Shown: positions 1 through 64,000 of the stretch, in pieces | Position numbering within the stretch: position 1 is the stretch's first letter | Layout: the number at the start of each line of letters is the position of its first letter | Origin: an uncultured Fodinibius sp. | GTDB lineage: Bacteria; Bacteroidota; Rhodothermia; Balneolales; Balneolaceae | Reading direction: 5' to 3' | Length of the DNA stretch: 64,000 nt | Assembly (NCBI GenBank): GCA_913056235.1 | Contig: CAJXMW010000006.1 | Coordinates: forward strand, 62,001-126,000 | Made by a program: the position numbers and the translations under genes | The notes under the pieces: model-generated | What the model saw: only the letters and a program-made list of their open reading frames with translations | What the model was told of the DNA's origin: nothing | Database searches by the model: none

Positions 1-95
1 CAGCGTGATTCTGCAACTAAGAATGTAGTCAGAAAAAGTAACAGTACTCCAAGGATCAATTCATCACTCGAGAGTATTTTAAACGGAGTACGCAA
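1..95 (-). CDS. possible start of a membrane-protein gene, cut by the window edge
   Basis: Reading leftwards from a TTG codon at about 95 gives an open frame to the window edge, with a hydrophobic run (ELILGVLLLFLTTFLVAES) typical of a membrane segment. It lies in the same frame as, and just downstream of, the stop codon of the Bax-inhibitor-like gene. Start codon and family are unknown; it could also be a chance open frame. Confidence 0.3.
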   Translation of the reverse strand, partial: MRTPFKILSSDELILGVLLLFLTTFLVAESR

Positions 96-107
96 AACAG
101 CCAGTAT

Positions 108-827
108 CTATCGATTTTGAAGCTTGGAAAGTAGACGGAGCATCTCGAGGTACAACCAGACCAGCGTCACAATAAGGCCAAATGAGGTGTACCACTCAAA
201 GTATTTTGGCGCATTGGCCTCGGCGCCACGCTCAATCATGTCAAAATCCAGTACCAGGTTCAGCGCTGCCACACCTACAATAATTAAACTAAAGCCGATC
301 CCCATGAGTCCGTCGCCATGTATCAGGCTCAGATTAATACCAAAAAAACTTAGAATAAAGCTGGCAACATAGACGAGTGCAATACCACCGGTGGCAGCAA
401 CAACGCCCATCCGAAAACGTTTAGTAACTTGTATCCAGCCGGATCGATAGGCCAGCAGCATCACCGCAAAGGTGCCAAGGGTAAGCATTACCGCATTATA
501 CACGATACCGCTGTAGGCACCTTCGTACATGACAGAAACGCCACCTAGCATCAACCCTTCGAGTGCAGCATACAGTGGCGCTGTTACCGGCGACCACTCT
601 TTTTTAAACACCGTAACCATTGCCACAATAAAACCGCCAATGGCTCCACCCCAAATAAATAGTTGTGACGGCTGATACCAGCTTATTGAGGCACCAATCA
701 TCAGGATAAAAAAGAGGATGCCTGTCTTATTGATGGTGCCGCTGACCGTCATGGCTCCCTCTTGGGAAGCCGATCGTTCGAGATTCTGAAATGTTTTTTC
801 GCTTAGTGTTGGATTACCTGATCTCAT
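108..827 (-). CDS. Bax inhibitor-1/YccA-like membrane protein
   Basis: A 239-residue multipass inner-membrane protein with about seven hydrophobic segments after a short cytoplasmic N-terminus. The order and spacing, with an acidic pair in the loop before the last helix (LDFDMIERG, then APKYFEWYTSFGL), match the YccA/BaxI_1 branch of the TMBIM superfamily (COG4760-like). Family members are proposed ion-leak channels or protease modulators; the role in bacteria is not settled. It is separated by about 300 bases, including a terminator, from the next minus-strand operon, so it is probably transcribed alone or with the fragment to its left. Confidence 0.85.
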   Translation of the reverse strand: MRSGNPTLSEKTFQNLERSASQEGAMTVSGTINKTGILFFILMIGASISWYQPSQLFIWGGAIGGFIVAMVTVFKKEWSPVTAPLYAALEGLMLGGVSVMYEGAYSGIVYNAVMLTLGTFAVMLLAYRSGWIQVTKRFRMGVVAATGGIALVYVASFILSFFGINLSLIHGDGLMGIGFSLIIVGVAALNLVLDFDMIERGAEANAPKYFEWYTSFGLIVTLVWLYLEMLRLLSKLQNR

Positions 828-1002
828 AGCCGTTGTTCAATTAAAATTATGGTGGTTAATATACTACCTCACCGCTAGGAATAACAACATTCGCGACAAA
901 AAATTTTCTTTGTCAATACTGTAACATTTTGCGAATAGTATCGTAGGGCATTATGGAAGAGCAACAGTTTGGAAGCTACTTTAGCTCCAAATGCCCTAAA
1001 GA

Positions 1003-1036
1003 AAAAGCTCCCAGCCTTGATCGGTTGGGAGCTTTT
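1003..1036 (-). terminator. bidirectional rho-independent terminator
   Basis: A 14-bp stem (left arm 1003-1016, right arm 1023-1036, one G-T pair, loop TTGATC) rich in GC at the loop end and flanked by A tracts on the left and T tracts on the right. It closes the minus-strand operon ending at 1123. The symmetrical A/T flanks would let it work on either strand. The rest of 838-1122 shows no gene. Confidence 0.8.
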
Positions 1037-1122
1037 ATTTTTTATCCTATCTAAGTTCGAGCAGGCACAAAGTAACTCTGGATTACAACACCCTGATGGC
1101 TCAAAATCATTCTCATCTAGTA

Positions 1123-2529
1123 CTAGAAGGTAGGATTAAATCGCAGCCAGAAAACCGGTGCTCGGTCAATATTGTTGAGGTCCCACGCCAGTTCACAGCG
1201 TATCAGACTAGATCCTATTCCAATGCCACCGTTATGCTTTAGATCATCAAAGTTAAACCGATCAAAGCCCGACAGTGGCCCGGCAGATTCTAAGAGATCG
1301 GGATCAAAATCTGTCCAGCCAGAATCGAGGAAAAGCGTAAAGTAGAAGTCGTCAAAGTCAATCCAGTTGCCGGAGCTGTGCATTGGACTACCAAACTGCA
1401 ATTCTGCGTTGCTTAGCAGCATTTGATTGCCCGGTCCCATCGACTTGAATGGCAGTGCACGCATGGTTCCCACCCCGCCCAGGTACAGCTGTTTAAAACG
1501 CGGGGCCTCCCCTGTGATGCTCGACATGCGAAGCCGATACTTTAGGACACCGCCGGGTTCAAAGTTGAGGTATGAAATCAGCTCAGTTGTATATTTGGAG
1601 TAATCAAAATCAGAGGAGCGGCCAATACCCGGATCAGCGAACTCTGCCTGGCCGTTTAAAGCGAAGGTGAAATTTCTCGACAATACCAACCGTTTGGGAT
1701 TGAAGGAGGCCGAAACAGTAAGGGCTGATATATTGGTTGTATCCATTGCAGCACCATTTTGGAAGTCGATCGGAGGATTAGTGCGGAAACGATCGTTCGC
1801 TCCAAAGAGCGCCCAGTTGGTTTCTTTCTGGAGGCTGTTAAATCGGTCATCACTAAAGGCAATACCACCCTCGAAATAACGCTTCGATCGAGCAAGCATA
1901 TAGAGCCCCCATCCTTTTTGTTTATAGTAATCCATGAAGTCATAGCCACCCATAAAAGCTGTAAGCGTCGTTTCGGTCATTCCTACACGCCACTCGTCGT
2001 TGGTAGAGGCAGCATTGTGAAACTGTCCGCCGATCATGAAATGATTGCTTCGACCAATTAGTTTTTCAAGGCCGAGTGAATATTGCCATTCTTTCTGGCC
2101 TGTAGAATATCCCAGTAAGCCGTGCAGCTGAATATTGGGGATGCCCAGCAAGTCATCGTGATGGTACCACTGCATACGTTCTTGGCTTAGCCCTAAAAAC
2201 AAACCATTTACACGGTTATAGTGAATCATCGGGAGGTTGGGATAGACCGAATACAGCGTATTTGAGTTGTTTGGACCGGATTCAATGACTCCGCGATAGT
2301 CCAGACCCTCTTCATTCAGATCCGATACAAAACGCTGTACGTCTCGCTCAGAGTCAGAATCAACGCTATCCTTTTTAGAAGACTGCCCCTTAAAAAAATC
2401 GCTGACAGGGGCAGAAAAGAACGGATCATTTTTAAACGGATCCTGCTCAGTACTGTCCTCTCCGGTTTGTGCCAGTGCGCTTCCGGCCCCGAGCACAATA
2501 ATACAACATGTGATGATTAAGCTTCGCAT
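1123..2529 (-). CDS. outer-membrane beta-barrel protein, Omp85/surface-antigen-like
   Basis: 468 residues with a clear Sec signal peptide (cleavage after about SALAQ, residue 21), an acidic linker, then alternating amphipathic strands to the C-terminus ending in Phe, as in outer-membrane barrels. A segment near residue 350 (LYLGGVGTMRALPF, then NAELQF) resembles the L6-loop region of the BamA/TamA barrel (PF01103-like), where an Arg sits in a GG..xxRG setting. No POTRA domains are visible, so it is a bare barrel rather than an assembly factor. It is the last gene of a three-gene operon with the PP2C sensor and DUF4097 protein. Exact function unknown. Confidence 0.65.
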   Translation of the reverse strand: MRSLIITCCIIVLGAGSALAQTGEDSTEQDPFKNDPFFSAPVSDFFKGQSSKKDSVDSDSERDVQRFVSDLNEEGLDYRGVIESGPNNSNTLYSVYPNLPMIHYNRVNGLFLGLSQERMQWYHHDDLLGIPNIQLHGLLGYSTGQKEWQYSLGLEKLIGRSNHFMIGGQFHNAASTNDEWRVGMTETTLTAFMGGYDFMDYYKQKGWGLYMLARSKRYFEGGIAFSDDRFNSLQKETNWALFGANDRFRTNPPIDFQNGAAMDTTNISALTVSASFNPKRLVLSRNFTFALNGQAEFADPGIGRSSDFDYSKYTTELISYLNFEPGGVLKYRLRMSSITGEAPRFKQLYLGGVGTMRALPFKSMGPGNQMLLSNAELQFGSPMHSSGNWIDFDDFYFTLFLDSGWTDFDPDLLESAGPLSGFDRFNFDDLKHNGGIGIGSSLIRCELAWDLNNIDRAPVFWLRFNPTF

Positions 2530-2596
2530 TGTAAATCCTGATATTACATCTTGATTTGAGTTGTTAATTTACGCTTATCCTCGTAGAGTTGTTACG

Positions 2597-4684
2597 TTAT
2601 TTTTTCGCTTTCATAACCAGTACAGTAATGTCATCTTCCTGCGACTTTGTCCCCGACCACTGGTCAATAAGCTTTGTTATTTGTGATAAAATATCCGATG
2701 CCGAAGATCCGGCAGCGTCTCGAAATACTCGTTTTATGCGATCCATTCCAAGCTGTTCTCGTTTGTCATTAAAAAGCTCCATCAAGCCGTCGCTCATCAG
2801 TAAAAAGGTATCGCCTTTCTGTACGGCTATTTCTTCCTCCTTGTAGGGATATTCAACCTCACTGCCCAGCGGCATTCCCTTCAACAGAATTTCTTTGACC
2901 TCCCCATCTTCGGCATTGTATTTCAGGCATGGCGGCATTCCGGCAGACGTTATTCGGATACACTCCTCGGTACATTTAAAGAGCATGAATCCCATATACA
3001 TCATTTTCAGATCCATATTCCGGATGCCTGATGACATCCGCTGGATAATCCCCAGGTTATCGTAGTTATTGGCCAAGGTATGAAAGTAGCTTTTAGCCGT
3101 AGCAACCATGATGCCGGCTTTCATGCCATGCCCTGTCGCATCCCCAATGGCAACAGTCAGGTTCCCATTCTTGGAAATACTAAAATCGTAATAGTCGCCC
3201 CCGACTTCCTGGGCAGTCTCCATGAATACGGCTATATCCCATCGCTCATTTTGGGGAATCTGTTTCGGCAGCATCGACAGTTGCAGTGCCCGAGCCTCTT
3301 CAAGCTCTCGGGATTTACGCTCATTTTCAGCTTCCAGTAACTTTCGCTCAATCTCTTTTTGTTTATTAATGCGTTCTTGTTGTAACGATCGTTCCGACAA
3401 ATGTTTTACCTCGACTAGCTTATGTTCAAGGCGCTTCTGCGTTTTGGCAAAATCGCGCGACAAGTAAATCGACATGGAGAAAATAAGCAGGGATGATCCC
3501 ACAATATTGCCCAGTACAGGGTCGCCACTGGTGAATTCCAGGTTTACAAGTACCGTATAGAATATTCCCCCGGCAAAACCAGCTAGACCGGTTCCAATGA
3601 TGAGTACGCCCTCTTCCTTTTTGAAGAATGAGAGCATCAGCACCCGGCTGATTTCGAAAAGAGTAACCAAGACAAAAAGCTCGCGATAGATGTCCAGGCC
3701 CTGAGCATCAAACCAGGTGGCTATGGCCAGGCTAAGGCCCAGCCCCAAAAATCCCCAAAACTGTATGGGGCGATCATCATAAAACAAACTGTAGGTAAAA
3801 CGGAGAGCATAAATCACTGTAAAGAGCCAGGCAATAAGCGATAGCCGGTAAAAGGTGATGATCATCAATGGCGATTCTGCATAGCTGCTTTCGAGCAAAG
3901 TATACGTAAGTGCAGCCAAAAAGAATGTGAAGAGAGCAAAATAGAGATTGCGTCGTTCTGACGGGTAAAATGCAAACAGCAGAAAGTGAATAATCGTAAA
4001 AGCTACTAGTGCTCCCGCAAAAAATAACTGCGACCACGGCGTATGCATCATCTGACTTATTGTCGATTCTACATAGTAGTCCAGTTCACCGATGAGAAAT
4101 CGAAAACCGGCTGTAAATCCATAATCATTGAAGGTGGCCGCGTTATGGTTTGCAAAGCGGACGGCCAATACATGCTCTGTGGTGTCACTGATGATCAGTG
4201 GTCGAGGGCGATTGTCACGGTACGGCTTATTATCTTCTTTGAAGATGGATACCTTCCCAATCTCATAGAGTAATTTGCCATCAAGATAGATTTCTGATGC
4301 CCCGTAATGCTGCTCGGGAATTAGCGCTAATGGGTATCCAACAAGTGAACTGTCAACTTTAAAATGGAATCTAAACCAGCCGATCCCCTTCCAGTCGATA
4401 AAAGACAACTCAGAAGGTCCCAGATAAGTACTCGTTTTTTGCCAGGTAGAATCGTTGAACTGCGGAGAAGCCCACTGGGGATTATCGCCTGCCTTGAACT
4501 GCCAGCTATCCGAGATATAGATAATCTTGTCTTTCGGATTTAAATCTGACTTCTTAAGCTCAACCACATTCCCGGACGATTGCCCAAGTACTGAGGAGGG
4601 GTTTGACAGGCAAAGCGATGCCAGCAAACAGACAGTCAGCCCCAAACCCATTAGCCACGCAGTATTTATTCGAAAATCTCTCAA
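2597..4684 (-). CDS. 7TM-DISM sensor with SpoIIE/RsbU-type PP2C phosphatase domain
   Basis: 695 residues. After a signal-like N-terminus comes an extracytoplasmic jelly-roll domain (about 40-200, with GWFRFHF and IYLDGKLLYEIG motifs of the 7TMR-DISM/GH2-like fold), seven membrane helices (about 205-405), a coiled coil (about 410-465, rich in Glu/Arg/Lys) and a SpoIIE-like PP2C domain (about 470-695). The metal-binding motifs GGDYYDF, GDATGHGMKAG and LMSDGLMELF are intact, so it should be an active Ser/Thr phosphatase. Such proteins usually act on an anti-anti-sigma factor. None is adjacent; the neighbours are an envelope DUF4097 protein 8 bases upstream and a beta-barrel downstream, suggesting a cell-surface stress pathway. 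Confidence 0.85.
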   Translation of the reverse strand: MRDFRINTAWLMGLGLTVCLLASLCLSNPSSVLGQSSGNVVELKKSDLNPKDKIIYISDSWQFKAGDNPQWASPQFNDSTWQKTSTYLGPSELSFIDWKGIGWFRFHFKVDSSLVGYPLALIPEQHYGASEIYLDGKLLYEIGKVSIFKEDNKPYRDNRPRPLIISDTTEHVLAVRFANHNAATFNDYGFTAGFRFLIGELDYYVESTISQMMHTPWSQLFFAGALVAFTIIHFLLFAFYPSERRNLYFALFTFFLAALTYTLLESSYAESPLMIITFYRLSLIAWLFTVIYALRFTYSLFYDDRPIQFWGFLGLGLSLAIATWFDAQGLDIYRELFVLVTLFEISRVLMLSFFKKEEGVLIIGTGLAGFAGGIFYTVLVNLEFTSGDPVLGNIVGSSLLIFSMSIYLSRDFAKTQKRLEHKLVEVKHLSERSLQQERINKQKEIERKLLEAENERKSRELEEARALQLSMLPKQIPQNERWDIAVFMETAQEVGGDYYDFSISKNGNLTVAIGDATGHGMKAGIMVATAKSYFHTLANNYDNLGIIQRMSSGIRNMDLKMMYMGFMLFKCTEECIRITSAGMPPCLKYNAEDGEVKEILLKGMPLGSEVEYPYKEEEIAVQKGDTFLLMSDGLMELFNDKREQLGMDRIKRVFRDAAGSSASDILSQITKLIDQWSGTKSQEDDITVLVMKAKK

Positions 4685-4692
4685 ATCTTAAT

Positions 4693-5685
4693 CTATTTTA
4701 TATTTAGCGTGACAGTTCCAGCATTCGTACTCAAATCGATGGGTGGTCCTCCATCCTTGTAAGTACCCTCAATTTGTCCCGGATCGGTCTCTCCACGCAC
4801 CTTTTCGGGATCCGAAAAATCAACCTTAGTGCCTTTCAGCGACAACTCATATCCCATGTGATCCGGAACATCCAGGTGGATATTGCCGGCTGATGTTTCA
4901 AGGTTAATCCCTTTTCCCACCTGTACAAAATTAGCCCAGATATCACCGCCACCTACTTGTGCCAGCATAGTGCCGGATGTGCGCTCAGAAACGATACGTC
5001 CCCCATTTGATTTAAGTCGTATTTCACCACTGTTATCGTCAAGATATATTTTTCCTCCTTCAGTCTGGGCATAAATAGTGCCCTTGCTCCTGTTAATTTT
5101 AATATCTCCTCCTGCGGTATAGGCTTCTAACCGACCATTAATATCCGAAATATTAATGCTACCGCCCCCCGTTTTTACCGACTGTTTACCCTGGAGATTT
5201 TGCAGTTCAATATTCCCTGCCAGTGTTTTCAAATGCGTGGACATACGCTCGGGGACATACACGCGAAATGAAAAAGACATACGATCGCTAAAAAAGCCTG
5301 TCTCCCGTTTTTTTCGTTCCACCGAGGCCACGATTTCATTTCCACGCTGGAGCATGTTAATGCGAAAATTATCGAGATTCTGAGAATTTGACCAGAACGC
5401 AAATCCCCGATCCAGGTAAAGCTCCACTTTAACGTTGTCAACTGTAGAAGAGGGTTCGACGTTAATATCACCGGCAACAGTAAAGACCTTTAACAAGCCC
5501 GGACCGGTTATCTCAAATTCTTTGGTCATATAAGGCTTGTCAACATCAGGAAATGCTTGATCTTCGGAGGTTACCGAATCAGGACCGATGCTGTCCAGAG
5601 AATGAGCCGGTTGTATGAACATAAAGAAAACGCCCAAAAAGAAGCTCAACCGTAAAAGTATTGATGTGGTCTTGTAATATTGCAC
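4693..5685 (-). CDS. exported DUF4097-family beta-helix-like protein
   Basis: 330 residues with an N-terminal signal peptide (about 1-29, ending AHS) followed by repeated short beta strands rich in G, I, N and S (GNIELQNLQG, GGSINISDINGR, GGDIKINRSKG, GGKIYLDDNSG). This is the DUF4097/DUF2807 putative-adhesin pattern. It is the first gene of the operon leading to the PP2C sensor and barrel, and its promoter must lie in the 178-base divergent region shared with the ECF sigma gene, so the two units may be co-regulated. A role in envelope-stress sensing is inference. Confidence 0.75.
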   Translation of the reverse strand: MQYYKTTSILLRLSFFLGVFFMFIQPAHSLDSIGPDSVTSEDQAFPDVDKPYMTKEFEITGPGLLKVFTVAGDINVEPSSTVDNVKVELYLDRGFAFWSNSQNLDNFRINMLQRGNEIVASVERKKRETGFFSDRMSFSFRVYVPERMSTHLKTLAGNIELQNLQGKQSVKTGGGSINISDINGRLEAYTAGGDIKINRSKGTIYAQTEGGKIYLDDNSGEIRLKSNGGRIVSERTSGTMLAQVGGGDIWANFVQVGKGINLETSAGNIHLDVPDHMGYELSLKGTKVDFSDPEKVRGETDPGQIEGTYKDGGPPIDLSTNAGTVTLNIK

Positions 5686-5863
5686 AATAGTTTTTCAGGA
5701 TTGTCTAAAAGTCACCCCATCATACGAATTATTTTAAGTCTATGTTACGAACATAGATACGAATATTTATAAATAATATCGGGAGGCAACCCTTTACCTT
5801 AAAATCTTGTATGGTTACATAGAGAGAGCAGTGTATAGCAATTATAACATGGGATAACCGGGT
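5686..5863. promoter_or_regulatory. divergent intergenic promoter region
   Basis: 178 bases between the minus-strand DUF4097 operon and the plus-strand ECF sigma gene. It is AT-rich in 5730-5790 and must hold both promoters, but I could not place a confident -35/-10 pair. Autoregulation by the ECF factor would be expected from family precedent. Confidence 0.4.
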
Positions 5864-6391
5864 TTGATTAAAGAAATCATAAAAGGCTGCCGGAAACGGC
5901 GCCGTGAAAGTCAGAAAAAGCTTTACCAGAGGTTTTATGCCTATGGTATGAGCATCACGCTGCGCTATGCCGATTCGCGCGGTGAGGCTGCTGAAATCCT
6001 TAATGATGCATTTATGAAAGTATTTAACAACATCAGTTCATACGATACTGATCGGCCATTTAAGCCGTGGTTGCGAAGAATTATCGTCAACACGGCCATT
6101 AATCACTATCACAAACATGAAAATGATCGTCAACAGGTAGATTTCGAATTGGTTGAACATGAGATGGGCCAACGACAAGACATTCTGAGCGGTATATCGT
6201 ACGACGAAATTGTTGAGATGGTACAACAGCTATCACCCGCATACCGAACTGTATTTAATCTCTACGTTATTGAAGGATTTAAGCACCGTGAAATTGCTGA
6301 GATGCTGAATATTGCTGTTGGCACCTCCAAATCGAACTTGTCAAAAGCCAAGAAAAATCTACAGTCGATTGTAGAAAAGAATTTTAGTTAG
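5864..6391 (+). CDS. ECF RNA polymerase sigma factor (sigma-70 family)
   Basis: 175 residues. Region 2 (about 10-80: the motif EILNDAFMKVFNNI and PFKPWLRRIIVNTAINHYH) and region 4 (about 115-170: LSPAYRTVFNLYVIEGFKHREIAEMLNI followed by SNLSKAKKNL) are both complete. The start is a TTG: an in-frame TAA lies 9 bases upstream, and the first ATG (residue 28) would remove part of region 2. It precedes by 9 bases a gene for a single-pass membrane protein that probably acts as its partner or antagonist. Confidence 0.9.
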   Translation: MIKEIIKGCRKRRRESQKKLYQRFYAYGMSITLRYADSRGEAAEILNDAFMKVFNNISSYDTDRPFKPWLRRIIVNTAINHYHKHENDRQQVDFELVEHEMGQRQDILSGISYDEIVEMVQQLSPAYRTVFNLYVIEGFKHREIAEMLNIAVGTSKSNLSKAKKNLQSIVEKNFS

Positions 6392-6400
6392 TGGAATGTT

Positions 6401-7672
6401 ATGAGTAATCAAGACAAAAATAGTGATCCTCTTGAGGAGTTCTTCCGAGAAAAGTCTCAGGAGTACGACATTGAATATCACGAAGAGGACTGGCAAAAGC
6501 TGGAAGCAAGGCTGGATCAAGCTGATCAGCAGCGTCGTCAGCAACGCAGAAGGTGGATAGCCGCAGCCGTGATTGCCATGCTTTTTGCGGTATTGGCCTA
6601 TATCACGTATGACCAACAGCTTAAAATAAATGAACTTAACGACGAATTAAGCAACCAGGAAAATATCACAACCCTTCCACCCTCTTCGGATTCTACTGAT
6701 GACCAATCCACGGATCCAACTAAACAGACAGAAAATGAGGCCGATCTGCTGACTAAGAAAACTGAACAGGAACCAAATAAAGCCACAAATGATCCCAGCC
6801 AACAATCGCGAAAAGATAGCAAAATTGCGACAGGTCAAAACAAGGATTTTAAACAAAATATTGAGCAGCAGTCTAACAGTACTTTTGATATATCTACAAT
6901 AGAATTTAAGGAGAAAAGCCTGGCTATCGCTAAGGCTTCTCCAGGGTTTGATGGTCGTTCCCCCGCCATTTCGGCCATCAAACCCACTAATTTCTCTGGA
7001 ACTGAGAATACAAAAGTCCGGCAATTTCCATCATCCCCCCCAAACAACAGCGTTCAGCTCGCAGCACAACGCAGAGCACCGCGATTCACTATTGGGGTTT
7101 TGGTTGGGCCCGATCTAAGTACGGTCGGCGGAATGTCCAACTTTTATGATCCAGGCTATAAATTTGGAGTTTCTTTTGAATACAATCTTACCCAGAATTT
7201 GGCCATTTCTGCTGGTGCACAGCGTACCATGGTGCGGTATGTTGCCAGCGGCAGTGAATATTCGCCCCCACAAGGATACTGGTCATACGGCGTGGTGCCC
7301 GATAAAACGGTCGGCGAATGTATCCTGATTGATATCCCAATCAGCTTGAAATACGACGTTAAGCACTTTCGACACTCCAGGTTATATGCTACGGCGGGGC
7401 TGTCTTCTTACATCATGTTGGATGAAGACTACAAGTTTCGATACAACCAATCCAATAGCTCTAACCTTAAACAACGATGGCATGAGCGTACCGGCACTAC
7501 TCACTGGATGAGTAATGCCACACTCTCTGTTGGTTATGAACTTGACTTGTCGCAAACACTCAGTCTGCGGGCAGAACCCTTCGTCAAGCTTCCCCTGCAG
7601 CAGGTGGGATGGGGAAATGTAAACCTCTATTCGATGGGAACCTTCGTGTCGATCAATTATAAACTGCACTAA
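6401..7672 (+). CDS. membrane-anchored sigma-factor partner with C-terminal outer-membrane-barrel-like domain
   Basis: 423 residues. The N-terminus (1-48) is charged and cytoplasmic (DWQKLEARLDQ), as in Bacteroidota anti-sigma-like proteins. One membrane helix follows (about 49-70), then a low-complexity Gln/Asn/Thr/Ser linker (about 75-220), then a 200-residue beta-rich domain (about 225-423) resembling the outer-membrane-beta-barrel PF13568/PF13505 class (GVSFEYNLTQNLAISAGAQ). The architecture suggests signalling across the envelope to the adjacent ECF factor; no ZAS zinc motif is present, so anti-sigma activity is inference. Confidence 0.65.
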   Translation: MSNQDKNSDPLEEFFREKSQEYDIEYHEEDWQKLEARLDQADQQRRQQRRRWIAAAVIAMLFAVLAYITYDQQLKINELNDELSNQENITTLPPSSDSTDDQSTDPTKQTENEADLLTKKTEQEPNKATNDPSQQSRKDSKIATGQNKDFKQNIEQQSNSTFDISTIEFKEKSLAIAKASPGFDGRSPAISAIKPTNFSGTENTKVRQFPSSPPNNSVQLAAQRRAPRFTIGVLVGPDLSTVGGMSNFYDPGYKFGVSFEYNLTQNLAISAGAQRTMVRYVASGSEYSPPQGYWSYGVVPDKTVGECILIDIPISLKYDVKHFRHSRLYATAGLSSYIMLDEDYKFRYNQSNSSNLKQRWHERTGTTHWMSNATLSVGYELDLSQTLSLRAEPFVKLPLQQVGWGNVNLYSMGTFVSINYKLH

Positions 7673-7761
7673 AAGCAATCCATCTATGGATAACATCCAA
7701 ACTATACCACAAAAAATTAGTTTTAAATTAAATTTTTGAACATTAATACAAATAGCAACTT

Positions 7762-8238
7762 ATGGATTACCTAATCACGAAGTCACCCGAAAAGTCTTCA
7801 TTTGTAACTAAAATAAGATATTTGATACCCGTACTTATCACGGCTGTTGGCTTGCTGCTGGCTTCTTGTGGGGGCGACAATTCAACGGGACCTGGTGAAG
7901 ATCCTCCCCCCGAAGAAGAGCCCAATCGGCTGGTCAGTTATTCCGAAGACATCCAGCCTATCTTCAACGGCAACTGTACATCCAGTGGATGTCATAATTC
8001 AAACAGTCAACAGAGTGGCGTAAACCTAAGTTCATACGATGCAGCTTTGGCTAGTACGGGCAATCAATATAGTGAGAAGGTTATAAATCCCGGCAATCCC
8101 GACGAGAGTCCGCTCGTCGATAAGATTGAGGAAAATCCAGAGTTCGGAGATAGGATGCCGTATAACAGTTCGGCCTTATTTCAAGCTGATATCGACTCGA
8201 TCAGAGCATGGATCGAAGACGGCGCTCCTGACAATTAA
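7762..8238 (+). CDS. lipoprotein with a single c-type haem-like motif
   Basis: 158 residues. A signal peptide ends in a lipobox (LLASC, Cys near residue 36), followed by a Gly/Pro/Glu linker. The C-terminal half has SEDIQPIFNGNC...GCH. The haem-type motif is C-T-S-S-G-C-H, i.e. CX4CH rather than the usual CX2CH, followed by GVNLSSYDAAL and GDRMPY as in PF07635-like cytochrome domains. Met in DRMPY is a candidate axial ligand. It starts an operon with YceI and DUF5777 genes, a recurrent trio in this bacterial group. Confidence 0.7.
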   Translation: MDYLITKSPEKSSFVTKIRYLIPVLITAVGLLLASCGGDNSTGPGEDPPPEEEPNRLVSYSEDIQPIFNGNCTSSGCHNSNSQQSGVNLSSYDAALASTGNQYSEKVINPGNPDESPLVDKIEENPEFGDRMPYNSSALFQADIDSIRAWIEDGAPDN

Positions 8239-8256
8239 CGTATTAGATCTGTTGCT

Positions 8257-8829
8257 ATGTTTTCTGTTAAAGATGTTGCTTACTATTCCATTTTCTTGTT
8301 GCTCTCATTACTATTGATTCCCAATTCGGGTGTTAGTCAAAGTTATCTGACGAAGTCAGGCCATGTGGAGTTTGTTTCTTCAGTGCCGCTGCACTCCTTT
8401 ACCGGCGTTTCGGATCGCTTGATAGGTAAAATAAGCCTGGCTGATTCTACCGTTGATTTTTATGTGGATGTTCATACTCTGGAGACGGGCATCGGTAAAC
8501 GCGACAACGATATGTTAAAAACGCTTGAGGCTGACCAACATCCTTTTGCTGAATTCTATGGAAAACTGGTTTCCGACTTTGATCCCCAAAATTCTCAGCC
8601 ACAAGAAGTAACGGTGGAAGGTAAATTCACTGTTCATGGCGTTTCGAATCCATTGACGATTGATGGTACACTCCAAAAGACGAGCAAAGGCCTGAAAGTG
8701 ATGGCCGACTGGACGCTCAACATGAAAGACTATAACATCAAACCGCCGGGGATTCTCTTTTATCGTGTCAGTGAAAAGATTGATGTCTCCATTTCTGCTA
8801 TGTTAACTCCCAATAATCAAACCCGATAA
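8257..8829 (+). CDS. YceI-family periplasmic lipocalin-like protein
   Basis: 190 residues with a signal peptide (about 1-27), then the YceI pattern: GHVEFVSSVPLHSFTGVSDRL near the N-terminus, MLKTLEADQHPFAEF in the middle, and GKFTVHGVSNPLTIDGTL. YceI proteins form a beta-barrel that binds isoprenoid or other lipophilic ligands in the periplasm. It lies 18 bases after the haem-motif lipoprotein and 2 bases before the DUF5777 gene, so the three are co-transcribed and may act on one lipophilic or redox substrate. Confidence 0.9.
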   Translation: MFSVKDVAYYSIFLLLSLLLIPNSGVSQSYLTKSGHVEFVSSVPLHSFTGVSDRLIGKISLADSTVDFYVDVHTLETGIGKRDNDMLKTLEADQHPFAEFYGKLVSDFDPQNSQPQEVTVEGKFTVHGVSNPLTIDGTLQKTSKGLKVMADWTLNMKDYNIKPPGILFYRVSEKIDVSISAMLTPNNQTR

Positions 8830-8831
8830 AT

Positions 8832-9671
8832 ATGAACCACCAGAATCTGTCGGTTTTACTAATCTCATTCTTACTATTCACTCTGAGTGCAGAGGCTCAA
8901 ATGCAGCGCAAGCGTGCGAACGTTGTGGAACCTGTGGAAAACTTCTGGACGCCTACGATCATCTCACAAGCAACGACTGAAACCCTGCAGGCACGTAACC
9001 TGAATGTCACCATCATGCACAGTTTTGGAATTGCAACTACCAATGCAATTCAGAACTTTTTTGGTCTGGACAATATCCAAAACGTGCGGCTTGGGCTGGA
9101 TTATGGACTCACCGATCGGTGGTCGATAGGCATTGGCAGATCCTCCCTGTTCAACGTGGTTGATCTCCGTTCAAAGTATGTACTGATGCGTCAAAACTCG
9201 GATAATTCGTCGCCGCTTAGTCTCGCATTGAAAGGAGATATAGGGATCATAACACAGGAAAATCGCCAGCCGCTTGGAGATGATATCAGTACACTGCTGT
9301 CGGGAATTGCCTCCAAGAAAATAAACGAGACTATCAGTCTGCAGTTGTCACCTATGTACGGTTATTACAGCTCTGTGGATGCTGACGAGCAAAATCACTT
9401 GTTTGCTATCGGCATGGGATCACATATCAAATTTACCGAGCGATATGCACTTATCGCCGAATACTATCCGGTAATTGGTCAGCGTAATCCCGGTACACAC
9501 AATGCCTTCTCAGTCGGTCTAAATATCCAAACCGGTGGACACGTGTTTCAGCTCTTTTTTGCCTCTACCCGATGGCATCTCGAGCAGTACGTGATAGCTG
9601 ACAACAGAAATCAGTTCTGGGCCGGCGATTTCCGGTTCGGGTTTAATGTAAACAGAATTTTCAGTTTGTAA
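8832..9671 (+). CDS. DUF5777-family outer-membrane beta-barrel protein
   Basis: 279 residues with a signal peptide (about 1-22, ending SAEA). The mature part has regularly alternating beta strands (HSFGIATTNAIQNFFGLD, LGLDYGLTDRWSIGIGRS) and ends FGFNVNRIFSL, in line with the DUF5777 beta-barrel family. It ends the haem-lipoprotein/YceI operon. The family has no established function; the context suggests surface access for whatever YceI and the cytochrome-like lipoprotein handle. Confidence 0.8.
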   Translation: MNHQNLSVLLISFLLFTLSAEAQMQRKRANVVEPVENFWTPTIISQATTETLQARNLNVTIMHSFGIATTNAIQNFFGLDNIQNVRLGLDYGLTDRWSIGIGRSSLFNVVDLRSKYVLMRQNSDNSSPLSLALKGDIGIITQENRQPLGDDISTLLSGIASKKINETISLQLSPMYGYYSSVDADEQNHLFAIGMGSHIKFTERYALIAEYYPVIGQRNPGTHNAFSVGLNIQTGGHVFQLFFASTRWHLEQYVIADNRNQFWAGDFRFGFNVNRIFSL

Positions 9672-9679
9672 TCGCTAAA

Positions 9680-10024
9680 TTATTCAACCAGCGACACGGC
9701 ATCCCGTGCAATATCTCGGTTATACTCAAAAGCCAGGTTTTTGTAATTGATGATATCCACAATGGTGCCAATTGCGCAGAGCCCGCCAGTCAGCAAGTAA
9801 AGAATCCCCATACCAACCTGACCGATGATAAACCGATGTACCCCGGCTACCCCAAAAAAGCCGACAAGACAGGTAAGTAAAATAATTTGTGGGTCTTTAC
9901 GACGAGCTCGGTACACCCGCGCAAAACGGTCGGCCGTTTCGTCATCCATCGATTCCATTACTTTTGAAATATAAGCGGCCTCATCTCCCTCAAGTTCTGG
10001 TAAATAGTCTATCATCCGAGCCAT
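9680..10024 (-). CDS. TM2-domain membrane protein
   Basis: 114 residues. The N-terminal 50 are acidic and soluble; a TM2 domain follows with the motif GVAGVHRFIIGQVGMGILYLLTGGLCAIGTIVDIINY, split over two helices joined by a short Gly-rich turn. The DxxN variant of TM2 (IVDIINY) is present. It is 4 bases downstream of the DUF2752 gene, with which TM2 genes commonly co-occur. No function is known for either. Confidence 0.9.
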   Translation of the reverse strand: MARMIDYLPELEGDEAAYISKVMESMDDETADRFARVYRARRKDPQIILLTCLVGFFGVAGVHRFIIGQVGMGILYLLTGGLCAIGTIVDIINYKNLAFEYNRDIARDAVSLVE

Positions 10025-10028
10025 ATCG

Positions 10029-10325
10029 TTAAATATTTATTGTTGGTTTTTTGTGATTTTTTATCAGTAAATATAATATTCTAGTACCTAGAATTAATAT
10101 AGTAAAAGGACCTAATATATTTGATTCCATTGCATTAGAAAATTCACCTCGAAACGTATATGCAATAGCATGTCCCAATCCATCACCGGGACAAAATGTA
10201 AAGCCAAGCTGATCAAACAAGCATAAGCTGGGTCCGTTGGCAGCACTCGGATCCATCAGTGCCAGCAGTAGCAACCCAGTGCTGAAAGCAATAACTTCGA
10301 AGTATTTTCTGAAAAAGGATTTCAT
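10029..10325 (-). CDS. DUF2752 small membrane protein
   Basis: 98 residues with two membrane segments and the family hallmark FCPGDGLGHAI (a variant of CPGCGLTRA in which the second Cys and the TR are replaced). It is co-directional and 4 bases upstream of the TM2 gene. Function unknown. Confidence 0.8.
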   Translation of the reverse strand: MKSFFRKYFEVIAFSTGLLLLALMDPSAANGPSLCLFDQLGFTFCPGDGLGHAIAYTFRGEFSNAMESNILGPFTILILGTRILYLLIKNHKKPTINI

Positions 10326-10365
10326 TTCAGCAAAGCGTACGTTTCTCTTGCATTTTAGTTACAAT

Positions 10366-13300
10366 TCACGGTCGTAAATTCCGCTGGAAAATATAAGACA
10401 CGCTGAGATTTATACTATTATAGCGATAAACCCGGCTTGTTGAAAAATAACCGTTCAATGAAAGCTGCCAGAAGTTACTTATTTGTGCATTAAGGCGCCC
10501 TGCTCCAACAAAGAATGCCCCATCCCTGCTGTCGCGTTTAGCCATCAGTTCGACACCGGCCGAGAAATCGGGATCATTTTGTGCATCCTGATAGCTCAGG
10601 TCCACACCTATCCCCTGTACAAAAAGTGCATCCGGGGTGTAATACGGATTACCACTGCTGTACGTAGTTTGGGCGTCGGCATAAGAAAAGTCGATCAATG
10701 GACGTATCTTGCGTTTACCTGTGGAGACCGGCCAATTGACGAAAAATCGGGACAACGCTTCGTAGGAAAAGTTGCTATCGCTAAACCAGGTGCCCCGCAG
10801 CGACAGGGCGGTTTGAATGCCCCCATTCAGCCAATAATCTTCTCGATACAGCTGCCCTTGAACCTTGCTTATATCCTGATTCAGTGCCGTGTTGGTAAAC
10901 ACAGGACTAAACTCCAGCTGTCCTGAAGTATAGGTTGAGTCCTTTGAAATCCAGTATTCAGCATGCACGCCGGGACGAAAGCTCTGATCCAGTATATATC
11001 CCCCGCCACCCAGCGTTAACTGTCTCGAGGGCTCCTGATAAGTCTGCTGATAACGGTAATCCAGGTGGTAGAGGTTATCCAGGTTACTACCGCCAATAAG
11101 ATCAGAGCTCACCACCTGCTCACTCAGCGTCACCCGATGTGTAGCATCCTGCCGGTTGCCCCACTCGGCAAACAATCCTATTTCAGCCGTTTGACTGTTG
11201 AAGTTATCAGAAGTGATGGCCGATATCGCACCGGTTTTGAATCCTTCGTAAAGTCGATATTTAGTCTGGATGGACTGCCGTAGGCTGTCTGAAAAGAAGG
11301 CCGGATATTCCCGGTAGAACGACTTTTGCTCTTGGTATCCCATGTATCCAATCTCGGTGTGTACCAGCTTCTGCGTTTGCTCGGAAGCGTTGTCTTGCTC
11401 AAAAAGCGGATATAACACCTGGTATCCCTGTTGCCGATAGTTTTCATACATCATTTGCTGCCCCACAAAAGTTCGCAATGAATCATTCTGGGGGTCTTGG
11501 TTAATATACTGCTCGCTGCGCTCCAAAAAATCGTGGTAACGCTGTTGCTGTAGCAGCCAGCTGAGCTCGGTGGTTTTTGGAATCTGATCCGTTTTTTGTG
11601 CCCATATTCCGGCCCGTGTCAACTCATTTTGATCCGCATAGCGATAGGCAATCTGAGCCGCATAAGGCCGAAGCTGTTGATCTACATACTGCGAATCCGG
11701 AAATGACTGTAGCAGCTCGATCGTTTGCAAATTTTCGGCGTTATCAATGGACTGGTGGATAGCATATGCATACAGTGAATCAGACCGAGGATTGGCGGCA
11801 ATGAGCTCCTTCAGATATTGTTCTCGCTGCTCCCACGATTCGGCATTTTCGGCCAGTTGTCTCAGAATTGCAAAATTATTTGGATTCAGCTCATATTCCC
11901 GGCGAAGCCAGCGCTCCTGATAGCTTGTGCTTGGTGTCCCAAATTGGGCAGTGAGCTTATCCTCAAACCTCAATACCAACTCATTATGATGCTTAGTCCA
12001 CAGCTTTTCGGCAAAATCATATGCATGCTGAGAAGCGTCCTCCCATCCATAGAACTTTAACAAGCGCTCAGCATCATTACTATCCCATGAGGTATTATTC
12101 ATCAGCCGGCGTTCAAGTATTGAAATCGCTACATTTACGCTGTCAAACTCCACGGCCATCTCGATGACTTTTTCCTGATGCACCTGTGAATTCGGATGAT
12201 TGCTGAGCGCTGCCAGTGCATCCTTCAAACGGGTATCTTCCCAATTACTTTGGGATTCCTCGACATTGTCAGGGGGATTCATGAATGCCCTGTAACGATC
12301 CAGTGCTTGCGCGATAACAGCTTTACCCGCAGGTTCTTGCTGATCTAGCAAAGGTAGATTGAGCGTATCGGAAGTCGTCTTAAACTGGTATAGAGCACCA
12401 TCCCAAAGTGGAGATTTTGAAAACTCGATGTTAGCTACTTTTAGCCCATTTTCCATAAGCTTTTGATTTCCACTGCCTACATATGCAAACCAATACTGAT
12501 GATCGTTGACGTTTTGTTTAGAATTCTTCAATCGAGTAGTAACACTCAGCTGCGATTCGCCAAATTTATAATAACTTTGCGTGTTGACCCAGTTTTGTAC
12601 AATGGGCGCTGATTCGCGCACGGTTAAAAAACGGGTGATTGGATACCGCTGCAACGTTTCTTCCAACCGCTGTACAAAAACCTCATAGAGCCCATAGTCA
12701 TGATCCGGGCTACTGTGCCAGCCCAGCCCCAGGGGATTTCGACTGCGATACTCATCGTCCGATCGCTGGGTCACCTGGAATACATCATCTGGGTGAATGA
12801 AGTGGGTCCAAATACCGCTGTAGAGAAATAAACTATGCTGGTTGAAGTTGGAGATCTCATTATTGACGTATCCGCTGGTGATGCGCGGGTAATCAAACAT
12901 ACTCGGTGCTAGCGGATCGGGCTCAAACTCGCGGCCTCCTCCATCCTCGACGGATGACAAGTAGAGTGAGCTCATGTATTCAATACTAGGCATTGTTTTC
13001 GTGATAGCCGCAAGCCCAAGCGAATCAATGTTGTTAGTAGGCGGAACATAAGTCACTGGGAAACTGCCAAGACTGCTGATCCTCCACCGCTTTTTGGCGG
13101 CTTGCAGTGAGGATTGCATGAACTGCATGTTTTGCCAATCCTGTCGCCAAAGCGAAAAGTGGTTATAGCCATGAAAACCCAGCTCGTGGCGCGAATCTTT
13201 GATGTCTTGAGCAATCCAAACACTGCCGTTACGGTTTCTACCCTGAATAGACAACCTGCTGTCTTCCCATTCCTTGAAATCGAAAGGTGGAACCACAACA

Positions 13301-14229
13301 GCATTGTAATTGAAAGTTAGCATGGCCGTATAGTCAATGTTAAAACGGTCGGCCAAAGCCTTCATTTCGGGCCACCATATTTTGGTCACAAAGTTGGCAT
13401 GCGTCGTGTCGTATTCCTGATCAATCGGCGGAAGTTTGGAATCATAAAGTGGAGCTGGAAAGTCATCCAGAAAAATAGTACTGGTATTGGCCACACGATA
13501 CGGCAGTCCTTCGAGCTCTTTGAGTCCGACTGAAAACAGCAGTCCGCGGTAATCCTTTTCAACTAAGACGGAGGTATTAAAGTAGATCGACCGCCCCTCC
13601 CCTATACTTCGCTCGACAATTACGGGATAATCCGGATCGTTAGCTGCAGTAGCAATAACCGATTTATCTTTAATAAATGTTGAGCCGGCAAATCCATTAT
13701 GCAGAAAGGTCGCCCGATTTCTAAAACCCTCTCCTTTAAAATCAGGAAAAACATGCTCTTTAAAGTGAAAGCCTTCAGCCTGTCGGTCTATTTGCTGATC
13801 ACTTTGGGCCTTCATACCCATCAGATAGGCAAAGCGCTCATCATAAAGGGGTGTTAAAATGACCAGCTGATTTCCTTTCGCAACAAATGTTACCAACTGC
13901 CGCACTTCCTGATCTTGTAGCTGCTCTACACGATCGGTCGTTAAATACAAAAGCTTTATTTGTTCAGGAATTTGCAGTTGTGAAGTTCCCAGCGAGAGGT
14001 CATAAGTGGTGTATGGAATGCTGGCGTAGTCAAGTGTATGGGTAACTTGCGAGGCAATATCCTGCGAAGCGGAGTCGGCTCGGTGCTTTAGAACCATTGC
14101 CAACGGCTCGGGCTTTTTATACTGTTGCCGATCCTCTTTTTGGCCTGTGGAACAACCTATACTGCAGACAAATAGAACTGCCAACAACAAGGTGATACTC
14201 AAAAAATTTTGTGGAAATCTATTCATCAA
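10366..14229 (-). CDS. PelA-like deacetylase fused to PelB-like TPR and outer-membrane barrel
   Basis: 1287 residues. A lipoprotein-type signal ends at Cys26. Residues 40-240 resemble the Rossmann-like domain that precedes the PelA deacetylase. Residues about 245-545 are a DUF2194/CE4-like polysaccharide deacetylase: FLDDFP (Asp255-Asp256), ELGFHGYNH (His353, His357) and THFIHPDD (about 475-482) supply the usual metal and catalytic residues. About 640-1010 is helical TPR-type repeat. About 1020-1287 is beta-rich, with aromatic-alternating strands to the C-terminus, like a porin barrel. In Pseudomonas, PelA (periplasmic) and PelB (TPR plus barrel) are separate; here one chain appears to combine deacetylation and outer-membrane export. 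It is the last gene of the operon and overlaps the preceding gene by 11 bases. Domain limits are approximate and the barrel is inferred from composition. Confidence 0.75.
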   Translation of the reverse strand: MMNRFPQNFLSITLLLAVLFVCSIGCSTGQKEDRQQYKKPEPLAMVLKHRADSASQDIASQVTHTLDYASIPYTTYDLSLGTSQLQIPEQIKLLYLTTDRVEQLQDQEVRQLVTFVAKGNQLVILTPLYDERFAYLMGMKAQSDQQIDRQAEGFHFKEHVFPDFKGEGFRNRATFLHNGFAGSTFIKDKSVIATAANDPDYPVIVERSIGEGRSIYFNTSVLVEKDYRGLLFSVGLKELEGLPYRVANTSTIFLDDFPAPLYDSKLPPIDQEYDTTHANFVTKIWWPEMKALADRFNIDYTAMLTFNYNAVVVPPFDFKEWEDSRLSIQGRNRNGSVWIAQDIKDSRHELGFHGYNHFSLWRQDWQNMQFMQSSLQAAKKRWRISSLGSFPVTYVPPTNNIDSLGLAAITKTMPSIEYMSSLYLSSVEDGGGREFEPDPLAPSMFDYPRITSGYVNNEISNFNQHSLFLYSGIWTHFIHPDDVFQVTQRSDDEYRSRNPLGLGWHSSPDHDYGLYEVFVQRLEETLQRYPITRFLTVRESAPIVQNWVNTQSYYKFGESQLSVTTRLKNSKQNVNDHQYWFAYVGSGNQKLMENGLKVANIEFSKSPLWDGALYQFKTTSDTLNLPLLDQQEPAGKAVIAQALDRYRAFMNPPDNVEESQSNWEDTRLKDALAALSNHPNSQVHQEKVIEMAVEFDSVNVAISILERRLMNNTSWDSNDAERLLKFYGWEDASQHAYDFAEKLWTKHHNELVLRFEDKLTAQFGTPSTSYQERWLRREYELNPNNFAILRQLAENAESWEQREQYLKELIAANPRSDSLYAYAIHQSIDNAENLQTIELLQSFPDSQYVDQQLRPYAAQIAYRYADQNELTRAGIWAQKTDQIPKTTELSWLLQQQRYHDFLERSEQYINQDPQNDSLRTFVGQQMMYENYRQQGYQVLYPLFEQDNASEQTQKLVHTEIGYMGYQEQKSFYREYPAFFSDSLRQSIQTKYRLYEGFKTGAISAITSDNFNSQTAEIGLFAEWGNRQDATHRVTLSEQVVSSDLIGGSNLDNLYHLDYRYQQTYQEPSRQLTLGGGGYILDQSFRPGVHAEYWISKDSTYTSGQLEFSPVFTNTALNQDISKVQGQLYREDYWLNGGIQTALSLRGTWFSDSNFSYEALSRFFVNWPVSTGKRKIRPLIDFSYADAQTTYSSGNPYYTPDALFVQGIGVDLSYQDAQNDPDFSAGVELMAKRDSRDGAFFVGAGRLNAQISNFWQLSLNGYFSTSRVYRYNSINLSVSYIFQRNLRP

Positions 14230-16273
14230 ACAGTTGGTTCTTTTTTCGCGGATAAATCTGGTTTAGAATGTCCCCCACTCCGGAGTCGGTCTCCCTGTTT
14301 ACAATTTCATATACCTTGGTGGATGGCCCCTCATAAAAGAGTTTGATTTTACGGTCAGGCAGTTTCTGGAAATCGGCAACCCATTGCTCTATATCCCGCA
14401 TAACGGAGGGCGAATCATACAAAATGCCTTGCTGTATGGATCCATATGGCGCTTTTTCGGTAAAAATGAATATTGAGGCCGGGGGCACCTTTTCGAGGGA
14501 TTCTGAGCCAAGCTGCTGGTGATAAGTTGAATCGATGGCAGCATATTCATCCAAAAAGTACTCGTAATCCATATAGTAGTGACGGTTTTTCGCCTGTATT
14601 CGTTGCACACCAGGCCCAACGGTTGCATAGCTGTACGGTAAGCGTTCACTGATAATTTTGTAGTAGGCCTTAAAAAAGCCGTTTGGTACCGTTGATGGCA
14701 ACATGGAACTTACCCGAATACCACCTTGCACGAAGATCAATACGGGAATGGTAATAAGCAACAATCCCCATGACAACTTATAGATAACAGATTCAGAGAC
14801 CGCCTCTAGACGATACAGGATTTCGAGCGGCACAACAAAGGTTATACTGGCAAAAACCCCGATGAGCACGGCAAAAAACTCATTCAGCTGATCGGTATCA
14901 ATCCAAAACAATTCACCGATGTCCAGTAAGGGAGTATATCGCAATGCAACCAAGACAAAAATTATCAGGAAAATACATTCGTCGCGGACATATTTTCGGC
15001 CACTGACAAAATAATCCACGGCAAAATAGAGCATCAATATACCCGCTACAAGGATGTATATGTAGCTCAACTCATCCATGGGAAGTACGAGAGATGGAAA
15101 ATAGGTGTAGGCCTGGATATCGTAGAGCTGGGTTAAGAAAAATTCAGTTGGACTAATGTCCTGGATATAACTCATAACGAGAAATGGCAACAGAACGATA
15201 ATGCTTAGCGAAAGTAGGTATCCGGACACGCGGTAGAAAGACTTCAAATACCTCCTGCGTGGCAGGCTGAGCAACCCCAGAAACATCAGTGGCAGCAGAA
15301 TGATAAACGCCACGAAGAGATTGATAAAGGCGGTGGCTATAAATCCAGAGAGCACATAAAACCAAGGGCTTTTAAATTTTGAGCGTAAATTCCGGATAAA
15401 AATAGTTATGGTAGGAAACGCAAAACAGAGCGCAAGATCCAGGCTGCTGGCTTCGACCTGTTGATCGAGCGAAATGGGCAGAAATAACATCGGCACCAAG
15501 GCATAAATCGACATCCCCATTATAGGAGCCAGCGGGTATCGATTTTTAGTAAGGTCACGAGCTACCCAATACACCAGAATGCACAGGAAAAAGCTGGACA
15601 ATGCACCCAGCAAGTGCAGAATCATTTCAGGGCTGACCTGCGTAAGCATACTAAAAATGCTAACCAAGGAGTGCATACCCCCGGGGCTTGGAAACTGTAA
15701 AAAGTAATCCTGCAGCCTCAACTCCTTAACCCTGTTGAGATGTTCAAACCATCCCCGGTTAAAGGGCGCGGCATGATTCAAAGCGGGATACATCCGAATT
15801 AAGGTGCCGGCCAGAGCGATACCCAAAACCAGCGTCCACTCGCTGAGCTCTCGGTATCCTACTTTAAAGAAAGTCGTGAATTTTGATTTAAATGCCGTCC
15901 AGTAGGTTTGATTATCATTCTCAATTATTCTGAGTTGCCTTACCAATGTTTTGAGCTCCCATTGCTCAAAATATTCTCGAACACTTTTGGCATCACTCCG
16001 ATAGATGTTAATAATCAGTGGGATAAGCAGCAACGTCACTGCAATACTGATAAAATCGTACAAATGTAAAACAGTGAGCACGAAAATTGAAAACACGATA
16101 ATACCGCCGAGTCCAACCCAGGAGTAAATTAACTTCTCGATATTGGGCTGATCACGGGTATGCGACAGGAACAGCGGACCGATTAAACCAAACAACAGCA
16201 CAAACCAAAATACAATACGTACTGCTGCAAATAGTGCTTCTGCTATGTATGGCAATTGCGATATAACTTCCAC
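14219..16273 (-). CDS. large multipass membrane protein of the Pel-like operon (possible GT-C-fold enzyme)
   Basis: 684 residues with about 13-15 membrane helices and a soluble C-terminal third (about 540-684). A conserved extracytoplasmic loop, MYPALNHAAPFNRGWFEHL (about 183-201), followed by QFPSPGGMHSLVS, is also kept in the decayed paralogue at 23.3-24.5 kb. Long loops between early helices with a soluble tail are reminiscent of GT-C glycosyltransferases, but I see no definite catalytic motif. There is no Pseudomonas Pel counterpart of this size, so it may substitute for PelE or add a modification. Overlaps the PelA/PelB-like gene by 11 bases. Confidence 0.6.
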   Translation of the reverse strand: MEVISQLPYIAEALFAAVRIVFWFVLLFGLIGPLFLSHTRDQPNIEKLIYSWVGLGGIIVFSIFVLTVLHLYDFISIAVTLLLIPLIINIYRSDAKSVREYFEQWELKTLVRQLRIIENDNQTYWTAFKSKFTTFFKVGYRELSEWTLVLGIALAGTLIRMYPALNHAAPFNRGWFEHLNRVKELRLQDYFLQFPSPGGMHSLVSIFSMLTQVSPEMILHLLGALSSFFLCILVYWVARDLTKNRYPLAPIMGMSIYALVPMLFLPISLDQQVEASSLDLALCFAFPTITIFIRNLRSKFKSPWFYVLSGFIATAFINLFVAFIILLPLMFLGLLSLPRRRYLKSFYRVSGYLLSLSIIVLLPFLVMSYIQDISPTEFFLTQLYDIQAYTYFPSLVLPMDELSYIYILVAGILMLYFAVDYFVSGRKYVRDECIFLIIFVLVALRYTPLLDIGELFWIDTDQLNEFFAVLIGVFASITFVVPLEILYRLEAVSESVIYKLSWGLLLITIPVLIFVQGGIRVSSMLPSTVPNGFFKAYYKIISERLPYSYATVGPGVQRIQAKNRHYYMDYEYFLDEYAAIDSTYHQQLGSESLEKVPPASIFIFTEKAPYGSIQQGILYDSPSVMRDIEQWVADFQKLPDRKIKLFYEGPSTKVYEIVNRETDSGVGDILNQIYPRKKNQLFDE

Positions 16274-16293
16274 TTGGTAGAAAATTTGTCGGG

Positions 16294-17133
16294 TTACTGT
16301 TGACTTGGCCGCACGCCTGGGAGACTATCCAGTTCTATTGAGCTAATAGAATATGGAATATTTAATGTATCTAATCTTTTGGTAGCCAAACTCTTAAGAC
16401 TATTGCCTTTTGCAAAATCTAAAATAAGGAAGGGTTTGCCGAATTGGCTTTTATAGTCATTAATTGTACTAACTTTTTCTCGGTACTCATTTTCAGGCCG
16501 CAATTGATACTCCTGCTTTTTAAAATCATAGTTCGTAGCAACATCTTCGATCAACACAGCATCTATCAATTTCTGCGTTTGGTCCAGCAAGAAGAGCCCA
16601 GCGTTCTGCACAATCACAGCCTCAGGATATTTTTTCCGGATTTTGGCAATCACATCCACCATATGTGGCTGCAGGTGACTTCGCTCGCTGTAGGGAGCCA
16701 CATCGTCGATGGTATCCAAAAACAAACCGTCAAAACCTTTGGCCATTATATTGGGGACCACCCTGTCCACTAAAATTGACCTTGTTTTAGAGTCAGCCAG
16801 ATTTAAAAACGGACTGTCCCAGTTTTCATTTACTCCAAGGAATCCCCGCTCCTCAAGCAACGGATAATACCATCGATATTTATTGACCTCACCGAGAGAA
16901 ATATACCCAAGCAGGGTATTATCAGCAGTGTTCAAAGAATCGACCTGTCGCCGGGAATAATAATCTGATTCTACAATCAGTAGCTTGTATTGGTTGCCCA
17001 CCTTTTGCAGGTTTTCTATTCGCCCGTAGGAAACTGCAAAAGGTGAATAATCAGTTGGAGCAACAGTGGATTCGGTATTTTGGCAACTATCTAAAATAAA
17101 AATAGAAAATATTATTAATACTATGTATCGCAT
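16294..17133 (-). CDS. GH114 endo-alpha-1,4-polygalactosaminidase-like lipoprotein
   Basis: 279 residues. A short signal peptide ends ILDSC (lipobox-like, Cys near residue 17). A TIM-barrel of the GH114/TM1410 family follows: LLGYISLGEV, KGFDGLFLDTIDDV with the acidic pair, QNAGLF, and LIEDVATNYDF carrying the expected catalytic Glu. In P. aeruginosa this activity is the N-terminal domain of PelA and trims Pel polymer in the periplasm; here it is a separate lipoprotein. It lies 4 bases after the HD-GYP gene. A close, intact paralogue is at 24541-25395. Confidence 0.85.
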   Translation of the reverse strand: MRYIVLIIFSIFILDSCQNTESTVAPTDYSPFAVSYGRIENLQKVGNQYKLLIVESDYYSRRQVDSLNTADNTLLGYISLGEVNKYRWYYPLLEERGFLGVNENWDSPFLNLADSKTRSILVDRVVPNIMAKGFDGLFLDTIDDVAPYSERSHLQPHMVDVIAKIRKKYPEAVIVQNAGLFLLDQTQKLIDAVLIEDVATNYDFKKQEYQLRPENEYREKVSTINDYKSQFGKPFLILDFAKGNSLKSLATKRLDTLNIPYSISSIELDSLPGVRPSQQ

Positions 17134-17137
17134 ATAG

Positions 17138-18739
17138 TTACTGATTCTGTCCTATTTCACATATTTGTTCCCAACCGATGTCATTCATCATTTCTACTAC
17201 GGTTGAGACCAACTCCATATCAAACTGAACCTCTGCCCTTTCAAGCAGTGAAGATACCAACTCCTGAAGTTTTTCCTCCGGGCTTTGGGAGCCACTATCA
17301 TTTGGTGATTCAATATACGCCGTAATGTATTCAAAAAGACCAACCACCTTGCCTGTTATTGGGATGTCGTCACCTTTGATTCCGTTGGGGGTACCTGACC
17401 CATCAACCCACTCGTGGTGTGTGCGAATACCCTGCTTTACGTCATCATCAATCGGTAGATTGTTGACAAGGCGTTCCCCAAGCAGCGGATGCTCGAGGTC
17501 CCCACCCACCGTGCGATAATCTTTAAATTGATGTACGCCCAGATAGCCGATGTCATGCAACTTCGCCGTCAGGAGTATGTGTTGTTTGTCCTCGCTGCTT
17601 AGACCGTGATAATCTGCAAAGGTAGAACTTAATGCCATAACCCGGTCGGTATGGTACTTGGTTCGACCCCACTGCTGCTCGAGCTCACGCAGCATGCGAT
17701 AATAAGTGTCAATTATTTGATCAGAAAGCTGGTGCCGCTGATCTCGGTGTTTTAACATCTCTTCCAGTGTATTCAGAATCGTCGGATAGGTATCAGAGTT
17801 AAGCAATGCCTTTTTATCAGCTTCAGCCAATCCCATCATCAATACCGTACGTTTATTTTCGGTATCAAACCGCTCAAACACTAGGCTTTGCTTTTCGGCC
17901 AAATCGAGCTGGGTTTTCAAATGGGATTTAAAATCGGTCGAATCATTCTCAGAAGGTTCAAAGTCGAGTACCGTATTTATAAATTCCTTATCCAAATTTG
18001 CCTGGGCAAGTACCAGTGGATCCTCTTCTAATTCAACCAAAGCAGCAAAGCGGGCTTTTTTCACATTTGTAAGATGTCGGAGCATCACTTTCAGATGCCC
18101 CCTCACCTTAAAGCTGTCGGCAGTTAGAATACCGATTTTCTTTTCAAGCTTCTCCTGTACCAGATCCCGGGCATCCTCTTCAGCTTGATGTAGTTCAAGC
18201 ATCCAGCGAGAGAGTATGCGCCCAATAATGGAGAGCCGAGGAATAATGACTTCAGGACTTTCGACATACGGACCTGTGCAATAAATTCCCTGAAATTCAT
18301 CATCATGAATAAGCGGAATACGATAGCAGTTGCCAATAGGAAATGAGGAAACACCCTTTTCTTTCAAATCACTGGTAATCGGTATTTGCAGTTCAAGATT
18401 ATCCAGGCGTTGCTCAAACTGACTTACCTTTTCTTTACGATCACTCTTGGAAAGCTGTTTAAGCGACAACTTTGTCTTTAGATTATGGGAAAGAACCTTC
18501 CGATGTTGGAGTTTAAGCTTCCCGCTTCCCTCCTTGAGATACACAAAATGGACCGGTGCATCATACAGGATATCCATCCACTCTACCACATCCTTGAATG
18601 AGGGTGTCTCTTCCCGGGAAAGGTAGTCAGCCGCCTGCACCCAGAATTCGATTTCATCTTCCACTCCGAATGACTCGAGTGAAAATGCTGTACCTAGTCG
18701 TTTGGCAATCGTCTGTACGTACTTGGTAACGTCTTTCAT
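17138..18739 (-). CDS. GAF-like plus HD-GYP domain protein in the Pel-like operon
   Basis: 533 residues, soluble. Residues about 30-330 look like two GAF-type sensory modules joined by a helix. About 340-533 is an HD-GYP domain: His363, the HD pair at 395-396 (KLHDIGYLG), EHP at 416-418, HH at 441-442 and HHEWVDGSGTPNG at 441-453. All metal-binding positions are present, but the GYP triplet reads GTP. HD-GYP enzymes hydrolyse c-di-GMP. In Pseudomonas, Pel synthesis is switched on by c-di-GMP bound to PelD (GAF plus degenerate GGDEF); here an HD-GYP protein occupies the regulatory position, between the exporter and GH114 genes. Whether it degrades or only senses the nucleotide is open. Confidence 0.8.
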   Translation of the reverse strand: MKDVTKYVQTIAKRLGTAFSLESFGVEDEIEFWVQAADYLSREETPSFKDVVEWMDILYDAPVHFVYLKEGSGKLKLQHRKVLSHNLKTKLSLKQLSKSDRKEKVSQFEQRLDNLELQIPITSDLKEKGVSSFPIGNCYRIPLIHDDEFQGIYCTGPYVESPEVIIPRLSIIGRILSRWMLELHQAEEDARDLVQEKLEKKIGILTADSFKVRGHLKVMLRHLTNVKKARFAALVELEEDPLVLAQANLDKEFINTVLDFEPSENDSTDFKSHLKTQLDLAEKQSLVFERFDTENKRTVLMMGLAEADKKALLNSDTYPTILNTLEEMLKHRDQRHQLSDQIIDTYYRMLRELEQQWGRTKYHTDRVMALSSTFADYHGLSSEDKQHILLTAKLHDIGYLGVHQFKDYRTVGGDLEHPLLGERLVNNLPIDDDVKQGIRTHHEWVDGSGTPNGIKGDDIPITGKVVGLFEYITAYIESPNDSGSQSPEEKLQELVSSLLERAEVQFDMELVSTVVEMMNDIGWEQICEIGQNQ

Positions 18740-18751
18740 AAATATGTAGAT

Positions 18752-20380
18752 CTAAAAAGCTGAATAGTAGTAATAATCCAGTCGTTTGAAGAATTTTCGT
18801 GCAAAAAGTCCCGATACCACCGCAAAACAAATGGAGCCGGCCATAAGCCCAATCGTTGCATATTCCAGGGCAATCACGCGGCTGCAAATGAAGCCCACGA
18901 AAAAATTGACTGTTAATCCCGCTAACATGGAATACATCGAGAATGCGGGCTTGTTTAAGGTGAAAAAGAAGAGTGCATTCAGCAAACCGATATTCAAAAA
19001 TACGTACGATATACTGGCCAGCCAGAATACCTTTGTCGTCATTGGGTTCGCAAAGAAATCTCGTATTTCTGGCACCTTATTCTGGAACATGCGCAGGCTG
19101 TCAACGGCAAAGTAAGTTAACAGGATAGAAACAATGCTAAAGCCGATAAGCAATGCCAGCTGGCGGAAGTAAAATTTCCTGTAATAATCATTAAACGCTT
19201 TGAGCTGACTGAATTTGGCTTTTTCCTGTAAGGGTACTAAATACTTTGAGAACGCTTGTATGCTGTACTCTAGCACGGCTACGCTCAGCACAAGCGTCAG
19301 CAACGCCCAGTCCATTCCAAGCTCATAGGGCGTGTTAAACCAGATAATATATGGTGGTGGGGGCGGACCAGCCGACCAAGCCAAAATCCGATCAACAAAC
19401 AGAAACAGGAAGTAGCCCAACCCATAAATGAAGTAGCGATAATTTACGTAATAGCGAACTTCCGGCTTTGGTAGTGTTTGCTTTACTGAACCCTGATGAG
19501 TCGATCTAATTTTAAGGTTGAACACCAAGTACGCATAACCAGCCAACAGCAGTATCGTAGCCGCCATAGCAATCCACTGTGACAGGTAAATTCCGAGATT
19601 CAGTACCTCCATGTTGAACAGAACGATCAAAGTCCCCAAGATAATAATCACCAGAATGGAAACCTGTCGCTCTAGGGCATACAACACCCCCGAGGCCAAC
19701 AAAAGCAGGCTAATCAGGATCATATAGACCAGTCCCAGCGTAATCATCGCGTTGGGATAGAATGGAATCAGGAGATTAATCAGGAATAGCGCCACAGTAG
19801 CTACTCCTACCGTTATAACTCCGGCGCCCAGAATCTGCTTGGTAGACTCATACGCCAGGTAGAAATTATCACTACTCTTATAGCTGGATACCGACCGCCC
19901 AAGTACCTGGATAAATCCGCCGGTAAGTACAAATGCAGTGATCGTTCCAAAAGCCACAACGGTTGCCTGTGCCTCATTAAACTCCAGCCAAGCCCATAGC
20001 GAATAACGGAATACAATTACGGCGGCAATTTGGCTGATCATCGGCAGTGAAAAAAGCAATCCTTTGCCGTAATGCCGCAAGAAAAAGGTCAACTGTTCCC
20101 AAATGCTGGGACTTTCAATCTTTTCTTCCAGCGACTCCGTCTGAGACTCCTGCTCTTCCCGGGCCTCTTGCTTCAGCTCATCGTATATTTCATCGGCCAG
20201 CTCAAAAATCGATTCATAGCCAAAGTCCTCTCGGACATCCACTTCGCGAACGCCCAGGGATTCGATCGTGGCCGCTACCGCCCATGTACTCAACGGATTG
20301 CCCACCAGATTTTTGACCTCCCGTTTGAGTTTACCGACGTTATCAATGGTTAAATTTTCAATATCGTGCAGTTCAGACAT
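18752..20380 (-). CDS. pelG: PelG-like polysaccharide exporter (MOP/flippase type)
   Basis: 542 residues. An N-terminal soluble extension (about 1-105, acidic, with a Gln/Glu-rich linker) precedes about 12 membrane helices. Segments such as FRYSLWAWLEFNEAQATVVAFGTITAFVLTGGF and WFNTPYELGMDWALL are shared with the paralogue at 25.4-26.8 kb. Size, topology and operon position match PelG, the inner-membrane Pel transporter; Pseudomonas PelG has about 456 residues, so the N-terminal extension is extra. Overlaps the PelF gene by 8 bases. Confidence 0.8.
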   Translation of the reverse strand: MSELHDIENLTIDNVGKLKREVKNLVGNPLSTWAVAATIESLGVREVDVREDFGYESIFELADEIYDELKQEAREEQESQTESLEEKIESPSIWEQLTFFLRHYGKGLLFSLPMISQIAAVIVFRYSLWAWLEFNEAQATVVAFGTITAFVLTGGFIQVLGRSVSSYKSSDNFYLAYESTKQILGAGVITVGVATVALFLINLLIPFYPNAMITLGLVYMILISLLLLASGVLYALERQVSILVIIILGTLIVLFNMEVLNLGIYLSQWIAMAATILLLAGYAYLVFNLKIRSTHQGSVKQTLPKPEVRYYVNYRYFIYGLGYFLFLFVDRILAWSAGPPPPPYIIWFNTPYELGMDWALLTLVLSVAVLEYSIQAFSKYLVPLQEKAKFSQLKAFNDYYRKFYFRQLALLIGFSIVSILLTYFAVDSLRMFQNKVPEIRDFFANPMTTKVFWLASISYVFLNIGLLNALFFFTLNKPAFSMYSMLAGLTVNFFVGFICSRVIALEYATIGLMAGSICFAVVSGLFARKFFKRLDYYYYSAF

Positions 20381-21944
20381 TGGCCTCCACCCTTTCCATC
20401 ATTTGGCAAACGGATGGTAGTTCGATCTCTCTCTTCAGGGGCTCATCATTACGCTCGTGAAATGCCTGATATACATCATAATAGTTGTCAACCGATTTGT
20501 TTATAGTGTACTTCAGCAGTACCCTGGACCGGGCCTGACGTCCCAGTTCAATACGAAGCTCATCATCATTTAATAATTTTATAACTCCATCGGCCAACTC
20601 TCTGGGAGCGCGTGGTTTACATAGTACGCCACAGCCTTCCACTGCTTCGCTAACACCGCCGACATCTGTGGCTACGACGGGTCTTGAACAGCTCATCGAT
20701 TCCAACACGGTGTACGGAAATCCCTCCGATATGGAACTTAGTATAGAGATGTCACCCTCGTTAAAGATTTCACTGGGTGTATCGTGATACCCACCAAAGG
20801 TGAAATTATCTTCGAGGTTCAATTTTTCGACAAGTTTCCTGCACTTTTTCACGTAGGGCTTGTCCACCTCTAGACTTCCATAAATGATGTATTGCACATT
20901 CGGAATTTCACGACGCACAAGATCGCATGAATAGATCATAGTCTCGATATCCTTGAGCGGAAAAACGTGCGCTACTGCCACAACGGTCGGCTGGTCCTGC
21001 GTGTGCTTAGGCTTTGGCTGTGGACGAAAAAGCTCGGTATCTACGCCATTGTAAATTGGCCGGATTCGCTCCTCAGGGGCTTCAAACTCCCGTTCCCATT
21101 TGGCATTGATGGAAGTGACCGGCGAAATAAGGTCGGCATGATGATACACCACCCGTGTCATAAAGGTCGCCAGGTCGACCAGCAGCTTTTTAGAAAAAAA
21201 CGGCATATCTGTCTGGCTGACGTTTATCAGCCGCTCACGGATATATACCCCATGATCGGTAACCACCATTGGGGTGCCATATTCATACTTGGCCACAATT
21301 GACGCAATGGCCGGAAATCCTGCCAGAGTCGCATGACTAGCACTTACATTAGGGATTGACACCGCCAGCGGCATCATAAAGTGATAGAGCCAACGCATTC
21401 CGAAGGTTACATCCAGTATGCGTGGTTCTTCGGCAACAGAATAACTGCCATTGTTCATCACTTTTTGTTGAAGACGCCGCTTGAATTCAGTCCACACCAA
21501 GGGATCTGAGAGCGTTTTCTTGTAGTCGTGATGCTGGAAAAATTTCCAAAAGCCATAAATAAGCTCTCCACATTCATGGGCAGGCTGAAAAGGATCAAAT
21601 AGGCGATCAAGAAAATCCCGAAACATCGGCATAAACAGCTTCTCAAGAGCTAAATTGCCGGTTTCAGACTTCCGCAATACATGCTCCGAAAACGGTGTCT
21701 GTTCATCAAAATGACTAATCGGCTCCTCCACGCCCCACAGCGGCACATGGATAATGGACTTGATATTAGACGTCATCCGATAGCGTGACTCCACAAACGG
21801 GTTGCCGGTAAGAGCCAGCAGTACGAAATCTACCCGATCTTCAAGCTCGCTGCACAGAATATGCGCCCAGGTGGAGACTCCGCCTCCCGAGTAGGGATAC
21901 GACCCCTCCGTTTCAAATAAGATAGTCGGTTTATCCTTATCCAA
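20373..21944 (-). CDS. pelF: PelF-like GT4 glycosyltransferase
   Basis: 523 residues, cytoplasmic. The N-terminus has the PelF/DUF3492 signature FETEGSYPYSGGGVSTWAH. The C-terminal GT-B half has EGFPYTVLE (E-x7-E motif of GT4 retaining enzymes) followed by RPVVATDVGGVSEAV. PelF polymerises the Pel backbone from UDP-linked amino sugars. The gene overlaps the preceding GT by 8 bases and pelG by 8 bases, so translation is coupled across all three. Confidence 0.85.
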   Translation of the reverse strand: MDKDKPTILFETEGSYPYSGGGVSTWAHILCSELEDRVDFVLLALTGNPFVESRYRMTSNIKSIIHVPLWGVEEPISHFDEQTPFSEHVLRKSETGNLALEKLFMPMFRDFLDRLFDPFQPAHECGELIYGFWKFFQHHDYKKTLSDPLVWTEFKRRLQQKVMNNGSYSVAEEPRILDVTFGMRWLYHFMMPLAVSIPNVSASHATLAGFPAIASIVAKYEYGTPMVVTDHGVYIRERLINVSQTDMPFFSKKLLVDLATFMTRVVYHHADLISPVTSINAKWEREFEAPEERIRPIYNGVDTELFRPQPKPKHTQDQPTVVAVAHVFPLKDIETMIYSCDLVRREIPNVQYIIYGSLEVDKPYVKKCRKLVEKLNLEDNFTFGGYHDTPSEIFNEGDISILSSISEGFPYTVLESMSCSRPVVATDVGGVSEAVEGCGVLCKPRAPRELADGVIKLLNDDELRIELGRQARSRVLLKYTINKSVDNYYDVYQAFHERNDEPLKREIELPSVCQMMERVEANV

Positions 21945-23143
21945 CGTACGTTTCTGTAGATTTTATCAGTTTGTTCAGTATCGCCCGATATTCTTCAAAT
22001 ATATTTTCCCAGGTGTGGTGTTTGACAACCAGCTTGTGTCGACTTTGGACCATCCCCTTCCATCGCTCTGGTTGTTGCCACAGTTCTAGTATCTGCTCAA
22101 CCAAAGTTTCTACAGAAGTTTCTCGATCGACAATTAGACCGTACTTCTCTGAGACATCACCGGCTTGCCACCCAATAGGCAAAACGTTTCGAGCTAACGC
22201 CTCAAACAGCACCAGCGGCTGCGACTCATTGTGACTAGTGATGCAGAGCGCATCCAGCCGGTCGATATATTCCTCTGCCGATCGGTTCCAAACCAAGTCA
22301 AGCTGCGGGTAGTCTCTGCTTCGTTCCTTAACACTAGCCGCCAATTCTGGTTCATTAGCATCACAAGCGAGCATAACAAACTGTACCTCTTGCTCGCTTA
22401 TAGTCGTAAATGCTTCAATAACATCAAAAAATTTGAGCGGATTCTTCATCTCCGCACAGCGACCAACCCATCCTACTGTAATCTTCTTGCTATCACTCCT
22501 ATGAGAGGATTGTAGCCATTCCTTGGGAATGCCGTTGGGAATATATTGAATATCTGTAGCCCCACGTTTTCGCTGCTCGGGAATATTACATTCTGATACC
22601 GAAATCACAATATTTGATGCCGAGTAAATTTCCCGGGCCATCGAATCGAACATACTTACAAAGTTTTGCTTGCTGTGTTCTTCATTCGGCACTTTATAAC
22701 CGCACTCCAGAGCGACTGCCCCCATATCAATTTCTTTCCAGTAAAGAGCGTGTTCGGTCAGCAAAAGAGGTTTTTGGGTGGCCTCGGCCACTTCTTTGCC
22801 CAGCCATCCGGCAAAACCCGTGTTGGCAATATGAATGAGATCCGTATTAGAAGCTACCGGCACAACATCCTCCCAAACATTTTGTTTCCAATGTTGGGAT
22901 TCTGTTCTCCAGTCGTTGGTCAAGTCAGGCGGCGGAATCCGGGTAAAAGATTCCACATGCCCCGGCACGCTGTATAACGCGTCATCGATGGTAGCATTGA
23001 GGTACTGATCGGTAGCAACCTGCAGGATATGAAAAATAGTATCATCAAAAGCCTGCACATATTGATGCACCCACTCGCTTACCCCCCCCGCGGTACCAGG
23101 GATAAGTTCCCTCAATAACCAACAAGAGTTCTTTTTTGCCCAT
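21937..23143 (-). pseudogene. second PelF-like GT4 glycosyltransferase, frameshifted at an 8-G tract
   Basis: The long frame (TTG at 23226 to 21937) begins with about 30 residues that do not resemble the family. Reading instead from an ATG at 23143 gives, in another frame, an N-terminus with LLLVIEGTYPWYRGG, the PelF signature. The two frames meet exactly at eight C on the plus strand (23082-23089, eight G in the coding strand); seven G would join them as RGGVSEWVHQ. The rest is a normal GT4 with ESQPLVLFE (E-x7-E) near residue 355. So the gene is one base out of frame as given: phase variation, recent loss or a sequencing error. It would be the first gene of the Pel-like operon. Confidence 0.85.
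23082..23089 (-). repeat. homopolymeric G8 tract at a frameshift site
   Basis: Eight consecutive C on the plus strand within the first 60 bases of the PelF-like gene. A one-base contraction restores the PelF-type reading frame. Position and base composition fit a slipped-strand-mispairing switch. Confidence 0.75.
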
Positions 23144-23272
23144 ATATAATTCAACAAATGAAAATTAGTCCTAAGCCCGTAGATTTTTCTGAATGTAATA
23201 AAAATTAAGCTTGTATTTAGTCCCAAACATTAATAACTCTGATTTGTTTCGGTGCCCTTCTGTTTTAAGCTA

Positions 23273-24516
23273 TTAACCATTGACTATAACTACATTTTTC
23301 GGGGCAAAATAAAGGAAATTCCGACATCTCAGTGTTTCAATGGGCCGTATTAACAGCGGGTAGTAGTTGTAAGACTGTATATAGAAAAACTGGCTGAGCA
23401 GGAACGATTCAAAACTGACTCCATAGTATAATGAGCCAACCAAAAATGGTATTGCTATCAGGATGCCAACCAAGCCCAGGTAGACTGCCATTTTATTTAT
23501 CGTCCGGCTAAAATAATTTGTTGGCACAATCACAAAACCCAGTAACAAGAGTGGCAGAAGAAGCGCTAACGTCACAAACAGGTTGGTCATAGCTGTAGCC
23601 ACAAAACCACTACAGACATAAAAACAGTAATGAGGTTGTTCCCGCCGAAGGCTTCGAATGGATATGATAAAGGTGGGCAGGGCAAAACACAGAGCCAGAT
23701 CCATACTGCTAACTTCTATTTGTTGATCCAACGAGATTGGTATAAACAGCATGGGCACCAAAGCATAGACCGAAACTCCCATGAGAGGTGCCCAGGAGTA
23801 TTTCTTTTTTGTAATATCACCGGCAACCCAATAAATAAAAATACAGAGAAAGAAGCTTGAAAGTGCACCCAGCAAATGTAAAATCATCTCGGGACTTACC
23901 TGCGTTAGCATACTAAACAGGCTTACAATTGCATGCATGCCACCGGGCTCGGGATATCCTGAAAAATAATCTTGCATGCGTAGATTCTTAATAAGATTGA
24001 GCTCTAAAAACCATCCCCGGCTAAAAGGAGCAGCATTGGTTAACGCAGGATACATGCGGGTTAGGTCCCCTATGGTAGCAATCCCTAATAACAAGCGCGC
24101 TCTTGCTGTTATAAAGTCTGCGGATCGAAAATTTGTTCTTAGGTTGATCCCGAGCTGAATGCAAGAGGCTTTTGGCTCCCTTTTTCGATTAGCCGGATAT
24201 GCCATATAACTGTGCGGTGTTCCCAACTACTGAGATAACCGACAATACTTGCCTTATGGTGCCATAGTTTTATCACAAGGGGGATAAGTAGTAGCGTTAA
24301 GCAAACACTAAAAAAATCATAGAGTTGAAGCAGGCTTAGCATCATAACAGAAATGGTGATAATGCCACCGAGGCCTACCCATGCGTAGATTAACCGATCA
24401 ATAATCGGCAGTTTGTGCGTCTGCGAGAGGAACAAAGGAGCGACGATCCCAAACAGTAATAAAACGGCGGCAGCAAAAAATACTTCAAAGGAATATGGCA
24501 TGTCGGTTATCAACAA
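23273..24516 (-). pseudogene. decayed paralogue of the large Pel-operon membrane protein
   Basis: Two overlapping frames (24516-24139 and 24226-23273) together match the first 55-60% of the 684-residue membrane protein, including RMYPALTNAAPFSRGW, PGGMHAIVSLFSMLTQVSPEMILHLLGALSSFFLC and YALVPMLFIPISLDQQ. A frameshift near 24.15-24.2 kb separates them. Similarity stops at about 23333, after which the frame ends in unrelated residues, so the C-terminal third is deleted. Not functional as a full protein. Confidence 0.85.
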
Positions 24517-24540
24517 TTCTATTGCTCCAGGACGTGGTCT

Positions 24541-25395
24541 CTACTTAATCCCGCTTGAAATTCCCTGGGATATATTATTTAGTTCAATATTACTTATAAA
24601 ATAAGAGTAAGGTATTCTATCTAACCTATTGACTGCCTTGCTACTAATACTATCAGAAATAGCAAAATCAATAATTAAAAAAGGGAGGTTTGTCAGTTTT
24701 TGATACTTATCAAGAGTATCGACGCGAGCTTGATAATCTTCTTCGTCCCGCAGGTAATAACTGCTAGTCTCAAAATCATAGTTTGTTGCAATATCTTCGA
24801 GTAGTACCGCATCAATAAGCGTTTGTGTTTCTTCCAACAGGAATAACCCGGCATTTTGAATGATAAAAGCATCGGGATAACGCTTTCTGATTTCTTCGAT
24901 CATTTGCAGCATATAGGGTTGCAGGTGTGCGCGCTCGGTATGTGGAGCAACATCATCAATGGTATCCAGAAATAGCCCATCGTACCCTTTGATCATAATG
25001 CTGGGTACCACCTGATCAAGCATGATTGATCGTGTTACTGAATCAGCCAGGTTCAGATAGGGGCTGTCCCAGTTTTCGTTAATGCCTAAAAAGCCCCGCT
25101 CTTCAAGCAGAGGATAATACCACCGACCCCGGCTCACCTCTCCCAGTGAAATATAAGCTAGTACTTGATTGTCAGTGGTCTTAAACGAATTGGTTTCTAC
25201 TTTGCTGTAATGACTAGACTCAACGATAAGCAATTTATATTTTTGACCTATTGCCAATCGATTCTCAATACGCTCATAACTAGCAGCAAACGGTTCCAAC
25301 GCTTCATTCTCCTCCATTGTACTTGACGTGCTGTTACATCCCCACTGTGAGACAACAAGGCATAACATGATGAGTACTCTTGTCCCTTTTTGCAT
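24541..25395 (-). CDS. second GH114 polygalactosaminidase-like lipoprotein (apparently intact)
   Basis: 284 residues, clearly paralogous to the 16.3-17.1 kb gene over the whole length. A signal peptide ends SQWGC (Cys near residue 20). Catalytic-region motifs are conserved: YISLGEV, KGYDGLFLDTIDDV, IIQNAGLFLL, LLEDIATNYDF. It is the only gene of the second Pel-like locus without a visible lesion, suggesting retained function or too little time to decay. Unlike the first locus, no HD-GYP gene lies between it and the pelG relic. Confidence 0.85.
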   Translation of the reverse strand: MQKGTRVLIMLCLVVSQWGCNSTSSTMEENEALEPFAASYERIENRLAIGQKYKLLIVESSHYSKVETNSFKTTDNQVLAYISLGEVSRGRWYYPLLEERGFLGINENWDSPYLNLADSVTRSIMLDQVVPSIMIKGYDGLFLDTIDDVAPHTERAHLQPYMLQMIEEIRKRYPDAFIIQNAGLFLLEETQTLIDAVLLEDIATNYDFETSSYYLRDEEDYQARVDTLDKYQKLTNLPFLIIDFAISDSISSKAVNRLDRIPYSYFISNIELNNISQGISSGIK

Positions 25396-25416
25396 TTATC
25401 CCTCATTTTTTGATTT

Positions 25417-26772
25417 CTAGAATGTTGAGTAGTAATAATAATCCAGGTTTTTAAAGAACTCTCGTGTAAAGAGTCCGGAAACGACTGCAAATGCCACTGA
25501 TCCCGCTAAAAGTCCCAGAGTAGCATACTCAAATGATATAATTCGGCTGCAAATAAATCCCACCGTTACATTAGTGACCAGCCCACATAAAATGGAATAC
25601 ATAGCATAGGACGGCTTATTAAGAGTGAAAAAAGCACATGCAACAGCCCAATGTTTAGAAATAGGTACGAGATGCTCGCCATCCAAAACACCTTGGTGGT
25701 TATGAGGTTGGCAAAGAAGTCTCTAATTTCAGGTATCTCATGCCGAAATACTCCTTACAACATAGTAGCTTGTAACCATTGCCAGGATACCCACCAGGAT
25801 TACAAGCCCCAGTTGCTTAAAGTAGAAGTAAATATGATAATCGTTGAATTGCTGCAGCTGATGAAATTCTGCACTCTTTTGAAGCTTGAAAATATTCCTG
25901 GAAAAGCTATGAACGCAATACTCAAGCACAGCAATACTAAAGACCAGCGTCAGGATAGCCCAATCCATCCCCAGCTCGTATGGCGTGTTAAACCATATAA
26001 TATACGACGGCGCAGTAGTCCCCGTGGACCAAGCCAGGATTCGATCCACAAACAGAAATAAAAAATACAGAGCACCGTACACAAAGTAGCGGTAATGCAC
26101 AAAATAGCGTATTCCCGGTGCCGGGAGAGCATATTTTTTTAAATCTTGGTTACTTCTTTGGATTTGCAACCACAGTACCAGATACGCATAACCGAACAGC
26201 ATAAAGGAGGTCACCAGCAAGGCAGTCCAATGGGACAGGTAAATTCCCATTTTTAGCACTTCCATATTTAGATAAACCATTAACGTACCTAAAATAATGA
26301 TAATTAGAATTAATATACGGCGCTCAAAAGCAAAAAGCACTCCCGAGCCCAGCAAAAGCAAGCTGATCAGCGTCATATATATCAGCCCCAAATGAACCAT
26401 TGGCTGGGGATAAAATGGAAGTAGGGCATTTAAAAGCCCGAAAAACAGTGCCGCACCGATAACACAGGCAAGAGCAAGTAATACTATCTTATTGGCCGAT
26501 TTAAGTGCAAGTGTATAATGCTCTGCCCGGATGTGCTTTGTCACCGACCGGCCCCGCACCTGCATAAATCCGCCAGTTACCACAAAGGCTACAATAGTTC
26601 CAAAAGCTACCATGGTAGCCTGGGCCTCATTAAAATCCAGCCATGCCCAAAGTGAATACCGAAAAATAAAGATTGCCAAAATTTGGCTCATCATAGGAAG
26701 CAAAAAAGCCAGCCCCTTGACATAATGTTTAAGGAACAACCGGAGCTCTTCCCTAAGATTTGAGCCTGTCAA
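25417..26772 (-). pseudogene. decayed pelG paralogue
   Basis: A frame at 26772-25738 matches pelG from about residue 90 to 430, and 25686-25417 matches the last 75 residues. Between them the sequence continues in other frames (EIPEIRDFFANLITTKVFWMASISYLFLNIG), showing at least two frameshifts, one near 25745 and one at a T run near 25640. The N-terminal 90 residues are missing and the frame is joined out of phase to the pelF fragment, marking a deletion junction near 26770. Confidence 0.85.
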
Positions 26773-27070
26773 CTGTTTTGCTGTCAGTTTGTAATTTCCG
26801 AATCACATGTTCAGAAAAGGGGCTTACCCCATCAAGATGATGAATAGGTTCTTCGATGGCCCAAAGAGGTACCTGGATAAGAGACTTGACATTGGATGAG
26901 AGCGAATACTTCTGCTCTACATACGGATCTGCGGTAAGCGCCAAAATGATAAAATCTACTTCATTCTCGAGCTCACCACATAAAATATTTGCCCATGTAT
27001 AAATACCTCCTCCCGAATAAGGATAAGAACCCTCGGTTCCAAACAATATGACTGGCTTGGGGCTATGCAT
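26753..27070 (-). pseudogene. truncated pelF paralogue (N-terminal fragment)
   Basis: About 105 residues matching the start of PelF (FGTEGSYPYSGGGIYTWAN, then VPLWAIEEPIHHLD) before ending in a stop a few codons past the junction with the pelG relic. The likely start is the ATG at 27070: it overlaps the stop of the upstream 71-residue gene (ATGCATAG), implying translational coupling. More than 1 kb of pelF and the pelG start have been deleted. Confidence 0.85.
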
Positions 27071-27278
27071 TGCGATGATTTTTGACAACTATAGCAATGC
27101 TCGAGTAAATTCGCCTATACGATGAAAACAGGTATATTGAGACACAAAAACGAACTGAGACAGCCCAAATTAATTGCAAAAAGTACAATCGCTTGTCGAT
27201 AAGCAGATACCTCGTATTCTCCAGATATAATTGGCCAAGGTCTTTATCCTCCCACCACGATAAATTTCTCTCGTTCAC
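27063..27278 (-). CDS. 71-residue membrane protein at the head of the second Pel-like locus
   Basis: Starts with GTG, preceded by a strong ribosome binding site (GGGAGG, 9 bases upstream). Residues 1-28 are charged (WWEDKDLGQLYLEN); about 30-52 are hydrophobic, with a basic tail. The stop overlaps the pelF-fragment start codon. No counterpart is seen in the first locus and I recognise no family; the ribosome binding site and coupling argue that it is, or was, a real gene. Confidence 0.55.
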   Translation of the reverse strand: MNERNLSWWEDKDLGQLYLENTRYLLIDKRLYFLQLIWAVSVRFCVSIYLFSSYRRIYSSIAIVVKNHRNA

Positions 27279-27357
27279 TAATACAATCCTCCCAGCTCTC
27301 TAAACTCACTTTTATTGTTATTTTAAACTAATATCGGCTCTCTTCATTTTAGCAAAC

Positions 27358-27531
27358 TCAAGCAGCACCCGTATAGGTACGTCCTCTTGTTTTAAGGCTA
27401 AAAAGTTGTCTTCTCTTCAAAATATTCGTATCTCCCAAACGAGAATGCACATCCTGATACAGGGAATTCAAATTTTCAAATGAGTGTTTTAGAATCTTAG
27501 TTTCTTCGTTTCCTGTTAGTTCAAACATCAT
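27358..27531 (-). CDS. possible small protein of unknown function
   Basis: A 57-residue frame from ATG at 27531, charged and helical in appearance (ELTGNEETKILKHSFENLNSLYQ), ending 80 bases before the GTG of the 71-residue gene. It has no clear ribosome binding site and no recognised family. It could be a relic of the second Pel-like locus or chance. Confidence 0.25.
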   Translation of the reverse strand: MMFELTGNEETKILKHSFENLNSLYQDVHSRLGDTNILKRRQLFSLKTRGRTYTGAA

Positions 27532-27539
27532 GTTGTAAT

Positions 27540-29624
27540 ATGCTTTTTCCCTTATCACACGTTTTTAAGTATAGACAATTAAATGATATCTATAAACTAT
27601 TATTTCTATTGAACTTATGGGTATTTATATTTGGGTTAAGTACCCAGGCATTTTCACAAGACAGAACAGACAGCTTAGAGGTTCAACTCGACTCCATCAG
27701 AGTCACGGCTATTCACTCGACCATCAGTGCAAATGATGCCCCGTTGGCCTTAAGTATGTACTCCAGGAATTTATCTCAGATCAACCAAGAGGCTTCGCTT
27801 TCGCTACAGAGCATCAGTCAGCAGATGCCCGGATTGTGGGTAAACGACCGCCAAAACTATGCGCTAGGTGAGCGGCTTACCATCCGCGGGATTGGCTGGC
27901 GTGCTGCTTTTGGAGTACGCGGTATTCAGGTTGTGTTGAACGATATGCCGTTGACTGTGGCCGACGGCCAATCCATGATCAATATCGTAGATCCCGCTTT
28001 TATCCACCGCGCAGAGCTTGTCCGGGGTCCTGCGGCCACCTACTGGGGGAACAGCAGTGGTGGCGTATTGTACCTATCCACACAGCCTAATTACGATGAA
28101 AACAATTCATTTCGGTTTCGGACGATGGGGGGATCCTACGGCATGCGAAAAGTCGAGGGAGAATTTTCGATCTCCAATCCAAAACACAACATGAATGGCT
28201 ATAGCAGCTATCTTACTACCAATGGTTTTCGGGATTACAGTGCTGCCAAAGTTTGGCGATCGGGCGTTACGGGATCAGTCAATCTTGATTCCAAAAGTCA
28301 GCTCAAATACCAGGCTGCATCTATTTATATGCCTGAGGCTCAGCATCCCAGTGCCCTGAATGCCACGCAAGCCGTTCAAAATCCAAGGCAGGCTGTTTCC
28401 TCTTTTGTGGATGCTGAGGCTGGAAAGCAGCTCACACAAACGCAGGGCGGACTCTCATATATTCGCCAAACGCCAGCCGGTATCTTTACCATCACTGGTT
28501 ATGGTATTTACCGGGACCTAAACAATCCCCTACCCTTTGGCATCATTACCATAAATCGGTGGGCAGGTGGACTTCGGGCCACGCTCGATAAAAGCTGGTC
28601 AAATTTTGAGCTACAGGCAGGTGTTGAAACTAAATTACAAAACGACGACCGCACTGAATTTGAGAATATTGGCAACGCCACCCGAGGCGATATTACAGTT
28701 GATCAAATTGAGCGCGTATGGAATCAAGCAGCTTTTGCCAGCTCCACATACTCCTTTGGTGACTTCAATATTTTGGGCGGCCTTCGGTACGATCGCCTGA
28801 CTTTTAGAACCGAAGCACCTACAGCCGCACAATCCGGAAGTCGCACCTTTCAGGCCTTAAGTCCCAGCATTGGTATGAACTACCAACCGGGGAATCAAAC
28901 CATTTTTGCGAACCTGAGCACGTCCTTTGAAGCACCGACGACGACCGAGCTCGTCAATCGTCCCGGCGGTGGCAATGGCTTTAATCCGGATCTAAAACCA
29001 GAACAAACCCTGGGACTCGAAGGGGGGATTCGTGGTACAATAAGTAGCCAAGCGTTGAGATACGACCTGACCGTTTTCCACCTTTGGATACAAGACTTGT
29101 TGTTTCCATATCAACTTGAGGCTAACGGCCCAACCTACTATCGCAACCAGGGTGAAACCACGCATCTTGGGTTAGAGGGACGTCTGGGCTGGCAATTGAA
29201 TCAAGATTGGCAGTTTTCGGTGACCGGCAATATCACCCAAGCCGAATTTCAAAAAGCACAAACTCTCGACAGCCTATCGCTGGCCGACAAACAAGTGCCG
29301 GGTATCCCAAAATACCGGCTAAACGGAGAATTAAACTGGTCGCCCGGCAAATTTTTGGGATCACTTTCCTACAAATACATTAGCAGTTACCAAGCCAACA
29401 ACTTAAATACCGTTAAAAATGAATCTTACGGTGTTTTTGATGCAAAACTGAGCTACCGAAAGGTATTTCCTTCATCCGAGGTAAGAGTCCAGCCTTTTAT
29501 CAATGTGAATAATCTTTTTGACAAACGTTATAACGGATCTGTAACCGTAAATGCCTTTGGCGGACGTTATTTTGAACCCGCTCCCGGTCGAAATTGGCAG
29601 GTGGGCGCAACGGTTGACTTCTAA
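27540..29624 (+). CDS. TonB-dependent outer-membrane receptor (FecA-like)
   Basis: 694 residues. Signal peptide about 15-39 (ending QAFSQ). A plug domain (about 50-170) contains MPGLWVNDRQN, ERLTIRGIGWR and AELVRGPAATYWGNSSGGVLYLST. A 22-strand barrel follows, ending QVGATVDF with the terminal Phe. The substrate is not evident; FecA-type receptors take up iron chelates. It is transcribed away from the second Pel-like locus. The ATG has no obvious ribosome binding site and lies in an AT-rich leader, so the start is uncertain by some codons. Confidence 0.85.
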   Translation: MLFPLSHVFKYRQLNDIYKLLFLLNLWVFIFGLSTQAFSQDRTDSLEVQLDSIRVTAIHSTISANDAPLALSMYSRNLSQINQEASLSLQSISQQMPGLWVNDRQNYALGERLTIRGIGWRAAFGVRGIQVVLNDMPLTVADGQSMINIVDPAFIHRAELVRGPAATYWGNSSGGVLYLSTQPNYDENNSFRFRTMGGSYGMRKVEGEFSISNPKHNMNGYSSYLTTNGFRDYSAAKVWRSGVTGSVNLDSKSQLKYQAASIYMPEAQHPSALNATQAVQNPRQAVSSFVDAEAGKQLTQTQGGLSYIRQTPAGIFTITGYGIYRDLNNPLPFGIITINRWAGGLRATLDKSWSNFELQAGVETKLQNDDRTEFENIGNATRGDITVDQIERVWNQAAFASSTYSFGDFNILGGLRYDRLTFRTEAPTAAQSGSRTFQALSPSIGMNYQPGNQTIFANLSTSFEAPTTTELVNRPGGGNGFNPDLKPEQTLGLEGGIRGTISSQALRYDLTVFHLWIQDLLFPYQLEANGPTYYRNQGETTHLGLEGRLGWQLNQDWQFSVTGNITQAEFQKAQTLDSLSLADKQVPGIPKYRLNGELNWSPGKFLGSLSYKYISSYQANNLNTVKNESYGVFDAKLSYRKVFPSSEVRVQPFINVNNLFDKRYNGSVTVNAFGGRYFEPAPGRNWQVGATVDF

Positions 29625-29717
29625 AGAAGTTTACAAACATTAAAAAAATGTAACATTGTGGTCTTTTGCCTATCTTGATTATACACAACGTAGGAAAAGT
29701 ATAGGCAGGGATCTGTT

Positions 29718-30305
29718 ATGATTAAACATGTACTCTTTTTTGTATTACTCTGCGGCGGCGTTTACTACTACTGGACAACTCGGCCAGTCGAACATGGACC
29801 TGGAGTAGTTGCCCCGGAAACCCCAGCTCAGCAAGCAACCTTCAATGTCGACAACTTTGATTACAAGACATTTGATATCACCCCCAAGGCCAACATCGAC
29901 CTTGAGGCTCGGATTCTTTCCATCAAGAACTACTACTTTGACAAGTATGCAGAGTTGTGTCCCACGGATATAGTGTTCGGCTGGGGACCAATGTCTGATG
30001 AACGCAATCTTGGTTCATTGATGGTTCGACAGTCTGAGCGCTCATTTTACTGGGAGATGACTGAGCCTCCCATCAAACAAGAAAAAATGTGGCAGCATGC
30101 GGCGAACATGCATCTTATCGGATCCACGAAAAAAATTCGTGACAAAATAAGCTCACTGCGTCAAGGCCATGTGGTTAAGATATCTGGCTACCTGGTAAAT
30201 GCTAAATCGCCGGAAGGCTGGACGCTTGAGACCTCTCTATCGCGAAAAGATATTGGCGATAATGCCAGTGAATTAGTTTGGGTAAAAAGCCTCACAATTC
30301 TTTAA
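29718..30305 (+). CDS. membrane-anchored protein of unknown function
   Basis: 195 residues with one N-terminal membrane helix or uncleaved signal (about 4-20), a Pro-rich linker and a soluble domain with the conserved-looking core YAELCPTDIVFGWGPMSDERNL and a second half beginning KIRDKISSLRQGHVVKISGYLV, an OB-like beta pattern. Similar proteins occur widely as uncharacterised periplasmic proteins. It is followed 34 bases later by a small membrane protein. Confidence 0.7.
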   Translation: MIKHVLFFVLLCGGVYYYWTTRPVEHGPGVVAPETPAQQATFNVDNFDYKTFDITPKANIDLEARILSIKNYYFDKYAELCPTDIVFGWGPMSDERNLGSLMVRQSERSFYWEMTEPPIKQEKMWQHAANMHLIGSTKKIRDKISSLRQGHVVKISGYLVNAKSPEGWTLETSLSRKDIGDNASELVWVKSLTIL

Positions 30306-30339
30306 TTGAGGAGCAAAACATCCAATTAAAGATTTTTGT

Positions 30340-30672
30340 ATGTCTTGGCTTAAAGATGTAATTGTTGATATAGCAGCTACTGCTGTAATCATTGCTACTG
30401 TACTTAGCTCTAATTCTATCCTGGCTGTTATTGTTTGGGGATATACCGGTCTTTTGCTGCTGGCAAAACTCATTCCACTGATGGGAGACGGTTTTCAATA
30501 CATGATGCAAAAAAGCAAAACCGATGCTCCCGAGTGGTTTTCTCACCTGCTTTATGCTATAAATACCGGCTTATTACTTTACTTTCAGTGGTGGTATGCC
30601 GGCGTAGGCTGGGCCGTGATCTGGGTGCTCTCGTATCTCACGCAGCGCAAGCTGGATGCTCGTACAGCGTAA
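30340..30672 (+). CDS. small three-helix membrane protein
   Basis: 110 residues with about three or four hydrophobic segments and a basic C-terminus (TQRKLDARTA). Co-directional with the preceding anchored protein. No family recognised. Confidence 0.6.
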   Translation: MSWLKDVIVDIAATAVIIATVLSSNSILAVIVWGYTGLLLLAKLIPLMGDGFQYMMQKSKTDAPEWFSHLLYAINTGLLLYFQWWYAGVGWAVIWVLSYLTQRKLDARTA

Positions 30673-30746
30673 TTGCTTGCCCATCTCCTTGAATTAACTA
30701 GCGAATAAATCATATTGACTAACATTCGTTATATCACTTGTGGCAA

Positions 30747-30842
30747 ATGGAATTAGTTGCTGCATCAATATTGCTGATTATAGCAGGCATTATCGTCTAT
30801 AATACTGTCTTAGCACAACAATGGCATGAGCAACAACCGTGA
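30747..30842 (+). CDS. possible 31-residue single-helix peptide
   Basis: ATG at 30747 opens a short frame, MELVAASILLIIAGIIVYN followed by a polar tail, ending TGA at 30842. The helix is plausible for a small membrane protein, but no ribosome binding site is seen. The remaining sequence between 30673 and 31100 shows nothing else. Confidence 0.25.
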   Translation: MELVAASILLIIAGIIVYNTVLAQQWHEQQP

Positions 30843-31100
30843 AACGAAGTAGCAATTGAAAATAGTCATTTTTGGGACGGTATTTGCTACATCAACCCGG
30901 ATAACAGCCGGATTTTGTCCCCAAACACGGCGGGGCCGGTTATACAGTCAATATGGCCAATCCCCCTCTCCTATTTGGGTTTTTTGGTGGGATAGCCATT
31001 CTTATCACTTAGCAATAAACTCAGGAATTTTCTCTTGAACGCCCCAAAATTTATGTTATGTTCTACGCTTAAAGTAAATTTCAGATATAAGGAGTTTGTT

Positions 31101-31304
31101 ATGGAAATGGAAAAAATGGATCGTCTGCGAGACGCAATTACAGATTATATCTACGATGAGGGTCATGAATATCAGCGGTTATTGATTTCAAGGACGTATT
31201 ATACGGCCATGAAAAAAGAAGCCGAAGAAAATGATGTACCCATCGACCTGCCAAACATGGAAATTAAAGATAATGTAGATTACGACTTTAAGCTCCTGCC
31301 CTAA
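31101..31304 (+). CDS. 67-residue acidic protein of unknown function
   Basis: The ATG at 31101 has a good ribosome binding site (AAGGAG, 31089-31094), which decides against the longer frame from 31035. The product is charged and helical (MDRLRDAITDYIYDEGHEYQRLL) with no membrane segment. It has no recognised family and sits alone between short orphan frames. Confidence 0.6.
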   Translation: MEMEKMDRLRDAITDYIYDEGHEYQRLLISRTYYTAMKKEAEENDVPIDLPNMEIKDNVDYDFKLLP

Positions 31305-31391
31305 ATTAGCTTTTATCATTATTGGCCCGCCACTCTGTGGGAACTCCGAGCCTGCATTTACCTATAAAGGAACAAAAATATCATTTCACCT

Positions 31392-31472
31392 ATGTTCTGG
31401 ATAAGTGCAGGCTCTATTATCATTATCTTTTTTAGCTATCGGGCTTATATCAATAATAAGCAACGCTGGTAA
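31392..31472 (+). CDS. possible 26-residue membrane peptide
   Basis: ATG at 31392, hydrophobic core (SAGSIIIIFFSY), ending KQRW and TAA. A purine-rich stretch (AAAGGAAC) lies about 20 bases upstream, a long spacing. It could be a small membrane protein or chance. Confidence 0.25.
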   Translation: MFWISAGSIIIIFFSYRAYINNKQRW

Positions 31473-31789
31473 AAGCGGTCTTTCTTTTTACGGTCGTCAC
31501 GGTTGGTTACCTGAGTTTACAAGGTCTAATTTTGATGCTCATGGTAGCCGCTATCTTTTTTTGATGCTTGCCATTGTTTGTCACGTAAAAGGATATCAAC
31601 TCCATTTTTCTTCAGACTATCTGTACTATATGAAGCTAAGTCGCATTTGACCAATTGGTGGATTTTATTAGAAGCTGGAGATATTATGCAAAGATTGAGC
31701 TTACAAAAATGCCAAAATTTTTGTAATTAATAGGATGTGATTTGTTTCACATATAAAAATCAGAATAACAAAAAAGGTAGCAAAAATAT
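31473..31789. other. intergenic stretch without a supported gene
   Basis: About 317 bases, AT-rich, with only short interrupted frames. A purine-rich AAAGGTAG near 31774 is a likely ribosome binding site for the following DUF1508 gene. Confidence 0.5.
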
Positions 31790-31966
31790 ATGCCACGTTG
31801 TGAATTATACCAGGACGCCAAAGGTGAATGGAGATGGCGAAGAACAGCCAAGAATGGCGACATCGAAGCCTACTCCAATGGCGGCTTTGAAGAGAAAGAA
31901 GAAGCTAAAAAAGACGGAAAAGAAAATGGCAACTGCACAAGCTATACACGCAGTAATTCCTACTAA
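31790..31966 (+). CDS. DUF1508 (YegP/HVO_2922-type) small protein
   Basis: 58 residues read directly from the sequence. The pattern ELYQDAKGEWRWRRTAKNGD followed by IEAYSNGGFEEKEEAKKDG is that of DUF1508: a beta-beta-alpha unit with GxWRWRL/R and S.G sites. Many haloarchaea and halophilic bacteria carry such single-unit forms. A ribosome binding site lies about 10 bases upstream and a strong terminator follows. Function in the cell is not established. Confidence 0.85.
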   Translation: MPRCELYQDAKGEWRWRRTAKNGDIEAYSNGGFEEKEEAKKDGKENGNCTSYTRSNSY

Positions 31967-31988
31967 TTAGCACATTTTTTCGTTTGAG

Positions 31989-32021
31989 GCTGCTTGCCGT
32001 TACCGGCAGGCAGCTTTTTTT
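31989..32021 (+). terminator. rho-independent terminator after the DUF1508 gene
   Basis: An 11-bp stem (31989-31999 with 32004-32014, one G-T pair), loop TTAC, followed by seven T. It lies 23 bases after the DUF1508 stop. Confidence 0.85.
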
Positions 32022-32184
32022 ATTAGCTGCCCTCCTCCTCTTATTACGCTAACCAACTGTCGCCCACGCATTAGGCCTGTTGATTATTTATTATATTTCG
32101 GTTTAAACTTTTTTGTAAAATAATTCGCTTACACTTGCGTAATAAATAGCTATTTATAATATATTAGAGAAATTTAATAAAGAT

Positions 32185-32205
32185 TGAACAATCCCCATTT
32201 GTTCA
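32185..32205. promoter_or_regulatory. 7-bp inverted repeat upstream of the GNAT gene
   Basis: TGAACAA and TTGTTCA separated by 7 bases, about 52 bases before the GNAT start, in an AT-rich leader. The spacing of half-sites (14 bases centre to centre) would suit a dimeric repressor; no regulator is adjacent. Also close by is a 6-bp hairpin at 32217-32236. Confidence 0.35.
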
Positions 32206-32256
32206 TATAATTCTTTTCCAGGGACAAAAGCCTGGATCACTAAAATATACTTACCT

Positions 32257-32724
32257 ATGGAAATCCGACTGTATCAAAAAGGCGACTCAAAGCAAGTTGT
32301 CAAATTATTACAAGACACTGTAAACATTGTTGACACTCAAAGTTACGCAGAAATCGAAACCGGGACGGGCATGCTAGACCATGGACAATCGCAAGACTGG
32401 GAGTCATTCTTTCTTGAAAGTTTTACTATTGTAGCTGAAATCAATAGTACTATTGTTGGCGTCGCCCAAATTGAGGATGACGGTCATATTAACTGTTTTT
32501 ACTGCCATTCTGATTTTCGGAGACAAGGCATTGGTGGTCAGCTATATACTGCCTTGGAAGATTATGCCAAAACCAAGCGGATTCCAACTATTTATACTGA
32601 GACCAACAACTCAGATCGCCCCTTTTTCTTGCAAATTGGGTTTGAAGAGGTTCAAAAACAAAAAGTATTGATCGGTGGTAAAGTACCCACACACTTCGTT
32701 ATCAAAAAAGATCTACCATCATAA
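32257..32724 (+). CDS. GNAT-family N-acetyltransferase
   Basis: 155 residues covering a full GNAT fold: N-terminal IRLYQKGDSKQVVKLL, central beta strands (TIVGVAQIEDDGHINCFYC), and the acetyl-CoA loop FRRQGIGGQLYTALEDYA (R/Q-x-x-G-x-G/A). The final strands contain IYTETNNSDRPFFLQIGFEEV. Substrate unknown; it stands alone. Confidence 0.9.
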   Translation: MEIRLYQKGDSKQVVKLLQDTVNIVDTQSYAEIETGTGMLDHGQSQDWESFFLESFTIVAEINSTIVGVAQIEDDGHINCFYCHSDFRRQGIGGQLYTALEDYAKTKRIPTIYTETNNSDRPFFLQIGFEEVQKQKVLIGGKVPTHFVIKKDLPS

Positions 32725-32820
32725 AGCTTCATATTCCCTTAACAAGCGGATTTTATACTTCCGGTCGATGGAAAAAATTCGTACATATATTACTTTTATT
32801 CATAAGTACTCAACAGGGCT

Positions 32821-33183
32821 ATGCTCCTGTTGATCTATCTCGCTGGGCTGGGATTCTCAACGCTATCCACCTCCTCACTATCTTCCCATCAACAGAGAAA
32901 AGCGACACACTGTACGAGCAAATTTTGTATATGCTCTCACCACACAGGCCAGTGCAGCTGTGATCTGGCGACAACCTCGGAGACAGATACCGAATGTACA
33001 TATAAAAAATGTGCTACCCCCATCTCAGATAATTACACCGGTGGTTCAATTTCGACTTTTATTGTTGAGCAGCAACAATACTTCGCAGCCTTTCTTTCCG
33101 CTGATTATATAAGGAAAAGACTTGTGGACCTTCCATCACAATTCATGGCCGATCCTCCTCTGCATCCTCCACAGTTAGTCTGA
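32821..33183 (+). CDS. exported Cys/His-rich small protein, candidate metal binder
   Basis: 120 residues with an N-terminal hydrophobic signal (about 1-20) and a region with eight or more Cys and several His (THCTSKFCICSHHTGQCSCD, then CTYKKC). The upstream in-frame stop at 32803 fixes the start near 32821. It is 86 bases before a TonB receptor that resembles metal (copper-type) receptors, so a role in capturing or sensing a transition metal is plausible but unproven. Confidence 0.55.
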   Translation: MLLLIYLAGLGFSTLSTSSLSSHQQRKATHCTSKFCICSHHTGQCSCDLATTSETDTECTYKKCATPISDNYTGGSISTFIVEQQQYFAAFLSADYIRKRLVDLPSQFMADPPLHPPQLV

Positions 33184-33269
33184 TTAGCGCTTCTTACACA
33201 TTCTATCCGTGGCATAGCTAACGGATCGCTATTCCAACAATCAGACTTTTAATATAAAGTGATGCAACC

Positions 33270-35579
33270 ATGTCTACACTTAAGCAATCATCAATGCTAA
33301 TAGTATTGCTATTGATGATGACCTTTCAATCACAAGCTCAAAATGCAAGTATAAATGGCACCGTGACAAATGCTAAATCGTCGCAGCCCCTGGCTGGTGT
33401 CAATATCCAAATTGATAAATTGAACCGTGGGGCAGCAACCAACGCAGAGGGCAATTTCAAGATTAAAAATTTAAAGGCCGGCACCTACACTCTTACGTTT
33501 ACCTATATCGGCTTTCAATCCCAAACATTAAAAGTAACGCTCACCGCGGATCAGCAAAAAGCAGTTGAGGTTCGTTTAAAGCCCCAATCTGTGACATTGA
33601 ACGGGATCCAGGTAACAGCACTTACTCCAAGTTTGGAGGTGAATGCTAATATGAAAGAATCCGAGGTCGAGGAGGCAAATCCGCGGGATTCGGGCGAACT
33701 ACTGCGTAGTATCAAAGGCGTTAGTGCCGTTCGGCGCGGCCCTGTGGGACTCGATCCAGTGGTACGTGGCCTGCGCGAAACAGAAGTCGGCACATACCTC
33801 GACGGCACGCGCATCTTTCCCGGCGGACCGGCACGCATGGATTCCCCGCTCAGTCATCTCGATCCTTCCGCCATCCAATCCATCGAAGTAGTCAAAGGGC
33901 CCTATGCCCTGACCTGGGGCGCCGGCAATATGAGCGCCGTCAAAGTTGAGACCAAGCCGCTCAATACCATCAATCAGGTGCTTCGGGGCAACTTTTCCAG
34001 TGGGTACGATTCAAACTACAACGCTTTTGAGGAGTCCATTTCACTGATGGGCAACCATAAAAAACTAGGTTATTGGATCCACGGGGCCTGGAGAGAAGGT
34101 AACGATTACACAACGGGAAATGGCACGATGGTCGCTGGCGACTTTCTCTCGCGTGAGATGCGGGGCAAGATCGCTTACCAGCTTTCTAACTCATCTCGCA
34201 TAAATGTATCGCTGGGATACCAAGACCAGCAAGATCTCGATTATCCCGGACGACTGCTCAATGCCGATTATTTTCACACTACTAATATTGCGGCGGAATA
34301 CAACTATAGTCCCGCGGATAAAACATTGCAATCGTTGACCGCAAAGGTTTATGTCAATGATGTCAACCACGGCATGGATAATGACGGTAAACCTACCGCA
34401 CAACCCGATCCCAACCGCATGCCGCCTCTTGCACTTGATTTCACAGTGGATGCCGATGTCCGGGTGAAGGGATATCGAACCGCAGCTACCTTTAAAACTG
34501 ATGATTACTGGACCGTTGAAGTAGGCAGTGATTTCTACTCGGCCTACCGCTCTGCCCTGCGAACCATCGACTGCAGAGATGAAGGGATAACGCCCGCTAT
34601 GTTTCCCCTTGTAGATCCGATGTGGCCGCAAACCACCATTTCTGACCTCGGTTTCTTTGCTCGTGCCAAGCGCCCCTTTTCGGAGCAATGGACAGTATCA
34701 GCTACGTTCCGATTTGACTATGCACACGCCAATGCCGATACGCTCAGCGATTTCTTTGCCAACAATGTATCCTCTGATATGGAATCCTCGGAGATCAACG
34801 TCAGCGGTTCGTTAACGACCAACTATACGCCTAGTGACCACTGGAGTATTGGAGCAGGCATAGGCTCCGTGGTACGAACAGCAGATGCCACCGAACGTTT
34901 TTCTGATCGTATTCCCGCCAGCAAGTCGCAGACCAGTGCCGAATTTACAGGAAATCCTGACCTGGATCCCGAGCGCAGCACCCAGGCTGATCTCTGGATA
35001 GATGTCTCCTATTCCAATTTTCGGGGGTCTCTCAATCTTTTTGGTCGCCTCATTGATGACTATATCACCTTGGAGGCCACCAATCTGCCCAAACGGTTGC
35101 CGCTTAGTCCCAATACGGTGTACCGGTATATCAACGGTCAGGCTACCTTTTGGGGATTTGACCTCTCAACTTCGTATCGATTTCTACCACAGTTAAAGTA
35201 CAAGGCTGGATTTAATTATCTATGGGGACAGGATACCGAACTCAATGAACCGGCATTGGGCGTGGCTCCCTTCAGCATACAAACAGGATTACGCTACGAA
35301 TCAACCAGTATACCACTGTTTGCAGAAGGGACTTTGCACCTAGTAGACGAACAAGACCGCGTGGCCACAGCACGCGGCGAGGTGGCTACTAATGGATATA
35401 CCACTGTTGACCTGATTACCGGCTTCACGGTATGGAAAAGCGTTTCATTGCAGCTTGGCGTCAACAACCTATTTGATGTGGACTACGTAAATCATTTGAA
35501 TGCGAAAAATCCGTTTTCCGGAATGCAAATTCCAGAACCGGGGCGGTATTTCTTTACAGATCTAAATATTCGCTTTTAA
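33270..35579 (+). CDS. TonB-dependent receptor with carboxypeptidase-like N-terminal domain, possible metal receptor
   Basis: 769 residues. Signal peptide (about 1-23), a CarboxypepD_reg-like domain (about 26-110: INGTVTNAKSSQPLAGVNI, NAEGNFKIKNLKAGTYTL), a plug (about 125-235, with VVRGLRETEVGTYLDG and GPARMDSPLSHLDP) and a barrel ending FTDLNIRF. The RMD-P motif in the plug recalls the OprC/NosA copper-receptor group. Together with the upstream Cys/His-rich exported protein this points to a transition metal, probably copper. A terminator follows. Confidence 0.85.
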   Translation: MSTLKQSSMLIVLLLMMTFQSQAQNASINGTVTNAKSSQPLAGVNIQIDKLNRGAATNAEGNFKIKNLKAGTYTLTFTYIGFQSQTLKVTLTADQQKAVEVRLKPQSVTLNGIQVTALTPSLEVNANMKESEVEEANPRDSGELLRSIKGVSAVRRGPVGLDPVVRGLRETEVGTYLDGTRIFPGGPARMDSPLSHLDPSAIQSIEVVKGPYALTWGAGNMSAVKVETKPLNTINQVLRGNFSSGYDSNYNAFEESISLMGNHKKLGYWIHGAWREGNDYTTGNGTMVAGDFLSREMRGKIAYQLSNSSRINVSLGYQDQQDLDYPGRLLNADYFHTTNIAAEYNYSPADKTLQSLTAKVYVNDVNHGMDNDGKPTAQPDPNRMPPLALDFTVDADVRVKGYRTAATFKTDDYWTVEVGSDFYSAYRSALRTIDCRDEGITPAMFPLVDPMWPQTTISDLGFFARAKRPFSEQWTVSATFRFDYAHANADTLSDFFANNVSSDMESSEINVSGSLTTNYTPSDHWSIGAGIGSVVRTADATERFSDRIPASKSQTSAEFTGNPDLDPERSTQADLWIDVSYSNFRGSLNLFGRLIDDYITLEATNLPKRLPLSPNTVYRYINGQATFWGFDLSTSYRFLPQLKYKAGFNYLWGQDTELNEPALGVAPFSIQTGLRYESTSIPLFAEGTLHLVDEQDRVATARGEVATNGYTTVDLITGFTVWKSVSLQLGVNNLFDVDYVNHLNAKNPFSGMQIPEPGRYFFTDLNIRF

Positions 35580-35605
35580 GCCAGATTAAAATCCATTAAA
35601 TCGTT

Positions 35606-35640
35606 AAAGCCCGGTCGTTGTACCGGGCTTTTCTATTTAT
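35606..35640 (+). terminator. rho-independent terminator after the TonB receptor
   Basis: A perfect 10-bp stem (35606-35615 with 35622-35631), loop CGTTGT, with T-rich sequence after it, 27 bases past the receptor stop. Confidence 0.9.
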
Positions 35641-35690
35641 GATGTTCTGCAAAATGACGTTATTACAGGAAATCCTATCTAAATTCTAGA

Positions 35691-36496
35691 ATGATGAACA
35701 TTGCCCTTGTCCAACAGTCGTGTAGTCAAGATAAATTTCAAAATATGCAGCGAGGATTGAATGCTGCCCGTAAGGCCGCCGAGGCCGGCGCCAACGTCAT
35801 TTGCTTTCCCGAGCTGGCTTTTGAGCCCTTTTATCCCCACCCAGATAATCCCCACCAACTTGCTGAACCTATTCCCGGCCCAATCACCGAGTCGTTTTCG
35901 AAGCTTGCCGCCGAGAAAGAAGTGGTCGTCGTACTTAACCTCTATGAACTGGATGGCGATAAAACCTACGACAGCTCTCCAGTCATTAACACCGATGGCT
36001 CTATTATGGGCACCACGCGGATGGTTCATATCACCGATTATGCCTGTTTCCATGAGCAAAAATATTATGCGCCCGGAGATCATGGTGCTCCGGTTTATGA
36101 TACGCCATTTGGCAAGATTGGTGTCGCTATCTGCTATGACCGGCATTATCCGGAGTACATGCGTGCGCTGGCTCTTAATGGGGCAGAAATGGTGATTGTA
36201 CCCCAAGCCGGTGCCGTGGGCGAATGGCCTGAAGGACTATATGAAGCTGAGCTGCAGACCGCTGCCTTCCAGAACGGTTACTTTACCGCGTTGGGGAAGA
36301 GCCTAAACTTACCTTTGCTGGTGAATCTTTTATCTGTGATCCTGCCGGTAAAGTGCTTGCCCGGGCCGGACAGGGAACCGAAGAAACCTTGCATTGCGAT
36401 GTAGATCCGTCAACGGTTAAAACATCACATGCCAAACAGTTATTTCTTTCCGATCGGCGACCTGAACTATATGCCAAATGGCTGGGTAAAAAATAG
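35691..36496 (+). pseudogene. carbon-nitrogen hydrolase, frameshifted
   Basis: The first frame (35691-36404) is a nitrilase-superfamily protein: FPEL (Glu41), then GVAICYDRHYPEYMRALAL with Cys148, up to AAFQNGYFTA. At about 36286-36290 the frame changes; the expected continuation reads in the next frame as VGEEPKLTFAGESFICDP to KWLGKK and a TAG at 36494. The usual CNR triplet before VG is absent, consistent with loss of about 13 bases between two ACCGC copies. The position of the usual catalytic Lys appears to be Met (RMVH). The product as given would lack its C-terminal quarter. Confidence 0.85.
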
Positions 36497-36806
36497 TTCT
36501 AATGAGATAGTATATGTTGACTTTACTAATGTCAGCAAATCTTATATCTAGTAAAAACAATTACTTATACATATATTTTCCATACAGAGATGATTTGCAA
36601 CTATGCTGAATGAGGATGCCATAGGATTACTATTCGCTGGTTCGGCGTATGCGCCAGTACTCAATCATATCTTTTATGTACAATCTCTGCTCAATATACA
36701 CATACACGAATGATTGCTAACTAGGTTGAACGAAGTTTGTAGACCCTTACTTCATGGAAAGAGGTATTATAAGTTGTCTCTATAATTTATTTCTGAGGGA
36801 AATCAT
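36497..36806. other. non-coding AT-rich stretch with a decayed direct repeat
   Basis: 310 bases with no supported gene. It contains two imperfect copies of a 23-base element, 36591-36613 and 36711-36733 (17 of 23 positions identical), exactly 120 bases apart. A GAGGGA at about 36796 is a likely ribosome binding site for the broken gene that follows. Confidence 0.4.
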
Positions 36807-37026
36807 ATGTCATAAAATTTTAAACAAGCACTTCAGAACGCTCAACAAGAGTGGATGGATATTGACGGCGTGATAGCAGTAGGACAAGCAAAGGCAGACA
36901 GTCTGATTGTATGACGAATATATGGTAAACAACATTGGCTCAGTCAAGCAGCAGATCCCAACAGAGTATTGTGGTTTCCCGGTTGTATTCAGGGAAAGCG
37001 GCGCTCCTTTTGAATCACAAAACTAA
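36807..37026 (+). pseudogene. broken small gene with internal stop and frameshift
   Basis: An ATG at 36807 with a ribosome binding site is followed by TAA at codon 3, then by a convincing reading frame (FKQALQNAQQEWMDIDGVIA). After 36911 the similarity continues one base out of phase as YMVNNIGSVKQQIPTEYCG then FPVVFRESGAPFESQN with a stop at 37024. The pattern (GVxAVGQ..., IPTExxGFPVVFRESG) is that of a small conserved protein family of unknown function. One nonsense change and one +1 frameshift are visible. Confidence 0.7.
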
Positions 37027-37077
37027 TTCTGCTTTTGACCTTTTCGGCTCTTTCCTATTTTTCATAGTGATTACTGA

Positions 37078-38538
37078 ATGAAGGGCCGAATCATGCTTGA
37101 AGGCGTATATCAGGGCAGCTATTGGATAAGCAGGTTTGTAATACAGCGTGGGCTGGGATTGATGTATCTGATTGCCTTTGCTGTTGCTATTAACCAGTTT
37201 CGTCCCCTTGTCGGTGAAAATGGACTCTTGCCCATCCCCCGGTTTTTACGACGTGTTTCCTTCAAAAAAGCCCCCAGTATATTTCACTGGCACTATTCCG
37301 ACCGTTTCTTAGGCCTCATAGCTTGGAGTGGATTGGCACTGGCGGCACTGGCTACTCTTGGCTTTTCTGAAGCAGGTCCTTGGTGGTTATCAATCTTGAT
37401 CTGGCTACTGCTCTGGGTTATTTATTTGTCAATTGTAAACGTTGGACAACTGTTTTATGGCTTTGGATGGGAATCGCTACTGCTGGAGGCTGGTTTCTAT
37501 GCCATCTTTCTGGGTCCTATGCATTATTATGCTCCGTTGGTAATGATTTTCATTATTCGCTGGCTCGTTTTTCGCGTAGAGTTCGGGGCAGGACTCATTA
37601 AGATGCGCGGCGACAAGTGCTGGCGCGACCTGACCTGCCTCAATTATCACCATGAGACCCAGCCCATGCCCAACCCGATGAGCCGCTATTTTCACCTGAT
37701 GCCGGAGTGGTTTCACAAAATGGAGACGCTCTTTAACCATATCGTACAGCTTGGCGCAGTATGGTTACTGTTTTTGCCGCAGCCGCTGGCTACCATCGGG
37801 GCACTGCTCGTTATTTTGTCGCAAGGATATCTTATCATCAGTGGCAATTACGCCTGGCTTAACTGGATGACCTTGCTGTTGGCTTTTAGCGGAATCAGTG
37901 ATGCGTACTTGTCAACAGTGCTCCCCATGAGTATTCCCGATCAGCTTATCTCTCCCCTCCCTTTCCAGATTCTAATTATTATTTTAGGCTTGGGCGTGAT
38001 ATACATGAGTATTGGCCCGGTAAAAAATATGCTCTCGCGTAACCAGCGAATGAATGCCAGTTTCAACCCCCTGCATCTTGTAAATACATATGGCGCTTTT
38101 GGGTCTGTAACTCGCAAGCGATATGAAATCATTATCGAAGGTACGACGGATGAAACAATCACTGATGATACCGAGTGGCAGGCCTATGAGTTCAAAGGCA
38201 AGCCGGGCGATCCTGAACGGGTGCCACCGCAGTTTGCACCCTATCACTTGCGGTTGGACTGGCAGATTTGGTTTGCGGCCATGTCAAGTATCCGGTCGAA
38301 TCCCTGGCTCTTGCGTTTTATCCTCAAGCTATTAGAAGATGATACGCCGTCGCAAAAACTCTTGAAGGAAAATCCATTCCCCGATCAGCCGCCTAAGTTT
38401 ATTCGAGCTCGGCTGTTTCATTATCAATTTACTAATCGTAAAGAACGTAAAAAATCCGGCAACTGGTGGAAACGGCAATTAGAAGGAATCTACTTGCCTC
38501 CGCAATCACTTGAGGATTTACGATATATTGATCTTTAA
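37078..38538 (+). CDS. lipase maturation factor (LMF1) family membrane protein
   Basis: 486 residues with about eight N-terminal membrane helices (about 15-330) and a soluble C-terminal domain (about 345-486) carrying NTYGAFGSVTRKRYEIIIEGT and RLDWQIWFAA, which are hallmarks of the LMF family (PF06762). In animals LMF1 helps fold lipases in the ER; the bacterial role is unknown. An alternative start is the ATG 15 bases in. It lies directly after the broken small gene. Confidence 0.9.
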   Translation: MKGRIMLEGVYQGSYWISRFVIQRGLGLMYLIAFAVAINQFRPLVGENGLLPIPRFLRRVSFKKAPSIFHWHYSDRFLGLIAWSGLALAALATLGFSEAGPWWLSILIWLLLWVIYLSIVNVGQLFYGFGWESLLLEAGFYAIFLGPMHYYAPLVMIFIIRWLVFRVEFGAGLIKMRGDKCWRDLTCLNYHHETQPMPNPMSRYFHLMPEWFHKMETLFNHIVQLGAVWLLFLPQPLATIGALLVILSQGYLIISGNYAWLNWMTLLLAFSGISDAYLSTVLPMSIPDQLISPLPFQILIIILGLGVIYMSIGPVKNMLSRNQRMNASFNPLHLVNTYGAFGSVTRKRYEIIIEGTTDETITDDTEWQAYEFKGKPGDPERVPPQFAPYHLRLDWQIWFAAMSSIRSNPWLLRFILKLLEDDTPSQKLLKENPFPDQPPKFIRARLFHYQFTNRKERKKSGNWWKRQLEGIYLPPQSLEDLRYIDL

Positions 38539-38617
38539 CAAGGAATTTTTAAAATGAATTACGTTAACCATTAGTAATGTTGTAAATGAGTAAAATCAAA
38601 TAAACAAAAACATTATT

Positions 38618-39076
38618 ATGATTCTGCTTCAGTCTGACGAACTCAATAATCATCTGGATTCAATTATTCATCAAGAAACCCAACAGCACGACAATCATTT
38701 TGACCTAACAGTCGATCAGATTCACCAGTTTACCGAAGGCGGATCGCTGGACTTTGGCGGTAGTGAGTTTCAGCCTGCCGAGAAGCGCAGGCTGGATCCG
38801 CAAAAGGATAATGAAGATGACGATTATGGCTGGTGGCACCTGCGCAAAGGTACGTACCAAGCTACAATGAATGAAACCATCAAGGAATTTGAAGATACCA
38901 TTGCCCTGCTTACTCCTCATCCGCATGCGCAACAAGCTGGCATAGTGGCCAATACCAACATCCTATCAAGCGCCGAAGAGGGGGAATCAGTAACGATAAA
39001 TTTTCGTGTTCCCGAAGCTGGATGCAACATTAAAGAAAATGCTCGATTTGCCGTACTTTATCTGCTTGCAAGCTAG
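38618..39076 (+). CDS. uncharacterised protein, possibly dUTPase/dCTP-deaminase-like fold
   Basis: 152 residues, soluble and acidic. The middle and end (GWWHLRKGTYQATMNETI, LLTPHPHAQQAGIVANTNILSS, FAVLYLLAS) resemble the beta-barrel order of the DCD/dUTPase superfamily, in which xGTYxxxxNE precedes a P-rich strand. The catalytic motifs of dUTPase are not clear, so this is a fold-level guess. It precedes an oxidoreductase gene by 36 bases. Confidence 0.45.
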   Translation: MILLQSDELNNHLDSIIHQETQQHDNHFDLTVDQIHQFTEGGSLDFGGSEFQPAEKRRLDPQKDNEDDDYGWWHLRKGTYQATMNETIKEFEDTIALLTPHPHAQQAGIVANTNILSSAEEGESVTINFRVPEAGCNIKENARFAVLYLLAS

Positions 39077-39112
39077 TAATTCGATAAATCAAACAATCCA
39101 AAAAATAATTTA

Positions 39113-40111
39113 ATGGATACGGTAACCTGGGGTATTATTAGTACGGCCAAGATTGGAACTGAGCAGGTAATTCCTGCTATTCAAGAGGCTAACAATTGCA
39201 CTGTCCAAGCAATATCATCACGCGACAAAACAAAAGCTCGTCAGTCTGCAGAACAGCTCAACATCCCCGATGCCTACGGCTCGTATGAAGATTTGCTTGC
39301 TGACGATACCATCGATGCTGTTTATAATCCGCTCCCTAATCATCTGCATGTTCCGTATACCATTGACGCTCTGGAGGCCGGCAAGCACGTGCTCTGCGAA
39401 AAGCCCATAGCAATGGATGCCGAGGAGGCTAAAAAGCTTAAGAAAGTCGCTGCCTCCTATCCCAACTTAAAGGTTATGGAAGCTTTTATGTATCGCTTTC
39501 ATCCCCAGTGGCGGAAGGCCAAAAAAATGGTTGAGAATGGAGATATTGGCAAATTACAGACGGTGGAGTCATTCTTCTCCTACTGCAATGATGATCCTGA
39601 CGACATCCGTAACAAAGCTGATATCGGAGGTGGAGGCCTCATGGATATCGGCTGTTACTGTATCTCACTTTCACGCTATTTATTCGGGAAGGAGCCCGAG
39701 AAAGTGATGGGGAAATGGAAGATCGATGATCAGTTTCAAACCGATTACCTTGCGTCGGGCGTTCTCGATTTTGGTTCGGGCACAGCAACCTTTAGTTGCA
39801 GTACACAAGCGGCCGCACACCAGCGGGTAAATATCGTTGGCGAAACAGGCCGTATTGTTATTGATATACCGTTTAATGTTCCTCCTGGTGATGAAACTGA
39901 TATTTGGCTGTATCAGGATAATCAGCAAGAAAAAATCACTTTTGACCCGGTAAACCACTATACCATACAAGCCAGGGCGTTTGCACAATCAATACTGGAT
40001 GATACCTCCGTGCCCACTCCTCTGGAAGACGCTGTCAACAATATGAAAACTATTGACGCCTTTAGAGCAAGTGCGCAACACAAGAAATATGACGCTGACA
40101 CGAAGGAATAA
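39113..40111 (+). CDS. Gfo/Idh/MocA-family NAD(P)-dependent oxidoreductase
   Basis: 332 residues. The Rossmann N-terminus reads TWGIISTAKIGTEQVIPAI (a variant dinucleotide loop), followed by YNPLPNHLH and HVLCEKPIA with the catalytic-region EKP, then the alpha/beta C-terminal domain (DIGGGGLMDIGCYCI). The sugar or cyclitol substrate cannot be told from the sequence. Followed 41 bases later by a TPR gene. Confidence 0.95.
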   Translation: MDTVTWGIISTAKIGTEQVIPAIQEANNCTVQAISSRDKTKARQSAEQLNIPDAYGSYEDLLADDTIDAVYNPLPNHLHVPYTIDALEAGKHVLCEKPIAMDAEEAKKLKKVAASYPNLKVMEAFMYRFHPQWRKAKKMVENGDIGKLQTVESFFSYCNDDPDDIRNKADIGGGGLMDIGCYCISLSRYLFGKEPEKVMGKWKIDDQFQTDYLASGVLDFGSGTATFSCSTQAAAHQRVNIVGETGRIVIDIPFNVPPGDETDIWLYQDNQQEKITFDPVNHYTIQARAFAQSILDDTSVPTPLEDAVNNMKTIDAFRASAQHKKYDADTKE

Positions 40112-40152
40112 ATTTAGTATTTTAGACGCGAAATTATGTTCATACGGGTAAT

Positions 40153-40713
40153 ATGATGGGACAACAAACTGAGAAATTATTTGAACGTGCGAAGGTAAAT
40201 CTCGACGAAGATAATCACGAAAATGCTCTTCGCCTGTTCAATGAAGTGCTGAATCGTGAGCCTAGCCATAAAAAAGCCCTTCGCAGCAAGGGATTAATCA
40301 AAGTGTTGAATAATTCTGCTGAAGAAGCGGAAGAATTTCTGCTATTTGCCATTGAGCAGCAGCCCGAAGATGACCATCTCTATCAAATGCTGGGCACTTT
40401 GTATCATAATAATGAAGAACCCACCAAGGCCTTAGAACAATTCAAAAAAGCAGTAGAGTTAAATGACTCAAACGCTATCGCTCATCAAGGACTTGGGATG
40501 ATTTATGCCCAGATATTTGGAGAGCATCAGCAAGCCATTACCCATTTCAATAAGTCAATTGAAGGCAACAGTAATAAGGCTGAGATCTTTTTTAACCGGG
40601 GATGCAGCTACATGCTCATGGAAGAACGGGCAAAAGCCAAAGAAGACTTTCGCAAAGCCAGCGACCTTGGACACACTAAATCAAGGGAAATGCTAAAGAA
40701 ATATTTCGACTGA
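40153..40713 (+). CDS. tetratricopeptide-repeat protein
   Basis: 186 residues of TPR-type repeats, e.g. ALRLFNEVLNREPSHKKAL, HLYQMLGTLYHNNEEPTKAL, AIAHQGLGMIYAQIFGEHQQAI and AEIFFNRGCSYMLMEERAKA. No signal peptide, so cytoplasmic. It converges with the 865-residue fusion gene 13 bases downstream. Confidence 0.85.
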   Translation: MMGQQTEKLFERAKVNLDEDNHENALRLFNEVLNREPSHKKALRSKGLIKVLNNSAEEAEEFLLFAIEQQPEDDHLYQMLGTLYHNNEEPTKALEQFKKAVELNDSNAIAHQGLGMIYAQIFGEHQQAITHFNKSIEGNSNKAEIFFNRGCSYMLMEERAKAKEDFRKASDLGHTKSREMLKKYFD

Positions 40714-40725
40714 TGCTGTTCTTAG

Positions 40726-43323
40726 CTACTTGGTAAGCGAGTTGAACACACGTTTTAAAAACGGAAAAAGCCGTGAGGGTTTGGCATCTCGTTCTCGGTT
40801 TTGATGACCTATTTCATAAGCCAATCGCCACTGTTTTAACAGCACTTTCTGAGCATCCCAAAAGGAATAGCGGGCATCATAAATATTTGTTGACTCAGAC
40901 GTTACGCCATTGGCCTCAATTACTTTTAAGTCCTTTCCCTCCTTCAGATGTTCGGCCGAAGGTGCCTTGATGTCAAAACGGCCAAAGTAGTAGCCTGAAA
41001 CGGACTGGCACAGTTCGTCCATTTTCTTTCTCAATGGCTCAGAAATAAGCTCACTTCCATCTCTGAATATTGCTCCTCGAGCATGGGTGCCCAAGTCCAC
41101 AATTTGCACCTCTTCGCCTTCTAGAGGTACGTCAAAAAGCCGTTCCTCGTTGTGATCCAAGTGATGCTTGGCCATATTCACAGCCCTGTCATCGCTAAGA
41201 ATAAGTTCCTGAAGAGTACTCTCGCCGTCGCCCACCACCGTGAGAAGCTCTTTCTTAGTTATTGAAAATATATCGCCGTAAGAATCTTCGGGTTTTCGAT
41301 AATAGAAGACCCCAAATTCAATACCATCAATATATTCTTGAATGATGATATCCTGCTGAGAATTGGTAAAATAGTGCTCCATTTTTTGCTGGTTGCGAAT
41401 AATCGAAACCCCCCGCCCTCGTTCACCAACATCCGGCTTGAGTGCAATGGGAAAAGACAGATCATATCGAGCCATAAACTTTTCTGCTTGCTCAAGCCTC
41501 TGTTGTTGATCCAGAGATGTAGGAATATGGTGATACTGGGCAACAGCCTTATCATCAAAAAGCTGCAGTATTTTGGTTTTAGATTCCCCTATAAAACCGC
41601 TGTCTGGGATCGCTGGATTAGTTGCGGTAAAAAGTGTAAGGCAACGGTACTTTATCCCCAGGTACAAGATATAGCAAAATACAGGGGCATAAAGTACCAA
41701 TGGCGACCAATACTCCCACCGGGTAAGCTTACGATAACGGGACAATAACAATCGGCGTCCCTTATAGCTAAAAATGGGAATCACCAGCTTAATAATCATT
41801 GCTATAAATGCAAGCGCCCCTAGGAATACCCAGAGCGCATAATCTTTATAAATAGAGAAATATCGAATAAGTTCATTACCAAGCAGCTTCGAGATCCCCA
41901 CCAACATTGGTGTCCAAACTACTGCAGCAATAAAAAAGTAAGATACAAACATCCAAAAGTTAGCCTTGATAATCCCGGCGCTAAAATAGGTGGGCATGCG
42001 GCTGCCAGGCAGAAAACGGGTGACAAAGATGAGAGCCGGTCCCCTGGCATCAAACCAGTGGGCACTTCGTTCGAGATCCTTTTCGCTGATTAGCCATTTA
42101 AAGGGAGCTTTACCAATGGCTGGCCGTCCCAAAAAACGTCCGGCCATATAGAGACCAATATCGCCTACAAAGATCCCAATAAAACAAGCCAGCGAAGCCG
42201 GCCAGAAGCCAATAAGGCCCCGTGCTGCCAGCAATCCCGCACCTATACACGTAAGATCTTCGCTGACAAAGGTAGCCAAAATGATGATCAGCATAATGAT
42301 AATCAGCGAAAACCCCTTGAATTTGGCAAAATCGACATTTGAAAATGACTTTTGTGCCTCAGCTATACGTTCCTGAGATGCATTTTTGGCCGTAATGGCA
42401 TTTTTTGATTCTACATCCGTAATAAACTCATTGAATGCCTGCCCCACAGAGTCGCTATGCGTTTCAATGAGGTCATGATCGGCATCAAAGATCTTGAGCG
42501 TACTTTGGGGCACAATGCGATGGTGTTCTTTAGCAGCAGCCAGTGGCACCAATGGATCCTCGTTGCCATGCAGAATCAGCATCGGTTTTGAATACTGCTT
42601 CAGATATGAACGTATTGGACGTAGGTCCGACTCGTAGTGACTTTTGGCGTAAGATACATCAATATTGAGTGCATCCATTAGTCCAAAGTGAGGGACAGCA
42701 TTATACAACAACCAAACAGCGCCCAGCTCCACGCCATGGACAGCGTGATTGAGACGGTAGCTGCCCAAAAGCTCCAATTCCTGCACGCCGATGGAGGAAA
42801 TTAAACTCAGCGATTGTACTTTAGCAGGATTTTTATGAGCCAGATAAATGGCGCTGGCTCCTCCCAGCCCATAACCAAGGACGTGAATATTGGACAGGTC
42901 AAGCTTATCTAGAAACTGGTTAGTATAAACGGCCAAACTATTGAAAGAATAGTCCGGTAAGTCATCATCGGCTTCCCCCAATCCGGGCAAATAAGGCAGC
43001 AAAAGGCGATATTTCGAAGAGAGTTTGGGAATAAGCTGCCTAAATACTTCTGGTCCTTCTGGGCCGCCGGGAAGCAGTAGTACTACCGGTGGATCCGATT
43101 GCTCACCGGTATAGAATTCCTGGTAACCAATCGTAATTTCTTGATCCAACTCGGTGTGATCATTACCAACAATTTGAACCTGAACCTGCTTTTCAGCTCC
43201 ATCATTATTCTCTTGGCCGTTCCCAATGAGCCAAACTGTAAAGTGCGAAAGCGCAAGCAGAGCACCATAGACGAGGACAATTTTTTGCCACCTTTTTAAA
43301 TCGTCTAGCAAATTATCCCCCAT
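40726..43323 (-). CDS. three-domain fusion: alpha/beta-hydrolase fold, DedA/VTT membrane domain, ATP-grasp ligase
   Basis: 865 residues. After a membrane helix (about 11-32) an alpha/beta-hydrolase fold occupies about 45-315: LLLPGGPEGPEVFRQLI, acid GNEDPLVP, His in DADHDLIETH. The nucleophile elbow reads GYGLGG, so the usual Ser is Gly (codon 42868-42870). A DedA/VTT domain (about 335-545) has VTRFLPGSRMPTYFSAGI. An ATP-grasp domain (about 590-865) has KPDVGERGRGVSII, QEYIDGIEFGVFYY and IEANGVTSE. The start overlaps the PlsC-like gene by 11 bases. With the OlsB-like and PlsC-like neighbours it suggests synthesis, transport and amino-acid ligation of an acylated amino-acid lipid; that is inference. 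Confidence 0.85.
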   Translation of the reverse strand: MGDNLLDDLKRWQKIVLVYGALLALSHFTVWLIGNGQENNDGAEKQVQVQIVGNDHTELDQEITIGYQEFYTGEQSDPPVVLLLPGGPEGPEVFRQLIPKLSSKYRLLLPYLPGLGEADDDLPDYSFNSLAVYTNQFLDKLDLSNIHVLGYGLGGASAIYLAHKNPAKVQSLSLISSIGVQELELLGSYRLNHAVHGVELGAVWLLYNAVPHFGLMDALNIDVSYAKSHYESDLRPIRSYLKQYSKPMLILHGNEDPLVPLAAAKEHHRIVPQSTLKIFDADHDLIETHSDSVGQAFNEFITDVESKNAITAKNASQERIAEAQKSFSNVDFAKFKGFSLIIIMLIIILATFVSEDLTCIGAGLLAARGLIGFWPASLACFIGIFVGDIGLYMAGRFLGRPAIGKAPFKWLISEKDLERSAHWFDARGPALIFVTRFLPGSRMPTYFSAGIIKANFWMFVSYFFIAAVVWTPMLVGISKLLGNELIRYFSIYKDYALWVFLGALAFIAMIIKLVIPIFSYKGRRLLLSRYRKLTRWEYWSPLVLYAPVFCYILYLGIKYRCLTLFTATNPAIPDSGFIGESKTKILQLFDDKAVAQYHHIPTSLDQQQRLEQAEKFMARYDLSFPIALKPDVGERGRGVSIIRNQQKMEHYFTNSQQDIIIQEYIDGIEFGVFYYRKPEDSYGDIFSITKKELLTVVGDGESTLQELILSDDRAVNMAKHHLDHNEERLFDVPLEGEEVQIVDLGTHARGAIFRDGSELISEPLRKKMDELCQSVSGYYFGRFDIKAPSAEHLKEGKDLKVIEANGVTSESTNIYDARYSFWDAQKVLLKQWRLAYEIGHQNRERDAKPSRLFPFLKRVFNSLTK

Positions 43324-44116
43324 CAGTATATTTTTGAGGTTCCTGTTCTTTTCCTACGACAGGCAAAAAATCATCTGCTACGCGTTTTTGTAATAACTCT
43401 GCCAATTTTTTTCGGTCGTTTTGGCAAACAGTATTGTCACCAAATGTGATATGCACCTCAAAACCGGGCATCTTAAGAAGCTCCCAGAAGTGGGAAAAGA
43501 ACGGCATATCGCCCCACCAGCAAATATTTAGATGTGCCGGCCAGCGGGAGTTGGACGAACGATAACTGAGGGTGGCATAATGTACAGGCATTTGACTAGT
43601 AGCGGGATATTTCAGCAATGGAGCATTGAATGACTTCACCTGTTCTCCCTTGGTACTAGTCCCTTCTGGAAATAGAATAACCCCTTGGACATCGGATATT
43701 GTTTGAAAAATTTTTTGATTCATTCGAACGGTATCAAGTATGTTTTCCCGATCAATAAACAAGACGCCCAAAATTTGAGTGGCCCATCCAAAAAACGGCC
43801 ATGATTGCACTTCACTTTTAGCCACAAACGTGGCATTGAGATATTTCCAAAGGGGAATTACATCGATATAACTAAGATGGTTGGATACCAGAAAAAACGG
43901 AGGGGTCGGCGGCGTACCTTTTTTATTAATCGTAAGTCCAATGAGTTTTGCGGTGAGGGTAGCCCAAAGCCCAATTGTGACATTTTTCAAACGAATAGCT
44001 GCCGTCGAACTTACCAATCCAACCGTTAGCTTGCCGGCAGCCACCGTCAATACGGTAAACAACGACAGCATAAGAAACATAACAAGCCGAATGGATGCAC
44101 GCAGTATTAAAAACAT
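43313..44116 (-). CDS. PlsC-like 1-acyl-glycerol-3-phosphate or lyso-aminolipid acyltransferase
   Basis: 267 residues. Two N-terminal membrane segments (about 5-45), then the PlsC motifs SNHLSYIDV (H-x4-D type) and LFPEGTSTKGEQV, with a third element PVHYATLSY. Such enzymes transfer a fatty acyl group to a hydroxyl. In ornithine or glycine lipid pathways the OlsA/GlsA enzyme, of this family, performs the second O-acylation. It sits between the N-acyltransferase and the fusion gene, consistent with that role. Confidence 0.85.
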   Translation of the reverse strand: MFLILRASIRLVMFLMLSLFTVLTVAAGKLTVGLVSSTAAIRLKNVTIGLWATLTAKLIGLTINKKGTPPTPPFFLVSNHLSYIDVIPLWKYLNATFVAKSEVQSWPFFGWATQILGVLFIDRENILDTVRMNQKIFQTISDVQGVILFPEGTSTKGEQVKSFNAPLLKYPATSQMPVHYATLSYRSSNSRWPAHLNICWWGDMPFFSHFWELLKMPGFEVHITFGDNTVCQNDRKKLAELLQKRVADDFLPVVGKEQEPQKYTDGG

Positions 44117-44135
44117 AGCTCTAAGATAGGGATCC

Positions 44136-44897
44136 TTACTTTAAAAAAAGAGCTTTTGAACGTTCATCCATGGTTTGTATATCAACAATGATTAAGAAGT
44201 CAATGGTTTTAAAGTCGGTGTCGAGTGCCGGTTTAGAAAGCACTTTGGCATCCAAGTCGAGATAGAGACAAAATAACTGGGGCAGTGACACCTCTTTCCA
44301 AGCGTTTTCGTCACGATCCGTTTCAGGACAGTTGAATTCAACTTTGGTATCAATATAATAGCTTTCATGCATATGTCCGTTTTGCTGCAGGTAATCCATC
44401 ACGATCCATCCCTCCTTGGGATCCGTACTAGCAATCGAGCAACATCCAAACAAATATCGACAGGAATTTAACTTCATGTACTGGGCAATACCGCGCCACA
44501 ATAAATATAGTACGCGTCCATTACGGTGTTCTTTTTCGATGCAGGCACGCCCCACTTCTACCGACTCATCAAGGATATTCGTGGAAAGTGAAGACAAGTC
44601 AAATTCATCACTGGTATAAAAACCGTGATGGTTGGCGGCCTTCGAATATGTCTGCATGCGATAAGTTCCAATCACCGTGTTACTTTCACGTTCTACCACA
44701 AGTAAATGGTCGCATTGTGCATCATACTTGTCGGTATCTAGTTTATTTTTGTGAGATTCCTCTAGCCCCTCTCCTAATTCGAGGTTAAAAACGCGATAAC
44801 GTAGTGATTGAGCAGCACGTAAATCCTCCTCAGATTCTGCAAAACGTACATTATACCTATTGCTGGATGCAAGTTGAGATGGCAAATCTTTGTCCAC
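44136..44897 (-). CDS. OlsB/GlsB-like N-acyltransferase (hemolysin/GNAT-type)
   Basis: 253 residues with the OlsB-like pattern: YNVRFAESEEDLRAAQSLRYRVF at the N-terminus, CDHLLVVERESNTVIGTYRM, EVGRACIEKEHRNGRVLYLLWRGIA and YLFGCCSIASTDP. The family joins a 3-hydroxy fatty acyl chain to the alpha-amino group of ornithine, glycine or another amino acid. It is the first gene of the three-gene operon. The amino acid cannot be told from the sequence. Confidence 0.85.
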   Translation of the reverse strand: MDKDLPSQLASSNRYNVRFAESEEDLRAAQSLRYRVFNLELGEGLEESHKNKLDTDKYDAQCDHLLVVERESNTVIGTYRMQTYSKAANHHGFYTSDEFDLSSLSTNILDESVEVGRACIEKEHRNGRVLYLLWRGIAQYMKLNSCRYLFGCCSIASTDPKEGWIVMDYLQQNGHMHESYYIDTKVEFNCPETDRDENAWKEVSLPQLFCLYLDLDAKVLSKPALDTDFKTIDFLIIVDIQTMDERSKALFLK

Positions 44898-45058
44898 GAA
44901 ACTTAGATTAATTTATATTTGAACAGGGACAAGAATAGGAAAGAAATAGCAAAAATGAATCATTAAATTGTAAGCAAAAGATAAAAATATTTATAGTCCC
45001 ATAGCTGTCAATAGCCGTTGTGGACTAAATAAGGAGGGATTAATTCAAAACCAAATAT

Positions 45059-45394
45059 TCAGCTATGCTCGGCAATCCAGCGCTTGAGCGCCAAACTCAC
45101 CAATGATGAATAAAACATATCCTTTTCCCCGGCAATAGTTTTGACCCTGTCAATCAAATCTACTTCTAAGTTATAGCTGACAATTTTTTTCTTGGATTTT
45201 TCTTGTTTATTGGAAGGATCTTCCTCTGCTTGTTCTTGGCTGTCATTATTAACGACCTGTTCCTCCGAGGACGTTGAATTCCTATCTTTATGCTTCTTTG
45301 ATTTTGAGACTCCTAAATCAGGGATAAATCCCATTGAACTATCATCCGATTTGAAACCTATAGGGCTGCTGCCCAGACTTCTCTTTTTTGACAT
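45059..45394 (-). CDS. small ParA-partner protein with ribbon-helix-helix-like C-terminus
   Basis: 111 residues. The first 65 are low-complexity, polar and basic/acidic (SKSKKHKDRNSTSSEEQ). The last 45 (IVSYNLEVDLIDRVKTIAGEKDMFYSSLVSLALKRWIAEHS) have the strand-helix-helix pattern of ribbon-helix-helix DNA-binding proteins. It lies 30 bases downstream of parA, so it probably acts as the DNA-binding partner in a ParA-type partition system. Confidence 0.65.
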   Translation of the reverse strand: MSKKRSLGSSPIGFKSDDSSMGFIPDLGVSKSKKHKDRNSTSSEEQVVNNDSQEQAEEDPSNKQEKSKKKIVSYNLEVDLIDRVKTIAGEKDMFYSSLVSLALKRWIAEHS

Positions 45395-45424
45395 AATGTA
45401 CTGATCCCTTTTGAATTGCGAAGC

Positions 45425-46180
45425 TTATCCCTGGCCATTTTTAATCTCTTGAGCCAGTGCATCATAGTCTTCGGCCCCATAACTGTCAGGGGCATATTCA
45501 AAAATAGTCTTGTGATGGCTCGGAGCTTCTGCCAACGCTACATTATCTCGGATAAGAGTATCAAACACTTTATTGCCAAAATAATCTTTGATATGATCCA
45601 CGACCTCGTTGTTCAAATTTTTTCGGCCGTCGAACAGCGTACAAATAATGCCCGTAATTTCAATCTCTGGGTTCAGTCGCTCTTTTACCACCTGTATAAC
45701 ATCCATCAGTTTTGACAAACCGTGTAAAGCCAAATATTCTGACTGTAACACAATAAATATCTCATTCACAGCCGTAAAAGCATTCAGGGTCAACAACCCG
45801 AGATTGGGTGGGCAATCAATAAGGATGTAGTCATATTTCTCATAGAATCCATTGAGCGAATTTTTTAGGATGGTCTCGCGGGCCGGTTCATTGGCGAACT
45901 CCATCTCAGCTCCGGATAAATCGATTGAGGAAGGCATGATATCGAATCCGTTATGACTGATAATCGCCTCTTCAGGATCTACCCTGCCCTTCAAAACATC
46001 ATAAATACTATTGTCTAACCGATTAGAACTCTTTCTCAGCGAGTATGTTAGGTTAGCTTGAGGATCCAAATCCACCATCAACACCTTGTTACCCTGGCGA
46101 CAAAGCCCAGCTCCAACATTTACTGTTGACGTTGTTTTCCCTACTCCACCTTTTTGATTTGTAAAAGCTATCGTTTTCAT
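45425..46180 (-). CDS. parA: ParA-family partition ATPase
   Basis: 251 residues. Deviant Walker A KGGVGKTTSTVNVGAGL at residue 9 onward (two Lys), Walker A' VDLDPQANLT, and YDYILIDCPPNLGLLTLNA. Such ATPases position chromosomes, plasmids or large machines on the nucleoid. The partner here is a ribbon-helix-helix-like protein rather than ParB, so it is not the canonical chromosomal parAB. A parS-like site in 46181-46451 could not be identified. Confidence 0.9.
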   Translation of the reverse strand: MKTIAFTNQKGGVGKTTSTVNVGAGLCRQGNKVLMVDLDPQANLTYSLRKSSNRLDNSIYDVLKGRVDPEEAIISHNGFDIMPSSIDLSGAEMEFANEPARETILKNSLNGFYEKYDYILIDCPPNLGLLTLNAFTAVNEIFIVLQSEYLALHGLSKLMDVIQVVKERLNPEIEITGIICTLFDGRKNLNNEVVDHIKDYFGNKVFDTLIRDNVALAEAPSHHKTIFEYAPDSYGAEDYDALAQEIKNGQG

Positions 46181-46451
46181 AATTTATTGCCGTTTTGCAC
46201 TTCCCGAACTCCAATTTTAGTTACTATCCAAGGATAAGTCCCTCTTTAGTTATATAGAGGACTCACAAAGGGCTTTGTTACAACTTTTATTAAAATTTTT
46301 TAATAATTAATAAAATCAGCTTAGCCCTACTTAAACGTCGATAGAAATGCCAATTACCATCCAAGAATTATTAATCATAGTAACCAATTACGCCCGATAA
46401 GAAACCTAACTGTGCGTATATTGTTAAGAAGCTGAATTCCTGGAGAGCGTT
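46181..46451. other. AT-rich leader upstream of parA
   Basis: 271 bases with no supported gene. It contains an AT-rich run at about 46284-46316 and an imperfect inverted repeat near 46237-46262 (GTCCCTCT...AGAGGAC) that might be an operator or partition site for the ParA-partner protein. Confidence 0.35.
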
Positions 46452-46601
46452 TTAGAAGTTTGGAAAGAAATACTCGACCAGGAATTGTACACCAAATATC
46501 ACTGCAATTAATCCAGCAGCAAGTATTAACACTGCAATAGCGATTGTTTGTCCTTCTGATAAGCCTTTTTTAGACGAACTTTCTTTATTTTGTTTAGCCA
46601 T
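46452..46601 (-). CDS. 49-residue single-helix membrane protein
   Basis: ATG at 46601 with GAGAG about 10 bases upstream. Residues 1-18 are polar and basic (MAKQNKESSSKKGLSEGQ), followed by a strong helix (TIAIAVLILAAGLIAVIFGVQF) and an aromatic tail (FPNF). It is too short for ordinary ORF lists. Co-directional with parA and divergent from the next plus-strand gene. No function known. Confidence 0.65.
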   Translation of the reverse strand: MAKQNKESSSKKGLSEGQTIAIAVLILAAGLIAVIFGVQFLVEYFFPNF

Positions 46602-46751
46602 AATAATGCTCTCTTTATTCGAGTCTAAATCAATCTATCTGTTGGCCATCTTATTTGCAAATGACTGTTTGCTTTAATTCATCTATCCCCTTCCGTTGGG
46701 CCAATTTTTCCTTATTATTGAACTTAATAAACAGGACTGAACTATTTGCTT

Positions 46752-47252
46752 ATGACTGAAACGGTAACTATACAGGAACAACGGCACACCTTTTGGAAAA
46801 GCTCAGCCATCACTTCGGCAGTGCTCTGCGTGATATTATTTCTTGTATTTTGGAATACTAACGATCCCTTCTGGACAGGTATCTTTCGATTGGGCGCTTT
46901 TATCTTTTTTGCCAGCGCAGTACTCAGTTATTTAAAAATCATGGATGGGCCATTAGAAGTAACCTTAAACTCAACAGACGATTTACTGCTGGTATCTTAC
47001 AAAAAACAAGGAGAAACCATTCAAGAGGAAGAGTTTAAGCGACACACCATTAAACAGATTAACCCAACCGGCAACGGCAAGAACCCGTTGATTTCCTATC
47101 TACAGCCAGGCTCAGCGGCATTTGAAGTAAATTTCACTGATACTAATCGTGACCTTTTTTTGTTTCAATTCGGAGGACGTCCCCTCTATTTCGACAAGCC
47201 ATCCCAGCAGAAAGTTATTGATTTCTTGGAAACCGAGGATATTGACATCTAA
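46752..47252 (+). CDS. two-helix membrane protein of unknown function
   Basis: 166 residues from the ATG at 46752 (preferred to the in-frame TTG two codons upstream). Two membrane helices (about 18-58) are followed by a soluble beta-rich domain (about 65-166) with ISYLQPGSAAFEVNF and LFLFQFGGRPLYF. It converges with the M28 peptidase gene 6 bases downstream. No family recognised. Confidence 0.6.
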   Translation: MTETVTIQEQRHTFWKSSAITSAVLCVILFLVFWNTNDPFWTGIFRLGAFIFFASAVLSYLKIMDGPLEVTLNSTDDLLLVSYKKQGETIQEEEFKRHTIKQINPTGNGKNPLISYLQPGSAAFEVNFTDTNRDLFLFQFGGRPLYFDKPSQQKVIDFLETEDIDI

Positions 47253-47258
47253 TCTTGA

Positions 47259-48644
47259 TTAAAATCTCAAAGGTCTGGGATACACCGCCGGGCTCTTGTA
47301 GTTAAACTCATCTACAGAGCGCACGCCAAATATATAGTTATCCTTAGAAACACCCTTGATGGTATACTGGGTCGTATCTCCTACAAACTCAGACTCTTGC
47401 CAGTACGGATTATGCGTTTGACGCCAAACAACTTCATATCCTTTCAAATCCGGTTCACTGTTAGCCCGCCATTGCAAAGTTGTATTATTTTCTAGCTCCT
47501 GTACCTGGATACCTACCTCTTGCGGCCTGGCAGGTGCATTAGCCAGCGATGTTAAAGCGAAGGCATTAAGCCGAGTCACTTTGGCCACATAATCGTAATC
47601 CACAAAACGCGGTAAATCGCCATACTGCACACCGTCTTCTTTACGTACATCCTGATGCTGGCGCTCATAGTACTCGTGCGGCTCGCTGATCCGTACCGCC
47701 GGATAACCCTGTTCCAGGAACGCTGAATGATCACCGCTGCGCAGGTAGCGATCCCGCCGATAAATCATATTTACCTGAAGATCTTGCATGTTCTGCTCAG
47801 CTATTCGGTAAAAATAGCGACCAAGTTGACGACTGGGCGTATCGTTTTCCCCTCCGGTATATAGCAACATCCGATGGTAATCAGTAAGCTTAATACCGGG
47901 AGGTAAGCCCTGGGCAAATACGCGTACCTCATCGTCATGCACCGACCCATCTGTACTTTTGATGGTATTACCAATAATATCGTTGGTGATCATGGCCGAA
48001 ATATTAATATTTCGGCGTTTGGCCATTTCAGCATAGTGTTTCGCTCCAAGCAATCCCTGCTCCTCTCCGGCAAAAGCGACAAATACAATAGTCGCATCGA
48101 ATTCATACTTCGACATCACGCGAGCCAACTCCATTACTGCTGCCGTGCCCGAAGCATCGTCATTGGCGCCCGGTGCATAGCTGGTATCATCCATAATATC
48201 AGACACACGGGAATCGTAATGGCCGCTTACCACATAGGTACGATCTTTACTCTCGAGCTGAGTACCCGGCAGAACCGCCATCACATTCACGATTTCAGTA
48301 GGTTCATCAATACGTGGGTTATCCCGCTCTACATATTGGTCATATTTCACCTTCAATCGGTTGTTAGAGGCTTTGCGATATCGTTGAAAGGTGTCATATA
48401 TCCATTGTCGGGCAGCACCTATGCCAATCGAGTCACTGCTGGTATCTGACGTTGTATGCCGGGTGTGAAAGTTGGCCAACGTTTTAATATTGGCCTCTAT
48501 GGAATCAACCGAAATATCCTGCTTGATTTGTGATATTTGGGACATCCGTTGTTGTGAAGATTCGGATCGCTCCGATTGACATCCAGCGCTTAACGCTAAA
48601 AAGATCCCTAAAAAATAAATGGTATATGATTTTAGTGTGCCCAT
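47259..48644 (-). CDS. M28-family aminopeptidase lipoprotein with C-terminal fibronectin-III-like domain
   Basis: 461 residues. A signal peptide ends in a lipobox (LSAGC, Cys about 22). The M28 catalytic core has VSGHYDSRV (zinc His and Asp), GANDDASGTAAVMEL (bridging Asp), FAGEEQGLLGAKHY (Glu pair) and NDIIGNT. A fibronectin type III module fills the C-terminus (about 370-461). It should release N-terminal amino acids from peptides outside the cytoplasm, anchored in the envelope. It is the only gene of its unit. Confidence 0.9.
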   Translation of the reverse strand: MGTLKSYTIYFLGIFLALSAGCQSERSESSQQRMSQISQIKQDISVDSIEANIKTLANFHTRHTTSDTSSDSIGIGAARQWIYDTFQRYRKASNNRLKVKYDQYVERDNPRIDEPTEIVNVMAVLPGTQLESKDRTYVVSGHYDSRVSDIMDDTSYAPGANDDASGTAAVMELARVMSKYEFDATIVFVAFAGEEQGLLGAKHYAEMAKRRNINISAMITNDIIGNTIKSTDGSVHDDEVRVFAQGLPPGIKLTDYHRMLLYTGGENDTPSRQLGRYFYRIAEQNMQDLQVNMIYRRDRYLRSGDHSAFLEQGYPAVRISEPHEYYERQHQDVRKEDGVQYGDLPRFVDYDYVAKVTRLNAFALTSLANAPARPQEVGIQVQELENNTTLQWRANSEPDLKGYEVVWRQTHNPYWQESEFVGDTTQYTIKGVSKDNYIFGVRSVDEFNYKSPAVYPRPLRF

Positions 48645-48786
48645 AAATTTCTAAGCAATTTCCTAAAGAAGTTTTGAGATAGGATAAAAGTCTGAGCAAT
48701 CAAATGATGTTAAATGTTATTTCAGATTTGCAAAGATTTATTATTTCAACAACATTTCCTGAAACCTTCAATACAACAAATTTCAG

Positions 48787-50004
48787 ATGACATTTATTAA
48801 GCAATTAAGCTTTTTCTGTTTTTCACTATTTATACTAGCCAGCTGTTCTTCCCAGGAAACCAATGAGCAGCGGGCACAGGAACTTGCTCAGCAGTTCATA
48901 ATTGTTGATGGTCATATTGATGTGCCCTATCGCCTGAACCACCATTGGGAGGATATTTCGCAATCAGCTCCCGGTGGAAATTTCGACTATCCCCGTGCCC
49001 AAGAAGGCGGACTCGATGCACCGTTTATGTCTATATATGTGCCCGTTAAATATCAAGAAACAGGGGGAGCCAGAGCTGCAGCGGATAGTTTAATTACCAT
49101 GGTCAAGGGTATTGTTTCCGATCATCCCGATAAATTTGCCATTGCCACAACTCCGCAAGAGATCAAGACGCAATTTCAGGAGGGATTGATTTCTCTGCCG
49201 ATGGGCATTGAAAATGGAGCGCCCATCGAGGAACTGTCCACGGTAAAGTACTTTTACGACCAAGGAGTGCGGTATATAACCTTAGCTCATGCGAAAGATA
49301 ACCGACTCAGCGACTCATCATACGACACCACAGCAGATACGCACGACGGCCTGAGTAAATTTGGTAAAAATGTAGTTCAGGAGATGAATCGGGTAGGCAT
49401 TATGGTGGATGTATCTCACATCACCGACAAAGCTTTTTATGATGTGATGGATGCCACTGAAGCCCCGGTTGTAGCTACTCACTCCTCTTGCCGTCACTTC
49501 ACCCCTGGTTTTGAGCGAAACATGAGTGATGAGCTGATCAAGCGGCTGGCAAAGAACGAAGGCGTCATCATGATTAACTTTGGTTCCACATTCCTCGACA
49601 GCACCTCGGCCAACAGTTCTGAACAGGTGCGGCAAGAAATCAGTGCTAAAATTGAGGAGAAAGGCCTCGATCCCTCCAGCGAGAAGGCCGAAGAATTTCG
49701 GGAAACGTATTTCCAGGAAAACTTCAAGTTTAGTACCGTCGAAAGAGTTGCTGACCATATTGATCGCGTCGTTGATCTGGTGGGCGTAAAACATGTAGGG
49801 CTGGGATCTGACTATGACGGCGTAGGTCCTACCCTGCCTGAAGGGCTAAAAGATGTATCGGAATATCCCAACTTAATTGCTGAGCTCCTGGAACGCGGTT
49901 ATACGGAGGAAGAAATCCAAAAAATATGTTCTGGCAATATTTTCCGCGTTTGGAATGAAGTCATTGAGGTGGCAAATAATATGCAATCGACGACTTCCAA
50001 TTAA
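48787..50004 (+). CDS. membrane dipeptidase (peptidase M19) lipoprotein
   Basis: 405 residues. A lipobox (LASC, Cys near 19) follows the signal. The renal-dipeptidase pattern is clear: VDGHIDVPYRL (zinc H-x-D), GIENGAPIEEL (bridging Glu), DVSHIT, THSSCRHF and GLGSDYDGVG. M19 enzymes cleave L-D dipeptides, including those with a C-terminal D-residue. It is followed by a terminator and a DSD1-type gene, a pairing that suggests handling of D-amino acids. Confidence 0.95.
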   Translation: MTFIKQLSFFCFSLFILASCSSQETNEQRAQELAQQFIIVDGHIDVPYRLNHHWEDISQSAPGGNFDYPRAQEGGLDAPFMSIYVPVKYQETGGARAAADSLITMVKGIVSDHPDKFAIATTPQEIKTQFQEGLISLPMGIENGAPIEELSTVKYFYDQGVRYITLAHAKDNRLSDSSYDTTADTHDGLSKFGKNVVQEMNRVGIMVDVSHITDKAFYDVMDATEAPVVATHSSCRHFTPGFERNMSDELIKRLAKNEGVIMINFGSTFLDSTSANSSEQVRQEISAKIEEKGLDPSSEKAEEFRETYFQENFKFSTVERVADHIDRVVDLVGVKHVGLGSDYDGVGPTLPEGLKDVSEYPNLIAELLERGYTEEEIQKICSGNIFRVWNEVIEVANNMQSTTSN

Positions 50005-50021
50005 CAAAAAAACTTAAACTT

Positions 50022-50053
50022 GCCCTGGTATCCTGTGGATGCCGGGGCTTTTT
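50022..50053 (+). terminator. rho-independent terminator after the M19 dipeptidase
   Basis: A 12-bp stem with two G-T pairs (50022-50033 with 50037-50048), a three-base loop and a T run. It stops about 20 bases before the next start codon, so readthrough or an overlapping promoter must serve the DSD1-type gene. Confidence 0.7.
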
Positions 50054-50072
50054 CATTTCCAATTTCCTTACT

Positions 50073-51176
50073 GTGATGAATCCTATTACAGAAGTAACGC
50101 TATTACTTAATGAAGATATCTGCAAAGCCAACATACAGCGAATGGCTCAGAAGGCCCGTAGAAACGGCCTTGCCTTTAAGCCACATATGAAAACCCATCA
50201 GTCCGCAGCTGTCGGGGACTGGTTGCGAAATAACGGCGTAGAAGCAATCACCGTGTCATCGGTGAAGATGGCCGAATATTTTGCTGCTCACGGATGGCGT
50301 GATATTACCATTGCCTTTCCCTGTAATGTACGCCAGATTGACCGTATAAATAAACTGACTGAGAAAACAACGGTGACACTCCTTATCAATAACCTGCATG
50401 CCGTTGAAGTGCTCCAAAAAGAACTCGAGAACACTGTTAAAGCTTACATTGAAATTGATACTGGTTCAGGGCGAACTGGGCTTAGCATACAGCAGCTAGC
50501 TAAAATCAAAAAACTTATCCAAAAGTTACAGAGAGCATCGTCAATAAACTGGATTGGATTTTATTCTCACCCCGGACATTCTTATAGCGCTCGATCAAGC
50601 CAAGAAATCCAGACGGTACACGAATTGGTTACAGAACAATGTCGCATCTTAGCTGATAAGCTTAAATCAGAATTTGGAACATTTGAGATTTGTATTGGTG
50701 ATACCCCATGCTGCTCTCAGGGAACCGGCTTTGAAGGCGTAGATGCCATAAGTCCCGGTAACTTCGTGTTTTACGACCTGATGCAAGTACAGATCGGAAA
50801 CTGCCAAGTATCCGATATTGCCGTGGCGATGGCATGCCCGGTAGTGGATACTTATCCTGAACGACTAGAATTGGCCATTCACGGCGGTGCCATTCATTTC
50901 TCTAAAGAGTCGATGCTCATTGATAACAATGAATCGTTTGGACTGGCAGCCTTTCAAAAAGAAAACCACTGGGAATTGATCGATAACAAAACCTATTTGA
51001 AGAGTTTATCTCAAGAGCACGGTATCGTAAGCTGTTCAAAAGATGCGTTTGAACAATTTCAGGTAGGTGATCTCATTACCATTCTGCCCGTACACTCATG
51101 TCTCACAGCCAACCTGATGGGCACCTACCAACTGTCTGACGGTACCATTCTCAACCAGATGAGTTCGAATTATTAA
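50073..51176 (+). CDS. DSD1-type PLP-dependent D-amino-acid enzyme (D-threonine aldolase/D-serine dehydratase fold)
   Basis: 367 residues of a fold-type III PLP barrel. The expected Lys region is near the N-terminus (LAFKPHMKTHQSA), followed by DTGSGRTGLS, GFYSHPGHSY and GDTPCCSQ, with a metal-binding His/Cys region near the C-terminus (LPVHSCLTANLMGTY). It could be a D-threonine/3-hydroxy-D-aspartate aldolase or a D-serine dehydratase. Its position behind an M19 dipeptidase suggests that D-amino acids released from peptides are degraded here. Confidence 0.85.
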   Translation: MMNPITEVTLLLNEDICKANIQRMAQKARRNGLAFKPHMKTHQSAAVGDWLRNNGVEAITVSSVKMAEYFAAHGWRDITIAFPCNVRQIDRINKLTEKTTVTLLINNLHAVEVLQKELENTVKAYIEIDTGSGRTGLSIQQLAKIKKLIQKLQRASSINWIGFYSHPGHSYSARSSQEIQTVHELVTEQCRILADKLKSEFGTFEICIGDTPCCSQGTGFEGVDAISPGNFVFYDLMQVQIGNCQVSDIAVAMACPVVDTYPERLELAIHGGAIHFSKESMLIDNNESFGLAAFQKENHWELIDNKTYLKSLSQEHGIVSCSKDAFEQFQVGDLITILPVHSCLTANLMGTYQLSDGTILNQMSSNY

Positions 51177-51312
51177 AAATGTACGATGACGGGTCTATCC
51201 GCGTGTGTACGGGGCCACCACTTTGCCAACGTATCTGCCGCTATAGGGCAAGCATATTATCAACAACGAAGCGATCGGTTACCTATTTATTATGACAGGC
51301 AGTTTAAACTGA

Positions 51313-53253
51313 TTAATTGGCTTTGTACAGCCAAGCCTCAGAGTTTTGGTTCTGTTGGATTTGTTTAAGTGCAGAACGTGCTTCGCCCAGCTGATTATAT
51401 CCATGGTAGGAAACGAGCATAATATTTGATCCATCCATATTGATAATTGCTGCATCATATCCGTCGTTGCGCAGTTTATTTCTGAAATCAAGGGCGTTTT
51501 CTTCAACCTCGAACGATCCTCCAACAAGATAGTAGGTTGCTGATGTACTATTTTGCGCACTATTGGGCATTGCCTTTTGCTGCTGTGTCATTGTAGAATC
51601 CGAAGACGTGTCACCGTCAGTTGGCTGCTCTGCAATATTAGCGGAATCACTATTTGCAGTATTTCCACCGAGATTAATTTGTACTTTTTGGGTCTTGACT
51701 TCAGGATCAGATATAGCCGGAGCCTCTTCCTGTTTTTCTTTCTGCGCATTCATCTGCTGTTTGTCGGACGTATCCTGCTGGGCGGTCTCTTTCTCTTGTC
51801 TTTGCTCAGCCCTATCCTGTTGCCTGTCTTGAGCAGAAGTATCAGGTTCTTCCGCTCTTTCGTTCTGAGGCTCATCCTCTTTAACGTCTTTCTCTTTTAA
51901 CAACCGATCACTTTGCTTGAGCTCTTCTCGCATTTGTTCTCGTTCATCTTGCAAGACCTCATATTTATTATCAAAATCATCGCCATACCGCTCAGGAATG
52001 GTGGGCTCCAGTGAAGCCTCAATTAATATTACAAGCTCTCTCATTTGCACGTCTTTGGAGCTATAACCGAATAGATAACGCAAGCCAAAAAACCATGGTG
52101 GCAGATCTTTAAGGATGGGCACTCCTCGCCGCACTTCAGATTTTTCCTGGCTATAAAGACCTGCGATAACGGTCGATTCCCCATCTAACAAGAGTGCCTG
52201 TGTTTGAGCTTGCTGCTTATTAATGATGGTACTAACCGGATCGGGTTGTGCCGAGGAACGCTCAGCCTGAATATCCAGATGCACAAATGTTGTATCTTGC
52301 TGAGTAATAACCTGTGGAGTAACTGTTAATATCGTACCTACGCTAAAAAATTGCTCAACAACATTACCAGCAATATCTCGCTGTTTGATTGAAAAATCCT
52401 GGCCCACCTGAATCCTACCTTCTTGGCCATCCATCACCTTAACCGTAGGAGACGCCAATACCTCTCCAAGGTTATTAGCTTCAAAAGCACTAAACAACGC
52501 TTGCACGTCTATGCCGGTGTTACCAATTTCGCCAACATTAATCAGAGCATTAAAGACGTCTTGGGAGACATTTTGAGCTCCCTTGGAGTTGACCTGAACA
52601 AAAGGGCCGTCAAATTGAGAGTTCGGGAGGCTCTGTCCTCCGCCCTGACCACCGCCACCTTGTCCACTGCCGCCTTGGCCGCCACCAAGAATAGCATCCG
52701 GCACATTTTCGGATATGGTAGACCAGTCAACTCCAATTTCTTTCAAAGCTCGGCGGTTACCTTCGAAGAAAATGGCGTTAATACGAACTTCATGCGTATT
52801 AGTGGTAGCTATCGGTTGCTGACCTTCGCCTCCACCTCCTGACTGGGCGCCCCCACCGCCAGCAGCAGCTTGAGTCATTTGGTCTTGCTGTAGTGACTCC
52901 TTGGTTACAATTTCAAAAAACTCTTTTTTCTCAACCAGCTGGAGCTCTTTAACACGGAGTATCAACTTCAAAGCATCCATCCAGTGCATTGCAGGGACAG
53001 ATATACCAATATTGCCAGAAACCTCGGTTCGGTTGATTACGAGCTTGTCACGGAACTTCTGAGCAAATTGATTAATTACATCTATGGCTCGCGCAAAGGG
53101 TGTGGTGCGGTCGAAAGTAACGACCTCTTCAGGATTGGTATACTCTCGATATTCTGCAGGAAGATTATCCCGGTTTTGACTGTACACCCCGGTAGCAAGG
53201 ATGAATAAAAATGCGAAAATTAACGGTATCGACTTATATCTGTAAGAATCCAT
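51313..53253 (-). CDS. type IV pilus/type II secretion secretin with C-terminal SPOR domain
   Basis: 646 residues. Signal peptide (about 1-25), a secretin-N-like domain (about 35-130: VIVNxxxVSGNIGISVPAMHWMDALKLILRVKEL), a Gly/Gln-rich spacer, the secretin core (about 155-420: RRALKEIGVDWSTI, VLASPTVKVMDGQEG and LLLDGESTVIAGLYSQ), a long Glu/Gln/Asp-rich linker (about 430-560) and a SPOR-like domain (about 570-646: YYLVGGSFEVEENALDFRNKLRNDGYDA). SPOR domains bind glycan stripped of stem peptides. The combination would tether the outer-membrane pore to peptidoglycan. It ends the pilus operon. Confidence 0.85.
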   Translation of the reverse strand: MDSYRYKSIPLIFAFLFILATGVYSQNRDNLPAEYREYTNPEEVVTFDRTTPFARAIDVINQFAQKFRDKLVINRTEVSGNIGISVPAMHWMDALKLILRVKELQLVEKKEFFEIVTKESLQQDQMTQAAAGGGGAQSGGGGEGQQPIATTNTHEVRINAIFFEGNRRALKEIGVDWSTISENVPDAILGGGQGGSGQGGGGQGGGQSLPNSQFDGPFVQVNSKGAQNVSQDVFNALINVGEIGNTGIDVQALFSAFEANNLGEVLASPTVKVMDGQEGRIQVGQDFSIKQRDIAGNVVEQFFSVGTILTVTPQVITQQDTTFVHLDIQAERSSAQPDPVSTIINKQQAQTQALLLDGESTVIAGLYSQEKSEVRRGVPILKDLPPWFFGLRYLFGYSSKDVQMRELVILIEASLEPTIPERYGDDFDNKYEVLQDEREQMREELKQSDRLLKEKDVKEDEPQNERAEEPDTSAQDRQQDRAEQRQEKETAQQDTSDKQQMNAQKEKQEEAPAISDPEVKTQKVQINLGGNTANSDSANIAEQPTDGDTSSDSTMTQQQKAMPNSAQNSTSATYYLVGGSFEVEENALDFRNKLRNDGYDAAIINMDGSNIMLVSYHGYNQLGEARSALKQIQQNQNSEAWLYKAN

Positions 53254-53254
53254 A

Positions 53255-54127
53255 CTAATTACTACTTTGATTTTCTTCGTTATTCACCTGCAATGTCACC
53301 CGCTCTATAATTCCACCCTTATTGAGTTTAAATGATGCTGTCCCCCGCTTAACATTAATCGAGGTAAGCTCTCCCAAATACACGTCATCTCCTTTCGACA
53401 ATCGCTGCATAACACCATTTTGATCGACTAAAAATACTTTATCGGTACTTACCGCAATGAGCGAGCTCTGCTCAACATTTACCAGATTATTCTCATTGGT
53501 CTTCACAGACCGAATTAATGGATAAAAGGGATTATAAACCGAGCCCACCAAATTATTAGTAATTGCCAGATCAGGTTTCCCAAGAAGTTTTACCCGGTCG
53601 TAGAAGCTTTTGAGTGAAAAGTTAAAGTTAACTTTGCCGTAAGATTCCAACTCATTGATAGGGCTGATAGAAACCTTGCTAACCTTATTTAAAGGCTTGC
53701 TCAGTTCGATCTGCCGGATAAAGTTAATGAAATTGCGATAATAGCCCTGTCCGGTAATTTTCATCGACATGGTACCGTACTGATCGTGCGTAGTAGAATC
53801 TGAAAAGCTAAATGTAAAGTTCGTAAAAGCCGAACCGGTATTAATATTATTCAGAAAATCATAAACATTATCCTCGTTACTATTGGCATAAAGCGCCTTA
53901 TTGTAGTTATTAAAAAAGCGTGTTGCCTCTTCGTATCGCTTTTTTAAAATGGGAAACTGATTGGCCTTTTGCTGTTTCTGGTTGAGTTCCTGGCGTTTTT
54001 GTTCAGCCTTTTGGCGAAGTTCTTTTACCCTTGGCTGTTGATAAAAATAGATGTAGCTGACCCCGGCCCCAATAAAAGTGGTGAGGACAACAAGCAAAAT
54101 TAACGTATTTCGTACACCGTAGGACAT
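53255..54127 (-). CDS. PilO-like inner-membrane protein with PilP/GspC-like C-terminal domain
   Basis: 290 residues. A membrane helix (about 8-30), a coiled coil (about 35-75, Gln/Lys/Glu-rich) and a ferredoxin-like PilO region (about 90-190). A C-terminal beta domain (about 220-280: AVSTDKVFLVDQNGVMQRLSKGDDVYLGELTSI) resembles the HR/PDZ-like part of GspC and PilP. In Pseudomonas, PilO and PilP are separate; here they seem joined. It follows the PilM-PilN fusion by 16 bases and is 1 base from the secretin gene. Confidence 0.7.
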   Translation of the reverse strand: MSYGVRNTLILLVVLTTFIGAGVSYIYFYQQPRVKELRQKAEQKRQELNQKQQKANQFPILKKRYEEATRFFNNYNKALYANSNEDNVYDFLNNINTGSAFTNFTFSFSDSTTHDQYGTMSMKITGQGYYRNFINFIRQIELSKPLNKVSKVSISPINELESYGKVNFNFSLKSFYDRVKLLGKPDLAITNNLVGSVYNPFYPLIRSVKTNENNLVNVEQSSLIAVSTDKVFLVDQNGVMQRLSKGDDVYLGELTSINVKRGTASFKLNKGGIIERVTLQVNNEENQSSN

Positions 54128-54143
54128 ATCGATCGTTGCCTAA

Positions 54144-55838
54144 TTATTTTCCTATCAGATTTTGCACCTCTTCAGGTGTCGGAGGCGAATAGATAGAGTC
54201 TGATTGTGCAAATTCTTTTACTAAGATGGAGAAACTATACACTTCCTGTTCACGCATCTGTTGGCTGTTAACACTCTGCAGGGTCGCCTCATGAAAAATA
54301 TTCACAATTTTAGGGATACGATTTCTATACATGGTATATCCCTGCAGAAATGTTCCATCTCCGGTCTGTGAAAATGAAGTTATCCAGCTGCTTCCCACCG
54401 ACCGTATTCCCTGGTTAAAGATATTCAGTTTCCTAGACCATTCGCGACTTCCCTGCGCAAGGGTATCCAGCATGGTCAGTTTAGCTCGCAGAGTTGATAA
54501 GTTCTCATTTAGTTCTTCCACTTTCTGAATAGTGGGCTCTAGTTTCTGAATCTGCCCATTCATCTGTTCCAGGTCTGAGGAATAGGAATCAATTTTCCGC
54601 GCATTCTGATTATAAAAGTAGTTAAAGGTAATGGGCGTCAGAAAGATTAAAAACAGGATCAACATACCGTGCCACTGCAATTTGAATATCTTCTGGCGGT
54701 CAACAACATATTTTGGGATAAGAGAAATATCCGGAAACGCATCGTCCAGGCTTCCTGAGGCCGCCAGTGCCGATCCTATGGCTGTAGTAAATGCCGGAAC
54801 ACTGGCTGGATCCACGTGTTCGGTATCCAGCAGTTCCTCTTTAAAAGTAATATTCTCGACCTTAATGTCAGGAAAGTTCTCCTCAAAGAAATCTACAGCT
54901 GATTCTCCAACCGTATTATTTGCCAGCAAGATACGATCTAGGTTTGGTACTTCTCCGGTATCAAGCTGGAATAAAATTTTACTGAATATCGTGTTAAGGA
55001 ATGATTTGTTTTCCGTACCCTCATTAATAATTGGAGATACCAGCCAAACCTCACTGCCCTTCATAAATAGGACACGACTTTTTTCTTTGCCAAACTGGAT
55101 TACGCAGGTCATCTCGTCGGGATCCAGTTCATAATTGGCCTTCACCAATCCCACAAGGGCCATCTCATCCGGCATAACACTTTGGATAGCCAACTTGCCG
55201 GAGTACAATTCCCTGGCCTGATTAACCAGTTGCAATGTTATGGATTCATTTTCAACCGAACTCAACAAAAGCGAGCCATCATCACGAATCTCGTAGGAAT
55301 AGTTGTCAGGTGAAGTGGGCGCACCGTAAATTGATTCGAGTTTATCTTCGAGATCCTCAACCAGGTCTTTGTTTTTAACCTCATTAAAATCGGTATCACG
55401 GATCACCTGAAAAATGGTGTGTCCGGCAGGGATATTTAATCCTAGATAAATTTTGTCGCTGGATACATCTGAAAAAATATTGTACAACAAAAGCTCATTC
55501 GACTGCGTAGTTTCCGACTCGTCGACCATATCCAAGGCCATATCGTCATCCGCAGAATCTTCAAGCTCATCTAGATCCAGCTCTTCTTCGTCCTGGCTGC
55601 TTTCATCATCCTCTTCGAGACCAAAAATTGAATCCGCATCTTCCTCTTCGTCGAAATCGTTGTCAACTTCCCCGCCCCCTTCAATTTCCTGGAATTGAGA
55701 TTCTCCTTCCAGCTTTTCAACAAGGGAGAACCGATCCAGTTTAACAATCTTAAGGTCATTCCCCTTTACCCGCAGACGTGCCACACGAATAACATCGTCC
55801 TGCAAGCTAAGCCCTATATAATCATTGGATCCAAACAT
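54144..55838 (-). CDS. PilM-PilN fusion (GspL-like) with an acidic insert
   Basis: 564 residues. An actin-like PilM domain (about 5-370) begins DYIGLSLQDDVIRVARLRV and includes MTCVIQFGKEKSRVLFM. It is interrupted at about 55-115 by a very acidic stretch of Glu and Asp. A membrane helix (about 390-412) and a PilN-like coiled coil with IQKLEPTIQKVEELNE and a ferredoxin-like end (about 415-545) follow. This is the arrangement of GspL, merging two proteins that are separate in classical type IV pili. It is coupled to the ATPase genes upstream. Confidence 0.75.
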   Translation of the reverse strand: MFGSNDYIGLSLQDDVIRVARLRVKGNDLKIVKLDRFSLVEKLEGESQFQEIEGGGEVDNDFDEEEDADSIFGLEEDDESSQDEEELDLDELEDSADDDMALDMVDESETTQSNELLLYNIFSDVSSDKIYLGLNIPAGHTIFQVIRDTDFNEVKNKDLVEDLEDKLESIYGAPTSPDNYSYEIRDDGSLLLSSVENESITLQLVNQARELYSGKLAIQSVMPDEMALVGLVKANYELDPDEMTCVIQFGKEKSRVLFMKGSEVWLVSPIINEGTENKSFLNTIFSKILFQLDTGEVPNLDRILLANNTVGESAVDFFEENFPDIKVENITFKEELLDTEHVDPASVPAFTTAIGSALAASGSLDDAFPDISLIPKYVVDRQKIFKLQWHGMLILFLIFLTPITFNYFYNQNARKIDSYSSDLEQMNGQIQKLEPTIQKVEELNENLSTLRAKLTMLDTLAQGSREWSRKLNIFNQGIRSVGSSWITSFSQTGDGTFLQGYTMYRNRIPKIVNIFHEATLQSVNSQQMREQEVYSFSILVKEFAQSDSIYSPPTPEEVQNLIGK

Positions 55839-55859
55839 GGGGATACGTTATATATTAAT

Positions 55860-57119
55860 TTATAATTGGTTTTCGGTTATCAGCTGTTTTACACGTTTTT
55901 TATTGTTGGCATTGTTTATCGCCACTTCTTTTGAGATTTTCCCCTCTTCATATAATCGCTTCAGATCTTGTTCCATGGTGTTCATGCCGCGCTCACTACC
56001 CTCCATTAACATCTGGTAGATCTCGTTGACATTGTTATTCCGAATAGCGGCCTTTACAGGGCTTGTTACAACCAATACCTCTTTGGCAAGTACCCGTTTA
56101 CCATCCAGGCTGGGAACCAGCTTCTGACTGATCACACATGTCAACACATCCGCCAGGCGTGTTCGAACACGATTTTGCTCATTTACGGGCACCTCACCTA
56201 GAATACGTTCAATACTCTCCATCGCGGAACTTGTGTGGAGGGTCCCAAACGTCTTGTGACCTGAATCAGTAATTTCAAGCGCTGTCATAATCGTCTCAGG
56301 ATCCCGCAGCTCCCCAACTACAATAATGTCAGGATCCTGTCGCAGGGCTTGTATTGCCCCATCCTTAAATGACCGAACATCGCGGCCAACCTCACGGTGA
56401 CGGACAACTGATTTTTTGGGTTGATGAACAAGTTCTACAGGAGAAGCGATAATCACGATATGAGAATCAACTGTGCGGTTGTTAGCATCAATAACCGTGT
56501 CCAGCGTCGATGATTTACCAGATCCCGTAATACCTGTAACAAGCGTTAGTCCGTACTTATAATATTTTAAGCTCAATGCTTTTGCTATTTCGGGATGCAG
56601 GTTAAGCCCCTTAAATGGCCTGATCACATTATCAATTTTACGCATGTTTAGGGCAAGGTGCTCCAGGTCAAAATACATGTCCGCCCGGAACCGTTTAGCA
56701 CCAGCTATCGAATCAGAGCCAGAAATAGAATAGGAAAAGTCCAGATTACGATTTTCAAATAAATGTTCTCGCTGCTTTGGCATAATTAAGTTATGCAGCA
56801 GAAAATCAGTTTCAGTAAGCGTAAATTCAGGGGCTTTCTTATCTGGTGATTTGTCTCCGTGGATACGGTACCAAATATTATTGTCACAACCAGGACCCCC
56901 AATATCAATATCTGAGGCCTCATTATCGTACATCTTTTTTAGCAATGCTTCTATTGCATCACGAAGTTTGGCGCGCACCTCTTCGGTCTGATCGTCCACA
57001 AGCTTTCCAATTTCGCGATGACGCTGTAATCCCTTCGAGCTGCCTTTCAACTGCTCGGCAAGAGGTGCAATTATATCTTTAGCCTGTTCAGCTTTCTTCT
57101 GTTGTACCCCTGCTTCCAT
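55860..57119 (-). CDS. pilT: PilT-type pilus retraction ATPase
   Basis: 419 residues. Walker A GITGSGKSST (about 195-204), HREVGRDV (Asp/His box region), DPDIIVVGELRDPETI (Walker B) and TFGTLHTSSAMESIERI, the order of PilT/PilU ATPases. The N-terminal PAS-like part is 50-60 residues longer than in PilT. A C-terminal extension (about 380-419) follows. It powers pilus retraction, so this locus probably supports twitching or uptake. Confidence 0.85.
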   Translation of the reverse strand: MEAGVQQKKAEQAKDIIAPLAEQLKGSSKGLQRHREIGKLVDDQTEEVRAKLRDAIEALLKKMYDNEASDIDIGGPGCDNNIWYRIHGDKSPDKKAPEFTLTETDFLLHNLIMPKQREHLFENRNLDFSYSISGSDSIAGAKRFRADMYFDLEHLALNMRKIDNVIRPFKGLNLHPEIAKALSLKYYKYGLTLVTGITGSGKSSTLDTVIDANNRTVDSHIVIIASPVELVHQPKKSVVRHREVGRDVRSFKDGAIQALRQDPDIIVVGELRDPETIMTALEITDSGHKTFGTLHTSSAMESIERILGEVPVNEQNRVRTRLADVLTCVISQKLVPSLDGKRVLAKEVLVVTSPVKAAIRNNNVNEIYQMLMEGSERGMNTMEQDLKRLYEEGKISKEVAINNANNKKRVKQLITENQL

Positions 57120-57208
57120 CTGTAGATTATAACTAGCTTTTGATTATTTGCAAATAACGTGTTGTAAAGAGCTGATTTTACCCCGGTTGTTACGAAACAA
57201 AATAATTT

Positions 57209-57230
57209 AATGAATGGACATCCATTCATT
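57209..57230. promoter_or_regulatory. 22-base palindromic operator-like site upstream of pilT
   Basis: AATGAATGGA and TCCATTCATT, perfect 10-base arms separated by CA, in the 261-base gap between the cNMP-domain gene and pilT, about 90 bases before the pilT start. ATTCA-type half-sites in such a palindrome are typical of TetR-family operators. The rest of 57120-57380 holds no gene. Confidence 0.5.
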
Positions 57231-57380
57231 TGCCCTAACACATGGATATTTTGTCATCCATCCTTAAAACATTAAATATTTTTAATACTTCCAAATTTCT
57301 TTATCAAAAATCTGTACACCTACATCGGAATTTCTACCAAAATTCGAAAGGAATTGGGGCATTCAACTAAAATCAACCAA

Positions 57381-57884
57381 TCACCAGTTACTATCGTCCA
57401 ACAGACGCTTTTTCAGTTGTAGTAATTGACCGTTCATGTTGCTTATTTTTTGTTGCTGAATTTCAATAATATTTCGGGTAAAGATATTGAAGAGCTTTTC
57501 GGGCTTTTTGCGGAAAAAGTTGAGTGCTTCGTATCGCTCAAATTTCAGGAGTTGTGATTCGCCCTCTGAAACCACTTTTGCCATTCGATTATTTTTGCTG
57601 AACAGAAAGGTTTCTCCCAAAAAATTACCTTTTGTAAGCGTTGCAAGCTGAATATTGTCTTTCCAAATAGACACTTTACCCTTGGAAATAAGATAGGCCG
57701 AGTTCACATATTCAGCTTCATTTACAATCACATCATCCTGTACAAACCGTTCCTCCTGTCCCAGTTTAAGAAACTCCATAATATCCTCGTAATGGAAGTT
57801 TCTCAACAACAGTGGTGGCTCTTTTAGGAATTGCCGAATATATTCTGGCGTTGTCTCTTTTTCTGCCTGATTATCAGTTGCCAT
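57381..57884 (-). CDS. stand-alone cyclic-nucleotide-binding protein in the pilus operon
   Basis: 167 residues with only a cNMP-binding domain: LISKGKVSIWKDN, then GNFLGETFLFSKNNRMAKV, which has the phosphate-binding-cassette Glu and Arg. A helical C-terminal stretch (IEIQQQKISNMNGQLLQLKKRL) replaces the usual DNA-binding helix-turn-helix. It is flanked by pilB and pilT, so a cyclic nucleotide may directly control the pilus motors. Confidence 0.8.
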   Translation of the reverse strand: MATDNQAEKETTPEYIRQFLKEPPLLLRNFHYEDIMEFLKLGQEERFVQDDVIVNEAEYVNSAYLISKGKVSIWKDNIQLATLTKGNFLGETFLFSKNNRMAKVVSEGESQLLKFERYEALNFFRKKPEKLFNIFTRNIIEIQQQKISNMNGQLLQLKKRLLDDSNW

Positions 57885-57974
57885 AATAAATTCTCCGATT
57901 ATCCTTTTGCTAACCCCATAAAAACGTTTAATGTTAACGATTTTTTAAGTATCACCTAAACGTCTAAGAGTTTT

Positions 57975-59747
57975 TTAATCTTCAATGGTAATTGCTGCTA
58001 TTTCTTCAATGGTCGTCATTCCATTTTTGATACGTTCCCTTCCCGACCCCCGCAGGCTTAACATACCCTGGCTCATCGCATATTCTTTAATCGCACCCTC
58101 ATTAATATCGTCACCCGACTCCAGGATCATCGTTCGTACCTCTTTGTCAAAATAAAGAGCTTCCATAATAGCAGTACGCCCCTTATAACCATTGGAACAC
58201 TTATCACAGCCCACTGCTCTATAAAAGGTTGTTTCTTCAATCTCTTTTTCTGTAAACCCAATGCCTTTAGCTGTTTCGGGATGTGGTTCATACTCTTCTT
58301 TGCATTCATCACAGAGCGTACGCACCAGACGCTGAGCCATAATAAGGTTCACAGCATTTGCAATAAGAAAAGTCTCAACGCCCATCTTATACAATCGTGA
58401 GATGGCACTGGGGGCATCATTGGTGTGCAGGGTTGAAAAGGTCAAGTGACCCGTGTTGGCCAGTTTAATAGCGATTTCTGCCGTCTTCAGGTCCCGGATC
58501 TCACCGACAAGTACAATATCGGGGTCATGCCGCAAAATCCCCTTCATTGCATTATCAAAGGTCATGTGATCGCTGATTTTCAGCTGACGAGCCCCGTCAA
58601 TAAGGTACTCTACCGGCTCCTCAACCGTCAGCACATTTACCGTTGGATCAATGACATAATACAACGCTGCGACCAGCGTTGTTGATTTTCCGCTGCCTGT
58701 AGGCCCTGTAATGATGACAATGCCTGACGGTTTTTCGATGGCCTTCACAAAATCTTCTTTGGCTTTTTGCTGTAGTCCCAGTACGTCAAGATCGGTAATA
58801 ACCTCCCGATCATCCAGAATACGAATGACAATAGACTCAAATTTGCGGTCAAACTGCTCCCCTACCATCGGCATGATAGAAACCCGGTAGCGAATATTAT
58901 GACTATCGACGGCACGCTGGATAAAGCCGTCTTGGGAGGCGTCCCGTTCAAACCGATCCACATTGCGTGTTTTGTCCTTCACTACAGCCGAAATGGCTTC
59001 CGGCTTTACATTATTTTGCTGATGCCAAAGCTCCAACTTACCGTCAATACGAAAACGAATATCAGTTGAGGCTGGACCACTGGGCACAATATGAATGTCA
59101 CTGACGCCCTTTCGAACGCCTTCGACCAAAAATCCTTCGACCAATGAGTTCAACATACTTTGATTGATCTCGGCATCAATCTCCTCCTCATCAATCTCTT
59201 CAGACTCTTCCTGGAGGTCGGGCTCCTCGTATTCTATTTCTTCCAGCAGATCAAGGAACTCGTTCTTCTGCTCGTAAACTTCGGTCAGTATTTGCTCAAC
59301 AAGCTCATAGCGGCAATAAACGATATCATGCTGCTTAAAATTGAGCTTCGTTATAATGTTGGATAATCTCGGATCCGAAGGATCGGCCGCAGCAATAGTC
59401 AAGGTATTTCGCTCCTGCTCAAGCGGCACAGCCTTTTGGTGAACCAGTTCATCCACGATTTCGGTAGGCAGGTCTTCAATATGTGATTTGATGTTTTCAA
59501 TAACCTCTGCACCAACCGAATTTTTGCCTGTAAAAACCTCCTCAAATGCATAGATGGACGCAATCTCGCTCATCACTTTATGGCGATCCACACCCAGATC
59601 CTGATAAAGAATCTGGCCAATCCGGCGATTGGAAGACTCCGGCTCCTCGCGGAGAATATCAAGTGCCTCATTCAGTTGTTCTTCGGCAATAATATCCCTG
59701 TTTACCAGGATATCGCCGATGTGTCTGCGTGTATTTACCTTAGCCAT
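57975..59747 (-). CDS. pilB: PilB/GspE-type pilus assembly ATPase
   Basis: 590 residues. An N-terminal MshEN-like domain (about 1-150) is followed by a Glu-rich linker, Walker A TGPTGSGKSTT (about 345-355), HDPDIVLVGEIRD (Walker B), TFSTLHTNDAPSA and the tetracysteine zinc motif (CDECKEE, then CDKCSNGYKGR). It powers pilus extension and is encoded directly before the cNMP-binding protein. Confidence 0.9.
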   Translation of the reverse strand: MAKVNTRRHIGDILVNRDIIAEEQLNEALDILREEPESSNRRIGQILYQDLGVDRHKVMSEIASIYAFEEVFTGKNSVGAEVIENIKSHIEDLPTEIVDELVHQKAVPLEQERNTLTIAAADPSDPRLSNIITKLNFKQHDIVYCRYELVEQILTEVYEQKNEFLDLLEEIEYEEPDLQEESEEIDEEEIDAEINQSMLNSLVEGFLVEGVRKGVSDIHIVPSGPASTDIRFRIDGKLELWHQQNNVKPEAISAVVKDKTRNVDRFERDASQDGFIQRAVDSHNIRYRVSIMPMVGEQFDRKFESIVIRILDDREVITDLDVLGLQQKAKEDFVKAIEKPSGIVIITGPTGSGKSTTLVAALYYVIDPTVNVLTVEEPVEYLIDGARQLKISDHMTFDNAMKGILRHDPDIVLVGEIRDLKTAEIAIKLANTGHLTFSTLHTNDAPSAISRLYKMGVETFLIANAVNLIMAQRLVRTLCDECKEEYEPHPETAKGIGFTEKEIEETTFYRAVGCDKCSNGYKGRTAIMEALYFDKEVRTMILESGDDINEGAIKEYAMSQGMLSLRGSGRERIKNGMTTIEEIAAITIED

Positions 59748-59850
59748 CTATAAAATTCCAAACCAACATTAAAAGGAATACAGGTTTAAGAAGGACTTAA
59801 TATAAGTGATAAGATCAGAAATGTATATTTATTCTGTTTATCCGGTTGAT

Positions 59851-61194
59851 CTACATTCCCGGCTGTTTGGGTTGAATAAGTGCAGACTCAGCAGAAACAA
59901 TAGTAATACCGATCAAGGCGATCATAATAAAGATATTTACCCCCAAGCTGATCATATCTACAATCGTATCCATCTTATACGTTGTTTGCGTCTCATAGTA
60001 CTGAGCCAGCTGCTTGGCATTTTGCTTCAAAGCGCCCGACTCGGCCCCCAGTTTAAACCGGCTGATAGCGGTATCGGTAAACACTCCGGATGCTTTTAGA
60101 GCTTCAATAAGGCCAGCTCCCTCTTTCAGCATCATTTTAATAGAGACCTGCTTGATCTGCTTTTCCATATATTTATTGCGGCAGGCTTCCGCAGCAACTT
60201 TAATTACTTCAATATTTTGTCCCGATCCGCTGTAGAGCGTATAAAAGACCCGTGAAAAAATCTCAATACTGGTTTTATGCATAAGGTCCCCAATAACGGG
60301 TATTTTTATGATATTCTTATCCTTCATCAACTGACCTTTGGCAGTTTGGGTTAAAAAATACCAGGCAGCCGCAGTTGGGATCACAAAAGATAGCGTAAGT
60401 AACAACCAGTTGGACTGCAGCCAATAACTCATTTCAAGGGTAGCCGCGGTCATGGGTGGAAGTTCAATCCCCATTTCTACAAAAGCTTCAGCCGTAGCGG
60501 GAAAAATGTAGCCGACATAAAAGAGAACCACTCCAATGGTAGCAAGTACCGTAATGGCCGGCATTAGCAATGAACGTCGGAGATTGCTTTTAAATTCGGC
60601 ATCCCGCTCCAGGAACTTAGCCGTACTTTCAAACACCTGGGCCATATTACCACTTTTAGAGGCCACGCTGAGCATGTAACAGGCAAACTCTCCAAATACA
60701 TCCTCATGTTTGCTATAAACTTCATCTCCCTCTTTTCCTTCCTTGAGATCCTTACGGATGGTGCTGATCACATCACGCATCCGTTCATTGGTCGTATCCT
60801 CATGTAGCAGCCCGAGAATTTCGTCGAAGCTTAGCTGCTGATGCAGCAGATCGGCGCTGAGCCGGATAAAATTGACGATCTCACTTTGAGGTACGCCGAG
60901 CTTGAAATCAAACCACTTCTTGTTGATCCGGATCACTTTATAGCCCAGCTTTACCAGGGCCTTTTCTACCTCTTCCTTGGAGTAAGCCTCCTGTTCCCCG
61001 GTGACCGGATCCTTGGCCCCTTTTTGGACCTTATAGGTAAACGTCTTCTTTTTGTCTATAGACTTAACTTTAAACCCATTTTTCCGGGCCAGTTTCTCCA
61101 CGCGATTCTCGGCCTTCTTTTTACTGTCAGCCTCAAATTCGCTTTTGATCATCTTGCCTTTGGGCGAAACCGCCTTAAGTCTGAATTCTGCCAT
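59851..61194 (-). CDS. pilC: PilC/GspF-type inner-membrane platform protein
   Basis: 447 residues. Two GspF domains, the first including FIRLSADLLHQQLSFDEIL and SGNMAQVFESTAKFLERDAEFK, the second FSRVFYTLYSGSGQNIEVIKVAAEA and GAESGALKQNAKQLAQYYE, with three membrane helices. An N-terminal extension of about 100 residues is basic and resembles repeated beta-alpha units (KAVSPKGKMIKSEFEADSKKKAENRVEKLA). It lies 103 bases after pilB and is the platform on which the ATPases act. Confidence 0.9.
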   Translation of the reverse strand: MAEFRLKAVSPKGKMIKSEFEADSKKKAENRVEKLARKNGFKVKSIDKKKTFTYKVQKGAKDPVTGEQEAYSKEEVEKALVKLGYKVIRINKKWFDFKLGVPQSEIVNFIRLSADLLHQQLSFDEILGLLHEDTTNERMRDVISTIRKDLKEGKEGDEVYSKHEDVFGEFACYMLSVASKSGNMAQVFESTAKFLERDAEFKSNLRRSLLMPAITVLATIGVVLFYVGYIFPATAEAFVEMGIELPPMTAATLEMSYWLQSNWLLLTLSFVIPTAAAWYFLTQTAKGQLMKDKNIIKIPVIGDLMHKTSIEIFSRVFYTLYSGSGQNIEVIKVAAEACRNKYMEKQIKQVSIKMMLKEGAGLIEALKASGVFTDTAISRFKLGAESGALKQNAKQLAQYYETQTTYKMDTIVDMISLGVNIFIMIALIGITIVSAESALIQPKQPGM

Positions 61195-61256
61195 AATCTT
61201 TTTTTAATTTTTTGCAGATGATACTACTGTGCAATGATCAGTAAAACTGCTGTTTG

Positions 61257-62756
61257 TTACAAATTGGATTTCGAGCTCTTTTCTGATTTATTTAATCCTT
61301 TTAAACCTATTTTACCCTGCTGCCAATAACGGGGATAAGACCTGCTTGATTTATTTTCTTTATAAAAATGAGCATCCACTTGACTCCTATCAATAGAGTG
61401 TTGGGAGCCCCAGTAAGCAAAACCCAAAAAGCTAACCGCAATAACACCGATTACAAGCAGATGTCCTCTTCTCGAAAGATTAGAGGCATTTTTTATGCCT
61501 GGCTTTTCTTCAAAATAAAACCCCATAGAAACTCCAACGATTAGAACCAACCACAACTGACTTAGGGGCATTACTATTAATCCACTAAAAAAACTATGGA
61601 CAAATCCAGCTATTAATGACCACAGAAGTCCAAATTTAAGCCAATAACGCTGTTTTGAATAGTTTGGATCATTCAAGTTAAAATTTAATTGTTGGCCAAA
61701 TTTATATAAACCCATCAAAAATAATATTAGCATCAAACAAGCTGCCATCCCCCCCCATTCATATCCAAATTGTAGAAACCAATTATGCGGATGTCCCCAA
61801 GGATTGTCAAACTTTATAGAAGCATAATGCATAGGCCCATATCCAATAAATGGTTTTTCTAAAAGTTCAGGAATTAAGTTTATCCAATTATCAAATCGTC
61901 CTGAACTACTACTCCGTTGTATAGTTTGCTTGGTACTTTCGCCCAAAACATCAAAAAAAACATAGTGCCCAAACAGAGTCAAAACAGCAAGTATTACGTT
62001 ATAGCTAAAAAACCTCCCTTTCTTTTTAACTAAGAAAGCCCAAACTACTAAAGCACCTGTAACCACTCCCAAGATTGTACCTCTTCCACCACTTGCAATA
62101 ACTAATATTCCCCATCCCACAATTAAAGCCGCAATACCAAAACGTATCCACTGTTTTTTTGAAAGTTGCCAGTAGTACCATCCCAAACTAACAATAATTG
62201 GAATTGTCCATGTTTGGACCTGATTAAAAAAACGGACATATGAAAAGCTATATAAAGCTTTTCCATTTAATGATCCTGGCCACAGTGGTTCTATTCCAAA
62301 TTGATAAAGGACATAAAAGAAAGAAACTCGAGCTAAATAGAAAAAAACTACACCTATAACAGCAAACTTCAAATACATGATCGCTTTGTTTAAACCAATA
62401 AATGCAATACTTCCTACAAAAAATATCAGTATTGCCAACATTAAGTAATGAGCAAACTCCAAAAGCGCCCAATCGGGCATCTTCGCAAACATGCATGATG
62501 CTCCCCCGATAAAAAAAATAGCAAGAATGGTCAGTTGTGTATTAATGCTCAATAGATTGTAAAAGATACTAATTTGCTCTCTAAGCTGTGAAGAAACAAT
62601 TATTAGTATAGCAGCCAATCCAAATAATCCCAACTCAATAAGACGTTTGTTATTATACAAATGATCTATTCCCCAACGCTCATATTGTAATGTGGGTACA
62701 AGAATTAAAATCCCAACAAAACCAAGTAGTAGAATTTCGTTAACAGAAAGTTTCAT
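61257..62756 (-). CDS. O-antigen-ligase-like membrane protein in the pilus operon, candidate pilin glycosyltransferase
   Basis: 499 residues from the ATG at 62756; a longer TTG start at 62786 would fall inside a terminator. About 11-12 membrane helices and a large periplasmic loop (about 280-370) with KPFIGYGPMHYASIKFDNPWGHPHNWFLQFGYEWGG, the Wzy_C/PglL-type pattern of an HxxxxxH region. Located between the pilin and pilC, it may attach glycan to the pilin. The coding strand contains eight G at 61749-61756, here in frame. Confidence 0.75.
   Translation of the reverse strand: MKLSVNEILLLGFVGILILVPTLQYERWGIDHLYNNKRLIELGLFGLAAILIIVSSQLREQISIFYNLLSINTQLTILAIFFIGGASCMFAKMPDWALLEFAHYLMLAILIFFVGSIAFIGLNKAIMYLKFAVIGVVFFYLARVSFFYVLYQFGIEPLWPGSLNGKALYSFSYVRFFNQVQTWTIPIIVSLGWYYWQLSKKQWIRFGIAALIVGWGILVIASGGRGTILGVVTGALVVWAFLVKKKGRFFSYNVILAVLTLFGHYVFFDVLGESTKQTIQRSSSSGRFDNWINLIPELLEKPFIGYGPMHYASIKFDNPWGHPHNWFLQFGYEWGGMAACLMLILFLMGLYKFGQQLNFNLNDPNYSKQRYWLKFGLLWSLIAGFVHSFFSGLIVMPLSQLWLVLIVGVSMGFYFEEKPGIKNASNLSRRGHLLVIGVIAVSFLGFAYWGSQHSIDRSQVDAHFYKENKSSRSYPRYWQQGKIGLKGLNKSEKSSKSNL
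61749..61756 (-). repeat. homopolymeric G8 tract, in frame
   Basis: Eight C on the plus strand within the ligase-like gene (codons Trp-Gly-Gly). A change of one base would truncate the protein. This is the second G8 tract of the window and also lies in a glycan-related gene. Confidence 0.6.
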
Positions 62757-62771
62757 TTTAAACAATGAATA

Positions 62772-62805
62772 AAAAAGGCTCCTCAATAATTTGAGGAGCC
62801 TTTTT
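62772..62805 (-). terminator. strong hairpin between pilin and ligase genes
   Basis: A perfect 15-bp stem (62772-62786 with 62791-62805), loop TAAT, with A and T flanks. It sits 21 bases past the pilin stop and before the ligase start. It would stop most transcripts after the pilin, allowing high pilin and low downstream expression. Confidence 0.85.
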
Positions 62806-62825
62806 AAAAAATATGATTACTTATT

Positions 62826-63296
62826 TTAGCTACTTGGGCAAGAACTAGGTGCTGTAGCACCTGTTATACTACTAGCATCTGGAGCATAATCTCCCATTAC
62901 TGCATCGTCGGGACATACAAGGATAGCTATTGAACCACCTGCAGTTGCTGGCTGCCCATATATCACAAAATTTTGAACATCACCAATTGAAGAACTTGCT
63001 CCAGCACCAAATTGATAATTTCCATTTTGATTATTCCCTGCCCCTGTATCGGTAACTTCTCCAGGAAATGCTAGATCATTCATAGTTGTACCATTAAATG
63101 ATTGTCCACCACCACCGAGTGCTTCTGGCTTCATATAAATTTGCTGAGCAGAGGATGCCATACTAAGTAGGTCACTACGAACGGCATCCACATTAGCACT
63201 ATCACTAGCACTAGAGAATGTATTAATAGCCACGACGGTAGCAATACCGACAATAATCGTTACGAGTATTACGAGTAAGAGTTGTTGTTGTCCCAT
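62826..63296 (-). CDS. type IV pilin-like protein with atypical N-terminus
   Basis: 156 residues. The N-terminus is MGQQQLLLVILVTIIVGIATV: a very short leader, a run of Gln directly after Gly2, and no Glu at position 5 of the mature form. A 20-residue helix and a Ser/Ala/Gly-rich body follow (GQPATAGGSIAI, CPDDAVMGDY and Cys near the end, possibly forming a disulphide loop). The QQQLLL start recalls class III/archaeal-type signals. It is the first gene of the pilus operon. Confidence 0.75.
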   Translation of the reverse strand: MGQQQLLLVILVTIIVGIATVVAINTFSSASDSANVDAVRSDLLSMASSAQQIYMKPEALGGGGQSFNGTTMNDLAFPGEVTDTGAGNNQNGNYQFGAGASSSIGDVQNFVIYGQPATAGGSIAILVCPDDAVMGDYAPDASSITGATAPSSCPSS

Positions 63297-63794
63297 GGTT
63301 GATACCTATTTGTTAGATGATTGTTTATGAGTTAAACCGTTTTGGAAAAGCTCCGATTACCCCGAAAACTTTTCACTTCTTTGTTCACCCTATAAGAGAG
63401 TACGAAAGAGATTTTGTTACAGATTTATTTCAATGCAAGGTTAAGCCTTCAAAAAGAACCTTTCAAGTAAAGTTTTTGTAAGGTTCTTCTAAATTCTTAA
63501 CGCAAATATTACGCCTCTGTGTTGGAAATGCAAACCAAATATTAAAAAAAATTAATATTTCAGTGTGCGTTCACAGTTTTAACAAGCAATATTCCTATTA
63601 AAGTAATCCCTTAGTCCGTTTACTTGAATAATCTGCCTGGTCAAATTATCAAGTTCAACCGGACAATAATTTTAGCAGAAATGTTAATTTTTTTTAATAT
63701 TTGTGATCGAGTTGGCTTTTCGTACTCCTATTAATAAGACTTTACACTTATTCGTGTCTATATAAATCATCTATCAAACATAATATTATCTCTA
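63297..63794. promoter_or_regulatory. divergent leader region upstream of the pilin
   Basis: 498 bases, strongly AT-rich, with no supported gene. It contains a 9-bp inverted repeat (63454-63462 with 63480-63488, 17-base loop) and must hold the pilin promoter and that of the next plus-strand gene. A clear -10/-35 pair could not be assigned. Confidence 0.45.
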
Positions 63795-64000
63795 ATGAAG
63801 AATCGTTTTCTTCTCCTTCTCCCTTTAGTCATAGCTCTTATCCTGCAAGCTTGTGGCACAAAAAATGACGGCGTATTGATCTCCGGACAGGTTGTAGAGT
63901 CCGGTTCTGGGAATCCAATTAATAAAGCTGTGGTTGAGATTACGCAACCGGCCGATCTTCAACAAACGGTTACCACCGATTCTACCGGTAACTTTTCATT
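63795..64000 (+). CDS. lipoprotein with carboxypeptidase-regulatory-like domain, cut at the window edge
   Basis: Begins at ATG 63795 with a signal peptide ending LQACG (Cys near 19). The visible mature part, ISGQVVESGSGNPINKAVV followed by TTDSTGNFSF, is a beta-sandwich carboxypeptidase-regulatory-like module. The rest lies outside the window. It is divergent from the pilus operon. Confidence 0.75.
   Translation, partial: MKNRFLLLLPLVIALILQACGTKNDGVLISGQVVESGSGNPINKAVVEITQPADLQQTVTTDSTGNFS

Follow-up and report, generated by a model that had tools for sequence, protein, structure and literature searches.

The operon described here holds a rearranged Pel gene set: no PelD is recognised, the deacetylase and the predicted export part form one chain, and a membrane protein with a predicted GT-C fold is their proposed partner. 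Pel is the textbook c-di-GMP-controlled biofilm polymer, and PelD carries a GAF domain and a degenerate, GGDEF-derived domain that binds c-di-GMP. We consider it likely that the operon makes and secretes a Pel-type exopolysaccharide and represents a separate Bacteroidota branch of such systems, and that in the Balneolaceae its HD protein is a non-canonical sensor not fed by c-di-GMP. The window, the whole 64,000-nucleotide stretch analysed, comes from an uncultured, halophilic Fodinibius sp. of the Balneolaceae (GCA_913056235.1, contig CAJXMW010000006.1, positions 62,001-126,000). All features below lie on its minus strand and carry its coordinates.

The seven genes listed in the initial annotation are all present, overlapping or separated by at most 20 bases; its gene calls stand, and the operon is real. 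Among the window's proteins, the Pfam matches to DUF2194 (2.8e-70), HD_5 (5.9e-14) and GH114 (3.7e-13) all exceed their cut-offs. Could the region be a chance assembly, the outcome named at the outset as refuting the claim? We collected 105 Bacteroidota loci, 89 of them distinct, with DUF2194 or the 684-aa membrane protein as query, so the presence of these two is partly by construction. Of the 89, 78 contain all of PelF, PelG, GH114, the membrane protein and the fusion, and 11 start within 180 bases of their record's edge and are cut by a contig end. The core is complete in 78/78 distinct loci that are not edge-cut, with identical gene order in 76, and chance assembly is excluded because synteny is conserved across the set. 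This synteny extends over Balneolaceae and Flavobacteriaceae, so the lineage is not limited to Balneolota and Rhodothermota. Together with a separate PelA-type hydrolase, a PelADA-type fusion and the lack of any recognised PelC, PelD or PelE, it supports the proposal of a distinct Pel-like secretion lineage. A phage or mobile origin was rejected: a scan of viral contigs with PelG gave no relative, and the base composition resembles the rest of the window. A literature search of titles and abstract starts found, among the matches listed, no Bacteroidota Pel operon with these parts, which does not prove absence from print.

PelF, a cytoplasmic GT4 glycosyltransferase (GT1; 20373-21944), scores 155.5 bits with the NCBIfam PelF model NF038011 (cut-off 100), and its EX7E acids are kept in 80/80 sequences. 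A second GT4 enzyme (GT2; 21937-23143) keeps the same acids in 23/23 sequences and scores 84.7 bits, under the PelF cut-off yet over that of DUF3492. The call of two PelF-like glycosyltransferases stands, but in this genome the frame of GT2 is broken near its start. Read from the ATG at 23143 chosen in the initial annotation, the frame is lost in a tract of eight consecutive G (23082-23089; read as C on the plus strand) inside a conserved stretch encoding RGGVSEW, a motif intact in 22/22 distinct relatives. By profile, GT2 occurs in 22 of the 78 complete loci, 21 times on the operon strand and once on the opposite strand (L145); an additional 401-aa glycosyltransferase in L066 was left out of this count since it scored as GT1. 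The PelG-like inner-membrane exporter (18752-20380) was correctly recognised: the window protein alone has no Pfam match, and 5 of 12 aligned family members match PF16933 (best 2e-9).

The GH114 protein (16294-17133), rightly called a glycosidase, matches PF03537 and the PelA structure 5TCB (E = 4.3e-9), is the counterpart of the PelA hydrolase domain, and keeps both catalytic acids (D140, E196) in 81/81 sequences. The last gene of the operon (10366-14229) encodes a PelADA-type de-N-acetylase (approximately residues 32-571), a TPR region and a C-terminal predicted beta-barrel. Its first half matches the crystal structure of Bacillus cereus PelADA, 9ZAU, at E = 1.1e-63 in a profile search, and the ten deacetylase residues checked are conserved in 85/85 sequences. 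A proteobacterial-style PelA (CE21) was considered as the deacetylase's origin and rejected, 9ZAU alone having matched strongly in that search. In the profile search against solved structures, the second half gave mostly TPR-like matches (1e-4) and no barrel match. One family member has a clear TPR match and a weak PgaA_barrel match (0.0064, under its cut-off), and the C-terminal region has a predicted strand pattern like that of a beta-barrel; the final residue is aromatic in 7/84 fusion proteins, and an aromatic residue lies within the last 12 in 76/84. There is no sequence match between the fusion and PelB, so the PelB-like label is one of architecture. The gene had been read as a PelA/PelB-like fusion, which is correct for the PelA deacetylase half, incorrect for the hydrolase part, which is the separate GH114 protein, and architectural for the PelB part. 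A crude lipobox pattern matches 64/84 fusion proteins and 16/103 GH114 proteins, and with so few matches we do not claim general lipoprotein status for GH114.

How does this set compare with known systems? With pelABCDEFG of Pseudomonas aeruginosa it shares PelF, PelG, a deacetylase that acts in the periplasm, a PelA hydrolase domain whose two catalytic acids are kept and, by architecture, a TPR-plus-barrel export protein, of which the barrel is predicted here. Unlike in P. aeruginosa, PelA is split, the hydrolase being free and a deacetylase of the PelADA kind fused to the export part; PelC, PelD and PelE are not recognised, and a GT-C-fold protein is added. With the Gram-positive pelDEADAFG operon of B. 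cereus ATCC 10987 (PMC7112168, PMC13254593) it shares PelADA, a separate PelA-hydrolase-like gene, PelF and PelG, whereas here PelADA is fused to the TPR region and predicted barrel, PelD and PelE are not recognised, a GT-C-fold protein is present and one branch has an HD-GYP-like protein. Streptococcal PelD is reported to have no GGDEF domain where the species is not known to use c-di-GMP (PMC7112168, PMC13254593). The DUF2194, pelF, pelG and endo alpha-1,4 polygalactosaminidase families also occur in Fusobacterium nucleatum, where, in one expression table of PMC9848294, the four genes are lowered together. Judging by their locus numbers, RS04350 and RS04325, the genes for DUF2194 and polygalactosaminidase lie near each other; pelF and pelG are listed there without such numbers, and the likeness is one of gene families (PMC9848294).

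The 684-aa membrane protein (14219-16273) has a GT-C fold in its predicted model, as the initial annotation had guessed. The model is good (pLDDT 84.3, pTM 0.86), the top fold match being the STT3 structure 8AGB (Z 21.6, rmsd 8.4, 425 aligned residues), and the first 48 rows of the fold list, down to Z 9.6, all belong to GT-C enzymes or to subunits of GPI transamidase, whereas row 49 has Z 5.1. The protein shares with the GT-C glycosyltransferases STT3/PglB, ArnT and PMT the fold and a C-terminal soluble domain. It differs from them in having no credible PDB sequence match and, in the window's branch, no acid after the first core helix; Pfam gave DUF6541 in 1 of 15 family members (4.3e-6). Position 167 is Asp in 61/61 sequences from loci outside the window's branch and in 0/24 sequences within it (N in 19, H in 4, S in 1). 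From its place right after the first core helix, in the first external loop, we infer that it is a candidate catalytic Asp. Asp167, GT2 and the HD protein co-vary among loci, which looked like repeated events. On a PelG tree of 60 of the 79 distinct rows (thinned), this co-variation comes down in essence to a single deep split (the placing of L145, on a long branch, is unsure), and it therefore does not count as independent evidence.

What the polymer consists of, and what the GT-C and HD proteins do, we infer. Going by its family, PelF would build the polymer in the cytoplasm; PelG would move it across the inner membrane and, going by synteny, would always have the GT-C-fold protein at its side. 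Once in the periplasm, the chain would lose acetyl groups to the deacetylase half, which would strip them and feed the chain to its own TPR and barrel half for export through the outer membrane, while GH114, whose catalytic residues are present, would trim the polymer. For P. aeruginosa, an interaction of the PelA deacetylase with PelB is reported (PMC12022489), a contact that a fusion would fix.

Pel itself is a partially deacetylated alpha-1,4-GalNAc polymer. Might the machinery be Pel-derived and the product a different polymer? GT2 and the GT-C protein could add other sugars, in which case the name Pel would be wrong on chemistry. The GT-C-fold protein is present in 78/78 complete loci and GT2 in the minority noted above, and PMC7112194 cautions that the product of a divergent locus may not be Pel. 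On the other side, enzymes shown to act on alpha-1,4-GalNAc polymers have catalytic residues that, where checked, are conserved in this deacetylase and this hydrolase, and we regard a different polymer as doubtful.

If the operon is a Pel-type system, what stands in PelD's place? As first noted, no gene in the operon is recognisable as PelD, PelE or the ring-forming lipoprotein PelC; that PelD is not recognised rests on operon content and the lack of any GGDEF match. In a Flavobacterium locus (L111), the gene of approximately 510 aa upstream of PelF was scanned as a replacement regulator and is a helicase. In the window, a GAF-GAF-HD protein (17138-18739), a degenerate HD-GYP protein, is the proposed regulator. 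Besides its HD_5 match it resembles 4MCW (E = 4.1e-9) and 9RBZ (TMt 0.70) by fold; the model is middling (pLDDT 74, pTM 0.51). With the HD-GYP phosphodiesterases PmGH (4MCW) and V-cGAP3 (5Z7C) it shares the HD domain, a GAF-type sensory part and most positions aligned with metal ligands (H363, H395, D396, H417, H441). It differs from them in that the HDIGK lysine is changed in 22/22 sequences, GYP is absent in 21/22 including the window's, one ligand-aligned position, an Asp in those enzymes, holds Glu in 22/22, H442 is Gln in 3/22 and the loop after the HD domain is also changed. The canonical HD_5 comparison comprised four loci (L167 left out), one of which, L161, has HE for HD. The HD-GYP protein that had been assigned to the operon is thus confirmed as to its HD domain, lacks the signature motifs, and belongs to one branch, 21 of the 78 complete loci. 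The other 57 lack the gene, L080 and L145 of Fodinibius among them, and the core thus does not depend on it; it is also missing from the stretch where it is expected in L079.

By profile, an HD_5 domain occurs in 21 of 92 Balneolaceae genomes, once in each and always 3.1-3.6 kb from DUF2194; in the window's own genome the operon's protein is the sole HD_5 protein. Unlike canonical HD-GYP enzymes it has no GGDEF partner: a profile search found a GGDEF domain over the cut-off in 0/92 Balneolaceae genomes (8 of 14 controls were positive) and none in its own genome. Judging by these searches, the organism seems unable to make c-di-GMP, and the Balneolaceae Pel-type branch probably runs without it. 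GGDEF proteins do occur in those f10 and f30 genomes whose operon includes an HD protein, so the ancestor of the HD protein may have answered c-di-GMP. In Balneolaceae the protein would govern the PelF-PelG step by way of its GAF domains or of a different nucleotide, and in most relatives its input would come from the receiver-kinase and receiver-GAF proteins encoded next to it. That it is still an active phosphodiesterase, acting on c-di-AMP or on a nucleotide like 3',3'-cGAMP, seems unlikely: most ligand-aligned positions are kept, the best sequence match is the cGAMP-specific enzyme 5Z7C and the genome has two diadenylate cyclase domains, but the changes at the HDIGK lysine, the ligand-aligned Asp and H442 speak against it. 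For the non-canonical sensor we can offer a tentative history, one that falls somewhat short of probable: an HD-GYP-derived protein replaced PelD, its enzyme site having worn down before c-di-GMP production was lost (the f10 relatives show this state), and it now reads another signal in Balneolaceae, while the GT-C partner lost its candidate acid as a second cytoplasmic glycosyltransferase joined, so that periplasmic sugar addition may have moved to the cytoplasm.

The operon's surroundings bear on its state in this strain. Downstream lie genes for two small membrane proteins, DUF2752 (10029-10325) and TM2-domain (9680-10024); two genes of such size follow the operon in 16/18 Balneolaceae loci. 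Upstream, at 23273-27088, part of the operon is present a second time in decayed form, which the gene inventory, otherwise right in its seven calls, had missed. It comprises a 111-aa frame for the PelF N-terminal part with a DUF3492 match (26753-27088), a larger PelG piece 58.5% identical to the main PelG (25738-26772), a C-terminal PelG piece in another frame (25417-25686), a GH114 gene with intact reading frame (24541-25395), and N-terminal (24139-24516) and truncated middle (23273-24226) pieces of the GT-C-fold protein. In most relatives, receiver-kinase and receiver-GAF genes adjoin the operon; both are missing here, and the genome has no full-length receiver-GAF orthologue, all 16 matches falling within residues 1-145 of the 310-aa query. 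With GT2 frame-broken as well, the operon may be impaired in this strain. We think it improbable that it is decaying outright, as the broken GT2, lost regulators and decayed duplicate might suggest: apart from GT2 all genes have open frames, the catalytic residues of the enzymes are conserved, the eight-G run can stem from an assembly error or act as a switch for phase variation, and the kinase gene is likewise missing next to the operon in F. halophilus and F. salsisoli. That this is an ordinary Pel system with PelD and PelE elsewhere in the genome is very improbable: the PelD profile PF16963 is silent in the genome and, being silent in all 14 controls too, shows nothing on PelD, but the genome has no GGDEF match (a very degenerate domain could escape) and no second locus, all four of its DUF3492 places lying inside the window.

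The operon suggests a function for DUF2194, that of Pel deacetylase, and links to Pel a membrane family without a name that many marine and halophilic bacteria have. This widespread Bacteroidota form shows which parts of the Pel machine are kept, and it may serve as a natural test of how a Pel-type system is switched without c-di-GMP.

The seven Pel-type genes reported on the minus strand at 10366-23143 are present as the initial annotation called them, and the distinct Pel-like system that it proposed is a real, conserved variant of Pel. We pooled 105 loci (14, 11 and the best 80 of 124), 89 of them distinct. The complete core of PelF, PelG, the GH114 glycosidase, a 684-residue membrane protein (the GT-C protein) and a deacetylase-TPR-barrel fusion is found in 78 of these, and the remaining 11 start less than 180 bases from a record edge. 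The order PelF-PelG-(HD)-GH114-GT-C-fusion holds in 76 of the 78 complete loci; in L066, from an f30 genome outside Balneolaceae, and L145, from Fodinibius sediminis, GH114 is placed upstream. The HD protein, a degenerate HD-GYP protein, occurs in 21 of the 78 and GT2, the second PelF-like (DUF3492) glycosyltransferase, in 22, once (L145) on the opposite strand. A quick tree of PelG, built from 60 of 79 distinct rows, sets the Balneolaceae, f10, f30 and L145 rows on the opposite side of one marked branch from the Flavobacteriaceae/Roseivirga rows, and the HD label requires 3 changes on it versus a shuffled mean of 15.7; L066 and L145 are long branches of unsure placement. L145, a second Pel-type locus and a divergent one, has a longer fusion (1586 residues), lacks the HD gene and carries Asp at position 167 of the GT-C protein; its upstream gene on the opposite strand combines kinase ATPase, receiver and AraC-type domains. 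In the rearranged L066 operon, a GAF-SpoIIE phosphatase adjoins a GAF-HD-GYP protein still bearing GYP. The titles of two Flavobacteriaceae-type loci probably reflect mislabelled or mixed metagenome bins: L134 (Bifidobacterium breve), which falls inside Flavobacterium on the PelG tree, and L115 (Sphingobacterium thalpophilum), which is not on it.

Support is good for the polymerisation, deacetylation and trimming genes and fair for the export half. Of the two glycosyltransferases described as PelF-like, GT1 is PelF by the NCBIfam profile (155.5 bits, cut-off 100) and GT2 falls below that cut-off at 84.7 bits; both keep the acid pair of EX7E, the GT4 signature (80/80 and 23/23 rows). The PelG-like exporter is recognised through its family, five of whose 12 aligned members match PelG in Pfam (best 2e-9), whereas the window protein has no Pfam match of its own. 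The GH114 assignment stands, the top solved-structure matches being chains named PelA (5TCB, 4.3e-9; 9CGY, 5.1e-9). D140 and E196 are both kept in all 81 GH114 sequences within the 241-309 aa length range to which the count was confined, and align with two acids 58 residues apart, counted along the PelA alignment, which would fit the D160 and E218 named as PelA acids in the available text of PMC12022489. In L023, GH114 is divided over two frames.

The claimed PelA/PelB-like fusion holds firmly for its deacetylase half. DUF2194 covers residues 32-571, and a ten-relative profile matches 9ZAU at E 1.1e-63; this is B. cereus PelADA, described in the text at hand as a de-N-acetylase of alpha-1,4-GalNAc oligosaccharides that is needed for pel-dependent biofilm (PMC13254593). 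D255, D256, H353, H357, P397, N399, R449, H479, D481 and D482 (window numbering) are kept in 85/85 sequences above 1200 aa and, equated by motif, would correspond to D262, D263, H350, H354, P405, N407, R458, H488, D490 and D491 in that source. The PelB-like half is more tentative. The middle region weakly matches TPR-like proteins (1e-4, profile against solved structures), clearly in one member, L066, whose C-terminus also gives a PgaA_barrel match under the cut-off (0.0064). By a crude home-made measure, the last 340 residues hold a mean of 5.5 alternating strand-like segments, compared with 2.0 after shuffling and 0.8 for the TPR region, exceeding the shuffled mean in 84/84 proteins. A classic barrel end is disfavoured because only 7/84 finish in an aromatic residue; 76/84 have one within the last 12. 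Since the P. aeruginosa PelA deacetylase and PelB interact, enhancing deacetylation (PMC12022489, in the portion available), the fusion would join known partners. Among 394 sampled genomes of the phylum, DUF2194 matched in 45 and exceeded the cut-off in 27, of which 26 (own genome counted) are full-length, with frames of 1268-1349 residues.

The GT-C protein gave no usable match by sequence in Pfam or PDB, and the guess that it is of GT-C type is borne out by its predicted structure. An AlphaFold2 model from 43 sequences (pLDDT 84.3, pTM 0.86) returned OST/STT3, PglB, AftA, DPY19, ArnT and Pmt structures at Foldseek ranks 1-20. Re-examining the candidates that Foldseek supplied, VIA-align placed yeast STT3 first (Z 21.6, rmsd 8.4, 425 aligned); every entry down to row 48 (Z 9.6) is a GT-C enzyme or a GPI transamidase subunit, and row 49 drops to Z 5.1. 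The core match begins near residue 139, after three additional long helices. Position 167, directly behind the first core helix, carries Asp in 61/61 sequences outside this branch, L145 among them, and N, H or S in 24/24 within it (including the window, L079 and L080); its place makes it a candidate for the catalytic Asp of GT-C enzymes. D459 (42/43) and D461 (40/43) are conserved across both branches. The protein occurs in 15 of 148 scanned phylum genomes, own counted.

Of the systems described so far, pelABCDEFG and Gram-positive pelDEADAFG come closest (PMC7112168, PMC7112194). The available text of these papers mentions no Bacteroidota loci, deacetylase-porin fusion, GT-C protein or in-operon HD-GYP protein, and neither Bacteroidetes nor HD-GYP appears as a word anywhere in the PMC7112194 main text. 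PelC is called a hallmark of Gram-negative Pel in the part of PMC12141448 at hand; no gene of the window operon was recognised as PelC. One expression table for F. nucleatum lists DUF2194, pelF, pelG and polygalactosaminidase genes together (PMC9848294, as available), so the pairing of DUF2194 with Pel genes is not unique to this phylum. PMC7112168, as available, also records a dual cyclase/phosphodiesterase gene in bifidobacterial pel loci and DUF4832 as an accessory of streptococcal and clostridial ones. In a domain scan of L111, the convergent gene that adjoins the Pel-type operon (14019-15650) encodes a DUF4832/DUF4874 protein ending in a type IX sorting tail, and genes of the same size occupy this site in several other Flavobacterium loci.

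The window's genome (3.97 Mb, 98.4% complete) has four DUF3492 places, all within the operon region. Its main PelG is 74% identical to that of Fodinibius halophilus and 67% to that of F. salsisoli, the nearest named relatives; the fusion C-terminus is identical in the F. halophilus record (L077) and a locus of the window's genus (L069, genome G274). Small DUF2752 and TM2 membrane proteins come next after the operon, and two same-strand genes of that size follow in 16/18 distinct Balneolaceae loci. Ahead of GT2 lie a receiver-histidine-kinase protein in 16/18 and, in 18/18, a receiver protein whose C-terminal stretch we read as GAF-like; F. halophilus and F. salsisoli retain the latter and lack the kinase gene. 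Neither gene is at the window locus, and a genome search with the 310-aa F. halophilus receiver-GAF protein gave 16 matches, all within residues 1-145 (best 44 bits). GT2 reads from an ATG at 23143 on the minus strand and loses its frame at an eight-G run, 23082-23089, inside an RGGVSEW stretch that 22/22 distinct relatives read through; the run may reflect either phase variation or a mistake in the assembly. Upstream of GT2, 23273-27088 holds a decayed second operon copy: a PelF N-terminus, PelG in two pieces, GH114 (the only intact frame) and a GT-C protein that is likewise split in two. Piece by piece, identity with the main copy is 47-70%. As in F. roseus L080, no HD gene separates PelG from GH114. 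Elsewhere in the window, 40726-43323 encodes an 865-aa protein with alpha/beta hydrolase, VTT membrane and ATP-grasp domains, and the next genes encode an acyltransferase and a GNAT/FeeM-like protein; genes at 51313-63296 resemble, from reading, a type IV pilus or type II secretion set ending in an O-antigen-ligase-like (Wzy_C) protein.

The HD-GYP protein claimed for the operon has the fold with degenerate signature motifs. Its model (pLDDT 74, pTM 0.51) matches 4MCW and other HD-GYP structures and comprises an HD domain and two parts that appear GAF-like by our reading of secondary structure; the L066 member matches GAF_2 at 2.6e-10. In the 22 distinct in-operon proteins, the window's among them, HDIGK is replaced by HDIGY (19), HDIGL (2) or HDVGM (1), GYP is retained in one, and Glu aligns with the last Asp ligand in all; four comparison proteins of f10 and f30 genomes keep both the lysine and GYP. 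H363, H395, D396, H417 and H441, which like the Glu-for-Asp site align with metal-ligand positions of HD-GYP enzymes, are retained, and H442 is Gln in 3/22. Every known diguanylate cyclase carries a GGDEF domain. A GGDEF profile search of the window's genome gave no match (8/14 controls did), and none of 92 Balneolaceae genomes (66 with at least 90% completeness and at most 5% contamination) exceeded the cut-off, two giving weak matches of 20-22 bits. HD_5 occurs in 21 of the 92, one copy each, always 3.1-3.6 kb from a DUF2194 match; DUF2194 exceeds its cut-off in 24, three of them without HD_5 (G394, G396, G403), and the other 68 all lack HD_5. Outside Balneolaceae, the three genomes with the in-operon protein have six (G011, f10), six (G016, f10) and one (G243, f30) GGDEF matches, and four operon carriers without the HD protein (G304, G130, G134, G320) have neither GGDEF matches nor HD_5. 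The protein thus occurs also in relatives with c-di-GMP, is degenerate there too, and persists in Balneolaceae without detectable GGDEF. What could it bind? Two diadenylate cyclase domains in the window's genome make c-di-AMP a possible ligand. A precedent for decoupling from c-di-GMP is streptococcal PelD, which is reported to lack a GGDEF domain in species for which no use of c-di-GMP is known (PMC7112168, as available). The genomic pattern is strong, and we propose as its mechanism that in Balneolaceae a worn HD-GYP protein would control this Pel variant independently of c-di-GMP.
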